Assembly (NCBI RefSeq): GCF_003946245.1
Contig: NZ_RHNN01000014.1
Span: 1 to 64,000 of the forward strand
Reading direction: 5' to 3'
Length of the DNA stretch: 64,000 nucleotides
Source: Levilactobacillus cerevisiae
Lineage (GTDB): Bacteria; Bacillota; Bacilli; Lactobacillales; Lactobacillaceae
Shown piece by piece: positions 1-64,000 of the stretch. The notes beneath the pieces are model-generated. The model had not been told where the DNA came from, searched no databases, and worked only from the letters and a program-made list of their open reading frames with translations. Both the position numbers and the translations under genes were made by a program. Position 1 is the first letter of the stretch; every line of letters starts with the position of its first letter.

Positions 1-155
1 ACCACCTGATCGTGCGGCTCAGTATTATAATACTGATACAGCCACCCAATAATCTCCACCTGCCCACCAACGGCCACGTTAAAATCATCCGCGCTGACGT
101 CGGTGATCAAATGCTGAATGACGCCGTCGTGATAGTTTGGAGTGAACAATAAATT
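1..155 (-). pseudogene. pglX: Inverted 5'-truncated fragment of BREX methyltransferase pglX (runs off the window)
   Basis: The minus strand is open from 155 to the window edge and encodes a peptide containing QVEIIGWLYQYYN, a very conserved segment of the N-terminal region of PglX, the BREX adenine methyltransferase. An in-frame TGA lies directly upstream at 156-158, so the piece has no normal PglX N-terminus. It points away from pglZ. In known Lactobacillus BREX loci a second, inverted partial pglX beside a tyrosine recombinase acts as a silent cassette that can exchange specificity domains with the full gene; that role here is an inference, because the rest lies outside the window. A divergent short methyltransferase gene starting at TTG 149 is less likely. 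Confidence 0.75.
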
Positions 156-187
156 TCACAAATTCTACTGCAGTCCTTACCCGTTTA

Positions 188-215
188 CGTTATGATTAAG
201 CTATATCATAAAACG
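188..215. promoter_or_regulatory. Inverted repeat in the pglZ upstream region
   Basis: TTATGAT (190-196) and ATCATAA (205-211) form a perfect 7-bp inverted repeat with an 8-nt spacer, between the pglX fragment and the pglZ ribosome binding site. It could be an operator, part of a promoter, or a scar of the pglX inversion. No assignment can be made from the sequence alone. Confidence 0.4.
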
Positions 216-237
216 GAATGAAAAGGGAGTAAGCACC

Positions 238-2775
238 GTGGCAGACGTGGACATTAATCAAATTATCACAACGCTTAAACAGCGATTCACTGCGCAGAAT
301 CAATTTGTCTTTTGGTACGATGACAATGGCGATTTTATTGAGAGCATTGCTGACATCCGTGAGGCACTGACTGACATTGCTGACGTCATTGTTATGGCGC
401 CCGGACATCAGTTGGCAACGAAACAACAATTATTGGCGTTACCGTTTCAAACGAAGGCGTTGATTTACTCACCAGCTCCTGAACCTGCGCTTGACGAAGA
501 CCATTTGCGAAGCATCGTCCTGTACTCTGGGACCTTTACCGCGGATTCAAAGGAAATTTTGCGTAAGGAACTGGGCTTGCCGGAAACATTGAAGCCATTC
601 ATCAAGCAATATACCAGCTTTTTTGCCAGTAGTCGGCGCCGCAAAATTTTTGCCCGCTACGACGTTGCCAGCTATTCAGCAAAGCCGGAACTGGCAATTA
701 TGGCCGCGCTGGTTCCTTTAAATCAGCCCATCGTAGATTTCTTCGACCTCTTACAGGAATTGCTAGTTAAAGGCGTTCAAGACAATCCTGTCCTAGTAGA
801 GTTTACCCGTTTTGGTGTGGCCGAAGCATTCTGGCAAGAGGTGGCAGAACATTTCGGCTACACGGCCGATGCGCCACGGCTTGATGACTTAATGGTCGAC
901 CTATACCTGACCATGACCTACCAGCAAATGGGTAAGCCAATGCCAGCCAGTTTAAAACAGCACGACTTGAGTGAGCATGCCGCTAACGTGCAGACGTTCG
1001 TGCAACAGTTTGGCAATCGAAATGACGCGAGTGGTGCCGCGCAAGGCCAGGATAATTTCGACAGTATTGCGGATCTGGTCTGGCAAAAAGCGGAGGGTGA
1101 CCGTATCTTTAAGGGCACCAAGATTGATGATTTAGCTAAATCCGACATGTTTCCGCGTTTCGACCAGTTAATCTTACTGTGGATTCAAGAGCGCCTGCAG
1201 CTGGAGGACTTGGATAGTCGGCTGAACGACCAAGATATTGCCTCAGTGACACGTCAACGGCTAAATACGCATTACGGCAGTCAGCCACGTTTTTCACGGC
1301 TCTACCGGATGATTCGCAAGGCTTGGAATATTGTCCGTAAGGGGCATCAGGCGCCCGCTAACGACCTGCAAACAATGTTAGATAACTACGTGGCAAAGGA
1401 CTACCGAATGGACACGGACTACCGCAAGTTCACGTACGAGTACCAACAAGCTGGGTTACCCGAGGCTTTTGCGAAAACGAAAAAGTTGATTGAATCTATT
1501 TATGTTAATAATTATTTAGACAAATCTATTTACGCTTGGAATGAATCTTTCACGGCTAAGGACATCAATCCCCAGCACTTGCAGCGAAACTTCTATCGTT
1601 TCTATGTTGCCCCAGAAAAGAACCGAATTGCGGTGATTATTTCTGATGCCTTCAGATTTGAAGCGGCTAAAGAACTGGAGAAGCGCCTGAGCCGGGAAGA
1701 CCAGATCACTGCATTAGCGATGAACTATTTAGTCACGGGACTCCCATCGGTAACGTACATGGGGATGCCGATGCTACTCCCTAATCGCCAATTAACCCTG
1801 CAAGACAAGCAGTTGCTCGTGGATGGCCAGCCAACAGCTAATCGGCTACAGCGCCAGGAGATTCTGCAAAAACAGAACCCGAAGAGCGCGGCCTACAGCT
1901 TAGACGAGCTGAAGGGCGCGACCGCCAAAGATATTCGGGCGAAGTTTACGGGCAAAGAGGTTGTGTACATCTACCACAACCAGGTCGACGCGATTGGCGA
2001 CAACAAGAAGACGGAAGATGATGTCTTTAAAGCAACTGAGGAAGCCATCAACGAAATCCAACAGGTAATCACGCGACTGCGAACGCAAGGCATTGGGCAC
2101 ATCTATGTGACGGCGGATCACGGGTATATTTACCGTGATGATCAGCTGAAGCCAACGGATAAGATTGATGTGGCCACTGATGAAACTGATCTTAAATCCC
2201 AGCGTTATTTGGTCACGTCGCGAGAGTTTGATCTACCTGGTGTTGGCCGACAAAAACTCGGCGACATTTTAGCAAATGATGATCAACGCTACGTTTATTA
2301 CCCGAAGACGGCCAACGTTTTCAAGTCGGTGGGGTCGTTTAATTACGTTCATGGCGGTTCTTCACTACAGGAAATGGTTGTACCGTTGTTAGAGGTAAAA
2401 ACGACTTCTAACCGTTCAGCCGCACAGGACGTAGAGTTGGAACTCTTTAGTATGAATCGCCAGATCACTTCATTGACGGTGCCATTAGTCTTACGGCAGG
2501 CACAACCAATTAGCGCGACGGTTATTCCGGCCGAATTCACACTGTATTTTGTCAATGATCAGGGACAACAGATTTCTGGACAGCAGACGGTTAACGCTAA
2601 TAGCCGTTCAGAGTCGGTGAAGGAACGGATGCAGAGCGTTCAACTGATTTTGGCCGACCGGACCTACGATAAGGCGCGGACTTACTTCTTGGTCATTGAA
2701 AATATGAGTAGCCATGAGCAGACAAAGGTGCCATTTACGATGGATATTGCGAACCTCAACGATTTTAATTTCTAG
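238..2775 (+). CDS. pglZ: BREX system alkaline phosphatase-like protein PglZ
   Basis: An 845-residue protein of the PglZ family, the core phosphatase-fold component of BREX and phage-growth-limitation defence. The PglZ domain covers the middle and C-terminal half. It has the alkaline-phosphatase-like metal-site segments IISDAFRFEAAKEL (about residues 465-480) and YVTADHGYIYRDD (about 622-634). The N-terminal 440 residues are the helical BREX-1 type extension. Translation starts at GTG 238 behind AAGGGAG. PglZ normally acts with PglX, BrxB and BrxC to methylate host DNA and block phage replication. Only an inverted pglX piece lies upstream here, and rarA follows where brxL would be expected. 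Family membership is certain; whether the locus is functional cannot be decided from this window. Confidence 0.92.
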   Translation: MADVDINQIITTLKQRFTAQNQFVFWYDDNGDFIESIADIREALTDIADVIVMAPGHQLATKQQLLALPFQTKALIYSPAPEPALDEDHLRSIVLYSGTFTADSKEILRKELGLPETLKPFIKQYTSFFASSRRRKIFARYDVASYSAKPELAIMAALVPLNQPIVDFFDLLQELLVKGVQDNPVLVEFTRFGVAEAFWQEVAEHFGYTADAPRLDDLMVDLYLTMTYQQMGKPMPASLKQHDLSEHAANVQTFVQQFGNRNDASGAAQGQDNFDSIADLVWQKAEGDRIFKGTKIDDLAKSDMFPRFDQLILLWIQERLQLEDLDSRLNDQDIASVTRQRLNTHYGSQPRFSRLYRMIRKAWNIVRKGHQAPANDLQTMLDNYVAKDYRMDTDYRKFTYEYQQAGLPEAFAKTKKLIESIYVNNYLDKSIYAWNESFTAKDINPQHLQRNFYRFYVAPEKNRIAVIISDAFRFEAAKELEKRLSREDQITALAMNYLVTGLPSVTYMGMPMLLPNRQLTLQDKQLLVDGQPTANRLQRQEILQKQNPKSAAYSLDELKGATAKDIRAKFTGKEVVYIYHNQVDAIGDNKKTEDDVFKATEEAINEIQQVITRLRTQGIGHIYVTADHGYIYRDDQLKPTDKIDVATDETDLKSQRYLVTSREFDLPGVGRQKLGDILANDDQRYVYYPKTANVFKSVGSFNYVHGGSSLQEMVVPLLEVKTTSNRSAAQDVELELFSMNRQITSLTVPLVLRQAQPISATVIPAEFTLYFVNDQGQQISGQQTVNANSRSESVKERMQSVQLILADRTYDKARTYFLVIENMSSHEQTKVPFTMDIANLNDFNF

Positions 2776-2852
2776 TGGTTAGGTCCGCTCATCCCTAGTT
2801 TTAATGACTTTTCTATCCAGCCAAAACGGGTTATCATGGACCTAAAAGGTGG

Positions 2853-2868
2853 TGTTTCACGTGGAACA
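2853..2868. promoter_or_regulatory. parS: Perfect parS-type centromere site
   Basis: TGTTTCACGTGGAACA is the exact reverse complement of TGTTCCACGTGAAACA, the Bacillus-type parS sequence bound by ParB/Spo0J. It overlaps the start codon of rarA, so its first bases lie in the ribosome binding region and the rest is coding. In Firmicutes parS sites cluster around oriC and seed SMC loading, so the site suggests, without proving, an origin-proximal location. No second copy was seen in the window. Confidence 0.85.
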
Positions 2869-4171
2869 AGAGTCGCTATTTGCCAACCAACAGAAGTCGC
2901 CGTTAGCTAGTCGGGTGCGGCCACGGACGTTGGACCAATTCGTTGGGCAGACGCACCTGCTGGGCCCCGGCAAGATTCTGCGGGAACTGATTGAAAATGA
3001 CCAAGTCTCGTCGATGATTTTTTGGGGACCACCTGGCGTGGGGAAAACCACGCTGGCCGAGATTATTGCCCGCCAGACCAAGTCGAAATTTCTCAGCTTT
3101 AGCGCCGTCGACAGTAGCATCAGCAAGATTAAAAAGATCATGCACCAGGCCGAAAGCGACCGGGAGATTGGCGAGGAAACGATTGTCTTTGTCGACGAAA
3201 TCCACCGGTTCAACAAGGCGCAACAGGACGCCTTTCTGCCGTACGTGGAACGCGGCAGCATCATTTTGATTGGGGCGACTACTGAGAACCCTTCATTTGA
3301 AGTTAACTCCGCCCTCCTGTCGCGCTGTAAAGTCTTTGTGCTCAAGGGCTTGGCAACCGAAGACATCGTCCAATTACTGACGAACGCGCTGCAGAACAAG
3401 GACGGCTTCGATACCGACGTTAAGATTGGCCCAGACGAGCTGCGGGCCATCGCCGAATTTGCTAACGGGGACGCCCGCAATGCCTTGAATACCTTGGAAA
3501 TGGCCGTCTTGAACGGCGACAAACAGGGCCAGCAGGTGACCGTGACCATGGACGACCTGAAGCAGTTGATCACGCAGAAGTTCGTGCTCTACGACAAGAC
3601 TGGCGAGGAGCACTACAACATCATTTCCGCGCTGCACAAGTCGATGCGCAACTCCGACGTTGACGCCGCTATCTACTGGCTGTCGCGAATGCTAGAGGGC
3701 GGCGAAGACCCGTTGTACATTGCCCGCCGGTTGGTCCGCTTTGCCAGTGAAGATATTGGTCTGGCCGATACCAACGCACTAAACGTGGCGGTCAACGTTT
3801 TTCAGGCCTGCCAGTTTCTGGGGATGCCGGAATGTGACGTCCATTTGACTGAGGCCGTGGCCTACTTGTCGCTGGCGCCTAAGTCGAACGCCATTTACAA
3901 GGCGCGCTTGGCGGCGAAGAAGGACGTCAAAGAGACCCGCGACGAGCCAGTTCCGCTCCAGATTCGCAACGCGCCGACCAAGTTGATGAAGGACTTGGAC
4001 TACGGCAAGGATTACCAGTACGCTCACGATACGAAGGCCAAATTGACCAACATGCAGACGATGCCGGACGACTTGCAGGGCCACGTGTACTACGAACCCA
4101 CTGAAGAGGGGCGTGAAGGCCGGTTTAAGCAACGGTTGGAGGCCATTAAGCAGTGGCATCGGGAGCACTAA
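2861..4171 (+). CDS. rarA: Replication-associated recombination protein A (RarA/MgsA AAA+ ATPase)
   Basis: A AAA+ ATPase of the clamp-loader-like RarA/MgsA/WRNIP1 family that acts at stalled replication forks. It has Walker A GPPGVGKTT (about residues 57-65), Walker B VFVDEIHRF (about 109-117) and sensor-1 IGATTENPSF, followed by the tetramerisation domain and C-terminal tail. The start is placed at GTG 2861, because AGGTGG at 2847-2852 is ideally spaced for it and overlaps the GTG codons at 2849 and 2852. The protein is then 436 residues, normal for the family. The start codon lies within a parS palindrome, so ParB binding could affect its expression. It is monocistronic, with its own terminator. 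Confidence 0.95.
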   Translation: MEQESLFANQQKSPLASRVRPRTLDQFVGQTHLLGPGKILRELIENDQVSSMIFWGPPGVGKTTLAEIIARQTKSKFLSFSAVDSSISKIKKIMHQAESDREIGEETIVFVDEIHRFNKAQQDAFLPYVERGSIILIGATTENPSFEVNSALLSRCKVFVLKGLATEDIVQLLTNALQNKDGFDTDVKIGPDELRAIAEFANGDARNALNTLEMAVLNGDKQGQQVTVTMDDLKQLITQKFVLYDKTGEEHYNIISALHKSMRNSDVDAAIYWLSRMLEGGEDPLYIARRLVRFASEDIGLADTNALNVAVNVFQACQFLGMPECDVHLTEAVAYLSLAPKSNAIYKARLAAKKDVKETRDEPVPLQIRNAPTKLMKDLDYGKDYQYAHDTKAKLTNMQTMPDDLQGHVYYEPTEEGREGRFKQRLEAIKQWHREH

Positions 4172-4183
4172 TTGAAAATTATT

Positions 4184-4228
4184 TTGGACCGAGCTGGGTG
4201 CCGTAAAGGGTGCCAGGTCGGTCTTTTG
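4184..4228 (+). terminator. Rho-independent terminator after rarA
   Basis: GACCGA-CTGG pairs with CCAG-TCGGTC around an internal GGTGCC repeat, and is followed by TCTTTTGTG. Confidence 0.7.
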
Positions 4229-4235
4229 TGTTTTG

Positions 4236-4249
4236 TGAAAGCGTTGATA
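4236..4249. promoter_or_regulatory. cre-like site upstream of the solitary Panacea gene
   Basis: TGAAAGCGTTGATA matches the left half and core of the CcpA cre consensus (TGWAANCGNTNWCA) but deviates at the 3' end. It lies about 90 nt upstream of the 4341 gene, so carbon catabolite control is possible but weakly supported. Confidence 0.35.
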
Positions 4250-4340
4250 CAATGGGATTTGTAGGGAATTGGGGGCAGGCTATTCTGATTGTTCAGGGAA
4301 TGTGGTATCATAGGGCAACACTTAATAAGGGGATGAGCAC

Positions 4341-4805
4341 ATGCCAGCAAATTATTCGGTCCAGCAAGTTGCAAATTGGTTTCTAGGACAATCCAGCATG
4401 TCTCCCAAGAAGCTACAAAAGCTGATGTACTACGCCTACGCGTGGACATTGGTCTTAACAAATGAAGATAGCCAACAGCTAACCAATCGCTTATTTGATG
4501 AGCAATTTGAAGCCTGGGTTCATGGCCCAGTACTAAAGCAAATCTATCATGCGTACAATCAGTATGGGTTTAGTGAGATTCCACAGAGGTCTCAGACAAC
4601 TGAGTTCACGCCAGATGTGTTAGATATTCTGGGTCAAGTTTGGGATGTTTACGGTGGCTATACGGCTAATGAGCTTGAGAGTATGACGCATCAAGAACTT
4701 CCTTGGCAGGAAGCCCGTGGCGGTCTGTCACCATTAGAAGCTAGCAATCAGAAGCTCCGGGACCGGACTGTTTTTGATTTTTACATTAGTCGGGCGGCCA
4801 GTTAG
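4341..4805 (+). CDS. Solitary Panacea (DUF4065) domain protein
   Basis: A 154-residue protein of the Panacea family (SocA/GepA-like, DUF4065), the antitoxin-type domain found beside many unrelated toxins. Typical segments are VANWFL near the N-terminus, SPKKLQKLMYYAYAW, FEAWVHGPVLKQIYHAY and a C-terminal NELESMTHQELPWQEAR. The start ATG follows AAGGGG. No co-directional toxin gene is attached: the next gene is arsC, 79 nt downstream. It may be an orphan antitoxin or act on a distant partner. A second, clearly different Panacea gene at 24363 does have an overlapping partner. Confidence 0.8.
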   Translation: MPANYSVQQVANWFLGQSSMSPKKLQKLMYYAYAWTLVLTNEDSQQLTNRLFDEQFEAWVHGPVLKQIYHAYNQYGFSEIPQRSQTTEFTPDVLDILGQVWDVYGGYTANELESMTHQELPWQEARGGLSPLEASNQKLRDRTVFDFYISRAAS

Positions 4806-4884
4806 TCATTGATGAAATCATTCGGCAACAACTACATAGGATTTTCCAGTATAATAAAGAAAAATCCACAAGGAGGCTTCCCCC

Positions 4885-5301
4885 ATGTCCCAACAACTCT
4901 ACTTCCTCTGTACCGGTAACAGCTGCCGCAGCCAAATGGCGGAAGGCTTTGCCGCAACACTTGCCCCCGCTGACTGGACGATTGCCAGCGCCGGTGTTGA
5001 AACGCACGGCCTGAATCCGTTGGCCGTCAAAGTGATGGCCGAAGTCGGCATCGACATTTCCCAACACACCTCTAAGCTCATTGACACGGCGTACCTCAAC
5101 AGCAGTGATCTAGTCGTGACGCTGTGTGGGGATGCGCGTGACAAGTGTCCGATGACCCCGCCGACCGTTGACCGCCGCCACTGGCCGTTGCCGGATCCCG
5201 CGCAAGCGACCGGGGATGAAGCGGCCCAGTTGATCGTGTTCCGCCAAGTTCGTGATGAAATCAAGGACCGCGCGACGGCACTGATCCAGGAATTGGCTTA
5301 A
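4885..5301 (+). CDS. arsC: Thioredoxin-type arsenate reductase (ArsC, low-Mr phosphatase fold)
   Basis: A 138-residue low-molecular-weight tyrosine phosphatase-fold protein. The P-loop CTGNSCR (Cys9 to Arg15, a CX5R loop) begins near the N-terminus, and the resolving pair Cys81 and Cys88 in CGDARDKCP is what separates arsenate reductase from true phosphatases. The conserved PDPA(Q)ATG motif follows. It reduces arsenate to arsenite using thioredoxin. Start ATG follows AAGGAGG. No arsB or arsR neighbour is present, so the arsenite exit route must be elsewhere. Confidence 0.9.
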
Positions 5302-5460
5302 TCAATGAAAAAGCTACAAATACCCCATAAAATAGTGACCATCGACAATCATGCCGGTGGTTTCTTTTGGCGCTTAACTAAATAACGGCTGATATTTACC
5401 AAAACGCCTAGAAAATTCTGGAAAACAGTTGAATTTTAAGGTTGAGTAGGTGATACTGAG

Positions 5461-5485
5461 GTTAGTTGGTTCGGTAAACCATGCT
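5461..5485. promoter_or_regulatory. XylR operator-like site upstream of xylR
   Basis: TTGGTT-cggt-AAACCA within GTTAGTTGGTTCGGTAAACC resembles the GTTGGTT/AACCAAC palindromes ahead of xylA and xylT. A further GTTGGTTGGTT half-site lies at 5541-5551. Autoregulation of xylR is inferred. Confidence 0.55.
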
Positions 5486-5493
5486 TAGAAAAA

Positions 5494-5507
5494 TGTTACC
5501 GCTTGCA
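5494..5507. promoter_or_regulatory. cre box upstream of xylR
   Basis: TGTTACCGCTTGCA fits the CcpA cre consensus with about one deviation. It sits between two XylR-like half-site clusters, about 100 nt before the xylR start. Confidence 0.6.
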
Positions 5508-5603
5508 TGACTGCTATAGCACACCATGGCGTGTCAGTAAGTTGGTTGGTTTTCTCAGTAGTCTAACTGAACCGTTATTAGCGTATTTTGAGGAGGGGAC
5601 AAC

Positions 5604-6797
5604 ATGGTTCGTCGCAGCATGAATCGTAACCAGTTGCATGATCAGAACTTGAGTTTTGTTCTGCAACAAATTTTCAACAACCATCCCACCTCGCGAATCG
5701 AGATTTCTCACCAGTTAAACTTGAACAAGTCCACGATTTCATCACTGTACAACACCCTGATGGCCGCCGGTTACTTGACAGAGTTGGGCTTGGGCGAGGC
5801 CTCGACTGCGGGTGGCCGCAAGCCAACTTTGGTGGAAATCAACCGGGACTACGGGTACACACTCACATTTGACCTCGGGTTTCGCCACCTACATGCGCTC
5901 GTCACATTCTTGGACGGGCACGTGTGGAAGTACGACCGGATTGAGACCAAGGGCCAATCCATCCAGGAAATGATTACCACGATGCGGGATTATCTGGATA
6001 ACCTGAATCAGGAAAATACCACCAGCCACGGCCTACTGGGCATTTGTTTTTCCATCCACGGTATCGTGATGGACAACCAGGTCCAAACGTCGCCGTTCAT
6101 TGACATGGCCGGCATTGATTTGGAACAGGTCTTCGGTGAGGCCTACCAGGTTCCTGTTGTTCTGGAAAACGAAGCCAATTTGGCCGCCGTTTACGAACGG
6201 GACTTCAACGGTGCCCGGAACCTCAACAGTACCGTCACCGTCAGCATTCACCGCGGGATTGGGGCCGGCATTATTCTGAAACGCGACCTGTTCCGGGGCG
6301 AGCACGGCGACGCTGGTGAAATCGGTCAAACCGTTGCCAGCATTGCCATGGACGGCGCGGGCAATCCGCATCCTATCCACGCCGAAGACATCAGTTCCGA
6401 AGACGCCATCATTCAACAAATTGAGGACAAAAAGGACCTGAAGAATCTCGACCGGACCGCCGTCGTGAAGTTGTATCAAGTCCATGACCCAGATACTACT
6501 GCCGTCTTGACGCAATTCACCACGGCCATCGGCGGACTCATTTACAACCTGATGCGCTCGCTGGATCCAGATGCCTTCTTCTTGAACTCAGCCTTAGTGG
6601 AAGAAATTCCGGCGCTCTTGAAGCAGATTCGCGCTGTTTACCAGAGCCTAGCGCAAAACGATGTACCGATTGAATTGACGCAAAACGCCCGACTGGCCAC
6701 GGTCTTGGGCGGGTGCTCGCTGATTACCCACCGCGTGTTGGGGCTGGATCACTATGAATTGAATTTCGAACGGCCAAGTGCCGATGACACAAAATAG
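5604..6797 (+). CDS. xylR: Xylose operon repressor XylR (ROK family)
   Basis: A 397-residue ROK-family regulator. An N-terminal winged helix-turn-helix (about residues 20-65, with SRIEISHQLNLNKSTIS) is followed by a sugar-kinase-like ROK domain containing ENEANLAAVYE and GEHGDAGEIG. The Cys-rich zinc motif CxCGxxGCxE common in ROK repressors is not visible after GEIG, a point of divergence. Start ATG 5604 follows AGGAGGGG. It would bind operators in the absence of xylose. GTTGGTT-type palindromes occur upstream of xylR, xylA and xylT, which supports this assignment. It is separated from the other xyl genes by a surface-protein gene on the opposite strand. Confidence 0.9.
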   Translation: MVRRSMNRNQLHDQNLSFVLQQIFNNHPTSRIEISHQLNLNKSTISSLYNTLMAAGYLTELGLGEASTAGGRKPTLVEINRDYGYTLTFDLGFRHLHALVTFLDGHVWKYDRIETKGQSIQEMITTMRDYLDNLNQENTTSHGLLGICFSIHGIVMDNQVQTSPFIDMAGIDLEQVFGEAYQVPVVLENEANLAAVYERDFNGARNLNSTVTVSIHRGIGAGIILKRDLFRGEHGDAGEIGQTVASIAMDGAGNPHPIHAEDISSEDAIIQQIEDKKDLKNLDRTAVVKLYQVHDPDTTAVLTQFTTAIGGLIYNLMRSLDPDAFFLNSALVEEIPALLKQIRAVYQSLAQNDVPIELTQNARLATVLGGCSLITHRVLGLDHYELNFERPSADDTK

Positions 6798-6802
6798 TAA
6801 AT

Positions 6803-6839
6803 AAAAATGGTTTTCCGATTGGGGAAAACCATTTTTTTG
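6803..6839. terminator. Bidirectional terminator between xylR and the LPxTG protein gene
   Basis: AAAAATGGTTTTCC pairs with GGAAAACCATTTTT across a short loop, with T-runs on both strands. It serves the convergent genes. Confidence 0.85.
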
Positions 6840-6843
6840 TGGC

Positions 6844-9054
6844 TTAGTGTTGCTTACGTTTGAGACCGAAGCCTAGCAGCGTGCCCAGCAATAGGGCGAG
6901 CCCAATCACGGGTGAAACAGCACGCTCACTAGTCTGGGGCAACGTCGTCGTGGGCGTCGACTTCACGGATTTCCCCTGTGGCGTCGCGGTCGTGGCAGCA
7001 GTGATTTTTACCGCTGCACCAGTAGTCTTGAGAGCCGTGACTGGTCGTTGGGCAGATGTCCGTTCGCCACTGGCCTTGGCGGGAAGCTCACCGGTCTCAA
7101 TTGCTGGCTTGGGCGTCGCCGGGTCGATAATCACAGGGGCACCGGTATCGGCTACTTTCTCGTAGATGTAGGTGACCGTCGCGTCGCTAGTCCCAAAGGT
7201 GCCCTGGGCGTTCGCGGGTGTCGCGGTCAGGCGGTAGTTTGGCACAGCAAACGCTGTCGTGGCGTAGGAGTCGCCGGCATTACCCGTCAGGACCTGGTCC
7301 GCGTGGATGGTATTGCCATTTTGGTCAACGTAGTGGGCGGTCACGGTGACCTGCGTGGTCGGGGTGACAACCGGTGGGGTGACAGGCGTGACGGGGGTGG
7401 TGTCTTTCTTATAGTGGAAGGTAATTGCCAGGTCATCAGCGGTGTACTTTCCCGCCATGGCGCCATCGGTACTCGTCAAATGGTAACCGGCAATAGCAGT
7501 ATCGCTATCAGCAATCGTATAATCATCGCCGACCATGTGACCAGTTAAAACTTTGCTAGGTTGAATGGCTTTTCCGTTTTCATCCCAATAGTTTAGGGTC
7601 AACGTTCCAGCGGGCTGTGGGTTGACATACGGAATGAAAATATTTACCTGTACTTCAACGCCAGCAACGATGTCTTCCATTAGGTAGTAGGTGACCGGAT
7701 TCTGAACGATGGCAATCTCGGGGCGATCGGATCGGAGATTAGCTGGTGAGATTTGATCAGGAATGTTCAGGAAGGTCACACTGCCATCGGCATTTGCGAT
7801 GTGATTGCCCTGCGCATCCGCCTTAATCTCGCCTCCCCGAATAAACCGATGCATCGCGCCGTTGCCGACCATATTATCCTGCCAAATGTATAAATCCTTA
7901 ATGGTTTTCGTGTAGTCGGATGAAACGTCGTATTGTAAATTGGCATTGTAGTTCTGAGGCAATTTAAATATCTGAGGAATCGTGATTGTGGGGTCGGCCG
8001 AATCAACAGTTACGGGCGTTGTGAGCACAATGTCTTGAGTGCCAAACTCCATATCACTATATTGTTTGTAGTCGAGCGAGGAGAAATCAGCAATCGAATT
8101 GCCAGAAATCGATAGCTTCTTCAAATTAGTCAGACCAGCTAATGATGAGACATCGGCAATTCGATTTGCACTCAAGTCGAGAGACGTCAGCTTGGTCAGA
8201 TTGCTGAGCGGGGTGATGTCGGTGATGTCGCCATGCAAATATTTGTTAAGCTGGCGATTCATTAAATTGTAACCGAGATCGAGATAGGTTAGATTGGTAG
8301 CGAACTCTAACCCCTTGAGTGAGTAAGAAGAAGTCCCATCAATAAACGTGGAAGTTTGTCCGTAACCAATTTCTAGCTTGTTCAGCTTTAAGAGGTCGGT
8401 TGTGTTCAGCGTAGAAACGCTCTTCTTCAGTTGGTCGGCCACTAACGTCTGCAAGGCCTTGTTCGGCATCCAAGTATCAATCGACTCATCCGCGGCCGCT
8501 AGGGGAGCGGCGGTAGAAACTGCTGTGTTGGCTGGAGCCGTAGTCAGGGCCGGTGTCCGCAGTAAAGATTTCTTTTTAGAGATTACCGAAGTGGCTGGTG
8601 CTTCACGCTGTAAGTCACTGTCCTTAATAGAAGATTCCTGATTGTTCTTATGTACATCTAAGTTGTTTGAATCGTCATTAGATTGCTGGTTAACGATTTT
8701 CGAATCCGTGTTCGTCGGCGTAATCGTCTTCGGTTCCGCCGGCGTCTTTGGTGTGAGGGCACCAGTAGGATTAGTCCCATTTTCTGAGGCATCATCGCTA
8801 GAGTCGGTCGTCCCAGCGGGCGTTACCGCCTTGGGTGCCGCGTTCTCTGGGGCTACTGGTTCTTGGCCAACCTGTTCTGATTCTTGACTCACCTGTTCCG
8901 ACTGCGGGGCATCGCTAGCCAGCGTGGTATCGGCTAAGGCGTTCTCGCCACCAAAGCTGAATAGCAGTCCAACAGAAATCAATCCGGCAAATACCCACGA
9001 CTTGCCACTTTTGTACATCTTATAGTGTAATGACTTGGTTCCTGGTTCTAACAT
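6844..9054 (-). CDS. LPxTG-anchored LRR/MucBP surface adhesin
   Basis: A 736-residue cell-wall protein. It begins with a KxYKxGKxW-type signal (YKMYKSGKSWVFAG, then a hydrophobic core and ALADT), as in accessory-Sec or large surface proteins. A Ser/Thr/Pro/Glu-rich low-complexity linker covers about residues 40-190. Leucine-rich repeats at about 215-335 (LTKLTSLDLSANRI, LTNLKKLSISGNSI) follow. Two MucBP repeats lie near 485-552 and 568-637 (GTLTLNYWDENGK and VTVTAHYVDQNGN). It ends with the sortase signal LPQTS at about 705, a hydrophobic helix and KRKQH. Family knowledge suggests mucus or plant-surface adhesion. It interrupts the xyl cluster and is monocistronic. Confidence 0.9.
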   Translation of the reverse strand: MLEPGTKSLHYKMYKSGKSWVFAGLISVGLLFSFGGENALADTTLASDAPQSEQVSQESEQVGQEPVAPENAAPKAVTPAGTTDSSDDASENGTNPTGALTPKTPAEPKTITPTNTDSKIVNQQSNDDSNNLDVHKNNQESSIKDSDLQREAPATSVISKKKSLLRTPALTTAPANTAVSTAAPLAAADESIDTWMPNKALQTLVADQLKKSVSTLNTTDLLKLNKLEIGYGQTSTFIDGTSSYSLKGLEFATNLTYLDLGYNLMNRQLNKYLHGDITDITPLSNLTKLTSLDLSANRIADVSSLAGLTNLKKLSISGNSIADFSSLDYKQYSDMEFGTQDIVLTTPVTVDSADPTITIPQIFKLPQNYNANLQYDVSSDYTKTIKDLYIWQDNMVGNGAMHRFIRGGEIKADAQGNHIANADGSVTFLNIPDQISPANLRSDRPEIAIVQNPVTYYLMEDIVAGVEVQVNIFIPYVNPQPAGTLTLNYWDENGKAIQPSKVLTGHMVGDDYTIADSDTAIAGYHLTSTDGAMAGKYTADDLAITFHYKKDTTPVTPVTPPVVTPTTQVTVTAHYVDQNGNTIHADQVLTGNAGDSYATTAFAVPNYRLTATPANAQGTFGTSDATVTYIYEKVADTGAPVIIDPATPKPAIETGELPAKASGERTSAQRPVTALKTTGAAVKITAATTATPQGKSVKSTPTTTLPQTSERAVSPVIGLALLLGTLLGFGLKRKQH

Positions 9055-9473
9055 GACATTTCCTCCCTAAATGAGTGAGTAATCTTTGTAAAACGCAATG
9101 GTGACGGGCCACAACCACCTGATTTATCGGTGGCTAACTTGGTCTTTCACACCTCAGTATAACTGCTTTTATAAAAGATAGCTATTGTATATCCCACAAA
9201 GTTAATCCCAATGATTACTCGACGACACTATCAACTAATTTAAATGAAATAGGCCGTCATAGCGGCGATAGTAATCTGTCGAGTAATCTGGCATCTCGGC
9301 TACTCTGGCTAAGAGTTAGCCTAAAATTCCTATCGCACATTTATGGCATTACGGCCACACCCAACGCACGGGGCACGCCGCCAGTTAAGCTAGCCCACCT
9401 AACCAACCACACGGACAATCCTCAACCAACCAACGTCAAAAGCAGCACAACCACATTTTTTAAAACTTTCTCG
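9055..9473. other. Gene-free stretch upstream of xylA and the surface protein
   Basis: This stretch holds the ribosome binding region and promoter area of the minus-strand adhesin gene. No open frame or strong hairpin of note was seen. Its last part is AC-rich on the plus strand with repeated CCAAC motifs (9391-9435). Confidence 0.5.
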
Positions 9474-9487
9474 CGAAAACGCTTGCA
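9474..9487. promoter_or_regulatory. cre box overlapping the xylA promoter
   Basis: CGAAAACGCTTGCA matches cre except at the first base and overlaps the -35 hexamer, so CcpA binding would block RNA polymerase. Confidence 0.7.
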
Positions 9488-9510
9488 ATAAATTCAAAAC
9501 CTTGTATACT
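9483..9510 (+). promoter_or_regulatory. xylA promoter
   Basis: TTGCAA (9483-9488) and TATACT (9505-9510) are separated by 16 nt, with the XylR palindrome immediately downstream. Confidence 0.7.
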
Positions 9511-9518
9511 GATATTTG

Positions 9519-9545
9519 TAAGTTGGTTGTCGCAACGAACTAACT
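9519..9545. promoter_or_regulatory. XylR operator of xylA
   Basis: AGTTGGTTG-tcg-CAACGAACT is a nearly perfect palindrome just downstream of the -10 box, sharing the TTGTCGCAA core (in opposite orientation) with the site ahead of xylT. Confidence 0.75.
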
Positions 9546-9564
9546 AGGAGGGTATTATAAAATT

Positions 9565-10914
9565 ATGACTGAAGAATACTGGAAAGGCGTCGACAAGATT
9601 CAATACGTCGGCCATCAAGACAAAAAATCAGGTTTAGGATTCCAATACTACAATCCAGAAGAAGTTATTGCTGGTAAAAAGATGAAAGATTGGTTGCGGT
9701 TCGCCGTTGCCTACTGGCACACCTTTGATCAACGTTTAGTTGACCCATTCGGTGACGGGACTGCTCAACGTCCTTACGACAAGTACACCGACCCAATGGA
9801 CTTGGCTTTAGCCAAAGTCGATGCAGCATTTGAATTTTACAACAAATTAGGTGTTGACTACCTTTGCTTCCATGACCGGGACTTAGCTCCTGAAGGCGAC
9901 ACATTACGTGAAACCAACGCCAACTTGGACAAGGTTGTTGACAAGATCGTTGAAAACCAAAAGACTTCCGGCATGAAGGTTCTCTGGAACACTTCAAACA
10001 TGTTCACCAACCCTCGTTTCGTCGAAGGTGCTGGGACTTCTCCATACGCTGACATCTACGCCTACAGTGCTGCTCAACTCAAGCACAGTTTGGAAGTTGG
10101 TAAGCGCGTCGGTTCTGAAAACTATGTCTTCTGGGGCGGCCGTGAAGGTTACGAATCACTCTGGAACACCAACATGAAGCAAGAACAAGAACACGCTGCT
10201 AAGTTATTCCACATGGCTAAGGACTACGCTAACGAAATCGGCTTTGACGCCCAAATGTTACTCGAACCAAAGCCTAAGGAACCAACGACGCACCAATACG
10301 ACTTTGATGCCGCAACCACGATTGCCTTCATGAAGGAATACGACTTGGACAAAGACTTCAAGTTGAACCTTGAAGGTAACCATGCTAACTTGGCTGGTCA
10401 CACTTACCAACACGAAATTCGCGTTGCCCGTGAAGCTGGCTTGTTAGGTTCATTGGACGCCAACCAAGGCGACAAGTTAATCGGCTGGGATATTGATGAA
10501 TACCCATCTAACTTGTACGAAACCACTGCTGCAATGTACGAAGTTGTTGAAAACGGCAGCATCGGACCTCGTGGTGGGTTGAACTTCGATGCTAAGCCTC
10601 GTCGTTCCTCATTTGCCCCAGAAGACCTCTTCTTAGGCCACATCGTTGGGATGGACAGTTTCGCTGCCGGCCTGCGTGTTGCCGCTGCTATGAAGGAAGA
10701 CGGCTTCTTAGACACCTTGAAGGCTGACCGTTACAGCTCATACGAATCTGGTGTTGGTGCCGAAATCGAAAGCGGCAAGGCTGACTTGAAGTCCCTTGAA
10801 AAGTACGCTATCGACAAGCCACAATCAGAATTGGTTGCTGCTACGCACTCAGATCACCTTGAAGAAGTTAAGGACACGATCAACCATTACATCATCGATA
10901 CCCTTAGCAAGTAA
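9565..10914 (+). CDS. xylA: Xylose isomerase
   Basis: A 449-residue class II xylose isomerase converting D-xylose to D-xylulose in the cytoplasm with Mg/Mn/Co. Conserved motifs include YLCFHDRDL (catalytic His near 101), [33 protein letters not shown] and [13 protein letters not shown], carrying the metal ligands. Length is normal. Start ATG 9565 lies 13 nt after AGGAGGG. Codon use is strongly biased toward a few preferred codons, suggesting high expression. It precedes xylB after an unusually long 785-nt gap with its own terminator and two repeat elements. Confidence 0.98.
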
Positions 10915-10944
10915 TCTTCAATTGAATACGAAATAACTGACATT

Positions 10945-10983
10945 AAATTGGCGGACGAACGGTGTGTTCGTCTGCCAATTTTT
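10945..10983 (+). terminator. Terminator after xylA
   Basis: AAATTGGCGGACGAAC pairs with GTTCGTCTGCCAATTTTT across GGTGT, giving a strong hairpin with a U-run. XylB expression therefore needs readthrough or another promoter. Confidence 0.8.
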
Positions 10984-11006
10984 CGTAGTCTGGATTGTGT
11001 GGAGTC

Positions 11007-11178
11007 GCCGCTGGTCACCAGGCGCCCATGCTCTGTGGCAGACCTTGAAGCCAAAAGACGGTCTTCAAGGGTGGACGGGAACCTCGACAAGCACGAGTTT
11101 CCCGCCCAGCCGTGTCCTAAGTCAGGAAGAACTCTGACTAACGACACCGACACAGCATTCTGCCTGGTGACCAGCGGC
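11007..11178 (-). repeat. Family A structured repeat, copy 1
   Basis: The element is bounded by a perfect 17-bp inverted repeat, GCCGCTGGTCACCAGGC at 11007-11023 and its complement at 11162-11178. It contains internal hairpins: CCTTGAAG/CTTCAAGG, GGGAA-CTCG/CGAG-TTCCC, and AGTCAG/CTGACT inside GTGTC/GACAC. On the minus strand it shares TGTGTCGGTGTCGTTAG-type segments with the other family A copies. Confidence 0.75.
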
Positions 11179-11339
11179 TATGGCAACGGGTGACGACGAA
11201 AATTAGGCGGTGACCAATTTTCGTTGCGGAAGCTGTAGCTGAGGCGACCAGCAATCACTGATAGCGTACAATTAGGTAGTCTAAGACAAGTGTCAGATGA
11301 CTGTTATTATGACGCTGTTTCATCTGACCGCGTTATCTA

Positions 11340-11530
11340 AGCTGAAGGAGGCCAGGTACGGAGCCAGCTGTGTCGACGGTGTTAGCTGAGGATTTTCTCA
11401 GCTTACAGCGTGGGACAATCTTGGAGACACGTGAACTGCGTGGCTTCAAGTCGAGGTGAAAGCCCGCTTCCCAGGCTGTAACCGGCCCCATAGCAGGCGG
11501 AGTACCTGGCAGCCGAAGCGACCAACACAC
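11340..11530 (+). repeat. Family A structured repeat, copy 2
   Basis: It shares CCAGGTACGGAGCCAGCTGT, the GTTAGCTGAG...CTCAGCTTA hairpin and a TTGGAGAC...GTGG-CTTCAAG segment with the copy at 61030. The ends carry CCAGGTAC and GTACCTGG. It lies between xylA and xylB, so the intercistronic RNA would be highly structured. Confidence 0.75.
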
Positions 11531-11589
11531 CGCAAGTTTTTAGTTAGAAGTATGGCAACATTAAAGAATAGAATATGAACGACTTCTTG

Positions 11590-11650
11590 TGTACAAGCCC
11601 ACAGCGTTCCGGTCTCAATTTCACCATCCCGGAGGCGCTGACAACGCGCA
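11590..11650 (-). repeat. Family B repeat fragment
   Basis: CCCACAGCGTTCCGGTCTCA followed by TTTCACCATC-CCGGAGGCGCTG matches one end of the element at 40715-40795. Confidence 0.6.
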
Positions 11651-11699
11651 ATGTGGCAAGTACCAAGAGCAAGGAAAAGTAATCTAGGAGGAATGACAA

Positions 11700-13208
11700 A
11701 TGGGGAAGTACGTACTCGGCGTGGACCTCGGCACCAGTGCCGTCAAGATTTCCGCCCTCGACCACAGCGGGCAGATCGTTGCCCAGGAAAGTTTTGATTA
11801 CGATTTAATTCAGAAACAACCCGGCTACAACGAACAGAACCCGGAGGACTGGGTTTCTGGCACGACCGTAGCGATTGTACGGTTGATTTTAAACGACCAC
11901 TTGGCCGCTGAAGACATTGAAGGACTGAGCTACTCCGGGCAAATGCACGGACTGGTTTTGCTGGACGAAAACAAGAAGGTTTTGCGCCCGGCCATTCTCT
12001 GGAATGACACGCGGAGCACGCCTCAACGGGAAGAAATCGAAGCCAAAATGGGCGACGAGTTCGTGGACATTACCCGTAACCAACCGCTGGAAGGCTTCAC
12101 GCTGACCAAGCTGTTGTGGGTCAAGGAAAATGAACCCGACATTTGGGCCAAGGCCAAGTACTTTGTCCTGCCCAAAGACTACGTGCGTTACCGGATGACG
12201 GGTAACCTCGCCATGGACTATTCCGATGCGACCGGGACGGTATTACTGGACGTTGCCAAGGGAGACTGGAGCGCCAAAATTTGTGACGCCTTCGACATTC
12301 CGTTGAGCATGTGTCCACCACTGATCAAGTCCATCGACTTTGCTGGCACGGTGACGCCGGCTTACGCTGAATTTTCAGGGTTAACGACAGCTACCAAAGT
12401 CTTTGGTGGTGCGGCCGATAACGCGGCTGGTGCCGTTGGGGCGGGGATTCTCCACCCCAACATGGTGCTGTCCAGCATCGGGACGTCCGGAGTTGTTTTG
12501 AAATACGAAGACAACGCTGACGTCAACTACCACGGCGTTTTGCAGTTCGAAGATCACGCGATTCCTGATAAATACTACTCCATGGGGGTTACGCTGGCCG
12601 CTGGGTACTCACTCAGTTGGTTTAAGAAGACCTTCGCACCAGCTGAGGACTTCACCGAGTTCGTGTCGAGCGCGGCCAAATCAACGGTCGGGGCCAATGG
12701 CCTGCTGTACACGCCATACATCGTGGGTGAACGGGCACCGTACGCGGACGCTGACATCCGGGGAAGCTTTACCGGTGTCGACGGCACGCATCAGCGCTAC
12801 GACTTCGTGCGGGCCGTCCTGGAAGGCATCAGCTACTCCTTTAGAGATCTCTTTGATATCTATGAGGAAAATGGTGGTGACTTTGATACGGTCGTTTCCA
12901 TTGGTGGTGGCGCCAAGAGTCCGCTCTGGCTGCAGATTCAGGCCGACATCTTTAACCGTAAAGTGGTCAGCCTGACTAACGAACAGGGACCCGGCATGGG
13001 GGCAGCGATGATTGCGGCCACCGGTCTGGGCTGGTTCGACTCCCTGCAGGATTGTGCGGAAACCTTCGTCCACTTTGGCAAGGCTTACGAACCAAATCCT
13101 GAGAACGTGAAGAAGTATGCGAAGATGCATGCTATTTACAAGCAGGTTTACCAACAAACCAAGGCCATCAGTGAACAACTGTTGGACTACCGGAAGGCGG
13201 AACTCTAG
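11700..13208 (+). CDS. xylB: Xylulokinase
   Basis: A 502-residue FGGY-family kinase that phosphorylates D-xylulose to D-xylulose 5-phosphate, feeding the phosphoketolase pathway. The phosphate-binding [14 protein letters not shown] lies at the N-terminus. [12 protein letters not shown] and WNDTRS are typical of xylulokinase, the catalytic Asp is in [13 protein letters not shown] (about residue 240), and the C-terminal [17 protein letters not shown] is the second ATPase motif. Start ATG 11700 follows TAGGAGGAAT. It lies downstream of xylA and is probably also covered by xylA readthrough. Confidence 0.97.
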
Positions 13209-13325
13209 CCCGCTGGTCACCGTGGACTGGCATTCCTCTGAAATTTTTAACTGAACAGAGACCGTACCCGAACTGACAAAGACGTTGGTTCGGGTATTTG
13301 TCGTGGGCTGGATTTCGGCACCACG

Positions 13326-13404
13326 GTCTAAACCGGCCGGCTTACCGTTCGCCAAATTTAGGCTGGAACGCAGTGGGTAGGACGCCGACAGCCTGGAAAG
13401 CGGT
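13326..13404 (+). repeat. Truncated family B repeat
   Basis: An approximately 79-nt segment nearly identical to 43253-43332, sharing CCAAATTTAGG, GTGGGTAGGACGCCGACAGC and AAGCGGT. It is also related to one half of the complete element at 37644. Confidence 0.7.
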
Positions 13405-13406
13405 GA

Positions 13407-13450
13407 ATAAAAAGGGACTCAGCTATTTTCACATAGCTAAGTCCCTCAAA
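13407..13450. terminator. Terminator hairpin between xylB and the 13453 gene
   Basis: AGGGACTcAGCTAT pairs with ATAGCTaAGTCCCT. The A-run on its left gives a T-run for the minus-strand gene ending at 13453. Confidence 0.75.
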
Positions 13451-13452
13451 GG

Positions 13453-13725
13453 TTAAAGATAGTTGGCAATGGCGGAAATCATGAATAGTACGCAGGTCAA
13501 CCCCAGTGTGAACCAGCGTAACCCCCATGAGACCAGGTGCATTCGGGTGGCCTGACGATTATCGCCGATAAAATGGCGTAACCAGAAAAAGGTCAGCAAC
13601 AAGATCAGTAAATAATTCACAAACTGGATGGTAAAGCTCTTCCCAAGAAAAATGGCTGGCAGTAGGCCAATGGCAAAAAGGCACCAGATGTCGTAGAGCG
13701 CCAGCAGTGGCGTGGTTGTTTTCAT
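13453..13725 (-). CDS. Small three-helix membrane protein, unknown function
   Basis: A 90-residue protein with three predicted hydrophobic stretches (about 8-28, 33-50 and 66-88) separated by short polar loops, including RHFIGDNRQATR. ATG follows GAGGAGGAA. It resembles no family I can name. It lies between xylB and xylT on the opposite strand, so it is not part of the xylose operon. Confidence 0.65.
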   Translation of the reverse strand: MKTTTPLLALYDIWCLFAIGLLPAIFLGKSFTIQFVNYLLILLLTFFWLRHFIGDNRQATRMHLVSWGLRWFTLGLTCVLFMISAIANYL

Positions 13726-13849
13726 GTCTATTTCCTCCTCCTAAATAAATCCCCGTACCTTTAGTCTAGCAGAGATGGGGTGAAAGGTGAAGGCCGGAAA
13801 CCACGGGATTAAGGGTCCTGATGAAAACGGCTTATTTTAAAATAAATAA

Positions 13850-13863
13850 AGAAAACGCTTTCA
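13850..13863. promoter_or_regulatory. cre box in the xylT promoter
   Basis: AGAAAACGCTTTCA fits cre with one mismatch at the first base and overlaps the -35 hexamer. Confidence 0.75.
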
Positions 13864-13887
13864 AAGGACGACGGAAAGTGGTAATAT
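13859..13887 (+). promoter_or_regulatory. xylT promoter
   Basis: TTTCAA (13859-13864) and TAATAT (13882-13887) are separated by 17 nt, between the cre box and the XylR operator. Confidence 0.65.
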
Positions 13888-13895
13888 ATTGTCAT

Positions 13896-13920
13896 GGTTG
13901 GTTGCGACAATCAACCAACT
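13896..13920. promoter_or_regulatory. XylR operator of xylT
   Basis: GGTTGGTTG and TCAACCAAC form inverted arms around CGACAA, just downstream of the -10 box. A 170-nt untranslated leader follows before the gene. Confidence 0.75.
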
Positions 13921-14093
13921 GGGATTACCAACTTACACTTCTTCACATAGATAAGACGTTGGCCTAGCTGTCGACCTGCCAAGTTACCTCGCGAGACGGG
14001 GGACGGGGATTGCTCTCTAGCTGACCCAGCGCCTAGCAAGTTTCTGCGATTGAGATTAAATCAACGGCTACGAGCCGCATAAGGAGCGAGATT

Positions 14094-15467
14094 ATGCGAA
14101 AAGTTTCAACTGGATTTGTCTATTTCTTTGGGGCCCTGGGTGGGCTGCTGTTTGGGTATGATACCGGGGTTATCTCTGGTGCGATTCTCTTTATCCAAAA
14201 GCAAATGAACCTGGGTTCCTGGCAACAGGGCTGGGTCGTGAGTGCCGTCCTGTTGGGTGCCATTTTAGGGGCCGCCATCATTGGGCCTTCCTCTGACCGT
14301 TATGGTCGGCGTAAACTATTACTGTTATCTGCCATTATCTTCTTCATCGGGGCGTTAGGCTCCGCTTTCTCACCTGAATTTTGGACGTTGATTGTTTCCC
14401 GGATCATCTTAGGGATGGCCGTTGGGGCCGCTTCCGCCTTGATCCCAACGTACTTGGCTGAACTATCACCAGCTGACAAACGGGGGACGGTCTCCAGTCT
14501 GTTCCAATTGATGGTCATGACTGGAATCCTGTTGGCCTACATCACCAACTACAGCTTCTCCGGGATGTACTCCGGCTGGCGGTGGATGTTAGGGTTCGCT
14601 GCGATTCCTGCCGCTTTACTGTTCTTGGGTGGGTTAATCTTACCCGAAAGTCCCCGGTTCTTGGTTAAGACCGGTCACATGGACCAGGCGCGTGAAGTTC
14701 TGGAAACCATGAACAAGCACGACGAAGCTGCCGTTAACAAAGAAGTTAGTCAGATTCAAGAATCAGCCAAAATTGTGAGTGGCGGCTGGTCTGAGTTGTT
14801 TGGTAAAATGGTTCGGCCTTCCCTGATCATCGGGTTGGGCTTGGCAATCTTCCAACAAGTCATGGGTTGTAACACGGTTCTGTACTACGCGCCAACAATT
14901 TTCACCGACGTTGGTTTCGGGGTTAACGCCGCACTGTTAGCCCACATTGGGATCGGGGTCTTCAACGTGATTGTGACCGCGATTGCCGTGGCCATCATGG
15001 ATAAGATCGACCGGAAAAAGATGTTGAACATCGGTGCCGTTGGGATGGGGATTTCCCTGTTCGTTATGAGTCTGGGGATGAAGTTCTCCGGTGGCTCCCA
15101 AACGGCCGCTGTGATCTCCGTCATTGCCTTGACCATCTACATTGCATTCTTCTCCGCAACTTGGGGTCCCGTGATGTGGGTGATGATTGGGGAAGTCTTC
15201 CCATTGAACATCCGGGGCTTAGGAAACTCCTTTGCCTCCGTTATCAACTGGACGGCGAACATGATCGTTTCCCTGACGTTCCCATCTCTGCTGGACTTCT
15301 TCGGCACTGGGAGCCTGTTCATCGGCTATGGTGTGCTCTGCTTTGTTTCCATCTGGTTCGTCCAAAAGAAGGTTTTCGAAACACGGAACCGTTCTTTGGA
15401 AGATATCGAAGCAACCTTACGGGAAAAGGCCGACGAAAAAGCCGCAACCCTGAGTACCACGAAGTAA
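14094..15467 (+). CDS. xylT: D-xylose:proton symporter (MFS sugar porter)
   Basis: A 457-residue, 12-helix major facilitator of the sugar porter family. Hallmarks are LLFGYDTGVISGA in helix 1, DRYGRRK in the 2-3 loop, LPESPRFL after helix 6, QQVMGCNTVLYYAPTIF in helix 7 and KIDRKK in the 8-9 loop. It imports xylose (possibly also arabinose) with protons. ATG 14094 follows AAGGAGCGA. The promoter carries an XylR palindrome and a cre box, tying it to xylA and xylB although it is transcribed separately. Confidence 0.93.
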   Translation: MRKVSTGFVYFFGALGGLLFGYDTGVISGAILFIQKQMNLGSWQQGWVVSAVLLGAILGAAIIGPSSDRYGRRKLLLLSAIIFFIGALGSAFSPEFWTLIVSRIILGMAVGAASALIPTYLAELSPADKRGTVSSLFQLMVMTGILLAYITNYSFSGMYSGWRWMLGFAAIPAALLFLGGLILPESPRFLVKTGHMDQAREVLETMNKHDEAAVNKEVSQIQESAKIVSGGWSELFGKMVRPSLIIGLGLAIFQQVMGCNTVLYYAPTIFTDVGFGVNAALLAHIGIGVFNVIVTAIAVAIMDKIDRKKMLNIGAVGMGISLFVMSLGMKFSGGSQTAAVISVIALTIYIAFFSATWGPVMWVMIGEVFPLNIRGLGNSFASVINWTANMIVSLTFPSLLDFFGTGSLFIGYGVLCFVSIWFVQKKVFETRNRSLEDIEATLREKADEKAATLSTTK

Positions 15468-15487
15468 TTTAACTGAAGGTATCCCCC

Positions 15488-15520
15488 TTGGGGCCTGGCG
15501 ATTGTGCCGGGCCCTTTTTG
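15488..15520 (+). terminator. Terminator after xylT
   Basis: GGGGCCTGGC pairs with GCCGGGCCC, followed by TTTTTG. Confidence 0.75.
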
Positions 15521-15576
15521 CATCGGATAGTGAAGGTGTACTTGTGATAAAATGAGTAGGTTAAGGAGGAGATAAC

Positions 15577-16542
15577 ATGAAAATACAAGTGAAGTTAGGG
15601 GTAACACTGGGTGTCATTGCGGCTTTATTGGGTACCTCGGGAATTTCCGCGGCGGCCAGTCGTCAATACTCGGCATACCGATCCAATGGCGTTAAACTGC
15701 TCTGGCGTTCTAATATGAAAGCCCAGACCTACACGACGGCTAAGGGGACGTTGTATTCTAAACATCTGGGGTATCGCAATACATATGGCAGTCAACTAAC
15801 ACAACAGACGGTAGTCACGGATAAGCACGAAAAGCTCTACCGCAAGGCCAAAGGTAATTCCGCAATTTATTACCACGTTACCAGCGCAGACGGCCAATTA
15901 AGTGGCTGGATTTGGCGGGGATACTTGACTAAGGCAACGGTCACATCTAACCAGCAAACAACGACCAAAGCACAGCCGACAGCTAGCAATTTTGTGGTCT
16001 CACGTACCCTGCAAAAAGGCCCTACGCAAAGCGACCAGTTTGAGACATTGGTCACCAATCAGATGACCCGTGATGGCTTTAGTGCCGGCCGTGATTTGAG
16101 TCGCGCTTACACGGATGCCGAAGCGCAAACTGATGACTGGACTGGCCAGGTTTTTCCTAGTTTCTTTGCCGATAACTGGGATTCCTACGACGAAATTACG
16201 GGTAAGCTAACGCCGAAAGATATTCATTATATTTATTCGGCAGCTAACGGAACGGTTGGTAACAACCAGTCTGCGCCGAATCTGACGGGCTGGAACGTGG
16301 CAACCATGGCTCGGGTCTTGCACACAACCAATATTGATAGCACAACCGGAAATACGGGGACGCTGGTCCAAGACTTTGCAACATACTTGGAAAACATTCT
16401 CAAGGCCCATCAGGCCAAGACTTTCTTTATTACGACGGGAATTGGCTATCCGGGTAGAGTCGAAGCAGGGAGCGGTGTTGATGGTCAATTGAGCCTAGAG
16501 TTTACCTTCCTTTACACACGGGTTCCAGACGGCAAAAATTAG
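15577..16542 (+). CDS. Secreted protein of unknown function with an SH3-like/SLAP-like N-terminal region
   Basis: A 321-residue exported protein with a signal peptide (MKIQVKLGVTLGVIAALLG, cleavage after SAAA). Residues about 30-125 have the aromatic, basic repeats (LYSKHLGYRNTYG, KLYRKAKGNSAIYYHV, SGWIWRGYL) seen in lactobacillar cell-envelope attachment modules. A linker follows. The C-terminal 190 residues form a domain I cannot assign, with alternating charged and aromatic positions and a YTDAEAQTDDW segment. Start ATG follows AAGGAGGAGA. It lies alone after xylT and is probably attached to the wall non-covalently. Confidence 0.65.
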   Translation: MKIQVKLGVTLGVIAALLGTSGISAAASRQYSAYRSNGVKLLWRSNMKAQTYTTAKGTLYSKHLGYRNTYGSQLTQQTVVTDKHEKLYRKAKGNSAIYYHVTSADGQLSGWIWRGYLTKATVTSNQQTTTKAQPTASNFVVSRTLQKGPTQSDQFETLVTNQMTRDGFSAGRDLSRAYTDAEAQTDDWTGQVFPSFFADNWDSYDEITGKLTPKDIHYIYSAANGTVGNNQSAPNLTGWNVATMARVLHTTNIDSTTGNTGTLVQDFATYLENILKAHQAKTFFITTGIGYPGRVEAGSGVDGQLSLEFTFLYTRVPDGKN

Positions 16543-16703
16543 ACGAGTGTTTTCAGAAAAAAATCTTTCTGAATTTCACCTTTTAAGTGAGCAAACTGTA
16601 AAATTAGCAAACCATTAAGGGGCGACAATCGCAAGCGTACCGGGTTAGTTAGCCGTTGGCTGGCTTTGCATGTGATAAATGAACAGTTTTTCACAAAATG
16701 TGA

Positions 16704-16717
16704 TGTAATCGCTTTCC
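16704..16717. promoter_or_regulatory. cre box upstream of the acetoin reductase-like gene
   Basis: TGTAATCGCTTTCC matches cre apart from the last base. It lies 71 nt upstream of the start codon. Confidence 0.55.
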
Positions 16718-16772
16718 TTTTCATAATTTATCCGTTATGATAGGAGCGTACCTGGAAATTTACTTATTCTGA

Positions 16773-17567
<795 letters not shown>

Positions 17568-17597
17568 ACATTAAACTTTGAACCAAAGATTGATTGG

Positions 17598-17631
17598 TAG
17601 CCTCCACGCAGGGATGTGTGGGGGCTTTTTG
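17598..17631 (+). terminator. Terminator after the acetoin reductase-like gene
   Basis: AGCCTCCAC pairs with GTGTGGGGGCT, followed by TTTTT. Confidence 0.75.
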
Positions 17632-17633
17632 TA

Positions 17634-18215
17634 GAGCAGAGTGCGGAGCAGGGCGCCTAACTGGCGAGCATTAACGGCGCTAAGTGAAGACCCCTGGGCT
17701 TGGGGTCTTTGCTTAGCGTTGTTAAGCGGAACCAGTTGCCCTGCGTAGCACGTTTCAGAGGCCGCCAGGGCCGAAAGATGTTCCGTGGGGAGCCAGTCAA
17801 ACGGTGTAAAGCAAGATAGTTTGAAACGCTAGTCCAAGTTAGAGCTATTTTCTTAGCTGGGTTAAGCGCAGGGACCTGGCTCGCGTAGCACGTTTCGGAG
17901 GCCGCCAGGACCGAAAGATGTTCCGTGGGGAGCCAGTCAAATGGTGTAAAGCAAGATAGTTTGAAACGAAAATCCCGGACCTGGGTCGTTTCCGTTAAGT
18001 TGTTAAGCGGAACCAGTTGCCCTGCGTAGCACGTTTCAGAGGCCGCCAGACTTGGGATTTAATGGCGAGAGCAAATCAAACGGTCTAAAGCAAGATAATC
18101 TGAAACGAAAACCCTGGGCCTGGGTCGTTTCCGTTACGTTGTTAAGCGGAACCAGTTGCCTCTCGTAGCACGTTTCAGAGGCTAGGGGTCTTTACTCAGC
18201 ACTATTAATCAGAAC
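17634..18215 (+). repeat. Family C hairpin repeat array (about four tandem 3' modules)
   Basis: The array begins with a full unit (GAGTGCGGAGCAGGGCGCC...). It then repeats a roughly 140-nt module four times, each with GTTAAGCG(G/C)A, (G/C)GTAGCACGTTTC and, in most copies, AGCAAGATAGTTTGAAACG. Within modules CGTTTC pairs with GAAACG. The same sequences appear near 29207, 40170 and 51145. No coding potential is apparent. Confidence 0.8.
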
Positions 18216-18283
18216 CAGCCACCTCCCCCAAAACCTTCCAACAACTCCTGAACCACAAAACTCCAGTAAACCAAAAACATCCA

Positions 18284-18319
18284 GCAACGGAGGGTAAGGA
18301 CGCTGCTAGATGTTTTGGA
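18284..18319 (-). terminator. Terminator of the small hydrophobic peptide gene
   Basis: On the minus strand ACATCTAGCAGCG pairs with CGTTGCTGGATGT, followed by TTTTTGG. Confidence 0.75.
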
Positions 18320-18433
18320 TTACTTTGCTTGGAGTTCTTGGACGGCGGTAGCTAGACTGGGACTACCAAAGCCGACCAACAGAAGGGATAACAAAACTAG
18401 ATTGATGAGATCGGGTGTGTTGGATTGGGACAT
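18320..18433 (-). CDS. 37-residue hydrophobic peptide, type I toxin-like
   Basis: A short gene encoding a peptide with a polar N-terminus (MSQSNTPDLINL), one membrane-length hydrophobic stretch (VLLSLLLVGFGSPSLATAV) and a charged end (QELQAK). It has a strong ribosome binding site (AAGGAGGCC, 8 nt before ATG), a TACAAT -10-like box upstream at about 18466-18471 and a rho-independent terminator directly after the stop. This makes it a real small gene rather than chance. Size and design recall Fst/Ldr-type membrane peptides, but sequence identity to those families is not evident and no antisense RNA is proved. Confidence 0.6.
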   Translation of the reverse strand: MSQSNTPDLINLVLLSLLLVGFGSPSLATAVQELQAK

Positions 18434-18639
18434 TGATGAGGCCTCCTTAGGTATCATCGAGGTCATTGTAGCAAGCCCGTTTAACGATTACGTGTGATTC
18501 GTGTACAGATGCTGTAAAGGCCTGAAAATCGTGATTAACGGGGGAACCGCTTTTGTCGCTCAGCAAGTTCCACACAACGCGAGGGCAATCGGTTCATGGT
18601 ACAATGATAGCGATTAATTAACCGTTTAGGGGTGAAAGT

Positions 18640-19014
18640 ATGATTGCAGAATTTGAAGAATACCTAGCAAAGATTGACGACCCGGGCCATCAGGAACGCC
18701 TACGGACCGTCTTAAATTGGGTCCAAGAAACGTTTCCAAACTTGGAACAGCGCTTCGCCTGGAACCAACCCATGTTCACTGATCACGGCACGTTTATCAT
18801 CGGTTTCAGCGTGGCCAAGGCCCACATGGCGTTCGCACCCGAAGGCCCCGTCATGGAGAAGTTTGCGGATAAGATTGCCGCGGCTAATTACAATCCGGGA
18901 AAGAAATTCGGCCGGATTAAGTGGACGCAGGATGTGGACTATGAGTTGTTGAAGCAGATCATTGCCTTCAATATCGCGGACAAAGCTGACGTGACCACGT
19001 TCTGGCGGAAGTAA
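18640..19014 (+). CDS. DUF1801/YdhG-like (frataxin-like fold) protein
   Basis: A 124-residue protein of the DUF1801 family. Members such as B. subtilis YdhG/Fra have a frataxin-like fold and are called iron chaperones. Typical are the N-terminal EFEEYLAKI, EQRFAWNQPMF, GFSVAKAHMAFAP and the C-terminal FGRIKWTQDVDYELLKQII. ATG follows TAGGGGTGA. It is a single gene with its own terminator. An iron-related role is family inference only. Confidence 0.75.
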   Translation: MIAEFEEYLAKIDDPGHQERLRTVLNWVQETFPNLEQRFAWNQPMFTDHGTFIIGFSVAKAHMAFAPEGPVMEKFADKIAAANYNPGKKFGRIKWTQDVDYELLKQIIAFNIADKADVTTFWRK

Positions 19015-19048
19015 CAGGCAGTTTTTAGTTGTGATAAATATACCCATC

Positions 19049-19090
19049 AAAACTGATTCTGGGAGCACCATTTTCCAGAACCAGTTTTTT
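19049..19090 (+). terminator. Terminator after the DUF1801 gene
   Basis: AAAACTG-TTCTGGGA pairs with TTCCAGAA-CAGTTTTTT. Confidence 0.8.
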
Positions 19091-19362
19091 GCTGTCGTTA
19101 TCGCGATTGAAATCAGAAGTAACTAACGAAGGTGGATACCAGCAACGAACATAGAGCCAGGTTGCTCACTGGCGATAAATGTTGCTTTAATAATGATTCA
19201 GTCAATTTTAATCATTCCGAGAGAACTATTTACCCCAAATTAAATTAACATATGATGTCTGCGGGAAACTATCAAGATACTAGTTAGTTAAAAATATTTA
19301 TAATTCGTGATATACTTCGGGTGATGAGTAGAAATTTTTCAATTCAAGGGAGGGTGTCTTTG

Positions 19363-21084
19363 ATGAAGAGGAAGCTAGTCACATACATAAGCCGGGGCTT
19401 TGTTGCAGTGGCGGCGATTTTTGCTATTCTGCTATTTAGTCCGGCAAAGATGGGTAACGCCGCCACCGCATCAGCTACGACGATTGATCCTAAAACGACG
19501 ATTGCGGAGCTGTTACCTGCCGACGATCCTAATGCAACGATTGTTAGGGAGGCATTGGCTAACGCAATAGATTTTAATCGTCATCCTGTAAGCATTTCTG
19601 ACAGTGATACTTTTCAAACATTAATCAACATAGCGCCAAAAATTGTGATCGATAAACCAATGACTGACTACGGGCCGCTAGTGAAGATTGCTAATACATT
19701 ATCAGGAATATCTATTCATTGGCAAACCCAGTTAACAAGCGAAAATATTTCGCTGATTTTGAAGGCATTTGGAACCAACCGTCCCTCTAGAGCGTTTCCG
19801 GCAGTGGACATTGACCTTTCTAATAATAAGTTAGATAACACCCAATTTAAGGCTTTGGTTGCGGCTTTACCGGTGGCCTTTCCTAAAGAAATTGCAGGCG
19901 TTACTGTTAACCACAACAATATTTCAGACTTTAGTCCTTATCTGACCTACCTAAGAGGTTTAAAGAAGCCAGGAGCTGACACAGCAAGGCTGTGGGCTTT
20001 TGGACAAACGGGAACTGATGGCATTTCATTACCCAAGCAGAAGATATCTGAAAATGTGCTCAAGATTCCGTTTTCGCTTTTCCCCGAATACCGTGATCAA
20101 GCTAAAGGTATTTATGGTGGAGCTACAGTAGCATTGCGAGTGTACCATGGTGATGAGGATTATTTTAATGATTCTGAAAATATGGATGGCGATAGTATTG
20201 TCAGTACCGGCGCAAACTTCAATACCGCGCTTCTGCCATTTGCGTCGTATGACTTTGATGATCCCAATATAGCAATTCCAATAGATATCAATGGGATTAA
20301 TCGGTTAGACGCTGGAAAAGCCGGAGCAACAACGTATTTTACGCAGCTAGACAGTGACGCTTGGAATGAACTAGAGGAGATACAGACGAAAGAGCCTACC
20401 TACCTCACAGGCGCTCTACCAGATAAAGACACCCTGAAAATCACGAATATTCCAGCAGGGAGTACGGCTATCAAGGTACGAGTCATTACGCTTATACTCG
20501 GGGGCTGGGGTCACTTTAGGGGATGCGCCCAAACCTACAAAATTCCGCTTGAGTGGGACAATCCAGCCCCACAACCAACGACACCAGCAACCGCCAGCAG
20601 TGAGTCCGGTGCCGAGCCAGTCAAAGCGGTAACCAAGCAAAAGGTGGTCTCCCCGATACGGAAAATTGGCTTGTATCAGCAGCCAACGTTCACCGCGAAA
20701 GCCCGCAGTCGCTGGTACCCGCGGCAATCGCGCACGCAGCGGCCAATGTTTAAGGTTCTGGGGTATGCCCACTCCAAGAATGGCCTGTTACGCTACCGAG
20801 TAAAGGACGTGAGCCCCGGGGCAAGTGGCCAGACGGGCTATATCACGGCCAGAACGGACTATATCGTTAATACCTACTACCAGACCGCTGCAACCAAAAT
20901 CAAGGTGTTGCGGGGTCTCAACAGCTATACCAATCGGCAATTGACCAGTCAACGGCGGCATTTTGCCAAGAATAAGATTGTTCGGGTCAAGCGACTAGTC
21001 ACGCACAATCTTACGACGCGGTATCAGTTGCCAAACGGCCAGTACGTTTCGGCGAACAAGCGCCTGGTCATACGGGTTAAATAG
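19363..21084 (+). CDS. Secreted surface protein with a C-terminal DUF5776 module
   Basis: A 573-residue exported protein. The start ATG 19363 follows AAGGGAGGG. In-frame upstream codons at 19321 and 19324 lack this spacing. The signal peptide (KRKLVTYISRGFVAVAA... ending GNAATA) is followed by a region of about 380 residues with weak leucine-rich character (VDIDLSNNKLDNTQFKAL) and an Asp-rich YHGDEDYFNDSENMDGD segment. Residues about 425-573 form a DUF5776-type module (IGLYQQPTF, RWYPRQSRTQRPMFKVLGYA, RYRVKDV, TGYITA) shared with the proteins at 53864 and 55992. There is no LPxTG, so non-covalent wall attachment is likely. Confidence 0.8.
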   Translation: MKRKLVTYISRGFVAVAAIFAILLFSPAKMGNAATASATTIDPKTTIAELLPADDPNATIVREALANAIDFNRHPVSISDSDTFQTLINIAPKIVIDKPMTDYGPLVKIANTLSGISIHWQTQLTSENISLILKAFGTNRPSRAFPAVDIDLSNNKLDNTQFKALVAALPVAFPKEIAGVTVNHNNISDFSPYLTYLRGLKKPGADTARLWAFGQTGTDGISLPKQKISENVLKIPFSLFPEYRDQAKGIYGGATVALRVYHGDEDYFNDSENMDGDSIVSTGANFNTALLPFASYDFDDPNIAIPIDINGINRLDAGKAGATTYFTQLDSDAWNELEEIQTKEPTYLTGALPDKDTLKITNIPAGSTAIKVRVITLILGGWGHFRGCAQTYKIPLEWDNPAPQPTTPATASSESGAEPVKAVTKQKVVSPIRKIGLYQQPTFTAKARSRWYPRQSRTQRPMFKVLGYAHSKNGLLRYRVKDVSPGASGQTGYITARTDYIVNTYYQTAATKIKVLRGLNSYTNRQLTSQRRHFAKNKIVRVKRLVTHNLTTRYQLPNGQYVSANKRLVIRVK

Positions 21085-21145
21085 CTGGTAAGCCATTTTG
21101 AAATCAGCTATGTTTCATGTAAATTCGGATTTCTAGGAGGACGAT

Positions 21146-21610
21146 ATGAATAAAATTGTTCCGAGTTTGTGGTTCGCCGACAACAACTGTGAGGCGGCCG
21201 TGCATTACTACTTGAGCGTCTTTCCTAACGCAACGCTGGATGAGATCACTTACTATCCGGACGCCAAGCTGGATCCGCATTTTGCTGAAATGAGCGGCAA
21301 GGTTTTGAACGCCAGCTTCCATCTGAACGGGCAACAATTCTTTGCCCTCGACGGTGGCCCCAGCTTCCGCATCAATGAGGCGGTTTCCTTCACGATTCCC
21401 TGTGTGGACCAGGCCGAGATCGACTACTACTGGGAAAAACTCTCCCACGTGCCCGCCGCGGAACAGTGTGGCTGGGCCAAGGACCAGTTCGGCGTTTCCT
21501 GGCAAATTGTGCCGGCGAACATGGCCGAGCTGACCCAGACGGCAGCACAGATTCAGCGGATGATGCAGATGAAGAAGATTGATATTGCGGCGTTGGAAGC
21601 TGCTAAATAG
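21146..21610 (+). CDS. VOC-superfamily PhnB-like protein
   Basis: A 154-residue protein of the PhnB/3-demethylubiquinone-methyltransferase-like branch of the vicinal oxygen chelate superfamily. It begins PSLWFADNNCEAAVHYY and contains DQFGVSWQIVP near residue 110, a standard signature. Start ATG follows TAGGAGGAC. Substrate is unknown for this branch. The old methyltransferase label is a known misannotation and lactobacilli lack ubiquinone. Confidence 0.8.
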   Translation: MNKIVPSLWFADNNCEAAVHYYLSVFPNATLDEITYYPDAKLDPHFAEMSGKVLNASFHLNGQQFFALDGGPSFRINEAVSFTIPCVDQAEIDYYWEKLSHVPAAEQCGWAKDQFGVSWQIVPANMAELTQTAAQIQRMMQMKKIDIAALEAAK

Positions 21611-21618
21611 GTAACTTG

Positions 21619-21648
21619 AGAGCCTGGATGAAGTGGTCCGGGCTCTTT
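21619..21648 (+). terminator. Terminator after the VOC gene
   Basis: GAGAGCC-GGA pairs with TCC-GGCTCTTT. Confidence 0.6.
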
Positions 21649-21696
21649 GTGCGTCTGGACTTTCTTCATTGAGGAGCTCCCAAATGAACCCAAAGA

Positions 21697-21738
21697 AAAA
21701 ACTGTGCACCCAATTAGCTTGTGTGCACAGTTTCTAAG
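21697..21738 (-). terminator. Terminator of uspA (minus strand)
   Basis: AACTGTGCAC pairs with GTGCACAGTT, with a T-run on the minus strand. Confidence 0.8.
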
Positions 21739-21760
21739 GGACCTATTTTAAATGAATTGT

Positions 21761-22276
21761 CTAATAAAATTTCGGTTGATCCTGATTCTCCGAAGCAATC
21801 GCCGTCGTATCAATGGCCTGGCCGGCTTCATCGGTCCGAACCACAAAGACGTCGACCGCTGCCATCCGGCTAACGTATGCCGTGACGGAGCCTTCAACCA
21901 CCCGGGCAACGGCGCTCATCCCGGTCGCGCCCAGGACAATTAAGTCGTTCTGGTGGTCCTTGATGAACTCGTGAGCGATGACCGTCTTGGGATTGCCAAA
22001 TCGCACGTGAACGGACATATCCTTGAATCCCGTGGCGGCCTGGGTCGTTTCAATCAGAGAATTGAGGTAGGACGTGGCATCTTGGACTAAATCATGAATC
22101 ACACCACCGGGCATGGAGCCGCTCACATAGAAACCGTAATGGTTGATGCGCAACACATTTAGCAAATCTACGTGGGCGTTATTTTGTTGGGCGACGATGA
22201 CCGCTTTTTTTAAAGCCAGTTCCGCCTGGACTGAACCGTCCACGGGAACCAGGATGTTTGCATAGTTCTGTTCCAT
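21761..22276 (-). CDS. Universal stress protein (UspA family)
   Basis: A 171-residue single-domain Usp with ANILVPVDGS at the N-terminus and the ATP-binding type motif LGATGMSAVARVVEGSVTAYV before a C-terminal strand VDVFVVR. About 20 extra residues follow the domain. It forms a likely operon with the PEBP gene 20 nt upstream. Stress-protection function is family knowledge. Confidence 0.9.
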   Translation of the reverse strand: MEQNYANILVPVDGSVQAELALKKAVIVAQQNNAHVDLLNVLRINHYGFYVSGSMPGGVIHDLVQDATSYLNSLIETTQAATGFKDMSVHVRFGNPKTVIAHEFIKDHQNDLIVLGATGMSAVARVVEGSVTAYVSRMAAVDVFVVRTDEAGQAIDTTAIASENQDQPKFY

Positions 22277-22296
22277 AATTAGCCTTCTTTTCTAGT

Positions 22297-22806
22297 TTAG
22301 ACGCGTCCGCGTAACGTAATCGTTGCGGTGTCCAGAACGTGGCCGTTGATTTGATGGAGCAGGTCGTTCAACCAAAAGCCGTCTGCGAGGTCCAATTTGG
22401 TATTCAAAGCGTAAACGGTGAGGCTATAATCGTGATCGACGTTGGGTGGGAAGGGACCCGTGTAGTTTTGGAAAACGGCGGGGTCCGTGTTGCCCACGAG
22501 TGAGCCGGCATTGCTGTTACGGCCGTGAACGTGGGGAATGGCGTTGGTTCGCGATACGTCGGCCGTGATTTCCCGTGTGGTGCCCGGGAAGTTGGCGGCG
22601 ACCCAGTGAATCCACGGGAAGCCACTAACCGGCACGGCGTCGAAGTCAATCAGGTTCAGCGCCAACGTCTGCGTTTTCTTGGGAATCTTAGATAGGCTGA
22701 TGGGAAATGACTTGACGGGCTGGCCACCATAAACGTCGTCACCAGTCGCGTATTTGCTGTATTCATCGGCAATGTAGCCATTTTCGTTTGGCACAAAAAT
22801 TCTCAT
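22297..22806 (-). CDS. YbhB/YbcL-type phosphatidylethanolamine-binding protein (PEBP)
   Basis: A 169-residue bacterial PEBP/Raf-kinase-inhibitor-like protein. ATG 22806 is chosen because AGGAGGGG lies 5 nt upstream; a longer frame begins at 22875 without a site. Conserved parts are LIDFDAVPVSGFPWIHWVAAN, YTGPFPPNVDHDYSLTVYAL and the C-terminal LLHQINGHVLDTATI. Its ligand is not known in bacteria. It is transcribed with uspA. Confidence 0.85.
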   Translation of the reverse strand: MRIFVPNENGYIADEYSKYATGDDVYGGQPVKSFPISLSKIPKKTQTLALNLIDFDAVPVSGFPWIHWVAANFPGTTREITADVSRTNAIPHVHGRNSNAGSLVGNTDPAVFQNYTGPFPPNVDHDYSLTVYALNTKLDLADGFWLNDLLHQINGHVLDTATITLRGRV

Positions 22807-23002
22807 AAAACCCCTCCTATGATCAGTTCTTAACATTATTATACCGCACGCGGGTGACCTTTCGCGAATATTCATTTATTATGTATAAAAATGCATGTAT
22901 AGCGACCACCGCTAATATTATTACAAGAAACGGTTGCTTTTTCGGCTAAGCGGCGTATGATAAAATCATTAAGTTTCAATGATAAAAGGAAGGATGACGC
23001 CC

Positions 23003-24187
23003 ATGACGCCGCAAAAGAAAATTGAGATTTTACAGAAATTAATTCAAATTAAATCGGTCAACGACCACGAAACGGACGTGGCAGACTACATTGCCAGCCT
23101 GTTTGCTTCCTACCCCCAAGCTAAGGTTGAGAAGGTCCCGTTCGCGGCCAACCGTGACAATTTAGTCGTGACGATTGGCAATCCGGACGGCCCGATGATT
23201 GGGTTGTCGGGACACATGGACGTCGTGTCAGCCGGGGATGAAGCGGCCTGGACGCATGCGCCGTTTGCTGGCGAAGTCGTGGGCGACCAGTTGTTTGGTC
23301 GGGGCGCTTCGGACATGAAGAGTGGCCTGGCAGCGATTGTGATTACCATGCTAGAATTTTTGGAAACGGGCGCACCTTTGGCCGGCAGCATTCGGTTGCT
23401 GGCGACGGTCGGTGAGGAGACCGGCGAGTATGGCGCGGCCACGTTGACCGACGCGGGCTACGCGGATCATTTGGCCGGCCTGGTGATTGCGGAGCCGAGT
23501 GGCTTGGACAACGTGGTCTATACGGCGCGGGGCGTCATCGACTACAAGGTCGTGTCCACTGGCAAAGGCAGTCACAGCGCGCATCCCGAGAAGGGGATCA
23601 ACGCCATTACTAATTTAATGAAATTCTACAACGCCGTGGGACCCTTGATGGCGGAGCACACCAAGACCGATCCCGTACTGGGCGGCCTGCTGCACAATGT
23701 CGACCTCATTTCCGGTGGTGAGCAGATCAACTCGATTCCCGCTCACGCCGAATTGATGGCCAACATGCGGACGATTCCGGCCTACCCGAACCAAATCATT
23801 TACGATGAGCTGGAAACGTTGATTGCCCAGCTCAATCAAGAGGATGGCGTTCAGCTTGACCTGAGCTACAGCTACCCTGAGGAGGCCATTCCGGGTGATC
23901 CCCAGGCGCCACTGGTCCAACTGGCCAAGCAGGTGAGTGATCACGTGTGCGGGCACGATACCAAGATTGTCGGCTCGGGTGGGGCCAACGACGGCGCAGA
24001 ATTCTTGCGGGCCAAGGGCGACTTTACCAGCATTGAAATCGGCCCCGGCAGCAACACCTCCCACCAGGTTGACGAGTACGTTTCCGTGACCGAATTTCTG
24101 CAAGCCGTTGATCTGTATGAGCAATTAGTGCCAGCGTTCTTCGACCAGACGATTGCGGCTGACGGGCATACGGCTACGGTGGATTAA
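23003..24187 (+). CDS. M20 family metallopeptidase, ArgE/DapE type
   Basis: A 394-residue zinc-dependent amidohydrolase. ATG 23003 is preferred because AAGGAAGG precedes it; the in-frame ATG at 22979 lacks a site. Metal ligands and catalytic residues are in LSGHMDVVSAGDEAAWTHAPF (His/Asp), GRGASDMKSG (bridging Asp) and GEETGEYGA (general base and ligand Glu). A dimerisation domain lies in the middle (VSTGKGSHSAHPEKGINAI). It probably deacylates succinyl-diaminopimelate or acetyl-ornithine-like substrates, or acts as a general peptidase. Its solitary position gives no help. A cre-like AGAAACGGTTGCTT lies 75 nt upstream. Confidence 0.87.
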   Translation: MTPQKKIEILQKLIQIKSVNDHETDVADYIASLFASYPQAKVEKVPFAANRDNLVVTIGNPDGPMIGLSGHMDVVSAGDEAAWTHAPFAGEVVGDQLFGRGASDMKSGLAAIVITMLEFLETGAPLAGSIRLLATVGEETGEYGAATLTDAGYADHLAGLVIAEPSGLDNVVYTARGVIDYKVVSTGKGSHSAHPEKGINAITNLMKFYNAVGPLMAEHTKTDPVLGGLLHNVDLISGGEQINSIPAHAELMANMRTIPAYPNQIIYDELETLIAQLNQEDGVQLDLSYSYPEEAIPGDPQAPLVQLAKQVSDHVCGHDTKIVGSGGANDGAEFLRAKGDFTSIEIGPGSNTSHQVDEYVSVTEFLQAVDLYEQLVPAFFDQTIAADGHTATVD

Positions 24188-24196
24188 TTTGAAATG

Positions 24197-24242
24197 AAGG
24201 GCCTTAAGCAGTTGACTAGGAACTGTTTAAGGCCCTTTTTGA
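24197..24242 (+). terminator. Terminator after the M20 peptidase gene
   Basis: AAGGGCCTTAAGCAGTT pairs with AACTGTTTAAGGCCCTT, followed by TTT. Confidence 0.9.
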
Positions 24243-24362
24243 CGGTAAATGAAACGATTTTGGGGGTTGGTACGATTGTCGTGGTTGTCAGTATACAGGA
24301 TGGTTGTTGGTCAGGTATACTAGGTGAAACGATACCGGACTGCGGGACAAAGGAGCTATAAA

Positions 24363-24821
24363 ATGACTGACGTCTTTAAAATCGTAAACTGGTTTAGGGC
24401 TGTGAGCAACGCGCAAATGCGCCAGTACGATGCAGATGAACTGAGCCAATTGAAAGTCATGAAACTCTTGTATTACGTGCAAGGAACCTTCTTGGCAATA
24501 CATGGTGAGAAGGCATTTCCCGATGACATTTTGGCGTGGCGTTACGGGCCAGCAGTCAAGGCAGTTCATGACAAATATGCTGGTCAGGTCAGCATTGTGG
24601 GTCAGTTAAGCGCCGCGGATTTGGCCGATTATCATACCGTCCAAGACGACGAAAATCTGGAACAGGTCTTGGCTGCAGTGTGGCAGGCATTTGGTGATAT
24701 GTCGGCGATTCAGCTGATGAAGAAGACCCATGAAGAGCGTCCTTGGCTGGAAACTAAGCAAAGCCAGGTAATCTCACCAGCGCTAATGGCGACTTATTTT
24801 GCCCAGGAGATTGTGCTGTGA
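24363..24821 (+). CDS. Panacea (DUF4065) antitoxin-type protein
   Basis: A 152-residue Panacea-domain protein with VFKIVNWFRAV, SQLKVMKLLYYVQGTFLAIHG, ILAWRYGPAVKAVHDKY and the C-terminal MKKTHEERPWLETK. ATG 24363 follows AAAGGAGCT. The stop codon overlaps the next gene in a GTGA junction (24818-24821), so the two are translationally coupled. Panacea proteins are known hyperpromiscuous antitoxins (the family includes SocA), so this is very likely the antitoxin of a two-gene module. Confidence 0.85.
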   Translation: MTDVFKIVNWFRAVSNAQMRQYDADELSQLKVMKLLYYVQGTFLAIHGEKAFPDDILAWRYGPAVKAVHDKYAGQVSIVGQLSAADLADYHTVQDDENLEQVLAAVWQAFGDMSAIQLMKKTHEERPWLETKQSQVISPALMATYFAQEIVL

Positions 24822-25153
24822 CGAAGAAGCGGCTTCAACTAGCTGGTGGGAATACACCATCACCCAAGGTCGGACTCCCGCTAAAGACATCGGTAGACCG
24901 CCTTGCCTTCAACTTTTCATTTGTCAAGCGTAACCAGAAATATAATTTTGTGGGCAAGCATTTTGATAAGACGGTAAAGAGTATGCCCGACGATTTCTAT
25001 CTTATTTACAACGAGCATATCCTAAAAATGATCGTGGAATCGCGTGGAGATCTCGTTTATTCGGCTATCCCTATGATTCAGGAAGAAAATACATTCAGCG
25101 TGCTTATTGCTATTTCCCATATTGCTAAAGCCAAAACATTTCAATTGAATTGA
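24818..25153 (+). CDS. Candidate toxin partner of the Panacea antitoxin, unknown family
   Basis: A 111-residue basic protein starting at GTG 24818 within the antitoxin stop. The first 25 residues are rich in Lys, Pro and Gly. The rest contains LAFNFSFVKRN, KYNFVGKHFDKTVKSM, FYLIYNEHILKMIVES and ends in a hydrophobic segment VLIAISHIAKAKTFQLN. I recognise no family. Its role is inferred only from gene order, overlap and the known behaviour of Panacea operons. The order is antitoxin first, and the -35 of the following transcript overlaps its last codons. Confidence 0.6.
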   Translation: MTKKRLQLAGGNTPSPKVGLPLKTSVDRLAFNFSFVKRNQKYNFVGKHFDKTVKSMPDDFYLIYNEHILKMIVESRGDLVYSAIPMIQEENTFSVLIAISHIAKAKTFQLN

Positions 25154-25167
25154 ATGCATGTTATACT
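25139..25167 (+). promoter_or_regulatory. Promoter of the leader preceding the frameshifted gene
   Basis: TTTCAA (25139-25144) and TATACT (25162-25167) have a 17-nt spacer. The promoter overlaps the end of the candidate toxin gene. Confidence 0.6.
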
Positions 25168-25180
25168 GGGTGAACAAGGG

Positions 25181-25225
25181 ATGATGAGAATGCCCTTTGA
25201 GTTTAGGATGGCTAATGTAAATTAG
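25181..25225 (+). CDS. Putative 14-residue leader peptide
   Basis: MMRMPFEFRMANVN ends at TAG 25223-25225, preceded by AAGGG at the first ATG. The length and position in front of a terminator suggest a leader peptide; translation is unproved. Confidence 0.3.
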   Translation: MMRMPFEFRMANVN

Positions 25226-25399
25226 AAATTCTAAGTGGATTTTTTGAAGACTTAAATGTAATAGAATGACAACACATGTGGATCAGTGGATATGATCTGC
25301 ACCCGCTTGTGGGCTTCCGTGGAAGAGAAAGAATAGCAAGACTACCGTCCCACGAGGTTAGACTGGGCATATCTAGCGTGAGGTGAAACTCAATACGTG

Positions 25400-25430
25400 A
25401 AAAGGAAGGCAAATGCCTTCCTTTTTTTTA
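25400..25430 (+). terminator. Intrinsic terminator directly before the SD of the 25446 gene
   Basis: AAAGGAAGGC-aaat-GCCTTCCTTT with an eight-T tail is followed at once by AGGAG. Confidence 0.85.
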
Positions 25431-25445
25431 GGAGAAATGTGACGT

Positions 25446-26098
25446 ATGATATATGATTTAGAATGGCTAAAAAATTTTGACGGGAAGATGCTCCCTTCAC
25501 AAGTAGATATGGCTGAACTTGCTAATAGCATTGAGGTATATGTTTCACAATTTCGGTATGTTTATACCACAAGTCTGGCAGACTATCCGAGTATTAATAT
25601 TGAAGTAAGAAATGGAAATATTCCACACTTACTTGGATTGTCAAAACTCATCATTTTAGTCTTCCCTCTAGTGATCCTCTTGAGATTTTCGCCGGAATTA
25701 AGAGCGACTGGACGTTAGCAAAACTTATCAAGAGTGATGAGAAATGGTTTCAAAACAACCAAGATAAACTAATCGGAGTCTTGCTGCTCTACCAGCTTCT
25801 CCATGTTCAGGAATGTCAGGCATACACGCCTATGTATATTATTGGGAAGCCAATGGGGAAACGATTTAAGCGTGATGATATATTCTTTGTGATTTTAAAA
25901 TTGGCAAGTGGTAAAGCATATACTATTGAATTATCACCTATCAAGGGACAGAATGATACATTCTTTCCAAGAAGCATTAAAATTAACGATGATAAAGTTC
26001 TAAATTGTACAAAATTCACTGTTGTGTTTGACCATCAGGAACGACTCCGTGCTAAAAAAAGGTACACAAAAGGGATACCTTGGCCTATAGATGACTAA
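25446..26098 (+). pseudogene. Frameshifted gene, possible PBECR4-like nuclease
   Basis: ATG 25446 opens a frame (MIYDLEWLKNFDGKM...NIPHLLGLSK) that ends early at TAG 25716-25718. The continuation (HHFSLPSSDPLEIFAGIKS, then GVLLLYQLLHVQECQAY and PMYIIGKPMGKRFKRDDIFF) is in another frame and runs without a stop from about 25645 to 26098. A one-base loss in the A-run at 25643-25646 explains the break; adding one A restores a single protein of about 217 residues. NIPHLLGL plus the basic C-terminal half recalls PBECR4-type proteins (Barnase/EndoU/RelE-like fold, phage- and toxin-associated), but this family call is tentative. It could be a sequencing error, a real inactivation or phase variation. 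Confidence 0.6.
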
Positions 26099-26188
26099 AA
26101 CTCAGAAAATCATGCAGCTACAGTTCTGAGTGTTGATTACCATGATTATAAGTCTCTATGTCAACTGTTGTTGGTAATCCTGTTTATA

Positions 26189-26226
26189 AAATTGTCCAAT
26201 CCTTTGGGATTAGGCAATTTTTTTGC
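26189..26226 (+). terminator. Terminator after the frameshifted gene
   Basis: AAATTG-CCAATCCT pairs with ATTAGG-CAATTTTTTT. Confidence 0.75.
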
Positions 26227-26349
26227 ATACTAACCGCCAACCCAGCACGAAATTCTTAGAAAATGACTAAACTTAACGATTAACCCTGGAAAAGCTGGCG
26301 ATTCTGACTATATTAGAAGATAACTAATTGCGCGGAGAAGGGGAACACA

Positions 26350-27117
26350 ATGGCGAAGCAATCACGGGGCCTGATCGCCTATCACGTGGGGGTGACCGTC
26401 CTCACACTAGGGTCGGTCCTGAACGTTTGTCTATTATTTTTAAAATGGGGCAGTTACCCCTTAGAAATGGCGATTGCCAACGTCTTACTGGCCGTTTTTG
26501 CGATCGATTATTTGGTGCGGCTGATTGTTACCAAGGACCGCAAGATTTTCCTGATTCAGTCGGCATTTGACCTGCTGGGAATCATCCCGCTGCACCCGGT
26601 CTTTGCCTTCTTCCGGCTGGCGAGACTGGTCCGCCTCATCCGGTTTCACCACCTCTTCTGGCGGTTGGGGATTGCCGGCAAGTGGACCCAGGCCTACCAT
26701 CGATTTATTTATAAAACGGGATTCATTTACCTGTTCTCTATCAGCGTCGCTATCATTGTCCTCAGCGCGTTTCTCTTTTCTCTGACGGAGAAGCAAACGC
26801 TCGCCAACTCTCTGTGGTGGGCGGTCACAACGGCCACGACCGTGGGTTACGGGGATGAGACGCCCCACACGGCGTTCGGTAAAATCATTGCCAGCTTCCT
26901 GATGTTTGGGGGAATCGGGTTCATTGGTTTGCTGACCAGTACGATCACGGACTTCTTCACCAGCCGAGCAGAACAAACGGCAACGGCCCAAGAAACCCAG
27001 CAACAGGCGGATATCACGACACTACTCACAAAAATTGACACGCTCACGGGCAAGGTCGACCAGCTCCAAACGAAACTGGATCGATTGGAGAAGCGGTCGG
27101 AGAAACACGATAAATAA
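26350..27117 (+). CDS. Voltage-gated-type potassium channel
   Basis: A 255-residue ion channel of the six-helix Kv/KvAP class. The selectivity filter TATTVGYGDETP is near residues 162-173, and the arginine-rich S4-like stretch FFRLARLVRLIRFHHLFWRL lies near 88-107. The last 40 residues are a Gln/Lys/Leu-rich heptad segment (LLTKIDTLTGKVDQLQTKLD), probably a tetramerising coiled coil. Start ATG follows GGAGAAGGGG. It stands alone. Confidence 0.9.
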   Translation: MAKQSRGLIAYHVGVTVLTLGSVLNVCLLFLKWGSYPLEMAIANVLLAVFAIDYLVRLIVTKDRKIFLIQSAFDLLGIIPLHPVFAFFRLARLVRLIRFHHLFWRLGIAGKWTQAYHRFIYKTGFIYLFSISVAIIVLSAFLFSLTEKQTLANSLWWAVTTATTVGYGDETPHTAFGKIIASFLMFGGIGFIGLLTSTITDFFTSRAEQTATAQETQQQADITTLLTKIDTLTGKVDQLQTKLDRLEKRSEKHDK

Positions 27118-27221
27118 GCCAGAATCGTCAGCTAGATGATCTCGAATGTACTGACAGCAATTTGAAAAAAATCAGGGAAGAAAGCAACGGTCGCCAGGGG
27201 CCAAACAGATGGTAGCCGTGA

Positions 27222-27378
27222 GGGTGGAAAAAATGAGCTCAGCCGGGGGATTCTCTGAGTGTTTTTCTCAGAGAATGGCGACTTTGAAACGCGATTTTGG
27301 CGGTTCGAAGCGAGTCTCAAGACCGCTTCTTGGCTTGGGACGTCCTACCCCCAGCGTTCCAGCTCATTTTTTCCACCC
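27222..27378 (-). repeat. Family B element, complete copy with 18-bp terminal inverted repeats
   Basis: GGGTGGAAAAAATGAGCT (27222-27239) is perfectly complementary to 27361-27378. Inside is the hairpin ATTCTCTGAG/CTCAGAGAAT. Read on the minus strand it contains GGAACGCTGGGGGTAGGACG and AAGCGGTCT as in the other copies. It is non-coding and MITE-like. Confidence 0.8.
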
Positions 27379-27389
27379 GGTAAGGTGTA

Positions 27390-27475
27390 AGTAACATCGG
27401 TTCGGCCCCAGGCGTCCGCCCACAGCGCTCCAGTCCTATTTTGACCGCCCGGCAGGCGCTGTAGCAACGACCAGT
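27390..27475 (-). repeat. Partial family B repeat
   Basis: CAGGCGTCCGCCCACAGCGC followed by CCAGTCCTATTTTGACCG and GGCAGGCGCTG matches one end of the family B element, immediately next to the complete copy. Confidence 0.55.
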
Positions 27476-27483
27476 TTAGCCCA

Positions 27484-27517
27484 CTAAAAAAGCGCGAACC
27501 CTGGGGATTCGCGCTGA
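27484..27517 (-). terminator. Terminator of the Ser-rich membrane protein gene
   Basis: AGCGCGAA-CC pairs with GG-TTCGCGCT, with TTTTTT on the minus strand. Confidence 0.8.
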
Positions 27518-27520
27518 TGA

Positions 27521-28129
27521 CTAACGGACGAACTGCAAATTGTAATTCCCCTGGCCATCTGAAGTGATGGTGTAGGTCGAGTAACCGGCAGCCAACCACT
27601 GTTCCTTGGAAGCTTGGGCCCAATTTTGGGCGTCGGCGACCGAGGAGAAGGTGTGGGTGCTGGCAAACGTGGAATCGGCGTGACTGCTAGACGAGGCAGA
27701 ACTGCTAGAACTCGTGGCGCTCTGCTTGGTCTGAGCTTTGTCGAGAAGTTTTTGTTCCCGACTCTGCACGGCGTCGTTGGTTTCGTCGTTAATGATGTTT
27801 TGTAATTTTTGCTTTTGCGTGACGGTTAACCCGTTGTCATTGTACTGGCTATACGTTGATTTGAAGCTCTCGAAAGCGGCCTGTTCGGAAGCCGATGAAG
27901 ACTTGGCGATGACGGATGCACTGGTGCTCGATGAAGCGCTGGTGTTGGATCCAGAGCTATTGTGATGGTTAATGGCTAAGACCAGTAAAATGGCAACTGC
28001 CAGCGTGAGTAAGGTCATGATCCATGGCCACCAACGCCGCGGCTTACGGGGCCGCTGGCGGGTGGGACGATCTGACCCCTGGTTAAAGTTATACCGTTGT
28101 ACGCGTGATTTTGGTTCTTGGTTGTTCAA
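27521..28129 (-). CDS. Ser-rich single-pass membrane protein, unknown function
   Basis: A 202-residue protein. The start is taken as TTG 28129, because TGGAGGT lies 7 nt upstream; in-frame ATG 28144 contains that site and is therefore unlikely. A basic N-terminal tail (residues 1-35, PTRQRPRKPRRWW) precedes a transmembrane helix (WIMTLLTLAVAILLVLAI). Ser/Ala-rich linkers then flank a helical part (TVTQKQKLQNIINDETNDAV). The C-terminal 50 residues (TFSSVADAQNWAQASKEQWLAAGY...YNLQFVR) look like a small extracytoplasmic domain. Proteins of this layout are common in lactobacilli, but I cannot name a function. Confidence 0.65.
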   Translation of the reverse strand: MNNQEPKSRVQRYNFNQGSDRPTRQRPRKPRRWWPWIMTLLTLAVAILLVLAINHHNSSGSNTSASSSTSASVIAKSSSASEQAAFESFKSTYSQYNDNGLTVTQKQKLQNIINDETNDAVQSREQKLLDKAQTKQSATSSSSSASSSSHADSTFASTHTFSSVADAQNWAQASKEQWLAAGYSTYTITSDGQGNYNLQFVR

Positions 28130-28335
28130 CTGAAAAACCTCCATGTCCAGAACGGTGTGAAAAAACAAGCTTGCCGCCGAGACGACAAACTACCACACCC
28201 TCCATAATACCTCAAAACGCCAGCAGAAGAAAATTTTACCCCTGATTTTTCAGATTTTCCGGTCAATCTAATCCCGAAATCGCTGAACCTATTGTATGAT
28301 AGACGTGAAACTAAGATTGAAAGGTGGTTTTACTT

Positions 28336-29199
28336 TTGCATAATGATATTCCCGAATTACCATTGAACAATGGCAACCGGATTCCGCAACTGGGCCTGGG
28401 TGTGTTCCAAGTGGACAACGCAGCAGACACGAAGAATTCAATCAAATGGGCGCTGGCCGCTGGTTACCGCCACATTGACACGGCCGCATACTACGGCAAC
28501 GAGCAGTGGGTTGGCGAGGCCATTCGTGAGAGTGACGTCAAACGTGAGGATGTCTTTGTGACCTCTAAGCTGTGGAACAGTGTCCGGGGCTACGATGAGA
28601 CCAAGGCAGCCTTTCAAGAAACGTTAGACAAACTGGGTTTTGACTACCTGGATATGTTCCTGATTCACTGGCCAGCTCCCGGCTATTTAGACAGCTGGCG
28701 CGCCATGGAAGACCTGTATAAGGCCGGTAAAATTAAGAACATTGGTGTCTCCAATTTCAATCAAAAACAGATGGCAGATATTCTGGCAAACGGCACGGTA
28801 AAGCCAGTCGTCGACCAAATTGAAACGCACCCCTACCTCCAGCAGGATGAAATGCACGCCTACCTTGAGAGCGAGGGCATTCTCCACGAAGCTTGGAGTC
28901 CATTAGGCGGCGGTGCCAATAACGCCTTGACCGATCCGGTCATCAACGAATTGGCAGCGGCCCACGACGTCAGTGCGGCCCAAATCATTTTACGGTGGCA
29001 CGTCCAACGTGAAGAAATTGTGATTCCCAAGTCAATCCACGAAGAACGCGTCCAACAAAACCGCGATATCTTTGCGTTCGGTCTGGATGAAGACGAAATG
29101 AAGGCCATCGCAGACCTGGATGCAGGCAAGCGTGTGGGCCCGAACCCTGACGATGAGGCTTGGTTGAAGAAGTCACAGACTTATTCTGGGAGAAAATAG
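28336..29199 (+). CDS. Aldo/keto reductase (2,5-diketo-D-gluconate reductase-like)
   Basis: A 287-residue AKR5-type oxidoreductase. Start TTG 28336 is chosen because GAAAGGTGG lies just upstream; GTG 28324 overlaps that site. The catalytic tetrad is visible: Asp and Tyr in HIDTAAYYGNE, Lys in VTSKLWN and His in LIHWPAP. The NADPH-binding C-terminal segment includes IPKSIHEERVQQN. It reduces aldehydes or ketones; substrate unknown. A family C hairpin follows the stop codon by 8 nt. Confidence 0.93.
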   Translation: MHNDIPELPLNNGNRIPQLGLGVFQVDNAADTKNSIKWALAAGYRHIDTAAYYGNEQWVGEAIRESDVKREDVFVTSKLWNSVRGYDETKAAFQETLDKLGFDYLDMFLIHWPAPGYLDSWRAMEDLYKAGKIKNIGVSNFNQKQMADILANGTVKPVVDQIETHPYLQQDEMHAYLESEGILHEAWSPLGGGANNALTDPVINELAAAHDVSAAQIILRWHVQREEIVIPKSIHEERVQQNRDIFAFGLDEDEMKAIADLDAGKRVGPNPDDEAWLKKSQTYSGRK

Positions 29200-29206
29200 A
29201 GTAAGA

Positions 29207-29395
29207 GTGCGGAAAGAGCCGCTTAGACTCCTCCGCTTAACGGAAATAAGGCTTCTGGTCGACAACGTCGGCCAGGAGTCTTATTTTGGTTAAGCGGAGG
29301 AGTCTGGTTCTTTCCGCACGTTTCGGAGGCCGCCAGGACCAGGATAGAATGGCGAGAGCCGGTCCAATGTCCTAAGCAGAATCCCATCCATATCC
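29207..29395 (+). repeat. Family C nested-hairpin element
   Basis: Three nested stems: GTGCGGAAAGA (29207-29217) with its complement at 29309-29319, GACTCCTCCGCTTAAC (29226-29241) with a perfect 16-bp partner at 29289-29304, and an inner AATAAG/CTTATT hairpin ending in a T-run. CACGTTTCGGAGGCCGCCAG follows, as in the other copies. Confidence 0.85.
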
Positions 29396-29525
29396 CAGTA
29401 AAAATAAAAAAGCCAGAACACCCCAACCAAAGTAAGTAAGCTGAGCTATCCTAGCATCAATTCATCAAAACGGGTTTCGATTATCTATTCACGATATTCC
29501 GGCTCATCGCGTCAACCAGGAAAAC

Positions 29526-29915
29526 TCACTTATAAAGCGGAATGCCCTGCTCCTTAGCCAACGGTACCAGCTTATCAGACAGCACGTTCACCACGTTAAT
29601 TGGCACCTTGGCGAAGGGGCTAAAGAAGTCGGGGTGATCCGGGTCGGGCACGTCCTGGGTCTCCTTGCGATTCGGGACCATGGCCTCGAGGTCGGCCTTG
29701 TGCAGGTCCAGGGCCTTGGCGTAGTACACGATTTCGCGGTAGCTGACGTTTTTAAAATAAAAGTAATAACAGAGTGCTGCGACGACGAAGTACCAGAAGA
29801 TGGTCCATTCTAGACCAATTTGACTCGGGTTTAAAAAGCCAATCACGATGGCGGCGATGACAAAGATGACATAAATCAGGGCAGAAATGCTGGCCCAACG
29901 CTGTTTGTGCGTCAA
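29526..29915 (-). CDS. Two-helix membrane protein, unknown function
   Basis: A 129-residue protein with two transmembrane segments (about 9-27 and 35-54) and a soluble C-terminal half containing YREIVYYAKALDLHKADLEAMV and PDPDHPDFFSPFAKVP. Start TTG 29915 follows an AGGTAA site; an ATG is not available nearby. Function is not recognised. Confidence 0.6.
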   Translation of the reverse strand: MTHKQRWASISALIYVIFVIAAIVIGFLNPSQIGLEWTIFWYFVVAALCYYFYFKNVSYREIVYYAKALDLHKADLEAMVPNRKETQDVPDPDHPDFFSPFAKVPINVVNVLSDKLVPLAKEQGIPLYK

Positions 29916-30085
29916 ATTAAGTTACCTCGGTTTCCTCTAGAGTGTTGAGTCTAGTTTACGGGGTTTCGGGGTCGGAATTCAAGCGATTTCGCTAAATTCT
30001 GGCAGGAAACTTCGACTTTTGCGGCCAGTCGTGTATAATAACACGGTAATGTTGCCAATCGCTTAAGAAATGAGAGGTAGACGAA

Positions 30086-30622
30086 GTGAGTTTAAGTTTT
30101 GAAACGATCCAACCAGCAGATTTCAAACAGGTAGACCAATTAGTTTCAGCAGCGTTTGAACCCGTGGAGGAAAGTGACGGTAGCGAGGTGGATTTAATCC
30201 ACCAGTTGCGGTCGACCTACGATTATCAAGGGAGCTTGGAAGTTGTGGCTAAGCCGGTGATGGAAAAGGTGATTGCACACGGACTGTTGAGCCCCGTAAC
30301 CATTCGTGGCAACCGGCACACGACGACCGTGGTTGCCCTGGCACCACTGGCGGTTGCGCCGGAATGGCAAGGCCAAGGCGTGGGAAGTCAACTGCTTAGT
30401 GAGTTAGAGACGCGCGCCCGGTTGGCTGGTTTTCCCGCCATCAGCGTCGTCGGCGACATGAACTATTACGGCGACCGGGGCTACGTGATGGCGGAGGACT
30501 TTGCCATTCACAACACGCTGCCAGTACCGATGGGCAGTCACCTGATCAAACCGTTAACGGCCGGTTCGTTGGCCCACGTGGGTGGGATGCTGGAATATCC
30601 AGCGGTGTTTCGCAACGATTAA
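30086..30622 (+). CDS. GNAT family N-acetyltransferase
   Basis: A 178-residue acetyltransferase with a single GNAT fold. The acetyl-CoA motif PEWQGQGVGSQLL is near residues 92-104, followed by AISVVGDMNYYGDRGYVMAEDF, a pattern typical of YhbS-like members. Start GTG 30086 follows GAGAGGTAG. Substrate unknown. Confidence 0.85.
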   Translation: MSLSFETIQPADFKQVDQLVSAAFEPVEESDGSEVDLIHQLRSTYDYQGSLEVVAKPVMEKVIAHGLLSPVTIRGNRHTTTVVALAPLAVAPEWQGQGVGSQLLSELETRARLAGFPAISVVGDMNYYGDRGYVMAEDFAIHNTLPVPMGSHLIKPLTAGSLAHVGGMLEYPAVFRND

Positions 30623-30799
30623 TATTCGCTGAGAGTGACGTGGCGACGACAGACTGAAATTAATTTCAAAAGTTTTTAATTCACCACAAAGTCACTAGTC
30701 ACGGTCAATTCAGCGGCTAGCATCTAAGATTAAAATTAAATTAGAGGTTGACGGGTATTGGTCATCGTGATAGTATCAAAGTCAATCAAATACAGAACG

Positions 30800-31044
30800 C
30801 TAATTTCCATTACCAAGTAGCGTGTCATCTGAGTGTCAGAAAGTCGGTGGTTGCTGCGAACCGATCAGGGTGATTACGACGAAATACAGTGGAATGTCCT
30901 GGTACGCCAGGCGGAGAATGACTAGAACCGTTACCTTCTAGAGAGTGGAGTTACTGGGTCTAGAACCAGTGGCTCAAGTTGGGTGGTACCACGGTTTAGT
31001 CTTAATCGTCCCTGTTGCATAGTTGCAGCGGGGACGATTTTTTT
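30800..31044 (+). ncRNA. Tyrosine-specific T-box riboswitch
   Basis: A complete T-box leader. Stem I starts near 30803 (TTTCCATT pairs with AGTGGAA), with the loop-E AAGTAG at 30815-30820. The specifier loop GAAATACA carries codon TAC (Tyr) at 30885-30887. The antiterminator T-box AAGTTGGGTGGTACCACGG is at about 30976-30994, and the competing terminator is ATCGTCCC...GGGGACGATTTTTTT at 31005-31044. Uncharged tRNA-Tyr would favour readthrough into the transporter gene. The T-box core is unambiguous; the specifier assignment rests on alignment with known stem I layouts. Confidence 0.92.
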
Positions 31045-31081
31045 GTACATAAACTAGGCATATCACGAGGGAGCGATTTTT

Positions 31082-32527
31082 ATGAAAGAACCAGCAAACA
31101 ACAAGGCACAAAAGCCAATTCGGTTTGGTGAAGCAATGGTGATTCTGTTAGGCATGTTAGTCATTATGGGGACCGGGGTTATCAAATTTGGGCTGTCACC
31201 AATGACGCCCGTCTTACTGGTCATCGCGTTGGTGATTCTCTGGGCCAAGGTCCGTGGGGCCGATTGGGACACGATTCACGGCGGCATCATTGACGGGATT
31301 AAGACCGGGATCATCCCCATCTTCATCTTCCTGTTGATTGGGGCGCTGATCAGTGTCTGGATCGCAGCTGGCATCATTCCATCTATGATGGTCTTCGGCT
31401 TCCATTTAATCTCAGCACAGTGGTTCGTGCCATCTGTCTTCCTGGTCTGTGCCATCGTTGGGACGTCCATCGGGAGTGCGTTCACCATCATCTCCACGAT
31501 TGGGATCGCCCTGTTCGGGATGGGGACCACGATGGGCTTCAACCCGGCATTAGTTGCTGGGGCCATCATCTCCGGCGCCATCTTCGGCGACAAGACGTCA
31601 CCGCTGTCTGACTCGACCAACCTGGCCTCGGCCATCGCGGAATCCGAATTGTTTGCCCACATCAAGAACCTCATGTGGTCAACGATTCCCGCCTTCGTCG
31701 TTTCGCTGATTTTATACTTCTTCTTGGGTACCGGTGCTTCTGATACCAACGCCCTGGGCAAAATCAACAGTACGGTGGCCACGTTAAACGCCAACTTCTC
31801 CATTACCTGGTGGGCAGCCTTACCAATCATCGTGATGTTCGTCTGTGCTTGGCGGAAGATTCCCGCAATTGAAACGTTGTTGTTAAATGTCGGTTTAGGA
31901 ATCGTGATGTTATTTATCGAAAAGCCAGCGACCTCCGTTAGCAGTGTGGCCACGATGATTGAATCCGGCTTCGTTTCCAAGACGGGCAATGCCAGTGTGG
32001 ATGCCTTGCTTAGCCGTGGTGGGATTAGCGCCATGATGTCTACGGTATCCCTGATTATCCTGACGCTGACCTTAGGTGGCCTGTTGATGAAGTTTAACGT
32101 GATCCAGACGGCCATGGTGCCATTGGCCAAGCGGCTGAAGGGCACGGGCTCACTGGTGACGGCGGCCATCCTGTCTGGGATTGGGGTAAACGTCTTCGTT
32201 GGGGAACAGTACCTCTCTGTAATCTTACCAGGGAAAGCGTTCAAGCAAACCTTTAACGACCGTGGCTTAGACAATTTGGCCTTGAGCCGGGTCTTAGAAG
32301 ATGGTGGGACCGTTATCAACTACTTGGTACCATGGGGTGTCGCTGCAGTCTTTGCGGCCAACACGCTGGGCGTCTCCACGTTGGCATACCTGCCATTCTG
32401 TTTCTTCAGTCTCTTCTCACCCGTCTTCTCCATCCTCAGTGGGTTCACTGGCGTGGGGTTGAAGCGGCTGCCATCCTCTGATGATGATAGTGCAACGGCT
32501 GCTAGCATGGCGGCTGATGGGCGTTAA
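31082..32527 (+). CDS. NhaC-family transporter, likely tyrosine permease (YheL/TyrT type)
   Basis: A 481-residue, about 12-helix transporter of the NhaC Na+/H+ antiporter family. Characteristic segments are IPIFIFLLIGALISVWIAAG, ISGAIFGDKTSPLSDSTNLA and NVFVGEQYLSVILPGKAF. Start ATG follows GAGGGAGCG. The Tyr-specific T-box upstream argues that it moves tyrosine rather than serving pH homeostasis. Such T-box-controlled NhaC members in lactic acid bacteria have been proposed as tyrosine transporters. No tyrosine decarboxylase genes are beside it, so it is not part of a tyramine operon here. Confidence 0.88.
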   Translation: MKEPANNKAQKPIRFGEAMVILLGMLVIMGTGVIKFGLSPMTPVLLVIALVILWAKVRGADWDTIHGGIIDGIKTGIIPIFIFLLIGALISVWIAAGIIPSMMVFGFHLISAQWFVPSVFLVCAIVGTSIGSAFTIISTIGIALFGMGTTMGFNPALVAGAIISGAIFGDKTSPLSDSTNLASAIAESELFAHIKNLMWSTIPAFVVSLILYFFLGTGASDTNALGKINSTVATLNANFSITWWAALPIIVMFVCAWRKIPAIETLLLNVGLGIVMLFIEKPATSVSSVATMIESGFVSKTGNASVDALLSRGGISAMMSTVSLIILTLTLGGLLMKFNVIQTAMVPLAKRLKGTGSLVTAAILSGIGVNVFVGEQYLSVILPGKAFKQTFNDRGLDNLALSRVLEDGGTVINYLVPWGVAAVFAANTLGVSTLAYLPFCFFSLFSPVFSILSGFTGVGLKRLPSSDDDSATAASMAADGR

Positions 32528-32574
32528 AAATTAGCGCGTGTTTTACCAGTATGAATAGAATAGTCTGATAGCTG

Positions 32575-32644
32575 CCAATTAGGATAAATGGCACTCGTGG
32601 GTGGCCGCTGTTGTTGCGGCCGAGGAAAATTTCATCCTGATTGG
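32575..32644. repeat. Nested inverted repeat downstream of the NhaC gene
   Basis: CCAATTAGGAT (32575-32585) pairs with ATCCTGATTGG (32634-32644), and GGCCGC (32603-32608) with GCGGCC (32616-32621). It makes a bulged hairpin with no T-run, distinct from the true terminator 27 nt later. A single copy was noticed. Confidence 0.55.
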
Positions 32645-32670
32645 GATGGGTAGACTGACTAAATAACTGT

Positions 32671-32716
32671 AGCAGGTGTCACTGGGAACGTTGCCAGTGA
32701 CACCTGCTACTTTTTT
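32671..32716 (+). terminator. Terminator after the NhaC transporter gene
   Basis: AGCAGGTGTCACTGG pairs with CCAGTGACACCTGCT, followed by ACTTTTTT. Confidence 0.9.
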
Positions 32717-32952
32717 GGTGGCGGTCTATTTGGGAGATGTGGGGATGGATAGGGGGGGAGGGTTAGTTGTTTGGGCCCACCTGGCTACGCAACACTAGAA
32801 AAGAAGCTCAATTAAAAAACCATTAGAAAAAAGCTAATAATTTTTTCATTTTTTTTACGACATGCTAATTTTGTTCTAAGGATAAGGGTGGTTTGGTCAT
32901 TCACTAAAGATACTAAACCTTATCTGCCTTTTCCCTAAAGGAGTAAAAAATC

Positions 32953-33690
32953 ATGAAAAAAATTCGCGCTTTGATGAAATTTGACTTGGAAGACCTATTA
33001 GATAATCGCCTGGCATTCGTCTACGCCGTGATTTTCCCATTGCTTTTTTTCGCAATGTCCAATTGGAAAAATATCATGGCCCAACAGACGTATGGCACTG
33101 GGAAATTGATTATTTTGTTAACACCATATTTGGCATACGTCGTCTTGTCAAATGCACTGAACAGTGTGGTCTTGATGGTCTTCAGTCGGCGAGAAATGGG
33201 CTTTTTGAAGATGTATTACTTTATCGTAGAACGACGTAGCTACCTGATGTTGGCGCCTGAGATTTTGTATTACTTTATCAGCCTGATCGAATGTCTTGGC
33301 TTTACCTTATTGGCAATGGTGGTTTTTCATAATCTATCGCTGCTGCTTTTGTTGGAAGTCTTACTCATTATTTCCATCATCTATTTTCCAACTTGCGGGA
33401 TTCTCAGTATCCTATACCTCTTACCAATCAGACAGGCTTCGATGACGGCCTTGTCCGGCGGCGTCCTGTTGCTATCAGTTTTGACCTATAGCTATACGGC
33501 AGCCTTTATGCCACTGCGGGCGTTAACGATGCTGAATCCCACGATCTTGACGAGTAATGTGATTGAAAATATTTTAGAGCCAACCTTGTTCGGCTGGGGA
33601 TTGGTCGTCGGTATTGGGGCGGTTGATTGCGTGATTGGCTACCTGTGCATGGCGCATATGCCGATTATGTCTAAGAGCCAACGGGTTTAG
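32953..33690 (+). CDS. ABC transporter permease
   Basis: A 245-residue, six-helix membrane protein of the ABC-2 type (bacteriocin or drug export style). It starts MKKIRALMKFDLEDLLDNRLAF, followed by hydrophobic segments. Start ATG follows TAAAGGAGT. It overlaps functionally with the ATPase gene 13 nt downstream. The pair probably exports an antimicrobial peptide, lipid or drug; the sequence does not say which. Confidence 0.8.
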   Translation: MKKIRALMKFDLEDLLDNRLAFVYAVIFPLLFFAMSNWKNIMAQQTYGTGKLIILLTPYLAYVVLSNALNSVVLMVFSRREMGFLKMYYFIVERRSYLMLAPEILYYFISLIECLGFTLLAMVVFHNLSLLLLLEVLLIISIIYFPTCGILSILYLLPIRQASMTALSGGVLLLSVLTYSYTAAFMPLRALTMLNPTILTSNVIENILEPTLFGWGLVVGIGAVDCVIGYLCMAHMPIMSKSQRV

Positions 33691-33703
33691 GGGGTGAATG
33701 TCA

Positions 33704-34399
33704 ATGCTTAAAGTTGATCATGTTAGCTTCACCTATGCGGCAAAGAAAGTGGTTTATAAAGATCTTAGTTTTTCAACGGTTGATGGTCGGCCGAATTGTA
33801 TTATTGGCAAAAATGGTGTCGGCAAGTCAACGATTTTTGACATGATTGCGGGATTGATCAAGCCCCAGAGTGGGACGATTGTGCCCATGCTGCCAGCTGC
33901 CGAGATCGTTTACCAAATGCAGAGTGTCCCGATGCTCATGTCAGTCACGGGTCAGAATATTCTGAGTATGTTCCGGGACCTGAATCCCGGAACGCAGCGT
34001 ACGGATGCCTTTTTAGCGACGATTTACCAGGAAAACATCATTCCGCTTCTGGATGAAAAATTCCGCGACATGTCGGGCGGTGAAAAGCGATTGCTGATTA
34101 TTTACGCGATGTGTACGCTGAAACGGTCATTGTATTTGTTTGACGAACCCACCAGTGGCTTGGATCCTGCTAGCGCCCGGAAAATTTTGAAATTGTTGCG
34201 GGACCTTTCCGTCCACAGCCAGGTGATCTTTACGGGGCATAACTTGTTTGAACTGCAAGATATTTCCTGTCATGTCATTTTCATTGCTAATCAGCAATGC
34301 ATTTTCCAAGGAAATTACGAAGAGCTGATGGCCCACTATTCGGAGGATGATCCCGTTCAAGCATTTATTGATGCCTTGAATCAAGGTCGCATTGATTAG
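33704..34399 (+). CDS. ABC transporter ATP-binding protein
   Basis: A 231-residue ATPase with Walker A IGKNGVGKST (about 36-45), the signature MSGGEKRLLI, Walker B LYLFDEPTSGLDP and the H-loop FTGHN. Start ATG 33704 is better spaced from GGGGTG than ATG 33698. Partner of the preceding permease; the Q-loop segment is YQMQSVPMLM. A terminator (AGACAG/CTGTCT) follows. Confidence 0.92.
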   Translation: MLKVDHVSFTYAAKKVVYKDLSFSTVDGRPNCIIGKNGVGKSTIFDMIAGLIKPQSGTIVPMLPAAEIVYQMQSVPMLMSVTGQNILSMFRDLNPGTQRTDAFLATIYQENIIPLLDEKFRDMSGGEKRLLIIYAMCTLKRSLYLFDEPTSGLDPASARKILKLLRDLSVHSQVIFTGHNLFELQDISCHVIFIANQQCIFQGNYEELMAHYSEDDPVQAFIDALNQGRID

Positions 34400-34439
34400 G
34401 TTGATTTTGGCTAGTATTTGACGTTCGATCACAACAAAA

Positions 34440-34495
34440 GGCAGACAGCATCGTCGGAATTTTCCTCGCGATACTGCCTGTCTTTTTGCCATCTA
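34440..34495 (+). terminator. Terminator after the ABC transporter operon
   Basis: AGACAGCATCG pairs with CGATACTG-CCTGTCT in a bulged stem, followed by TTTT. Confidence 0.6.
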
Positions 34496-34525
34496 ATTTG
34501 GCACCCACGCCCAATAGCAGAATCC

Positions 34526-35191
34526 CTAAACCTCCGCCGGCACCGCCACGGGTATCGTGTACAGGTAGGTTGCCACCAAAGTATTGATGGTGACTTCCCG
34601 TTGGGTGGGCAACTGCAGGTATAGCAAATGGAGCTCATCATCACGCGCGGTAATGGTGAGCGGAACATCTAGTGGCAGCTGCAAGTGATCCAGGTAGGCG
34701 ACTAAATTAGCCGTTTCCAGGTAGCCACTGAGCGTCACGGTCGCGTTTACGGGCACGTCGCTCAGTCGGGTGACCTGTTGATCATCCAGTAGCCGGTCGG
34801 GGGCTAGCGTGCCGCCAAAGGGACTGCGTTGGGGATGATCCAGGTAGTCTGCCAGCGCGGCCGCTGTGGTGGGCGTTAACGTGTCCGCCATTTGCCAGGC
34901 CTGTTCTGGAATCTGGTCACGGGGAATCCGGAGCTGTTGGTCTAAAAAGACCTCGCACAACCGGTAAGTTGTGAGCAACTGACAGGCGACTTGCTTACCC
35001 CGTTCAGTCAGCGTCACCCCCGTATAGCGCCGCCGATTCACCAGACCCTGCGTCTGTTGCTGGCGTGTGGTCTCAGTGACCGTCGCCGGTGTGACGTTGG
35101 CAAAGTGGATAATTTGCTTATTGCTGACGCGTGGCCGGGCAAAGCTACACTCCGCAATGATTTTTAAATAAGTATTTTGATGATTCGACAT
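34526..35191 (-). CDS. DtxR/MntR-family metal-dependent transcriptional regulator
   Basis: A 221-residue iron- or manganese-responsive repressor. ATG 35191 follows GGGGAG; an in-frame ATG 27 nt further upstream is not well placed. Residues 1-65 form the winged helix (KIIAECSFARPRVSNKQIIHFANV, TLTERGKQ-type wing), about 70-140 the metal-binding dimerisation domain, and the C-terminal 75 residues an SH3/FeoA-like domain (TVTLSGYLETANLVAYLD, ITARDDELHLLYL). It is therefore the long, DtxR/SirR-like form. It is divergent from mntH with about 390 nt between them, so regulation of manganese uptake is the natural inference. Confidence 0.85.
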   Translation of the reverse strand: MSNHQNTYLKIIAECSFARPRVSNKQIIHFANVTPATVTETTRQQQTQGLVNRRRYTGVTLTERGKQVACQLLTTYRLCEVFLDQQLRIPRDQIPEQAWQMADTLTPTTAAALADYLDHPQRSPFGGTLAPDRLLDDQQVTRLSDVPVNATVTLSGYLETANLVAYLDHLQLPLDVPLTITARDDELHLLYLQLPTQREVTINTLVATYLYTIPVAVPAEV

Positions 35192-35585
35192 CCAATCAAC
35201 TCCCCGAGAAAAGTGCAAAATAGTTAAGTGCCCCTAAAAAATTTATTTTACAAGTTAAATTTTAACGGTATCTGCGACAACTTGCAAACTTTTCTAATGA
35301 TTTACGTTTTTACTGATGAAATCATAAGAACAGAATTAATTGATATGCCCGATTCAAGGCGTTTTAAGGTGAAAAGTTTCGAGTACCAAAAAAACTTTTC
35401 TATCATTTTCACTTAATCGGTTCACCAAATTTAGTGGTGAAGTTACGGGAATGAAACCGCTTTAGTTGCACAAAATAATTTTAATTAATTCACATTTTAA
35501 AGTTAAGTCTCCCTAAAATTGTGTTTGATTTAAGCAAACATTAGGGTACAATGGGCCTTGTAGGAAACAGAAGGGGGTCTTGATT
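35192..35585. promoter_or_regulatory. mntR-type regulator/mntH divergent control region
   Basis: An AT-rich intergenic region. It contains the perfect palindrome TTCACCA-aatttag-TGGTGAA (about 35420-35440), and TGTTTG-atttaag-CAAACA nested inside CCCTAA...TTAGGG (about 35511-35548), 40-75 nt before mntH. Both are candidate metalloregulator operators. The short open frame at 35228-35416 has no ribosome binding site and no protein-like composition. Confidence 0.5.
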
Positions 35586-37178
35586 TTGAGTGATACACCA
35601 AAGAAGCACAAGCTCATTGAATATGCCAATGGGCGATCACTTGAAGAGATTAACGGTACGGTTAAAGTACCGAAGGGGAAAGGGTTCTGGAAAACATTAT
35701 TCATGTATTCCGGGCCTGGTGCGTTAGTTGCGGTCGGTTACATGGATCCAGGTAACTGGTCAACGTCCATCACTGGTGGGCAAAATTTCCAATACTTATT
35801 GATGTCGATTATCTTGATTTCAAGTTTGATTGCGATGTTGCTCCAATACATGGCCGCTAAACTTGGTATCGTGAGCCAAATGGACTTAGCCCAGGCGATT
35901 CGTGCCCGGACCAGTAAGTCACTAGGCATCGTGCTGTGGATCATGACGGAGTTTGCCATCATGGCCACAGATATTGCGGAAGTTATCGGGGCAGCGATTG
36001 CGCTATATCTGTTGTTTCATATTCCATTAGTCATCGCCGTGTTCATTACGGTCTTAGATGTCCTGCTATTATTGCTGTTGACCAAGATTGGCTTCCGTAA
36101 AATTGAGGCCATCGTGGTGTGCTTGATTTTAGTAATTCTGGTTGTCTTCGCTTACGAAGTTGCGCTGTCTAACCCTGATTGGGGCGGTGTCTTTGGCGGC
36201 TTGGTTCCTAGCATGAAGACGGTTGCGTCAACGCCACATATTGGTGGTCAAACGCCAATCAGCGGGGCCCTAGGGATTATCGGAGCGACGGTTATGCCCC
36301 ATAACCTATACTTGCACTCAGCTATTTCGCAAACGCGGGAAATTGATCACAAGGATGAAGAAGACGTTGCCCGGACGGTTAAATTTACCAGCTGGGATTC
36401 CAACATCCAATTGACCTTAGCGTTCTTCGTTAACGCTTTGTTGTTGATCATGGGGGTTGCCGTCTTCAAGAGTGGGTCTGTCAAGGATCCATCGTTCTTT
36501 GGGTTGTTCCAAGCGCTGTCTGATACGAGCACCATGAGTAATGGTGTGTTGGCTGGCGTTGCCCGGACCGGGGTCTTATCTACCTTGTTCGCGGTCGCTC
36601 TGTTAGCTTCTGGGCAAAACTCCACGATTACCGGGACTTTAACGGGTCAGGTTATCATGGAAGGGTTTGTTCACATGCGGATGCCACTGTGGCTCCGACG
36701 CTTAGTTACCCGGTTGATTTCGGTCATCCCAGTCTTGATTTGTGTCATGCTGACTAGCGGCAAGAGTGCCCTGGCCGAACATGAAGCGCTCAATGATCTG
36801 ATGAACAACTCGCAAGTCTTTCTGGCGTTTGCCTTGCCATTCTCGATGCTACCGTTGTTAATGATGACGGATAGCGCGGTAGAAATGGGGAAACGTTTCA
36901 AAAACTCCATGTGGATCAAGGTGCTGGGCTGGATTTCAGTTCTCGCGTTGACCTACCTAAACCTGATCAACATGCCTGCCTCCATTCAAGGCTTCTATGG
37001 TAGCGCCATTACGGCAAGCCAAACATCAATGGCTAATATGATTGCTTACGTTTTGGATGCAGCAATCTTGATTCTGTTAGTTTGGACGGTCGTTGAACTT
37101 CATAAAGGAAGCAAGCGATTGGTCGCATCCCTTGCAGCTGAAAAGGCTAGCAACGATGCAGAAAATGGGGAGGCCTAG
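35586..37178 (+). CDS. mntH: Nramp manganese transporter MntH, first copy
   Basis: A 530-residue, 11-helix Nramp proton-coupled Mn2+/Fe2+ importer. TTG 35586 is preferred because GGGGG (35574-35578) lies 7 nt upstream, while TTG 35580 is too close. The metal-binding DPGNW is in [11 protein letters not shown], and MPHNLYLHS carries the helix 6 motif. The protein is near-identical through much of its length to the second copy at 38161. It is followed after 3 nt by a uspA gene, making a two-gene operon. Confidence 0.96.
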   Translation: MSDTPKKHKLIEYANGRSLEEINGTVKVPKGKGFWKTLFMYSGPGALVAVGYMDPGNWSTSITGGQNFQYLLMSIILISSLIAMLLQYMAAKLGIVSQMDLAQAIRARTSKSLGIVLWIMTEFAIMATDIAEVIGAAIALYLLFHIPLVIAVFITVLDVLLLLLLTKIGFRKIEAIVVCLILVILVVFAYEVALSNPDWGGVFGGLVPSMKTVASTPHIGGQTPISGALGIIGATVMPHNLYLHSAISQTREIDHKDEEDVARTVKFTSWDSNIQLTLAFFVNALLLIMGVAVFKSGSVKDPSFFGLFQALSDTSTMSNGVLAGVARTGVLSTLFAVALLASGQNSTITGTLTGQVIMEGFVHMRMPLWLRRLVTRLISVIPVLICVMLTSGKSALAEHEALNDLMNNSQVFLAFALPFSMLPLLMMTDSAVEMGKRFKNSMWIKVLGWISVLALTYLNLINMPASIQGFYGSAITASQTSMANMIAYVLDAAILILLVWTVVELHKGSKRLVASLAAEKASNDAENGEA

Positions 37179-37181
37179 CAT

Positions 37182-37613
37182 ATGGCAACGACGTTTAAAC
37201 GCATTTTAGTAGGGGTCGATGACTCCGCCGACGCTTTGCTCGCGTTTGACTATGCGATTCACCAAGCTAAACGGGACAGCGCAGAATTAATTATCGTTTC
37301 GGTGCTGGAACACGATGATCTTAATGTGTACCAGGCACTGGACAGTGACTACATCCACGGGGAGCGGGATGAGTTACGGCAACACGTACAATCGTATCAA
37401 AAGCAAGCCCAAGACGCCGGTGTCGCTGACGTTAAGCTGGTCATTGCTGAGGGTGAACCAGGGGAAACCATCGTGCGCGACGTGATTCCGCACGTGGAAC
37501 CAGATTTGTTGGTCATCGGGTCGATTGCCAAGAAGGGTGTCAGCCGCTACTTCGGTAGCCAAGCGGCCTACATGGCAAAGTACGCACCAATCTCCGTCAT
37601 GGTCGTCCGGTAA
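37182..37613 (+). CDS. Universal stress protein (UspA family), linked to mntH copy 1
   Basis: A 143-residue Usp with ILVGVDDSADA at the start and the ATP-binding type GSIAKKGVSRYFGSQA loop. It sits 3 nt behind mntH and is closely related to the copy at 39734 (about 80% by eye). Usp genes coupled to mntH occur in several lactobacilli, suggesting a manganese or oxidative stress link. Confidence 0.93.
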   Translation: MATTFKRILVGVDDSADALLAFDYAIHQAKRDSAELIIVSVLEHDDLNVYQALDSDYIHGERDELRQHVQSYQKQAQDAGVADVKLVIAEGEPGETIVRDVIPHVEPDLLVIGSIAKKGVSRYFGSQAAYMAKYAPISVMVVR

Positions 37614-37643
37614 CGGGGTAATTTGGTCGTTGCCAGGGCCTCC

Positions 37644-37811
37644 GGGATGGTGAAAATGGGACCGGATCGCTGTGGGCGGACGTCCGGAGCCAGAAAGCGG
37701 TCTCCAGACTTACTTTGAGCCTCAAGTGCGAGTCTCAAAGATACCAATTCCCTAAGCGGCAAGAACCGCCACTAAGGGAATTCCCACGGCGTGGCCCATT
37801 TTCACCATCCC
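37644..37811 (+). repeat. Family B element, complete copy with 17-bp terminal inverted repeats
   Basis: GGGATGGTGAAAATGGG (37644-37660) is perfectly complementary to 37795-37811. Internal hairpins include AATTCCCTAAGCGG/CCGC-TAAGGGAATT. An inverted copy lies at 40621-40783 on the other side of mntH copy 2. Confidence 0.85.
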
Positions 37812-38160
37812 TGCGGCCTACACGGGTTTAACCCGTTGCATTGTCGTGAACTTTAGTTGATTATCAGGAACAACCGCTAGCGTAAGGCTTATTCAGACCA
37901 TAGGCTTTACGGGTAAGCGTCGTTATTTAGCAGATTCACTAATAATTGCGTTTGTGGCGTAGTTCAAAAGCAATGAATGATAGTAAAGTCATGCAAACTA
38001 AGTCGTTAGACCGCTAAACCGTGGCCTGGCGGCTTTTTTGATTCCTTAAACTTAACTGGCGAGTCCCGAAAGTTAACGAGTAAGCTTTTAAGTGGCTCGG
38101 TCGCTGGGGGTTGCCGTACACTAGCCTTGGTCAGAAAGTTTGGCTGGGAGGAGTGAGAGC
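37812..38160 (+). promoter_or_regulatory. Leader region of mntH copy 2 with an internal terminator-like hairpin
   Basis: The region contains the stem CGTAAGGCT/AGGCTTTACG (37880-37915) and CCGCTAAACC...GGCCTGGCGGCTTTTTTG (about 38011-38039), a G+C stem with a T-run 120 nt before the start codon. It could be an attenuator or the terminator of the element upstream. It does not match the yybP-ykoY manganese riboswitch by eye. Confidence 0.45.
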
Positions 38161-39723
38161 ATGCCTGAAGAAAAGAAGCACAAGCTGATTGAATATGCGA
38201 ACGGCCGCTCACTAGAAGAAATTAATGGGACGGTTAAAGTGCCTAAAGATATGGGTTTCTGGCGGACGCTGTTTGCGTATTCTGGACCTGGTGCGCTGAT
38301 TGCTGTGGGGTACATGGATCCCGGGAACTGGTCAACGTCCATTACCGGTGGTCAAAACTTCCAGTACCTGTTAATGTCTGTCATCTTGATGTCAAGTTTG
38401 ATTGCGATGTTGCTCCAATACATGGCCGCTAAACTTGGCATCGTGAGTCAGATGGATTTGGCCCAAGCCATTCGGGCGCGGACCAGTAAGTCGTTGGGCA
38501 TTGTCCTGTGGCTGTTAACGGAACTCGCCATCATGGCGACTGATATTGCGGAAGTTATCGGGGCCGCGATTGCCCTGTATCTGCTGTTCCACATTCCGTT
38601 GATCATTGCCGTCTTCATTACGGTCTTTGATGTTTTGCTCTTATTGTTGTTGACGAAGGTCGGCTTCCGGAAAATTGAAGCGATTGTCGTTTGCCTGATT
38701 ATGGTGATTCTCTTCGTCTTCGTTTACCAAGTCGCACTGTCTAACCCTGATTGGGGTGGCGTCTTCAAGGGCCTGATTCCGACGGCGCAAACCTTTTCCA
38801 CCAGCAAGTCCGTTGCCGGTATGACGCCATTGAACGGTGCCCTTGGGATTATCGGGGCGACCGTGATGCCTCATAACCTGTATTTACACTCTGCAATTTC
38901 ACAAACGCGGGCGATTGACCACAACGATGAGGAAGACGTGGCCCGGACGGTTAAGTTTGCTGGGTTGGATTCCAACATCCAACTGACCTTTGCCTTCTTC
39001 GTCAACGCCTTACTGTTGATCATGGGGGTCGCCGTCTTCAAGACGGGTGCCGTCAAGGATCCTTCGTTCTTCGGTTTGTTCCACGCGCTGTCAGATACCA
39101 CGACCATGAGCAATGGCGTGCTGAGCAGTGTCGCCCGGACCGGTGTTTTATCCACGTTGTTTGCGGTAGCGTTACTGGCTTCGGGGCAAAACTCCACGAT
39201 TACCGGGACCTTAACGGGTCAGGTAATCATGGAAGGTTTCGTCCACATGCGGATGCCACTCTGGTTACGGCGGTTAGTAACCCGGTTGATTTCCGTGATT
39301 CCAGTGCTTATCTGCGTCATGCTCACCAGTGGCAAGAGTGCCATCGCGGAACACGAAGCGCTCAACGATTTGATGAATAACTCACAAGTCTTTCTGGCGT
39401 TCGCGTTGCCATTTTCCATGCTGCCGCTGTTGATGATGACGGATAGCAAATTGGAAATGGGCGAGCGTTTCAAGAACTCCTGGTGGTTGAAGATTCTCGG
39501 GTGGTTCTCCGTGATTGCGTTAACCGCGCTCAACATGGAAGGCATGCCGGGACAGGTTCAAGCGTTCTTCGGGTCCAACGTGACCGGTGCAAAATTGGCA
39601 CTGGCCAACGGTATTGCCTACGCGTTGATTGCGGTGGTTCTGGCCTTGTTGGCATGGACGATTGTTGAATTGCACAAGGGTAACAAGCGCTTGGCCGCGG
39701 AATTAGCAGCCAAAGGAAAGTAG
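38161..39723 (+). CDS. mntH: Nramp manganese transporter MntH, second tandem copy
   Basis: A 520-residue paralogue of the 35586 gene. ATG 38161 follows GGGAGGAG. It carries the same DPGNW and MPHN motifs and the same N-terminal [20 protein letters not shown]. The copies differ mainly in the loop near residue 205-225 and at the C-terminus. The whole mntH-uspA unit has been duplicated, with divergent upstream regions. Confidence 0.96.
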
Positions 39724-39733
39724 GGGATGCAGC

Positions 39734-40165
39734 ATGCCAACCACATTTAAACGAATTTTAGTGGGTGTCGATGACTCGGCGGATGCGTTACTGGCGTTTG
39801 ATTACGCCATCCATCAAGCAAAACGGGATGGCGCGGAGCTGGTGATTGCGTCGGTCTTGGAAAATGAAACCATGAACGTCTACCAGGCGTTGGACACGGA
39901 CTTTGTCCACGGCCAATACGATGCGCTGAAGCAACACGTCTGCGAGTACCAACGCCAGGCGGAGGCAGCGGGAGTCGCCAACGTCCGCATCACGGTAGCC
40001 GAGGGTGAACCCGGCGAAACGATTGTGAAACAGGTCATCCCCCGCATCAAGCCAGACATTCTAATCGTCGGCTCGATCGCGAAAAAGGGCGTCAGCCGCC
40101 ACTTTGGTAGCCAAGCGGCCTACATGGCAAAGTACGCACCGATTTCGGTGATGGTGGTAAGATAG
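39734..40165 (+). CDS. Universal stress protein (UspA family), linked to mntH copy 2
   Basis: A 143-residue paralogue of the Usp at 37182, with ILVGVDDSADALLAFDYAI and GSIAKKGVSRHFGSQAAYM. It starts 10 nt after mntH copy 2, completing the duplicated operon. A family C array begins right after the stop. Confidence 0.93.
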   Translation: MPTTFKRILVGVDDSADALLAFDYAIHQAKRDGAELVIASVLENETMNVYQALDTDFVHGQYDALKQHVCEYQRQAEAAGVANVRITVAEGEPGETIVKQVIPRIKPDILIVGSIAKKGVSRHFGSQAAYMAKYAPISVMVVR

Positions 40166-40490
40166 AGTAGAGTGCAAGAGCGGGCGATTAGCTGGCGAGC
40201 ATTAACGTCATTAAGGCAATGACCCCGGGTTTGGGTCGTTGTCTTAATGGGGTTAAGCGGAACCCGCTGCCCGCTCTTGCACGTTTCGGCAATAGAAAAT
40301 GAAAGGAAACGTCATTAAGGCAATGACCCCGGGTTTGGGGGTCGTTGTCTTAATGGGGTTAAGCGGAACTGGCTGCCTCTGGTTCACACGTTTCGGCAAC
40401 AGAGAATGAAAGCCGAGTGACCCTGGGCTTGGGGCGTTTGCTTAGCGGGGTTAAGCGGAACCCGCTGCCCGCTGTTGCACGAACTGAAAA
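40166..40490 (+). repeat. Family C hairpin repeat, about three tandem modules
   Basis: Starting at the uspA stop, GAGTGCAAGAGCGGGC...GCCCGCTCTTGCAC is a long outer stem around GTCATTAAGGCAATGACCCC. The inner GTTAAGCGGAACC(C)GCTGC module then recurs at about 40350 and 40445. Confidence 0.8.
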
Positions 40491-40620
40491 TGAATTCAAA
40501 AAAATGGGCAACCCAAACACAGCGGATGCCCATTTTCCTGTCGTTGCAATTCCAGTAGAATGCCTTATGATAAAAGTAGGAAGAAATTTGGCATCGGATG
40601 AAATCAGTGTCAGCCGCAGC

Positions 40621-40783
40621 GATGGTCAAAATGAGCCAAGCCGTGGGAATTCCCTTAGTGGCATTAGCCGCTTAGGGAATTGATAGCTTTGAGACTCGGT
40701 TCTTAGAGGCTCAAAGTAAGTCTGGAGACCGTCCTGTGGCTCCAGACGTTCGCCCACAGCGGTCCGGTCTCATTTTCACCATC
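40621..40783 (-). repeat. Family B element, inverted copy beside mntH copy 2
   Basis: It is a diverged reverse complement of the 37644-37811 element (CTTTGAGACTCG, CTCAAAGTAAGTCTGGAGAC, CGCCCACAGCGGTCCGGTCTC). Its termini GATGGTCAAAATGAG/CTCATTTTCACCATC have one mismatch. Confidence 0.85.
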
Positions 40784-40855
40784 GCGGAGGCGCTGGCAAC
40801 ACCAAGCCAAGTTTCAGAACAAACTATCACGCCGACTGAAAGGATGATTTTCACT

Positions 40856-41563
40856 ATGACTATGAAAGACGTCATCATTGACGACAGCTTTTGGCAAACG
40901 TATCCCGACGCACAAATTAATTTGATGTGGCTCACCGGGTTTGACAACCATGACACGGACGACAATTTGGCCGAACGACAAGAACTCTTGCGGACTGCTA
41001 CTGCGGCTTCCGAGGCGTTTACCAAGGTTGAGCCCTTCCGTGACAATCCGGTAGTTGCGGAATGGCGCGATGCCTATCAACAATTTCCCAAGCGCAAGGG
41101 TGCCCGTTCCTCAATCGAGGCGCTTCTGAAACGTGCTAGTCAGGGCCACGAGTTCACGCCCATCGAGCCGCTGGTTGACGTATACAACAGTATTTCCCTG
41201 CGTTACGGGGTGCCGTTGGGCATTGAAGACCGTGATAAAATTGCGGGCGACCTGCATTTGGGAACGGCTAAGGGTGGCGAATCCTTCTTCCCACTGGGCG
41301 CAGACGAGGACGATCCTGCACGTGAAGGCGAAATGATTTACTACGACGACGAGGGCGCCGTTTGCCGGAGCTTGAACTGGCGGGAAGCGCAACGGACCAT
41401 GTTGACGGACGGCACCACCAACGGCATCGTGGTGATGGAATCCGTCAACCAGGATCAAGCCGAACGGGCGACGAAGGCCATGGCTGACCTGGCAGAATTG
41501 ATTCAACAATACTTCGGGATTAAGCCTGACAAGACAGCCGTACTGAAGGCTGCTGATAAATAA
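40856..41563 (+). CDS. B3/B4 (PheRS-beta-like tRNA-binding) domain protein
   Basis: A 235-residue stand-alone B3/B4 domain protein, related to the domain that accompanies editing in phenylalanyl-tRNA synthetase beta. Typical segments are YQQFPKRKGARSSIEALLKR, PLVDVYNSISLRYGVPLGIEDRDKI and EDDPAREGEMIYYDDEGAVCR. Start is ATG 40856; alternatives are 40844 and 40862. It could be a tRNA or amino-acid quality-control factor. Its function in bacteria is not established. Confidence 0.75.
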   Translation: MTMKDVIIDDSFWQTYPDAQINLMWLTGFDNHDTDDNLAERQELLRTATAASEAFTKVEPFRDNPVVAEWRDAYQQFPKRKGARSSIEALLKRASQGHEFTPIEPLVDVYNSISLRYGVPLGIEDRDKIAGDLHLGTAKGGESFFPLGADEDDPAREGEMIYYDDEGAVCRSLNWREAQRTMLTDGTTNGIVVMESVNQDQAERATKAMADLAELIQQYFGIKPDKTAVLKAADK

Positions 41564-41568
41564 GCACC

Positions 41569-41600
41569 ATGAACTGGTCGTGATGGCCAGTTTTTTTTGT
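41569..41600 (+). terminator. Terminator after the B3/B4 gene
   Basis: AACTGGTC pairs with GGCCAGTT, followed by TTTTTT. Confidence 0.8.
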
Positions 41601-41699
41601 TGGCAAGCGATTCAGGGGCGAATCAATTCTGGGGCGGTCGTAATTCCAGCGCGGTTAGCGGTATAATCGAGGTACATTGGTGTTAGAGGGGGAGATTCG

Positions 41700-42482
41700 T
41701 TGGCATTAAGTCAGGGGAATAAGCAGCCGGTCTATCAATTGTTAGTGACCTGGGTGTTGATGCTAGCTGTCATGGAGGGCGTGGGAGATCTGATGGGGAT
41801 CCTCCACGTGCCGCCGATGGGGGCAATATTTCTTGAAGAATTCGTGTTATTGACGATTCTGTATTTGTTGAATCATTTTTGGCTGCGGGTACCGATTCGA
41901 CTGAAATCAGACATTTCGTGGCGAGGTCAATTGAAAATCAACGTTTTGCCGCTGATCATTATCTTGTTAGACTGCCTCATGTTATTTTTGCCACACCTTC
42001 AGCTAACCAGCCGCACTATCCTGTTCATCCTATTCGCGTTGGTCGTCGGCATCTTTGAAGAATATCTGTTCAGAGGTGTCTTATCGGGCGGGCTGTTACG
42101 GAGCTTTCGGCGGTTCGGCCAGCGCCGTATCTGGCTAGCGGTCGGGTTGAGCAGTCTGCTCTTTGGCATGAGCCATTTGATAAACCTCTCCCATCAGAGT
42201 CTAGGGATGACGGTTGCTCAGATGTTGGTCAATCTTGGTTTTGGCTTGCTGGCCAGTGCTATGTATTTGCGAACGGGGAGTCTGGCTTGGCCCATCCTGT
42301 TGCATTTCATGGATGATGCCCGCGTCCTGGCGCACGCCGGCCTTTCGCAACACAGCGTGGGGCTTTCGACGTTTTCGGGGGCGCTGGGAGGCGCGATTTT
42401 ACTGGTCGTCTATGGCGGCATTGCCTGGTGGCTTCTCCGCCGGTCACAGTGGGCGGACATCAGTGCTAGATTTTTAAAATAA
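41700..42482 (+). CDS. CPBP family intramembrane glutamic endopeptidase
   Basis: A 260-residue, multi-helix CAAX/CPBP protease. The motifs are EEYLFRGVL (EExxxR, about residues 119-127), GMSHLINL (about 158) and ILLHFMDD near the C-terminus. Start TTG 41700 follows GAGGGGGAG. Members process peptides or confer bacteriocin self-immunity in lactobacilli. No bacteriocin gene is visible next to it. Confidence 0.88.
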   Translation: MALSQGNKQPVYQLLVTWVLMLAVMEGVGDLMGILHVPPMGAIFLEEFVLLTILYLLNHFWLRVPIRLKSDISWRGQLKINVLPLIIILLDCLMLFLPHLQLTSRTILFILFALVVGIFEEYLFRGVLSGGLLRSFRRFGQRRIWLAVGLSSLLFGMSHLINLSHQSLGMTVAQMLVNLGFGLLASAMYLRTGSLAWPILLHFMDDARVLAHAGLSQHSVGLSTFSGALGGAILLVVYGGIAWWLLRRSQWADISARFLK

Positions 42483-42666
42483 AGTATTAGGGGTCACAGG
42501 AACGCGACGTAAAAATGCCGTGGAACTGTGGCTTTTTGCTTGGCATTTAGTGTCGGCTATCCTGAATTCGTGTCGCCTGTAAAAAGTTCTGATATTCTCC
42601 GGTATCAGGCGTATAATCAAGGACCTAAAAGGGAATTTTAAAAAAAAGACAGTGAGGGAGTCCGTC

Positions 42667-43188
42667 ATGCAAAATTTAGATTTAACCAACTTGGTGCTCG
42701 GTGCCTGGTTGTTAGTCGTCGTGATCAGACGGCAGTTGGCACCAAAGGTTGTGCGGTTTAAAATGTCATTTTTCCTACTAGTGGTGTTGCTGGGGGCGGC
42801 GTCAGTGGGGGATGCCTTCAACAAGCAACATCTCCAGATCACCGCGCAACAGGCTGTGCTCTTTGGCGTGCTGAGTCTGGTCAGTGCCGTGGCCTTTGCG
42901 TTGTTGCGGGCCTGGTCGTATCGCTTCTGGGTCAACGCCGACGGCTACGTTATGCGTCAAGGAAACTGGCTAACACTAGTCTGGTGGATTGTCGGCATCG
43001 GCATCCACTTGGGCGTTGACCGCCTGTGGACGGGGAGCTCGGTGACCTTGATGCTCTATCTAGGCGTGACGCTGCTGGTGCAACGCGGCTACGTTTGGTG
43101 GCGTGCCAGTCGGCAATATCCGGCAGAAATACGGGCCAATGCGGCGTTACAAGCCGAGCGGCATCATGATCGTCGTCATCGTGACTAA
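42667..43188 (+). CDS. Integral membrane protein, CcdC/DUF1453-like
   Basis: A 173-residue, about four-helix protein. ATG 42667 follows GAGGGAG; a further in-frame start at 42652 lacks a site. Features are RRQLAPKVVRFKMSFFLLV near the N-terminus and a basic His/Arg C-terminus. It resembles CcdC-like proteins in layout, but that is a tentative call. Confidence 0.55.
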   Translation: MQNLDLTNLVLGAWLLVVVIRRQLAPKVVRFKMSFFLLVVLLGAASVGDAFNKQHLQITAQQAVLFGVLSLVSAVAFALLRAWSYRFWVNADGYVMRQGNWLTLVWWIVGIGIHLGVDRLWTGSSVTLMLYLGVTLLVQRGYVWWRASRQYPAEIRANAALQAERHHDRRHRD

Positions 43189-43252
43189 AAGGTAAAGCGT
43201 TGGCATGATCCGTTACGTGGTAGAGGTATAACACTAAAGAATTGGCAGCACT

Positions 43253-43332
43253 GTCTAAACCTACCGGCTGACCGTTCACCAAATTTAGGCCGGAACGCTG
43301 TGGGTAGGACGCCGACAGCCTGGGAAGCGGTC
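43253..43332 (+). repeat. Truncated family B repeat
   Basis: An approximately 80-nt near-identical partner of 13326-13404, sharing CCAAATTTAGG, GTGGGTAGGACGCCGACAGC and AAGCGGT. Confidence 0.7.
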
Positions 43333-43357
43333 CTTCAATCTTTTGAAGCTAAACAAA

Positions 43358-43408
43358 TAGATCCGTGTGCAACCGACATAAGCTGGTTGCACACGGATCT
43401 TATTTTTT
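43358..43408. terminator. Bidirectional terminator next to guaC
   Basis: GATCCGTGTGCAACC pairs perfectly with GGTTGCACACGGATC, flanked by T-rich sequence. Confidence 0.85.
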
Positions 43409-43409
43409 A

Positions 43410-44396
43410 CTAATAATTATCGCCGTTCATGATGGAGCTCTTCACAATCACGTAATCCACGGTCCGAATGTCCAGGAGGTTCCGGCCACCGGCGTAGGAG
43501 ATTGACGATTGCAGGTCTTCTTGCATGGCGTTCAGCGTGTTGGCAATGTCGCCACGGTAAGGCACCAACATTTGCTTGCCTTCTACGTTGCGGTAGGCGC
43601 CCTTTTGCTTCTCGGACGCGGAACCCCAATACTGCTTGAAGGTCCGACCGTCGATGGTCAACAGGCTACCAGGCGATTGTTCGTGACCAGCCAACATTGA
43701 GCCAATCATGACCATGCTGGCTCCGAAACGAATCGACTTGGCGATGTCACCGTTGTAACGAATCCCACCGTCAGCGACGATTGGCTTCCGGGCCGCCTTG
43801 GCACATAAACGGACGGCAGCGAGTTGCCAGCCGCCAGTCCCGAAGCCGGTCTTGAGCTTGGTGATGCAAGCCTTACCAGGACCGATGCCGACCTTGGTGG
43901 CGTCCGCACCAGCATTTTCCAGCTCGCGGACGGCTTCTGGCGTGCCAACGTTTCCGGCAATCACGAAGCTGTCGGGGAGCTTGTTCTTGATTTCCTTGAT
44001 CATCCGAATGACCGCGTCACTGTGGCCGTGCGCGATATCAATCGTGATGTATTCGGGAACCAGGTCAGCAGCCGATAGTTCGTCAATGAAGGCGTGCTCG
44101 TCGTCCTTCACGCCCACGCTAATGGAAGCGAAGAGGGACTTGGCGTGCATCCGTTCGATGAAGCCGCGGCGTTCTTCCGGATGGAAACGGTGCATCACGT
44201 AGAAATAATCGTGTTGCGCCATCCAAATGGCTAAGGGCTCGTTGATGACCGTTTCCATATTGGCGGGCACAACCGGAATTTTAAACCGGTGGGGGCCAAA
44301 TTCGATGCTGGTATCGGCCTCGCTCCGACTATCAATGATACATTTATTGGGAATCAATTGAATATCTTCGTAATCAAATACTTCAGCAGGATGCAT
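43410..44396 (-). CDS. guaC: GMP reductase
   Basis: A 328-residue IMPDH/GMPR family TIM barrel of the bacterial GuaC2 type. It lacks the CBS domains of IMP dehydrogenase. Active-site loop [13 protein letters not shown] holds the catalytic Cys (about residue 174). Other parts are [15 protein letters not shown] and [15 protein letters not shown]. It deaminates GMP to IMP with NADPH. ATG 44396 follows AAGGAGTGA. It starts 26 nt after the purA stop and is expected to be cotranscribed with purA. Confidence 0.95.
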
Positions 44397-44421
44397 GTGC
44401 AGTCACTCCTTGTTCGTGGGG

Positions 44422-45708
44422 TTAGGCGTTCCAGACGTCTTGTAAAATGTTGGTCTGTTCGCGGTCGGGGCCGACGGAAAGCGTGGCAATATCCACGCCA
44501 ACCAGTTCGGCTAAGCGTTTAACGTAATTTTGGGCATTAACGGGTAGGTCTTCAACTGAGTGGCAGCCGGTAATATCTTCCGTCCAACCGGGCAGTTCTT
44601 CGTAAATCGGTTCGCAGGCGTCAAGGTCGACCAAGCTAGCGGGGTAATGGTAAATGGCCTCGCCGTTTAATTGGTAAGCCTTGCAAATTTTAAGGGTCTT
44701 CAGACCAGTCAGCACGTCGAGACAGTTCAGCGACAGGCTAGTTAAGCCAGACACCCGCTTGGCATGCCGGAGAACGACACTGTCAAACCAGCCGATTCGC
44801 CGGGGCCGCTTGGTGACGGTACCGTATTCGTGGCCAGTTTCCCGAATAGTGTCCCCGATTTCATCGAAGAGTTCAGTGGGGAAGGGCCCATCACCGACAC
44901 GGGAGGTGTAGGCCTTGCAGACGCCAACCACGTGGTCGATCTTAGTTGGGCCGACGCCGGCACCAATGGTCACACCACCAGCGACGGGGTTCGAGGATGT
45001 GACGAAGGGATAAGTCCCATGGTCGATATCCAGCATGACACCTTGCGCGCCTTCAAACAGAACGTTCTTGCCGGCATCAATCGCATCGTTGATGACTACG
45101 GAGGTGTCGGTCACGTGGCCCTTAATTTGTTGGCCCAGTGCGTAATATTTATCAAATACATCGTCAAAGTTGAGTGGTTCTACATTATATAACTTGGTTA
45201 AGACGTTATTCTTTTCAATTAAGTTTTGCCGTAATTTATCAGCTAAAATGTCGTGGTCAAGCAAATCGGCGATTCGAATCCCGATTCGTTCGGCCTTATC
45301 CATGTAAGCGGGGCCGATACCTTTATTAGTGGTCCCAATTTTGTTTTCCTTGGCCTTTTCTTGCGCCTGATCCAAGAGGATATGGTAAGGCAGGATCACG
45401 TGGGCCCGGTCGGAAATCCGGAGATTGTCCGTGGAGACGCCATTTTCGTGCAGGTAAGTGAGTTCTTCAATCAAGGATTGTGGGTTCACAACCACACCGT
45501 TACCAATCACGCTCAGCTTGTCGGCGTAGAAAATCCCGGATGGAATCAGCCGCAGCTTGAACGTTTGACCATTGAAAACAATGGTATGGCCGGCGTTGTC
45601 ACCACCTTGGTAGCGGGCAATGACATCAGCCTTCTCACTCAGAAAATCCGTGATCTTTCCTTTACCTTCATCGCCCCATTGACTACCAACTACTACTGTT
45701 GATGACAT
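44422..45708 (-). CDS. purA: Adenylosuccinate synthetase
   Basis: A 428-residue GTP-dependent ligase making adenylosuccinate from IMP and aspartate. ATG 45708 follows GAGGTG; the longer frame from 45747 is not needed. The P-loop [12 protein letters not shown] lies at residues 8-19. Other motifs include [42 protein letters not shown] and the C-terminal VGPDREQT. It is divergent from purB, with PurBoxes between them, and linked with guaC. Confidence 0.98.
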
Positions 45709-45791
45709 TGCAAACACCTCATCGTTATTATTTGCTAGGCCGAACACCCAGCAAGAATCATTGTATCAAGTTCGGAAATGAATTGCAAGTG

Positions 45792-45804
45792 AAAAGCGAA
45801 CAAT
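45792..45804 (+). promoter_or_regulatory. PurBox-like site upstream of purA
   Basis: AAAAGCGAACAAT differs at one base from AWWWCCGAACWWT, the PurR binding sequence. It lies 84 nt before purA on the opposite side from the gene. Confidence 0.55.
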
Positions 45805-45924
45805 TTATTTAATAATCGATATAAAAGTTCTTATAATAACGGGTAGAAATAGATTAATAATCAAAATAACGGTGAAACTGCTGGCTAAAATGGGATATTC
45901 TGTGCTAAAATAGATATCAGAGAA

Positions 45925-45957
45925 ATAAACGAAAATTAAATTTAATGTTCGGTTTTT
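45925..45957. promoter_or_regulatory. PurBox pair upstream of purB
   Basis: On the minus strand AAAACCGAACATT (complement of 45944-45956) is a perfect PurBox. An inverted degenerate partner with CGAA at 45930-45933 completes a palindrome with 18-nt centre spacing. PurR (PRPP-sensing) control of purB, and probably purA, is inferred. Confidence 0.65.
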
Positions 45958-45982
45958 ACCTATTTTCAAGGAGGAAAAGTGC

Positions 45983-47281
45983 ATGTTAGAACGCTATACC
46001 CGACCAGAGATGGGCCAGATTTGGTCCTTAGAGAATCAATACGAGTCTTGGCTAGCCGTCGAAATCGCGATCGATGAGGCTTGGGCCAAGTTGGGCGAGG
46101 TTCCCACCGAAGACGCGCAAAAGATTCGGGCCAATGCGACCTTTGACGTTGACCGGATTGCTGAAATTGAAGCCGTGACGCACCATGATATGGTTGCCTT
46201 TACCCGGAACGTTTCGGAATCCCTGGGTGCCGAACGCAAGTGGATTCACTTTGGGGTCACCAGTACGGACGTGGTGGATACCGCGCAGGGTTACCGTTTG
46301 AAACAAGCCAATGCCGTGTTGCGCCAGGATTTGGTGACGCTGATTGCCACCCTGAAGAAAATGGCGCTGCAATATAAGGAAACCGTCATGATTGGTCGGA
46401 CACATGGGGTGCAAGCCGAGCCTACCACGTTTGGTCTGAAATTAGCGCGCTTCTACGCCGAAATGCAACGCAATCTGGAACGCTTTGACCGTGCTGCGAC
46501 CGCCGTGGAAACGGGAAAAATCAGTGGTGCTGTCGGGACGTTTGCCAACGTGCCACCTGAAGTTGAAGCCTTTGTCTGCGACCAACTGAAAATTAGCGCG
46601 CAGCCAATCGCCAGCCAAGTGCTGCCACGGGACCTGCACGCCGACTATATTGCGACGTTGGCCCTAGTGGGGACCAGTGTGGAAAACATTGCCACGGAGA
46701 TTCGGAGCCTTCAGCGCTCAGAAATCCATGAAGTAGAAGAACACTTTAGCGCTGGGCAAAAGGGCTCATCGGCCATGCCCCACAAGCGTAATCCGATTGG
46801 CTCGGAAAACGTCACCGGCTTGGCACGGGTCCTGCGGGGCACCATGGTGACGGCTTACGAAGACGTTAGCCTGTGGCATGAACGAGACATTTCCCATTCC
46901 TCAGCTGAACGGATGATTTTGCCGGAGAGTACGACGTTGCTGGACTACATGCTCCACCGCATCAACCGGATTCTAAGCAATTTGGATGTCTTCCCGGAGA
47001 CGATGAAGGCCAATATGAACCGGACTTACGGGCTGATTTACAGTCAACGCCTCCTATTGAAGTTGATTGAGGCCGGTCTGAGTCGAGAAGATGCCTATGA
47101 CTTGGTGCAACCGTTGACCGCCCAAGCCTGGGATCAGCAGATTCAGTTCCGACCATTGGTAGAAGCAAATGCCGAAATTACCCAGCACCTGACACCGGCT
47201 GACATTGCGGACGCGTTTGACTATCACTACCATCTGCGTCGCGTGGACTTCATTTATAAACGGTTAGGGTTAACGGAATAG
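45983..47281 (+). CDS. purB: Adenylosuccinate lyase
   Basis: A 432-residue member of the fumarase/aspartase superfamily. The signature GSSAMPHKRNPIGSE is near residues 261-275. Other motifs are THHDMVAFTRN, VTSTDVVDT and GRTHGVQAEPTTFG. It cleaves SAICAR and adenylosuccinate, so works in both purine synthesis and the AMP branch. Start ATG follows AAGGAGGAAA. Confidence 0.98.
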   Translation: MLERYTRPEMGQIWSLENQYESWLAVEIAIDEAWAKLGEVPTEDAQKIRANATFDVDRIAEIEAVTHHDMVAFTRNVSESLGAERKWIHFGVTSTDVVDTAQGYRLKQANAVLRQDLVTLIATLKKMALQYKETVMIGRTHGVQAEPTTFGLKLARFYAEMQRNLERFDRAATAVETGKISGAVGTFANVPPEVEAFVCDQLKISAQPIASQVLPRDLHADYIATLALVGTSVENIATEIRSLQRSEIHEVEEHFSAGQKGSSAMPHKRNPIGSENVTGLARVLRGTMVTAYEDVSLWHERDISHSSAERMILPESTTLLDYMLHRINRILSNLDVFPETMKANMNRTYGLIYSQRLLLKLIEAGLSREDAYDLVQPLTAQAWDQQIQFRPLVEANAEITQHLTPADIADAFDYHYHLRRVDFIYKRLGLTE

Positions 47282-47341
47282 CCATGTCGCTGGACTGACG
47301 GAATGACGTGCTAGTCGCTTGAATAACGGGAGGAATATCTC

Positions 47342-47572
47342 ATGACGAAAGTTTACGCACCAGCGGATGCACAACGAGATTTTTTGGATTTGTTACGCCA
47401 GGTTAGTTCGGGGAAGTCGGTCAAAATTGAAGCGCCCCAACAGGCCGGAAACGGGGCCATTCTCGTGAGTGAATCCCAGTGGACCGCCATGCAACAGCAG
47501 TTACAGCAGGCGAACCAAACGCATGAGATTCAGGATCGTGAGGACTTGTATAAGGCTTGGCGGTGGCTGTAG
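47342..47572 (+). CDS. Orphan Phd/YefM-type antitoxin-like protein 1
   Basis: A 76-residue protein with a Phd/YefM-type N-terminal layout (APADAQRDFLDLLRQVSSGKSVKI, ILVSESQWTAM) and a charged C-terminus. No toxin gene follows. Instead a second protein of the same type lies 71 nt downstream. ATG follows GGGAGGAAT. It could be a remnant of a toxin-antitoxin operon or a stand-alone regulator. Confidence 0.6.
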   Translation: MTKVYAPADAQRDFLDLLRQVSSGKSVKIEAPQQAGNGAILVSESQWTAMQQQLQQANQTHEIQDREDLYKAWRWL

Positions 47573-47643
47573 ACGATTAGGACCTTAGAATACAGCAACT
47601 TGAAGAGAATTTTTGGCGTGTTATTCTGGGAGGACTGCTTTTG

Positions 47644-47898
47644 ATGATGAAGAAGCCGTATGTACCAAACCGTAATCAGCATGAGTTACTTGCTTTGTTG
47701 CGGCAAGCAAACCAGTCCAAGGGAGCCGTAGAAATTCAACCATTGGATGGAGAGAAAAGTGCTTTCGTGGTTGGTGAAGATGAATGGCATGCTATTCAGG
47801 AGACGTTATTTTTAATTAACCGCGGTGTTGATCAGCAAATTCGTCATCGAGAAGCGGATGAAGATGTAGATTTTGATCAAGCTTGGCGGTCAATATGA
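47644..47898 (+). CDS. Orphan Phd/YefM-type antitoxin-like protein 2
   Basis: An 84-residue relative of the preceding protein (NRNQHELLALLRQANQSKGAVEI, SAFVVGEDEWHAIQETLFLI, ending DFDQAWRSI). The shared final W-containing segments (YKAWRWL and FDQAWRSI) argue for duplication. Starts at 47641 (TTG), 47644 and 47647 are in frame; GGGAGGA fits ATG 47644 best. No toxin partner is present. Confidence 0.6.
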   Translation: MMKKPYVPNRNQHELLALLRQANQSKGAVEIQPLDGEKSAFVVGEDEWHAIQETLFLINRGVDQQIRHREADEDVDFDQAWRSI

Positions 47899-47930
47899 TT
47901 GAAAAGCTAGGCTAATTCCAGCGCAAAATA

Positions 47931-47977
47931 AAAAGATTCGTCGCGTTCTCGGGGAAGAACGTGGCGAATCTTTTTTC
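47931..47977. terminator. Bidirectional terminator beside the orphan antitoxin genes
   Basis: GATTCGTCGCGTTC and GAACGTGGCGAATC form the stem with T-runs on both strands. Confidence 0.8.
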
Positions 47978-48120
47978 ATGAGGAGTGCATTCACTTAAGG
48001 GGGTGTGAATGCATTTTAGAGGGGTGATTAGGCTTGAGGGAACCTAATCAGGGAATGATTCTCTTAGGGGGAGAGAATCTAAAAGGGATTGGATATAGAA
48101 TTTGGTTAGTAATAGTTATT
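47931..48120 (-). ncRNA. Candidate sRNA with four C-rich loops
   Basis: Read on the minus strand, three perfect stem-loops follow one another: 48057-48079 (8 bp, loop CCCCCTA), 48025-48050 (8 bp, loop TTCCCTCAAG) and 47986-48013 (9 bp, loop ACCCCCTTAA). The terminator hairpin at 47931-47976 (loop TCCCC) follows. Repeated UCCC/CCCC loops are the hallmark of Gram-positive sRNAs that pair with Shine-Dalgarno sites (RsaE/RoxS and LhrC classes). No family match is claimed. The 5' end is not determined; it may be its own transcript or come from the hydrolase 3' UTR. Confidence 0.6.
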
Positions 48121-48278
48121 GGCTAATTACTATGATTATTACTATACCCTGAGCTTGTGAAGAGAAAAGGGCCAAATTCGTGACGACTTTTTGATTAAAA
48201 AGTAAAGAAAAAATAAAGTGTGAAGATTCTGCGGAAAACGCAAGGTGGCCGTAAACGCTGTTAAGTTAGGCTTAAGCT

Positions 48279-49217
48279 TCAGTTCTCGTCAAAGTACGTT
48301 TGCAGAAATTCCGTCACGTGTTGTTGGTAACGGGCCGGATTGGTCCAGAAACTTTCCGCGTGTGAGGCGTTTTTCACAATCCAAAGTTGCTTGGGTGCGT
48401 GGGTGGCGGCGTAGTTTTCATAGGCCATCCCCACCGGCACGTAAACGTCCTGTTCCCCGTGAATGAAGAGAATTGGCCGTTTGTTCTTCTGGAGTTGTTC
48501 CGTCGCCGTTACGTCACCCAGGTAATAGCCCAGTCGCCGCTTGGAAATGGTGCTGACCATGGGTTCAATCGGGTATTTTGGTAAATGAAATTGGCGCTTC
48601 AACAGGTAGGTCAGTTCGGCCTCGATGCTGGAGTAGCCGCAATCGGCAATGATTGCCTTCACTTGTGGTGGTAAGGTTTCGCCGGACAACATTTCCATGG
48701 TGGCGCCGCCCATGCTGACGCCAAACAATAGAATTTTCACGTCGGCGTTGGCACGGTCAATGACTTGCTGGATCCACTGGAGGTAGTCCAACCGGTCGAG
48801 CCAGCCAAAGCTAATATACTTGCCGGCGCTCTCGCCGTGGCCCCGGTCGTCCGGTAACAGGACGTTAAAACCCAGGCGGTGATACATTTGGGCAAAGTTC
48901 GCCATGGTTTCGCCGTTGCCCTTGTAGCCGTGAGAAATAATCACGGTCTGCTTGCTGGGGGTCTCGGCGGGGATGTACTCCGCCACCATCCGGTTTTGCG
49001 GGTCCGTTTCGTGGAGGTACCATTTCTCCTTCTTGACCTGCTTGTACCAGTCGACGTAAGCGTAATAAGCGTCCGCGTATTTCTGCTTGTCGGCCGAGGT
49101 TTCGGGGACGTAGTTGACGCGTTTAAATGCAAAATTAAAGAGATGTTCACTGGCGGCCAGTGAGGTCAGGGCGATTCCGGCGAGCGGTAGGGCCCAGGTC
49201 AATGTTTTCTTCTTCAT
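48279..49217 (-). CDS. Membrane-anchored alpha/beta hydrolase
   Basis: A 312-residue serine hydrolase with an N-terminal signal-anchor (MKKKTLTWALPLAGIALTSLA). The cap-less alpha/beta fold carries ISHGYKGNGETM (oxyanion), nucleophile Ser in LFGVSMGGATM, acid in GEQDVYVPV and His in KNASHAESFW. ATG 49217 or TTG 49223 could start it; AAAGGA lies 5 nt before the TTG. It belongs to the YqiK/YqkD-like group, probably an exported esterase. It shares no operon with the phosphatase upstream. Confidence 0.82.
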   Translation of the reverse strand: MKKKTLTWALPLAGIALTSLAASEHLFNFAFKRVNYVPETSADKQKYADAYYAYVDWYKQVKKEKWYLHETDPQNRMVAEYIPAETPSKQTVIISHGYKGNGETMANFAQMYHRLGFNVLLPDDRGHGESAGKYISFGWLDRLDYLQWIQQVIDRANADVKILLFGVSMGGATMEMLSGETLPPQVKAIIADCGYSSIEAELTYLLKRQFHLPKYPIEPMVSTISKRRLGYYLGDVTATEQLQKNKRPILFIHGEQDVYVPVGMAYENYAATHAPKQLWIVKNASHAESFWTNPARYQQHVTEFLQTYFDEN

Positions 49218-49250
49218 CAGCAATCAGTTCCTTTCAAATGTGGGTGGGGT

Positions 49251-49288
49251 TAAAAAACCAGACTACCCGTTTAATCGGTTAGCCTGGC
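49251..49288 (-). terminator. Terminator of the tyrosine phosphatase gene
   Basis: CCAG-CTA-CC pairs with GG-TAG-CTGG, with TTTTTT on the minus strand. Confidence 0.65.
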
Positions 49289-49296
49289 ATGGATGT

Positions 49297-50091
49297 TTAG
49301 TCCAAATAAAGTCGTTTCAAAGTGGTTAAGTCGCTGTGTGAGAGGCCGAGGACGTCATGCAAGTAGTCCTGGGTGCCGCCATACTGGGTGTTGATGACCT
49401 TCATGGCCGCAGCCAAGTAGTCGGCGTTGACCGTGGAGAGGGCCCGAATATTAGCAACAAAATTTTCGGTATGGCCGTCTTGGCGGGCCTTGTCACTCTG
49501 GCGGTCGACCAATGGCATCACGTTCGGATTGGTTAACAGGTAATCTTGCTGGATGGTCTGCGGGTCAACGTTCAAGGCGCTCAAGGCTAAGAAAGCGCCC
49601 ATTCCCGTGCGGTCCTTACCAGCGGTACAGTGGAACAACACGGATTGTTGGTCCACCTCGTTGCCCAAGAGCGTGCCGAAGAAATTGTGGTAGGCTTCTT
49701 GCGCGGTCGGTAACGTCACCATTTTCTGGTAAACGTCGAGCATGTGGCGATAACCGGATTCGTTGTCGCCGTTGAACCGGGCCTCCAATTGTTCCTGTGT
49801 GGCGGAGGCGTCAGTCTCATCGTCGGCCGGGAAGACTGGCAGAAAATGGTACTTAACGCCAGCCGGAACCTTGTCGGGCGCCATTTTTTGTTCGTCTTTT
49901 GACCGGAAGTCCACATCGGCCGCGACCCCATAGTCCGTCAACAGTTGTTGATCTTCTGGGGTGAGGCGGGCTAAGCCGTCCGTCCGCAATAACTTGTGCC
50001 ACTTAACCGTGTGGCCGTCGACAGTCTTGTAGCCCCCTAGTTCGCGGAAGTTCCAGCCGCCCGTCACGTTTAATTTTCGGTTATTTGTCAT
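49297..50091 (-). CDS. Tyrosine/serine protein phosphatase (MptpB/PF13350 type)
   Basis: A 264-residue phosphatase with the P-loop HCTAGKDRTGMGAF (CX5R, nucleophile Cys about residue 156), preceded by NVTGGWNFRELGGY and RTDGLARLT. These are typical of the lipid- and protein-phosphatase family including MptpB. ATG 50091 follows AGGGTGG. Substrates in lactobacilli are unknown. Confidence 0.9.
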   Translation of the reverse strand: MTNNRKLNVTGGWNFRELGGYKTVDGHTVKWHKLLRTDGLARLTPEDQQLLTDYGVAADVDFRSKDEQKMAPDKVPAGVKYHFLPVFPADDETDASATQEQLEARFNGDNESGYRHMLDVYQKMVTLPTAQEAYHNFFGTLLGNEVDQQSVLFHCTAGKDRTGMGAFLALSALNVDPQTIQQDYLLTNPNVMPLVDRQSDKARQDGHTENFVANIRALSTVNADYLAAAMKVINTQYGGTQDYLHDVLGLSHSDLTTLKRLYLD

Positions 50092-50190
50092 TGGTTTCTT
50101 GCCACCCTTTCAGATTTACTGGTACGCCCTCTATTCTAACGGTTTTGGTGAAAATTACCTAGTAATTCAATCTGAGGGAAGCGTTTTTTG

Positions 50191-50204
50191 TGAAAACGCT
50201 GTAT
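50191..50204. promoter_or_regulatory. cre-like site upstream of the esterase gene
   Basis: TGAAAACGCTGTAT matches the cre left half and core, overlapping a possible -10 box TATACT (50202-50207). Confidence 0.45.
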
Positions 50205-50257
50205 ACTGGCAATATAAGTCGAGAGAATTGGTGAAGGACAAAGATAGGGTGATAGTC

Positions 50258-51142
50258 GTGAGTTTGCGTGGGAAATGGTTACTCTTCAAGACCCAGCATA
50301 GTCAGCTCAAACAGCAGATTCAACAAGCATTTTTACAGCCCAGTCGGCAAAATCGGGCTGTGGTGCCAGAAAAGTTTCCGGCTACCATTGTAACGAAGGA
50401 GCGCCAAGTTTTTGGTGGGCGCATTTTAACCGCAGCGTCCGGTGCGCCATTACCGCAACACGTGTTGTTATTTCACGGTGGCGCGTACACGATGCAGGGC
50501 ATCGACAGCCATCGCGAGTTGATGGAAACGTTGGTCCAGCAGGCAAACCTGCGCATCTCATACATTGATTATCCGCTGGTGCCCGAAGCCACCGTGGACG
50601 AAACCGTGGTCTTTGCCATGAACGCCTACGAGTATCTGCGGGCCCAATATCCGGACGATCAGTTTTTCCTGATGGGCGATTCAGCCGGTGGTGGACTGGC
50701 GTTAACGCTGCTCCAACAGTTGAAAATTCATCAAGAACCCTTACCAGCCGGCACGGTGCTCATTTCGCCGTGGACCGACCTGAGCATGATGAATCCAGAT
50801 TTAAAAACGGCGGCCAAGCACGATCCGTACTTAACGCTGGCCACGCTAAAGAAAATTGGTTTTGATTACGCCGGGAAGCACCCGGTGACCGACCCACTCG
50901 TCAGCCCGATTTACGGCGAATTTGACGATCTCGGGCCAATTCTATTGTATTACGGCACGAATGAATTATTAGCCGCGGATGACGAGCGGCTGATTCAAAA
51001 GTTACAAGAGGCCAGCGGCACCCCGGCCAAGGTCCACGAGCTAAAGTCGATGCTCCACGATTATATCCTGTGGGGTAAGTTGCCTGAGTCTAAACGGACT
51101 TTGAAGGAAGTTAAGCAGTTTATATTGACGGGAAAGTTATAG
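50258..51142 (+). CDS. HSL-family alpha/beta hydrolase (acetyl-esterase type)
   Basis: A 294-residue esterase. GTG 50258 is preferred, with AGGGTG 7 nt upstream; the longer frame back to 50099 would run through the promoter and cre region. HGGAYTMQG supplies the HGG oxyanion motif, GDSAGGGLALTLL the nucleophile Ser, GTNELLAADD the acid and MLHDYILW the His. It hydrolyses short-chain esters. A family C element follows the stop directly. Confidence 0.85.
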   Translation: MSLRGKWLLFKTQHSQLKQQIQQAFLQPSRQNRAVVPEKFPATIVTKERQVFGGRILTAASGAPLPQHVLLFHGGAYTMQGIDSHRELMETLVQQANLRISYIDYPLVPEATVDETVVFAMNAYEYLRAQYPDDQFFLMGDSAGGGLALTLLQQLKIHQEPLPAGTVLISPWTDLSMMNPDLKTAAKHDPYLTLATLKKIGFDYAGKHPVTDPLVSPIYGEFDDLGPILLYYGTNELLAADDERLIQKLQEASGTPAKVHELKSMLHDYILWGKLPESKRTLKEVKQFILTGKL

Positions 51143-51480
51143 AGTGCGGAACGAGCCGCTTAGACTCTGAGCATTAGGGAGCCCCAGGGCTTCTGTTCGG
51201 CTTCGCCGGGCAGGAGTTCTGGGGCTTTCTAAGCGGAGGAGTCTGGCTCGTGTAGCACGTTTCAGAGGCTGCATATTTCCGAGTTGTTCCGTGGAGAACC
51301 AGTCAAACGGGCTAAAGCAAAGTAGGCTCAAAGGAAAGTCCCGCATCGAACAGGGGAAATAACAGAACCGAAGTTAAGGACCCGCCCCGTGTAGCACGTT
51401 TCAGAGGCTGCATATTTCCGAATTGTTCCGTGTAGAACCAGTCAAACGGGCTAAACCAGAAGGCTGGTAAACGCCAACCA
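51143..51480 (+). repeat. Family C nested-hairpin elements, two copies
   Basis: Directly after the stop, GTGCGGAACGAGCCGCTTAG pairs with CTAAGCGG...GGCTCGTGTAGCAC around a CCCCAG/CTGGGG hairpin. A second 3' module (CCGTGTAGCACGTTTCAGAG, GTTCCGTGTAGAACCAGTC) begins at about 51384. Confidence 0.8.
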
Positions 51481-51843
51481 ATTTCAATAAACAATATCCA
51501 AACAATATAGAAGCGTAGACGAAGGGCTAAAACCCACCATCCGTCTGCGCTTTTACTATCTAAAAGCCCTTAATCATTCCAACCTACACGATCCCCCCAA
51601 AACTATCTCCCCGCCCCCCGAAAAGCACCACCCCAAATCTCCAAAATTGCCCCAACCTTAACCCCAATAACTAAACCGCCACCGCGATAAGCTAAGCCAG
51701 TCCTACACTCCCCCGGGAAACCCCGACCCACCCGTTACCAGGGACTTGGTTAGACCATTTAATTATGCTAACGCCGCGTGGTGATTAGTCGTCCTTTTCC
51801 CGGCAGCGCGGGGTATAATGAAGCTTATATGGAGGGGATGCTC
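51481..51843. other. C-rich gene-free stretch upstream of the S53 protease
   Basis: A hairpin AGCGTAGACG/CGTCTGCGCT ending in TTTT is at about 51508-51556. From about 51580 to 51740 the plus strand is very C-rich and G-poor (CCCCCCAAAA, CCCCGCCCCCCG). The protease gene's promoter and GGAGGGGA ribosome site follow. No gene is visible. Confidence 0.55.
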
Positions 51844-53682
51844 ATGAGGATTCGTATTCTGGTGGCTGGCCTAATTGTGGGGCTGGGCAGCTTTGGTGGC
51901 GTAACCGCCATGGCGGCAAGTACCAGCACGCTGGCGACACCGTATCGGGAGAGTCAATTATCTAATTTAAAAAATGTGAAACAGGTTTCTGGCAGTAAGA
52001 CCGTGACGCTGGATTTAGTTTTGAATTCGCGTAACTCGGCGGAGCTGACCAAGACCGCCTACGCCGTGAACACATCCGGCAACAAGCAATTTAAGTCCTA
52101 CTTAACGCCTAAGCAGTTTCGGCAAAAGTTCGGGCAGTCCACGACCACAACTAAGCGGTTGGCAAAATACTTTAAAGCACATAAGTTCAAGGTCACGACA
52201 TTTAATGACGGCCTGATCATGCAGATTAAGGGGAGCACGGCGGCCGTCAATAAAACCTTTGCGACCAAACTGAAGACGGCCAGCTATCACGGCAAGAAGA
52301 TTCAGTTCTCCAAGCAGACGCCAAAGCTGCCGACCAACGTGGCTAAGCCCATCAAGGCCGTGGTCGGCATCACGAACCTGGTGAAGATGAGCAGTCTGGC
52401 GGATACCACGAGCACCAGTTCCGACGGGCCGACCAGCGATGGTGCGCCACAGAACTTCCTCAAGCAGTACGACGCCACGAACCTGGGCAATCAGGGAAAG
52501 GGCGAAACCATTGGCATCATTAGCTTTAGCAAGGTGAACAAGAGTGACATCACCCATTTCTGGTCCGAAGAGGGCATCTCGTCTTCCGCCAACCGAATCA
52601 GTGTTAAGTCCACGGGCGGCATGGATGTCTGGGGCAATGTCGATCCCGGCAACGAGGAAACATCTTTAGACGTCGAGCAGGCTGGAGCGATTGCACCGAA
52701 GGCCAACGTGCGCGTTTACACGGCGTCGTTGAGTGACGTCGGTTGGTTGAACGCCTTTGCCACGGCCTTTGGTGAGAACAAGGCGAGTTCCTTATCGCTG
52801 AGCTGGGGCCTGTCAGAAGGTGTGCTGGCCAGTTTGAACAAATACAACCTAATCACGCCGCTCTACGGCAGCATCATGAATACGTTGCTGGCACAGGGCG
52901 CCGTTCAAGGGGTCTCCACGTTTGCGGCCACCGGGGATACCGGGGCTTACGGTGAAGAGCTCGACAAGAATGGCGACACGAGCGAGGGCATTTACGCCAA
53001 CTTCCCCGCGAACAATCCGTGGGTCACGGCCACTGGTGGGACCACGTTGCCAGTCTCCGGTACGCTGGCCAACGGCGTGAAGGTGAACATTTCTAAGGAA
53101 CGGACGTGGGGCGGCGATGCGCTGTTTGGCGCCTACTTCCAGGACGAAAACTTTTTCAAAAAGAATTCAGATTTGATGGACACACTCCAAAGCGGCAGTG
53201 GCGGTGGCATTTCCACGTTGTACGCCACGCCGCAATACCAAAAGGGCGTTTCCGGCGTCAACACCTATAACGCCCGGCAATACCTGACGGCGAGTGGTCT
53301 GCCGCGGTCGAACCCGAGTCTGATTACTGGCAAGGCCAGCGGGCGGAACTATCCGGACGTGGTGGCCAATGCCGACCCGATTACCGGGTATGACGAGTAC
53401 ACCAGCACGGACGGATGGGAAACGACGGGCGGCACCAGCGTGGTCGCACCGCAGTTTGCGGCCATGGCGGCAGTCATCAACAGTAACCGCAGCAAGCGCA
53501 TGGGCCTCTGGAACCCGCAACTCTACGCGTTAGCCCAGACCAGCAAGTCGCCGTTTACCAAATTAGATTCCGATACGGACAACGGCAACCTGTTCTACGT
53601 CGGCCAACCTGGCAAGACGTACAACCAAGCGGCCGGACTGGGAACGTTGGACTTTGACCAGCTGGCCAAGGTGTTTAAGTAA
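51844..53682 (+). CDS. Secreted pro-kumamolisin/sedolisin protease (S53)
   Basis: A 612-residue exported serine-carboxyl peptidase. ATG 51844 follows GGAGGGGATG. Signal peptide to about residue 26 (GGVTAMAA), pro-domain about 30-180 (activation Pro_kumamolisin with FKSYLTPKQFRQKFG), then the catalytic domain. EETSLDVEQ carries the Glu/Asp pair, GGTSVVAPQFAAM the catalytic Ser, and the C-terminal GLGTLDFDQL region the calcium site. Such enzymes work at acidic pH, which suits a lactic acid producer. Wall-anchor motifs are absent, so it is secreted or loosely bound. Confidence 0.9.
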   Translation: MRIRILVAGLIVGLGSFGGVTAMAASTSTLATPYRESQLSNLKNVKQVSGSKTVTLDLVLNSRNSAELTKTAYAVNTSGNKQFKSYLTPKQFRQKFGQSTTTTKRLAKYFKAHKFKVTTFNDGLIMQIKGSTAAVNKTFATKLKTASYHGKKIQFSKQTPKLPTNVAKPIKAVVGITNLVKMSSLADTTSTSSDGPTSDGAPQNFLKQYDATNLGNQGKGETIGIISFSKVNKSDITHFWSEEGISSSANRISVKSTGGMDVWGNVDPGNEETSLDVEQAGAIAPKANVRVYTASLSDVGWLNAFATAFGENKASSLSLSWGLSEGVLASLNKYNLITPLYGSIMNTLLAQGAVQGVSTFAATGDTGAYGEELDKNGDTSEGIYANFPANNPWVTATGGTTLPVSGTLANGVKVNISKERTWGGDALFGAYFQDENFFKKNSDLMDTLQSGSGGGISTLYATPQYQKGVSGVNTYNARQYLTASGLPRSNPSLITGKASGRNYPDVVANADPITGYDEYTSTDGWETTGGTSVVAPQFAAMAAVINSNRSKRMGLWNPQLYALAQTSKSPFTKLDSDTDNGNLFYVGQPGKTYNQAAGLGTLDFDQLAKVFK

Positions 53683-53703
53683 GCTGAAATGATTGGTTTA
53701 AAT

Positions 53704-53747
53704 GAAAAACGTCGCTCACCGAGAAATTGGTGGGCGACGTTTTTAGT
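53704..53747 (+). terminator. Terminator after the S53 protease gene
   Basis: AAAACGTCGCTCACC pairs with GGTGGGCGACGTTTTT. Confidence 0.85.
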
Positions 53748-53863
53748 TTAGACAAATTTGGACTAAATAAATGAGATGGAATTACTTGAGAGACGCAAGT
53801 GTAAGGGTTAAATGGATGTCAGCCGAGAGGTCATTTCGTCTGACTGGTAAGGCGCTGTCCCAG

Positions 53864-55735
53864 CTATTTCACGTTCCGAACAAGTTGCGGGTTCCCGGTA
53901 ATGTAGCCGCCGGCAACGCGGTAACGCAGGGTGTCACGCTTACCGAAGTTGTTGGCGTTGCTGTAGTCCCAACCCAGAACGGTGAAGGTTGGGTGACTCT
54001 TGAATGCGTAGTGCCGGTTGCGTTTTGTCAGGTTCACGTTGCTGTAACGGTTCAGCGCTTGCTTGGCCGTCACGCGTTTGGGCATGGTCACCTTGCCCGC
54101 CTGCACCAGTTTCTTGTTGGCGGTGACATAGCGGCCGTTGCTTAGGACAAAACGTTTCGTCAGTTTGTGGCTGACAATCTTTTTCACCTTGAGCACCTGT
54201 CCCTGACGGTAGTGGGTGGTCTTCTTGGTCAGGTTCTTGTTGCCGTACGCATTGATACCTTGCGGATTGATCACGGTAATCTTGGCCTGCTTTTTCGCGT
54301 AGTAAACGCGGCTGGTATAGCGACCGTTGGCGGTAATATAGCCCGTCTTCCCGGCAGTCTTGCTGTGATGATTGACGTCCTTCACGTGGTAACGCTTAAC
54401 GCCATTCTTGGATTTCGCGTAACCGGTCACGACAAACATTGGTCGGTTCTGCCGCGACTTTTTCGCGTACCATTGTTTGCGCGACTGTTTGGTGAAGGCA
54501 GCTGATTTGTAAAGGCCAATCTTGTTGGTGGCGTAAACGACACTGCCTTTAGGCGCAGTGATGTCGGCCCCGGCACCACTGGTCAGGACTTTTTGGTAAA
54601 CGTAGGTCACGGTCTGAGCGGTACTGGTAAATTTGCCAGTCGCATTGGCCGGCGTGGTCTTCAACGCGTAGTTGGTAATCTTGCGCGCGGAACTTTCATA
54701 AGTGGTTCCTAGGTCACCCGTCAGCGTCTGGGGATCGGCCAGCGCGTTGCCAGCGGTATCCACGTAATGCACGGTCACCGGTTGGCTGGTTGCGGGCGTT
54801 GGCGTGGGATCTGGTCCCGGATTGGGGTCCACGATGGGTGGCAGGACCTTGTCGTCGAAGCTGAAGATGGAAAGTTCAGGATAGATAATCATGCCACTCA
54901 GTTGATAGGTGCCATCGGCTTGCTTCGTCAGATAGGTCGAGAGTGGCTGGGCTAACGCGGCTTTCGTTTCAGCAGCGGACGTGTCTGGGTTCAACTGGGT
55001 CCGTTGCTCTAGCGTGTAGTCGGCAACGTGGACCTTTTGGATCAGGGCAGGAAGAACCATGCCATACAGATATTTTTCAAGTGAAACAAACTTTGCTTCG
55101 TCCTCGAATGCGGGATCGTATTGGGTGAGCAAAGAGTCTTGACCGGTGGCAATCAGTCCGGGCCGAATCTTTTCCTTGTAGGTCTGTTGCATGTGTGCGT
55201 AGTTGCTCTGGTCAATTTGATATTGCGTGAGATTACTGATCCACCATGCATCTGAGTAGGCACCAAATTCGGCGGCGTAGAGGGAATCTGCCAAACTGTC
55301 ATACTCGTCAGGCGCTAAGCTGTAAAAGTACGCGCCGACAGTAGTATCTGCGGCAGCAGTTAGCTTTTCACCAAAGTAAGTTTGAAAGAGGTAAGACATG
55401 CTTTGTGCAATTTCATCATTATCATTATATTTAGCAAAATCCGCCATATAAGCATCATCGTTCAGCTGGTCAACCGTCAAAGCGTTCGCGCCACCAGCTG
55501 GGTCGGCACTCAGGTCCTTCTTCAGCCAGTAAGACTTCGTGACTTGTTGATTCTGAATTAATTTCGTATAGGGCAATTCCACGGAACTAATCGTATAGGT
55601 CTGTTCAGCAGCTTTGGTCGTCGTAGTCGGTTCAGCAGTGGCAGCGTCAGCGGAAATTACGCTGGGACTGAGGATTCCGCCGCAAAGAATCACGGTCAAT
55701 CCCACAGTCACGAGTTGTCTAAGGCCCCTAGTCAT
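53864..55735 (-). CDS. MucBP/DUF5776 surface protein 1
   Basis: A 623-residue exported protein with signal peptide (about 1-32) and a unique N-terminal domain (about 40-310) rich in helices. One MucBP repeat follows at about 315-385 (VTVHYVDTAGNALADPQTL). The C-terminal wall-attachment-like region (about 395-623) has DUF5776 type repeats (RPMFVVTGYAKSKNGVKRYHV, TGYITANGRY) ending in WDYSNANNFGKRDTLRYRV. It is a paralogue of the next gene (55992), with about half of positions matching outside the N-terminal domain. There is no LPxTG. Confidence 0.85.
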   Translation of the reverse strand: MTRGLRQLVTVGLTVILCGGILSPSVISADAATAEPTTTTKAAEQTYTISSVELPYTKLIQNQQVTKSYWLKKDLSADPAGGANALTVDQLNDDAYMADFAKYNDNDEIAQSMSYLFQTYFGEKLTAAADTTVGAYFYSLAPDEYDSLADSLYAAEFGAYSDAWWISNLTQYQIDQSNYAHMQQTYKEKIRPGLIATGQDSLLTQYDPAFEDEAKFVSLEKYLYGMVLPALIQKVHVADYTLEQRTQLNPDTSAAETKAALAQPLSTYLTKQADGTYQLSGMIIYPELSIFSFDDKVLPPIVDPNPGPDPTPTPATSQPVTVHYVDTAGNALADPQTLTGDLGTTYESSARKITNYALKTTPANATGKFTSTAQTVTYVYQKVLTSGAGADITAPKGSVVYATNKIGLYKSAAFTKQSRKQWYAKKSRQNRPMFVVTGYAKSKNGVKRYHVKDVNHHSKTAGKTGYITANGRYTSRVYYAKKQAKITVINPQGINAYGNKNLTKKTTHYRQGQVLKVKKIVSHKLTKRFVLSNGRYVTANKKLVQAGKVTMPKRVTAKQALNRYSNVNLTKRNRHYAFKSHPTFTVLGWDYSNANNFGKRDTLRYRVAGGYITGNPQLVRNVK

Positions 55736-55955
55736 TTTAGAACACTCCTTTTACCTTTGGCTGTCGTATCTAGTAGCAGTATAACATGAATGTAGGTGTT
55801 AATCCTAAGACAATCGCCCGTATGAAGGCGATTATGGGCGGATTGCCTAACTACTTGTCGGTCGGTTAAGTAATTGAACTAACTTTGCTCAGATTGGATG
55901 ATGTGTCCGGTTGGCATGGGCAATTGCGCAAGTGCTTTTGCCCAGTAATTGTCTT

Positions 55956-55988
55956 AAAAGAAGCCTGGATGTTATCCAGACTTCTCGG
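55956..55988 (-). terminator. Terminator of the 55992 gene
   Basis: AGAAG-CTGGAT pairs with ATCCAG-CTTCT, with TTTT on the minus strand. Confidence 0.7.
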
Positions 55989-55991
55989 TAA

Positions 55992-57821
55992 TTAACGAAT
56001 CGCTTTGACAAAATGCGGGTTAGCGGTGATGTACCCGCCAGCGACGTGGTACCGCAGCGTGTCGTGCTTGCTGAAGTTGTTGGCATTGCTGTAACGCCAG
56101 CCGCGAATCTTCAGGGTGGTGCCACGCTTGATGGCCTTGTTCTTCGTGGTCAGGTTGGCGTTGCCGTAACGGTTGATGGCCCGCTTGACGGTGACCTTAC
56201 TAGGCATCGTGATCTTGCCAGCCTGCACCAGCTTCTTGTTGGCGGTGATGTAGCGACCGTTGCTGAGAACGAAACGGGTGGTCAACTTATGGGTAACGAT
56301 CTTCTTAACCGTCAACACTTGTCCCTGCTGGTAATGAGTCTTTTTGCCGGTCAACGTCTTCTTGGCATAACTGTTCACGCCAGCGGGATTGATCACCGTG
56401 ACCGTCTTGTGCTTGGCTGCGTAGTAAACGGGCGTGGTGTAAGCACGGTTGGTCGTCAGGTAGCCGGTCTTGCCAGCGGTGGCGCTCCGGTGGTTGACGT
56501 CCTTGACGCGGTAACGCTTGACCCCGTTTTTAGAGGTTGCGTAGCCGGTCACGACAAACATCGGCCGGTTCATCCGCGACTTCTTCACGTACCACTGCTT
56601 GCGAGCCTTCTTGGAAAAGGTGGCCGTTTTGTAGAGGCCAACTTTCTTGGTGGCGTAAACGACGGTACCCTTGGCCGCGATTGGCTCGATAGTGTCGGCG
56701 GCGGAACCCGTCTGTAGTGTGCCCTGCTTGGTGTAAACGTAGGTCACGGTCTGAGCGTCACTGGTAAATTTACCAGTAGCGTTGGCGGGCGTCTGGGTCA
56801 GCTTGTAGCCAGTAATAGTCAGCGCGTCACTCTGGTAGGCGGCGTTCAGGTCGCCAGTCAGCGTTTTGTCGGCGGCCAAAGTCTTGCCCTGGTCATCGAC
56901 GTAGTGAACGGTGACCGGCTGGCTCTTGGCTGGGGTGGGGATGATAGATGGGGTCGTTCCAAAATCAAAAAATGACAGGCCCCCAGATAATAAGCCACTG
57001 ACTTTATACGTACCATCAGCGAGCTTAGTATAGTAAGCGGAGAGAGGTGCCTTCCAAAGCTTTATTTGTTCGTTTATTGTACCGGTAGGGTCTAACTTGA
57101 GAAACTGTTCTTTAGAAATCCCAGAAAAAGTAGGACTAGAAGAAATTCTTTCATAATCTTGCTTATAGAAATCCAAAATCTTTTCATTGAACATTTTCTC
57201 CGTGATATTTGCAGGATCATAAGTAGAAATAATCGTGTTATTTACGCCCAACTTAATTAGTTCTGGTCGAACGTTTTCATCGTAATCTTTAATCATAGCA
57301 TCACGGTCCATTAAACCTGCTTGGTAGTGGGCATACATTGAAGCATTCCAAAATTGCATGTATGAAGAAGGCATCATTAGGCCCAAAAATTCATCGGCAG
57401 TATACTGCGTTGCGCCCAAAGATTTCTGTACGGAAGTGACGTAAGGTTCATTAGGATTTGCAGTGACGGCACTGGTAAGGGTAGTCATCGCGGTTCTAAC
57501 GTTTTCAGCTGAGTCCTTATTATTCTCAGGGGTTGCCGCAATTAATTTGGCCATATAGTCATCATTGCTCAGCTGGGTCGTTGTCAAACTGTCTGGCCAA
57601 CCGCTAACTGCAGGAGTTTTCTTAATCCCATCAGTAGTTGAAATTAGTATGTAGGGTGTTTCTACGGCACTGACGTTTAAAGTTACCTCGTCACTAGCAT
57701 TAGTCGCCGTCGTGACAGTATCTGTCGTTGAATCTGCTTGTGCTACAACTGGCGTGGCCACACCGCCCAAAAGAACGATGGCCAAACCGGCAGTCAATAG
57801 TTTGCTAAGAGCCCTAGTCAT
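55992..57821 (-). CDS. MucBP/DUF5776 surface protein 2
   Basis: A 609-residue tandem paralogue of the protein at 53864. It has the same start (MTRALSKLLTAGLAIVLLGG), a diverged N-terminal domain, one MucBP repeat (VTVHYVDDQGKTLAADKTL) and the DUF5776-like tail (RPMFVVTGYATSKNGVKRYRV, TGYLTTNRAYT). The tail is far more conserved than the N-terminus, suggesting a shared anchor with changing heads. Separate terminators imply independent transcription. Confidence 0.85.
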   Translation of the reverse strand: MTRALSKLLTAGLAIVLLGGVATPVVAQADSTTDTVTTATNASDEVTLNVSAVETPYILISTTDGIKKTPAVSGWPDSLTTTQLSNDDYMAKLIAATPENNKDSAENVRTAMTTLTSAVTANPNEPYVTSVQKSLGATQYTADEFLGLMMPSSYMQFWNASMYAHYQAGLMDRDAMIKDYDENVRPELIKLGVNNTIISTYDPANITEKMFNEKILDFYKQDYERISSSPTFSGISKEQFLKLDPTGTINEQIKLWKAPLSAYYTKLADGTYKVSGLLSGGLSFFDFGTTPSIIPTPAKSQPVTVHYVDDQGKTLAADKTLTGDLNAAYQSDALTITGYKLTQTPANATGKFTSDAQTVTYVYTKQGTLQTGSAADTIEPIAAKGTVVYATKKVGLYKTATFSKKARKQWYVKKSRMNRPMFVVTGYATSKNGVKRYRVKDVNHRSATAGKTGYLTTNRAYTTPVYYAAKHKTVTVINPAGVNSYAKKTLTGKKTHYQQGQVLTVKKIVTHKLTTRFVLSNGRYITANKKLVQAGKITMPSKVTVKRAINRYGNANLTTKNKAIKRGTTLKIRGWRYSNANNFSKHDTLRYHVAGGYITANPHFVKAIR

Positions 57822-58145
57822 TTAGCTCACTCCCTTTACTTTTATCGGTATCATTGGGTGTAGTATACCATGAATACTGTTATAATTTCTAGCTTGAATC
57901 CCAGAATAATGGGATTCCTGAGGATTTACTAACAGGTCCATGTGGGGTGATAATGCCTTGAAATAAAGTTGCACACAATGATAAATGTGGAAAATGGGTG
58001 GAACGACGACGGCCCGAAATGGTTTCGTTAGCTAGTTAAACAACTGAATTATCTGGGGTAAACGTTGGTCTGATAAGGATAATAATCGACAGTTCCTGTC
58101 CATACAGTTATCGCCCGATTAGTTGCTTTGAAAAACCAATCTCGT
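57822..58145. other. Gene-free stretch upstream of the 55992 gene
   Basis: It holds the promoter and GGGAGTGAG ribosome site of the minus-strand surface protein and otherwise AT-rich, non-repetitive sequence. No gene or hairpin of note was seen. Confidence 0.5.
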
Positions 58146-58190
58146 CAAAAAAACGAAGGCCAACCGGTTAGGGTCAGACTTCGTTTCTCA
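58146..58190 (-). terminator. Terminator of the YczE-like gene
   Basis: AACGAAG pairs with CTTCGTT around a loop containing CCAACCGGTTAGGG, with a T-run on the minus strand. Confidence 0.7.
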
Positions 58191-58225
58191 TTTTTTATTA
58201 AAATTTTTATTCGTAAATTAGAAAC

Positions 58226-58882
58226 TCAGACGTCCACATGGTGTTTGAGTTGGGGGAAGACGTGAGAATCTGCCCACGCCATCACAATTCCCTGGGTGAC
58301 CAGCGCCCACACCGTGCCGAAGCCAATCGCGTGTAACTCTCCCGTAAACACGTAGGAGAGAATGATGATCAACAGGGGCGGCGCGTAACTGGCCCACTGC
58401 GCGATGATGGCCGAGCCACGCAGGTATTTGAACCGCAGGATGTAGGCCAAGTCGTCGTTCGGATGCATGATAATATTGCAACGATTATAAATGGAGACGG
58501 CAAACGCTACGCCGAACAGACCAACGATGTTGACAATCACCCGCCCGGTCAGCGGCAGGTTTTCAACGCCCAGCCAGTTCCAGAAGTAGCCGATCCATTC
58601 GACCAGGTAACTGAAGGGGATGATGTACAGCAGGTTAGACACGAACCGCCGCCGGTCGAATTGGCCGAGCAACAGCTGGTTTAACAACGTAATCACGATG
58701 CCGTACATGAACAGCGTGGTTCCCAAGGGCACGTGAATCCAATTGGCCAGGTTGACGGAAGATCCCGTCCAGACGGCACTCCCGAGGTTAGTCGAGATGG
58801 TTAAGGCGTTGGCGGCTGAGTTCAGGACGATGGAGAAACCCAAAAAGCGCATACGTTGCCCAAAGTCCTGCATTTTTGCCAC
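58226..58882 (-). CDS. YczE/YyaS/YitT-family membrane protein
   Basis: A 218-residue protein with five to six hydrophobic helices. The N-terminus (RMRFLGFSIVLNSAANALTISTNLGSAVWT) and IYNRCNIIMHPNDDLAYILR are typical of this family. Start GTG 58882 follows GGAGG. Function in the cell is unknown; B. subtilis YczE is needed for bacillaene-type regulation. Confidence 0.75.
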   Translation of the reverse strand: MAKMQDFGQRMRFLGFSIVLNSAANALTISTNLGSAVWTGSSVNLANWIHVPLGTTLFMYGIVITLLNQLLLGQFDRRRFVSNLLYIIPFSYLVEWIGYFWNWLGVENLPLTGRVIVNIVGLFGVAFAVSIYNRCNIIMHPNDDLAYILRFKYLRGSAIIAQWASYAPPLLIIILSYVFTGELHAIGFGTVWALVTQGIVMAWADSHVFPQLKHHVDV

Positions 58883-58962
58883 TACTGTTCGCCTCCGATT
58901 TTTTTGCTACAAGCTCTAGTGTAAAGGAAGTGGCGCCCAATGAAAAGGCCTTTACCACAATT

Positions 58963-59688
58963 TTACATGCGGGCGGCGGACCGGTCGACAAAGTTTTTGA
59001 AAATCTGGCGCGACTCCACGTGGTGTTTGTACATGTTTTCCGGGTGCCACTGCACGCCCAGAATCTGGTCGCTGTCGCGTGATTCCAAGGCTTCGATGAC
59101 CTGGTCGTCCGCGGTGGCCGCTACCCGCAAATTGGGGGCAACGTCCTTGACGGCCTGGTGGTGGCGCGAGTTGACGTAGGGCCGTTCGCCGGTCAGCGTA
59201 GCAAGCGTGCTACCGCTAACGACCGTGACGTGGTGGCTGGGTTGGTTGCCCATAGCGGCCTGACTGTGCTTGAGGCGAGCGGTGGGATCCTCACTCAGAT
59301 CCTGGTAGAGGGTGCCGTCCAGGCCAACGTTAATCAGCTGGAGACCCCGGCAAATTCCAAGGATGGCCTTGTTGGCAGCGACGGCCTGTTTTAACAGCTC
59401 AATTTCAAAAAGGTCCCGTTTGCGATAGGTCTTGCCCAGCCGTACGTGGGGCTCCTCACCGAAGAAGGTCGGGTCAACGTCGGCCCCACCCAAGAAGACG
59501 ACTCCGTCAAATAGCGGCAGGTAGTCCGCCACGTCTTCGGGATCGATGCTCGGTAAAATAATGGGCAGGCCACCAGTCTTGACGATGGCTTCCACTGCGG
59601 GCCGCGGGGCAAAAGCGGCGTTTCTTTCGTTAATAATATTGGTGGCCTCGTCGAGCGTATCGGCGGGCAAAGCAATCCGTGGGCGCAT
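58963..59688 (-). CDS. Class I glutamine amidotransferase-like hydrolase (PuuD/gamma-glutamyl-GABA hydrolase type)
   Basis: A 241-residue peptidase C26 protein with catalytic Cys in LGICRGLQLINV (about residue 113), His and Glu in GVQWHPEN and an RKRDLFEIELLKQAV motif. It hydrolyses gamma-glutamyl bonds of polyamine or amino-acid conjugates in relatives. ATG follows GAAGGAAG. No puu pathway genes are beside it. Confidence 0.88.
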   Translation of the reverse strand: MRPRIALPADTLDEATNIINERNAAFAPRPAVEAIVKTGGLPIILPSIDPEDVADYLPLFDGVVFLGGADVDPTFFGEEPHVRLGKTYRKRDLFEIELLKQAVAANKAILGICRGLQLINVGLDGTLYQDLSEDPTARLKHSQAAMGNQPSHHVTVVSGSTLATLTGERPYVNSRHHQAVKDVAPNLRVAATADDQVIEALESRDSDQILGVQWHPENMYKHHVESRQIFKNFVDRSAARM

Positions 59689-59724
59689 AGCGTCGCTTCC
59701 TTCCTTGAGTCTTCAATATGAAAA

Positions 59725-59935
59725 TGGCGGTTAGGTGCGTTCCCGCCGGCGCGTTCAAGGTGCCCTGCTGTGGGGCCCGGTTCCAGCCTGGGAAGCGGGC
59801 TTCCACCTCGCCTTGAAACCTCGCAAGACCCGCGAGTTTCCAAGGTCGGCCCATGGCCTAAGCTGAGAAATCGCTCAGCTAATGCCATCGACACAGCTGG
59901 GCACCTTGACTCGCCTCTGGTCACTGACTTGGGTC
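59725..59935 (-). repeat. Family A structured repeat, copy 3
   Basis: On the minus strand it reads CAAGGTGCCCAGCTGTGTCG, the GTTAGCTGAG...CTCAGCTTA-like hairpin and GGAAGCCCGCTTCCCAGGC, as in copy 2. The ends contain CAAGGTGCCC and GGGCACCTTG. Confidence 0.75.
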
Positions 59936-60215
59936 GTTTCAGTTTCTGTGAGGAGTCAGTGCCGTTCAAATACCCGTTTGTCTGCAATTAACATAGAAAA
60001 ATACAGCCAATGGGGTGGTCTCCTCAATAATTTAAGACGAGGAACCCCTCAAGGCTACGCGGTTAACTGCACAACGCATAAGCTAAGTATACTCATTCTT
60101 GGCAGTAATTGAACGGTTGTTACCCGAAACTTTGGCGACTTGTAACGAAATAGTTAACAAATTTCGTAAATAACTTTACAATAAGGAAGTAGACTAAAAT
60201 TTAAGCGAGGTAAAC

Positions 60216-60479
60216 ATGATGACAGAACGGCAGTTGATTCAAGAAATTTTGAATTCCGAAGCGGTTGAATACAGTTTCGAAAACGTCGATGAGGACTCAA
60301 AGGAATACACGCTTTTATTGAAACGGCAAGACAAGGATGTTCGGGCCGTAGAGACAATCAACGAAGAGATCAAGAACTATTTCGAAAGCGCTAACTTTGA
60401 TTATCAAGAAGAGTTACATCCAGAAGGCGTGGACGATGACATTCGCTTGGTGATCAAGCGTAATAATGGCGACAAATAA
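60216..60479 (+). CDS. Small acidic protein of unknown function
   Basis: An 87-residue, highly charged protein (MTERQLIQEILNSEAVEYSF, YTLLLKRQDKD, DDIRLVIKR) with no membrane segment. Either ATG 60216 or 60219 could start it behind GCGAGGTAA. It has ordinary composition and its own terminator. I do not recognise the family. Confidence 0.55.
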   Translation: MMTERQLIQEILNSEAVEYSFENVDEDSKEYTLLLKRQDKDVRAVETINEEIKNYFESANFDYQEELHPEGVDDDIRLVIKRNNGDK

Positions 60480-60494
60480 AGAACAGGATTAACG

Positions 60495-60527
60495 GGTCAG
60501 TCAGAATTTTTGTGGCTGACTTTTTTG
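60495..60527 (+). terminator. Terminator after the small acidic protein gene
   Basis: GTCAGTCAGA pairs partly with GGCTGAC, followed by TTTTTT. Confidence 0.7.
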
Positions 60528-60534
60528 ATGCCAT

Positions 60535-60745
60535 CCGAGATTAGGATTTGCCACCTGCGGCTGCCAGAGATTTCGGCGTCTATGGGGACCGCCTGCGGCC
60601 TGAGGTACGGTCCTCCGGCTCGGTTTGAAGCCTGTCAAAAACCGACAGTCTCCAAACACGTCCCACGGTGTAAGCTGATTCTCAGCTAACACCGTTGTCA
60701 CGGCTGCCTCTACCTCTGGCCTCCTCCGGTTAGAATTGTGCTTTG
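60535..60745 (-). repeat. Family A structured repeat, copy 4
   Basis: On the minus strand it shares GGTGTTAGCTGAG, ATCAGCTTACACCGTGGGAC and TTGGAGAC...GGCTTCAAA with the other copies, with GGCCAGAGGTAG near one end. Confidence 0.7.
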
Positions 60746-61029
60746 ACAATCAAGTCAGCGTGAATGACAGTTGTAGCTATCAATGGTTGGCTGTTGATTT
60801 GCTCGTCATAGGCTCAAAACGAGTTAAAAAATTGCAACGAGAATTTCAGCAGCCTGCTCACAATGTTTCAATCTTCACTTGCACGAAAAATTAGTGTTAG
60901 TTGTATAATTAACGGTCTAGTGTCAAAGCACAAGCCAACGAGCACAACGCAACAAACCCACAACCGTCAAACGGCCAGTCCCCAACCGTCATTGGTCATT
61001 GGTTTCGCCGCCCCAAACCAGTAGCGGGG
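60746..61029. other. Gene-free stretch before family A copy 5
   Basis: No open frame or strong structure was seen. A CAACGCAACAAACCCACAAC run lies at about 60945-60964, and a similar ACACAACACAACACAAG run at 61265-61281 in the leader of the next gene. Confidence 0.4.
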
Positions 61030-61240
61030 CAAAGCCACAACCAAGAGCCGGAGGCAGCCAGGTACGGAGCCAGCTGTGTCGGTGGCGTTAGACCGAGTGG
61101 TTTTTCTCGGCCTTACAGCACGGGACGACTTTTGAGACGCGTGGTCTGCGCGGCTTAAAAGCGAGCTGGAGGCCCGCCCCCTCAGGCCGGAAGCGGGCCC
61201 CACAGCAGGCGTAGTACCTGGAGGCTGCAGGCGGACGGTT
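61030..61240 (+). repeat. Family A structured repeat, copy 5
   Basis: It shares CCAGGTACGGAGCCAGCTGT with copy 2, with GTTAGACCGAG...CTCGGCCTTAC hairpin changes that keep the pairing (compensatory changes relative to GTTAGCTGAG...CTCAGCTTAC). The ends carry CAGGTAC and GTACCTG. Confidence 0.8.
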
Positions 61241-61302
61241 ACCCGTGCTTTTGACTTTGACTTAACACAACACAACACAAGACAGAAAGGCAGGCAAAAC
61301 CA

Positions 61303-61950
61303 ATGACGATTGAAGAGCTGTATAGAGAGATGGCGCAAGAGATGGGCCCGCAACCCTGGCTAAAGCCGGGCACGCCTTGGGCCGAAAAACCCGTAGAAAT
61401 CATGCTCGGCGCCATTCTGGTCCAAAATACCAACTGGCGTAACGTGGAACCGTCGCTCCTGAATTTAAAACGCGTCACCGGTTTTGACCCCGCCAAGCTC
61501 CGGCAGTTAACGCCCACCACGATAACGCCCTTAATCAAGTCCAGCGGCTTCTACAATCGCAAGGGACCCGCCATTCTTGACTTAGCCGATTGGTTGGGCC
61601 AGGCCGACGATGACCTATCACGCTTGAAGCAACGAGACGGCGCCAGTCTACGCCAAGACCTGATGGCCATTACCGGCATCGGCAACGAAACGGCCGACTA
61701 CATTTTGATGTACACGTTGGATCACGGCACCTTCATGGTCGACACCTATGCGCGGCGGCTGTTCGGTTGGCTCGGGGCGACCATGCCCAAGACGTATCCG
61801 GCGTTTCAAAAGCAGGTGCTCGGTCAATTTAACCTAGAACTCGCGGATTATCAAGAATTTCATGCGCTGATCGATGAGTTTGGCAAGCAAGTGAAAAATG
61901 ACAGCGACTTTGCCACGACATTTTTGGCCGGGCAAACGCTGACCTGTTAA
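61303..61950 (+). CDS. Endonuclease III/HhH-GPD family DNA glycosylase-like protein
   Basis: A 215-residue HhH-GPD protein. It starts with helices containing ILVQNTNWRNV, the helix-hairpin-helix MAITGIGNETADYILM (about 122-137) and the catalytic Asp in FMVDTYARR (about 147). The C-terminal four-Cys iron-sulphur cluster of classical Nth is absent; only one Cys remains at the very end. It therefore belongs to the cluster-less, archaeal-like branch. It is distinct from the housekeeping Nth. Confidence 0.85.
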   Translation: MTIEELYREMAQEMGPQPWLKPGTPWAEKPVEIMLGAILVQNTNWRNVEPSLLNLKRVTGFDPAKLRQLTPTTITPLIKSSGFYNRKGPAILDLADWLGQADDDLSRLKQRDGASLRQDLMAITGIGNETADYILMYTLDHGTFMVDTYARRLFGWLGATMPKTYPAFQKQVLGQFNLELADYQEFHALIDEFGKQVKNDSDFATTFLAGQTLTC

Positions 61951-62045
61951 CGGCGTAAAGCTTAAGAAAGTTTCAAGGGCGAACCAGTTCGGGGCAAACT
62001 CTAGCGTTTTTCACAAGCGACGTGCTATGATGGACGCAACGAATT

Positions 62046-62059
62046 TGGAAACGCTTACC
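62046..62059. promoter_or_regulatory. cre box upstream of glpK
   Basis: TGGAAACGCTTACC matches cre except at the last base and lies 30 nt before glpK, close to the ribosome site. Confidence 0.6.
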
Positions 62060-62088
62060 GAAGAACTATCCTGGAGGGAGTTTTACAT

Positions 62089-63606
62089 ATGGCACTCAAA
62101 CAGCCAGAAAATTATTTATTGGCGATTGACCAAGGGACCAGTAGCACGCGGGCGCTGATCTTTGACCACACGGGGCGTAAGGTGATCGAAGGCTACAAGG
62201 AGGTGCCCCAGTACTATCCGCACAAGGGCTGGGTCGAATCCGACGCCAATGAAATTTGGAACAGCGTGCTGTCGGTGATTGCCAGCGCCCTGATTGACGC
62301 GTCGATTCACCCGGAAAATATTCAGGCTATCGGCATCAGTAGTCAACGGGAAACCACGATCGTGTGGGACAAGGTTACCGGCGAACCCATTTATCATGCC
62401 ATTGGTTGGCAGAGTCAACAGACGGCGAGCCTGGCCAAGGAATTAGTTGCGGCGGGCCGGTCCGAAACGATTAAAGAGAAAACCGGACTGGTGGTCGACG
62501 CCTACTTCAGTGCCACCAAGGTGCGCTGGATCTTAGACCACGTGCCGGGTGCGCAGGAACGCGCGGAAAACGGCGAGCTCTTATTTGGGACGGTTGATAG
62601 TTGGCTGGCTTGGAAATTGTCTGGTGGTAAGATTCACGTCACCGACTACAGTAACGCTAGCCGGACAATGCTGTTTAACATTCACACGTTGGCTTGGGAT
62701 GCGGATATTCTGAGTTGGTTGAACATTCCAGCGGCCATGTTGCCAGAGGTGAAGTCCAGTTCTGAAATTTATGGCGTCACCCAGAACTTCCAGTTTTATG
62801 GGGTGGAAGTGCCCATTGCCGGGATCATCGGTGACCAATCGGCCGCGTTACTGGGGCAGTTGGCGCTGGAGCCCGGAACCGTTAAGAACACGTACGGTGA
62901 TGGGGCCTTCGTCATGATGAATACCGGTCACGAACCGCAGTTGTCTAAAAATAATTTGTTAACCACGATTGCCTATGAAATGAATGGTGAGGTCACTTAC
63001 GCGCTTGAAGGGTCCATTCTGGTCGCCGGAACCGCGCTGGCCTGGCTGCACGAAAGCATGCAGATCATCAGTAGCGTGCCCGAATCACGGCAGGCGGCGA
63101 TGGCCTCGACCGACGAGGATGAAGTTTACGTGGTGCCCGCCTTTAACGGTTTGGGTGCGCCGTACTGGGATCCTGATGCGAAGGGGGCCGTCTTTGGCCT
63201 GATACGAGGGACTGACCGAAACGACTTCGTGAAGGCGACGCTCCAATCAATCGCTTACCAAACGCGGGACGTCTTGCGGACCATGAAACAGGATACGGGG
63301 ATCGATATTCCGGAATTAATGGCCGACGGTGGGGCTTCCCGAAACCGCTACCTGATGCAATTCCAGGCGGATATTTTAAACATCCCGGTTCAGCGGGCGG
63401 CGGATGAAGAAACGACGGCGATGGGCGCAGCGATTGTGGCTGGGCTGGCCGTGGGCTTCTGGCAAAGCATTGACGAAATCAAGGAAATCAGAAGTGCGGG
63501 CCGAGTCTTCACGCCAAACTTGGACGAAGACCGCCGGAACCAACTGTACGCTGGCTGGCAACAGGCTGTGGCGGCTACGCGGGCGTTTAAACCGGATCAA
63601 GAATAG
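62089..63606 (+). CDS. glpK: Glycerol kinase
   Basis: A 505-residue FGGY kinase that phosphorylates glycerol to sn-glycerol 3-phosphate. The N-terminal [50 protein letters not shown], the catalytic [13 protein letters not shown] and the C-terminal [18 protein letters not shown] are diagnostic. ATG follows CTGGAGGGAG. A cre box upstream points to catabolite repression. glpD and glpF are not next to it. Confidence 0.98.
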
Positions 63607-63612
63607 GGATTG

Positions 63613-63653
63613 AAAAAACGGGATAGGCCGGTGGCCATATCCCGTTTTTTCTA
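63613..63653. terminator. Bidirectional terminator after glpK
   Basis: AAAAAACGGGATA pairs with TATCCCGTTTTTT around a GGCC/GGCC-type tip. Confidence 0.85.
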
Positions 63654-63929
63654 GATAAATTGAATAGAAAGTTGCTTGTTAACCGCGGTGGCAATGTCGC
63701 CCAGAATCATTAGGGATACGTTCATTTTCCCAGCCTCAATGCGGGCGATGGTGGATTGCGGTTTACCGACTAGTTTCGCGAATGCCCGCTGTGTCAGGGC
63801 TTGTTCCTTGCGTAATTGGCGAACGGCAACAGCGGCATCCATATTCAGGCTTAGTTGCGTTGCTTGCTTGGCAAATGCTGAATCCTCGGCGCTTCGTTGC
63901 GCAATGTAGGCATCAATTTTAGTTGTCAT
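63651..63929 (-). CDS. XRE-family (HigA-like) helix-turn-helix protein
   Basis: A 92-residue regulator with an HTH_XRE domain at about 36-90 (ALTQRAFAKLVGKPQSTIARIE). The N-terminus (TKIDAYIAQRSAEDSAFAKQA) and the C-terminal NVSLMILGDIATAVNKQL fit antitoxins such as HigA. It lies 30 nt behind another minus-strand gene that ends with a similar sequence, suggesting a tandem pair. No toxin gene is visible in the window. Confidence 0.75.
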   Translation of the reverse strand: MTTKIDAYIAQRSAEDSAFAKQATQLSLNMDAAVAVRQLRKEQALTQRAFAKLVGKPQSTIARIEAGKMNVSLMILGDIATAVNKQLSIQFI

Positions 63930-63959
63930 TGTGGTGGTCCTTTCGTTTGAATCTAAGTT

Positions 63960-64000
63960 CTAGATGAATTTGACGGAGAGTTCTGTGTCCGTTGCTGCAG
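63960..64000 (-). CDS. C-terminal end of a second XRE-type protein (partial)
   Basis: The last codons read AATDTELSVKFI and stop at 63960-63962. They align with the end AVNKQLSIQFI of the next gene, so this is probably a paralogue that begins outside the window. Confidence 0.45.
   Translation of the reverse strand, partial: AATDTELSVKFI

Follow-up and report, generated by a model that had tools for sequence, protein, structure and literature searches.

We describe here a putative regulatory RNA gene, which we call sRNA1, in a 64,000-nucleotide stretch of the Levilactobacillus cerevisiae genome (the window). Judged from sequence and comparison with relatives, the minus strand of 47930-48134 is most likely the gene for a free-standing regulatory RNA of ~200 nt. 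It probably acts in trans, being co-activated with sister sRNAs and HtrA by the regulator that controls htrA, and blocking Shine-Dalgarno sites. A preliminary description had proposed a small RNA at this position, and that call holds up, in that the minus strand carries a long, conserved and covarying RNA gene.

Extent and fold of sRNA1

The 5′ start is likely A 48133, within the sequence CATAG, and the 3′ end likely falls in the T-run of the terminator near 47930. The RNA has a minimum free energy (MFE) of -56.1 kcal/mol compared with -20.5 ± 3.5 kcal/mol for 200 dinucleotide shuffles (z = -10.2), none of which was as good. The MFE fold contains the three hairpins with C-rich loops and the terminator that had been described on the minus strand. 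The stem lengths of 8, 8 and 9 bp given for them are right for hairpins 1 and 3, but hairpin 2 has 10 bp and the loop CCCTCA rather than TTCCCTCAAG. Likewise the interval originally marked, 47931..48120, lies inside the RNA gene but leaves out the promoter (48217-48141) and cuts into the 5′ hairpin (48132-48107). The motif CCAATCCC lies within the single-stranded stretch between the 5′ hairpin and the C-rich-loop hairpins, and hairpin 3 is flanked by the linker CCCCTCTAAAA and the tail CTCCTCATGA (Table 1).

Table 1. Coordinates of sRNA1, its promoter elements and two sister genes (window positions, except for the sister genes).
Feature	Position	Strand	Basis or remark
Putative sRNA gene (sRNA1)	47930..48134	-	~204 nt; covariance-model match 1-203/203
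5′ hairpin TAGTAAT...ATTACTA	48107..48132	-	MFE fold in 33/34 sequences, exception L021
Hairpin 1, loop CCCCCTA, 8 bp	48057..48079	-	MFE fold
Hairpin 2, loop CCCTCA, 10 bp	48025..48050	-	MFE fold
Linker CCCCTCTAAAA, single-stranded	48014..48024	-	alignment of relatives
Hairpin 3, loop ACCCCCTTAA, 9 bp	47986..48013	-	MFE fold
Tail CTCCTCATGA, single-stranded, Shine-Dalgarno-complementary	47976..47985	-	alignment of relatives
Intrinsic terminator, long stem, loop CCCC, then T-rich	47930..47975	-	MFE fold
sRNA1 promoter region	48141..48217	-	alignment
-10 box TATAGT	48141..48146	-	conserved in relatives
Response-regulator-type hexamer TTCACA, 9 nt upstream of -10	48156..48161	-	conserved in relatives
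Upstream conserved array, ~11-bp spacing	48162..48217	-	ATCAAA 48190-48195, GTCACG 48179-48184
Putative sRNA2, same promoter type	G000:C10:72609 (L222)		
Putative sRNA3, same promoter type	G000:C24:2951 (L226)		

In line with the earlier view that no coding role fits this region, there is no ORF of at least 40 aa at 47898-48245 on either strand, and no tRNA or tmRNA was found in 40000-56000. Comparison with Rfam covariance models, which had been proposed as a check, places sRNA1 in no family: the whole window gave no match at the gathering score, a permissive search of the sRNA1 locus (E up to 10) gave four chance-level matches only, and a search of five loci at E 0.1 likewise returned no family. 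The sRNA1 terminator is absent from the output of a simple terminator scan, we think because its stem is longer than the pattern used by the scan.

Conservation and covariation

A DNA search of 58 genomes found sRNA1 in 34 of the 35 Levilactobacillus genomes, and the sole exception (G006) is only 72% complete. Among the 23 genomes from outside the genus, one gave two short weak matches. The alignment of sRNA1 comprises the 34 Levilactobacillus sequences. In a covariance-model alignment the five helices covary, with changes on both sides at 33 of 46 pairs and 95.8% of cells paired. The covariation score, which is raised by the fitting of this alignment to the structure, was 0.414 against 0.167 for shuffled alignments, and none of 500 shuffles scored as high. 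When the partner was slid by 1-3 columns pairing fell to 28-42%. An unfitted MAFFT alignment showed double changes at 22 of 38 predicted pairs.

Changes on both sides were seen at 7/8 pairs of hairpin 1, 6/10 of hairpin 2, 8/9 of hairpin 3 and all 10 modelled pairs of the terminator. The 5′ hairpin has such changes at two of nine pairs, the other seven being invariant, and 98.7% of its cells are paired. Single-sequence MFE folds contain the three C-rich-loop hairpins in all 34 sequences. The exposed segments are strongly kept: loop 2 has CCTCA in 34/34 sequences and CCCTCAA in 30/34, the linker has CCTC in 34/34 and CTCCTC in 28/34, the tail has CCTCA in 34/34 and CTCCTCA in 32/34, and CTCCTC occurs somewhere in the RNA in all 34. 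Hence covarying stems and constant loops, the pattern against which the preliminary description had asked its proposal to be judged, are what these 34 sequences exhibit.

Neighbouring genes

According to Pfam sRNA1 is flanked by purB on one side and by an alpha/beta hydrolase gene on the other. The hydrolase had been named as a neighbour before, and it does lie upstream on the same strand, 144 nt away in the window, but sRNA1 has a promoter of its own. The gene is upstream of sRNA1, on the sRNA1 strand, in 34/34 loci, although in four of these (L009, L010, L012 and L014) another ~0.3 to 1.2 kb of DNA separates it from the RNA. We found purB in 27 of the 34 fetched sRNA1 stretches. A locus from a different genus (L060) preserves the series purB, RNA, hydrolase, interrupted by one extra ORF.

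Two small tandem ORFs (47342-47572 and 47641-47898) look alike by eye and occur in only part of the genus. They had been called orphan antitoxin genes, and we too take them to recall antitoxins that have no toxin partner; Pfam does not back this call, giving no family for either ORF.

The sRNA1 promoter

Hexamer repeats followed by a -10 box are the layout on which OmpR-class response regulators act as activators. The -10 box of sRNA1 is TATAGT in 31 of 33 loci parsed by script (TATATT in L015 and TAATAT in L034), as it is by eye in L007. In the loci parsed by script, CATAG follows the box after 6 nt. The pattern [TG]TCACA-N9-TANNNT is found upstream of sRNA1 in 34/34 loci. Weaker repeats continue upstream at steps of ~11 bp, one step being 12; the first of them, 11 bp from TTCACA, is degenerate, and the next lies at 23 bp. 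Within this array ATCAAA-N5-GTCAC resembles the htrA operator RTCAAA-N5-TTCAYA. A sigma-70 scan proposed a single hexamer pair at sRNA1, which we think is wrong.

The htrA and pst promoters

We examined the htrA promoter because the streptococcal CiaR regulon includes both htrA and the csRNAs (excerpts of PMC3091779 and PMC8317062), and because the Bacillus CssRS secretion-stress system, which controls htrA, has the canonical box TTTTCACA (excerpts of PMC6749698). All 30 fetched htrA loci carry TTCAYA-N9-TANNNT, with the same spacing as in sRNA1 and its sister sRNA3; the box is TTCACA in 23 of them and TTCATA in seven, and an RTCAAA-like hexamer stands 11 bp further upstream in 27/30 by the pattern used. 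In the pst loci, on the other hand, TTTACA-N9-TANNNT occurs in 30/30 and TTCACA-N9-TANNNT in none. The pst promoters have a near-invariant array of four TTTACA-type repeats every 11 bp, in the expected place in 29/30 loci (L175-L204), with the last repeat 9 nt from the -10 box TATACT. By our reading this array would be a PhoP-type operator. PhoP was our first idea for the regulator of sRNA1; since the pst promoters bear TTTACA in place of TTCACA and htrA has TTCAYA, the regulator of htrA is the better candidate and PhoP was demoted.

The operator pattern is rare elsewhere. There is one [TG]TCACA-N9-TANNNT site per locus in 34 sRNA1, 30 sRNA3 and 23 htrA loci, and only four further sites in the sRNA1, sRNA3, htrA and pst loci taken together (~842 kb, both strands). 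The full CssR octamer TTTTCACA is absent from the operators of sRNA1 (0/34) and htrA (0/30), and appears in 3/30 sRNA3 stretches, well upstream of the operator. One promoter of the L. cerevisiae genome (L223, G000:C2:134558), that of a gene which we read as encoding an arylsulfotransferase-like lipoprotein, mixes TTCACA and TTTACA repeats, and therefore the two boxes may not have separate regulators.

We also observed an intergenic repeat of ~65-110 bp upstream of pst (L069, about 2470-2555, G000:C11) which has many copies. With 18 candidates scored, it gave at least 18 matches in 23 of 34 Levilactobacillus genomes and 1 to 6 in the other 11, and the copies are 80-98% alike among the matches listed.

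Sister RNAs and their spread in the Lactobacillaceae

A search of the same genome (G000) with TTYACA-N5-TTYACA-N9-TANNNT, allowing one mismatch, gave six sites; the control gave none forward and one reverse. By our reading of the sequences these sites belong to pst, a ugp-like transporter gene, the arylsulfotransferase-like lipoprotein gene, two sRNA-like genes and one other gene. The genome carries several sibling intergenic RNAs with a common promoter type, namely sRNA1, sRNA2 and sRNA3.

Matches to sRNA3 were found in 34/34 genomes at E ≤ 0.001, the weakest at 7.7e-5. The box GTCAYA-N5-TTCACA-N9-TA and the loop ACTCCTCCAA are each present in 30/30 fetched loci. A consensus fold recovers the 5′ hairpin and terminator of sRNA3 without its CUCCUCC hairpin, which we think was lost through a gap shift in the alignment. 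Matches to sRNA2 occur in 28/34 genomes at E ≤ 0.001, seven of the 28 being weak (E above 1e-14), and the full promoter pattern is found at 12 of 30 sRNA2 loci, a count that includes the sRNA3 locus (L316). In place of CTCCTC, sRNA2 has the loops GCCCCAACC and CCTCTAACC.

The covariance model of sRNA1 matches 32 of 397 Lactobacillaceae genomes, including all 25 of the Levilactobacillus genomes sampled; the remaining seven, from three further genera, match with E values of 3e-7 to 4e-4. A strict promoter pattern derived from sRNA3, TCACA-N6-TCACA-N9-TANNNT-N4-7-CATA, reaches further, with matches in 108/397 genomes and 15/40 genera compared with one match for the reversed pattern. The promoter of sRNA1 falls outside this pattern owing to its degenerate middle repeat. 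We inspected 32 pattern sites in 30 fetched loci. The RNA would begin with CATAG at 29 of them, and at 27 CTCCTC follows within 200 nt downstream, compared with 0.034 expected by background in that length. In a crude check for a T-run beyond 60 nt, 26 sites were positive. Five sites are without CTCCTC, and one site, L276, leads into coding sequence. Some genomes carry three or four strict-pattern sites, some of them in tandem. The sister RNAs in the listed loci adjoin genes other than those next to sRNA1. By eye we saw no recurring regulator gene in the flanks of 13 of the 30 pattern loci, and Rfam returned two tRNAs and no sRNA family for 20 sister loci. Two or three promoters or RNAs of this type stand in a row in other genera, at G380:C15:132122-132660, G366:C12:10071-10334 and L064 1279-1640.

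Possible pairing with translation start regions

The unpaired segments of sRNA1 bind the start regions of 48 ORFs of the window better than they bind 480 coding windows (p = 7e-9). The same segments reversed bind the start regions equally well, and the test therefore speaks only for C/U-richness and says nothing on seeds. A search of the genome with GAGGAGTG-N2-10-ATG gave 17 matches, two of them overlapping, compared with three for the forward and two for the reverse control. From their translations some of the genes resemble ftsL, sepF, lemA, and genes for a phosphonate-binding lipoprotein and an Nramp transporter; we list these as candidate targets only and do not claim them as regulated. 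The predicted binding of sRNA1 to G-rich Shine-Dalgarno sites is plausible.

The leader of htrA (L319-L348) has GGAGGG in 30/30 loci and ATGAGGAG in 18/30. The second of these motifs is complementary to CTCCTCAT in sRNA1, and therefore feedback on htrA is possible.

Alternative readings

The trans-acting RNA could also be pictured as a phosphate-starvation RNA controlled by PhoP. The pst promoters do share its promoter geometry, PhoP boxes of B. subtilis can have C as their third letter, and the L223 promoter combines both hexamers; set against this, the TTCACA form is missing from every pst locus and TTCAYA is present at every htrA locus, and we regard this reading as unlikely. Alternatively the C-rich hairpins might serve as a sink, with sRNA1 binding a protein or sponging other RNAs rather than mRNA start sites. 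An RNA with several C-rich loops that look alike does resemble protein-titrating designs, and no seed specificity emerged from the reversed-segment control. However, the loops and linkers keep CCTCA, CCTC and CTCCTCA, which are complementary to Shine-Dalgarno cores, and we know of no C-binding partner in these bacteria; a sink appears decidedly improbable.

The position of the hydrolase gene, on the same strand and invariably upstream, would also fit an sRNA1 that is only a processed 3′ end or an attenuator of the hydrolase mRNA, with no independent role. Several observations speak against this: a promoter is kept in front of the RNA in 34/34 loci, other sequence separates the two genes in four loci, the sister RNAs sit beside other genes, and strong stem covariation runs over the whole RNA. 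Of the three alternatives it is the one to which we give least weight, and we consider it very improbable.

A model for sRNA1 function

In the model that we prefer, a response regulator of the OmpR/PhoB class which also controls htrA (CiaR- or CssR-like) would bind the TTCACA-type repeats, so that envelope or protein-export stress would switch on sRNA1, the sister sRNAs and the HtrA protease together. The exposed CUCCUC, CCCUC and CCCCC segments would then pair with several mRNAs at their Shine-Dalgarno regions and keep ribosomes from binding there, and the many loops, together with the sibling RNAs, may give additive control of several targets.

More broadly, and with somewhat less assurance, we lean towards a multicopy class of Shine-Dalgarno-blocking sRNAs that spans the Lactobacillaceae and is wired to the htrA-controlling two-component system. 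It would be a counterpart of the streptococcal CiaR-csRNA circuit that was built independently or has diverged deeply, and it would have an operator of its own (TTCACA repeats) and a common design (CATAG 5′ hairpin, CUCCUC loop, terminator). If so, a set of sibling sRNAs tied to htrA would couple post-transcriptional control throughout the family to stress at the envelope or in secretion, and would raise the question of whether the csRNA circuit had two separate origins or is more ancient than assumed. With the promoter pattern, many sister-sRNA members in a genome are simple to list.

Base-pairing RNAs in lactobacilli, which matter as food and probiotic bacteria, seem little known. According to a 2021 paper, sRNAs in Lactobacillus had been described in only one earlier report (PMC8220740), and the L. 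casei BL23 sRNA list of that paper may include relatives. Our search of the open-licence literature gave no published description of sRNA1 in lactobacilli among the matches listed.

Comparison with known systems

The preliminary description had likened sRNA1 to the RsaE/RoxS and LhrC classes. RsaE/RoxS of Staphylococcus and Bacillus has C-rich motifs that are regarded as binding elements for Shine-Dalgarno sites, and an architecture that differs from that of sRNA1, and the LhrC family of Listeria is multicopy, with C/U-rich loops and two-component control. Rfam holds models for both, yet neither is among the matches of sRNA1 (none at the gathering score in the window, nor among the four permissive matches with E up to 10 at the locus), and this assignment is not upheld. 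The CssR box TTTTCACA has TCACA in common with the sRNA1 operator, but the complete octamer is not part of the sRNA1 or htrA operators. To our knowledge the CssRS regulon has no sRNAs.

The csRNAs of Streptococcus are intergenic sibling sRNAs of 51-202 nt, numbering 2-6 in a genome, that carry stretches complementary to translation-start regions; in their promoters two hexamers are spaced 11 bp apart, and ~10 nt separate the second from the -10 box (excerpts of PMC3091779 and PMC8317062). Like them, sRNA1 has siblings, a hexamer-repeat promoter, Shine-Dalgarno-complementary segments and an operator type common with htrA, and the csRNA class is the closest design because of the sibling copies and this shared operator. 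The two differ in that sRNA1 has four hairpins before the terminator (its sisters mostly fewer) and is found in Lactobacillaceae, the comparison of sequence having been made through Rfam alone. Furthermore, the csRNA operator NTTAAG-N5-TTTAAG is replaced at sRNA1 by the box [TG]TCACA with ATCAAA and GTCAC upstream, and because the CiaR operator defines the class we do not file sRNA1 as a csRNA. From the sequence features considered here, sRNA1 is best called a putative two-component-controlled sibling sRNA, csRNA-like in design with another operator and another sequence.
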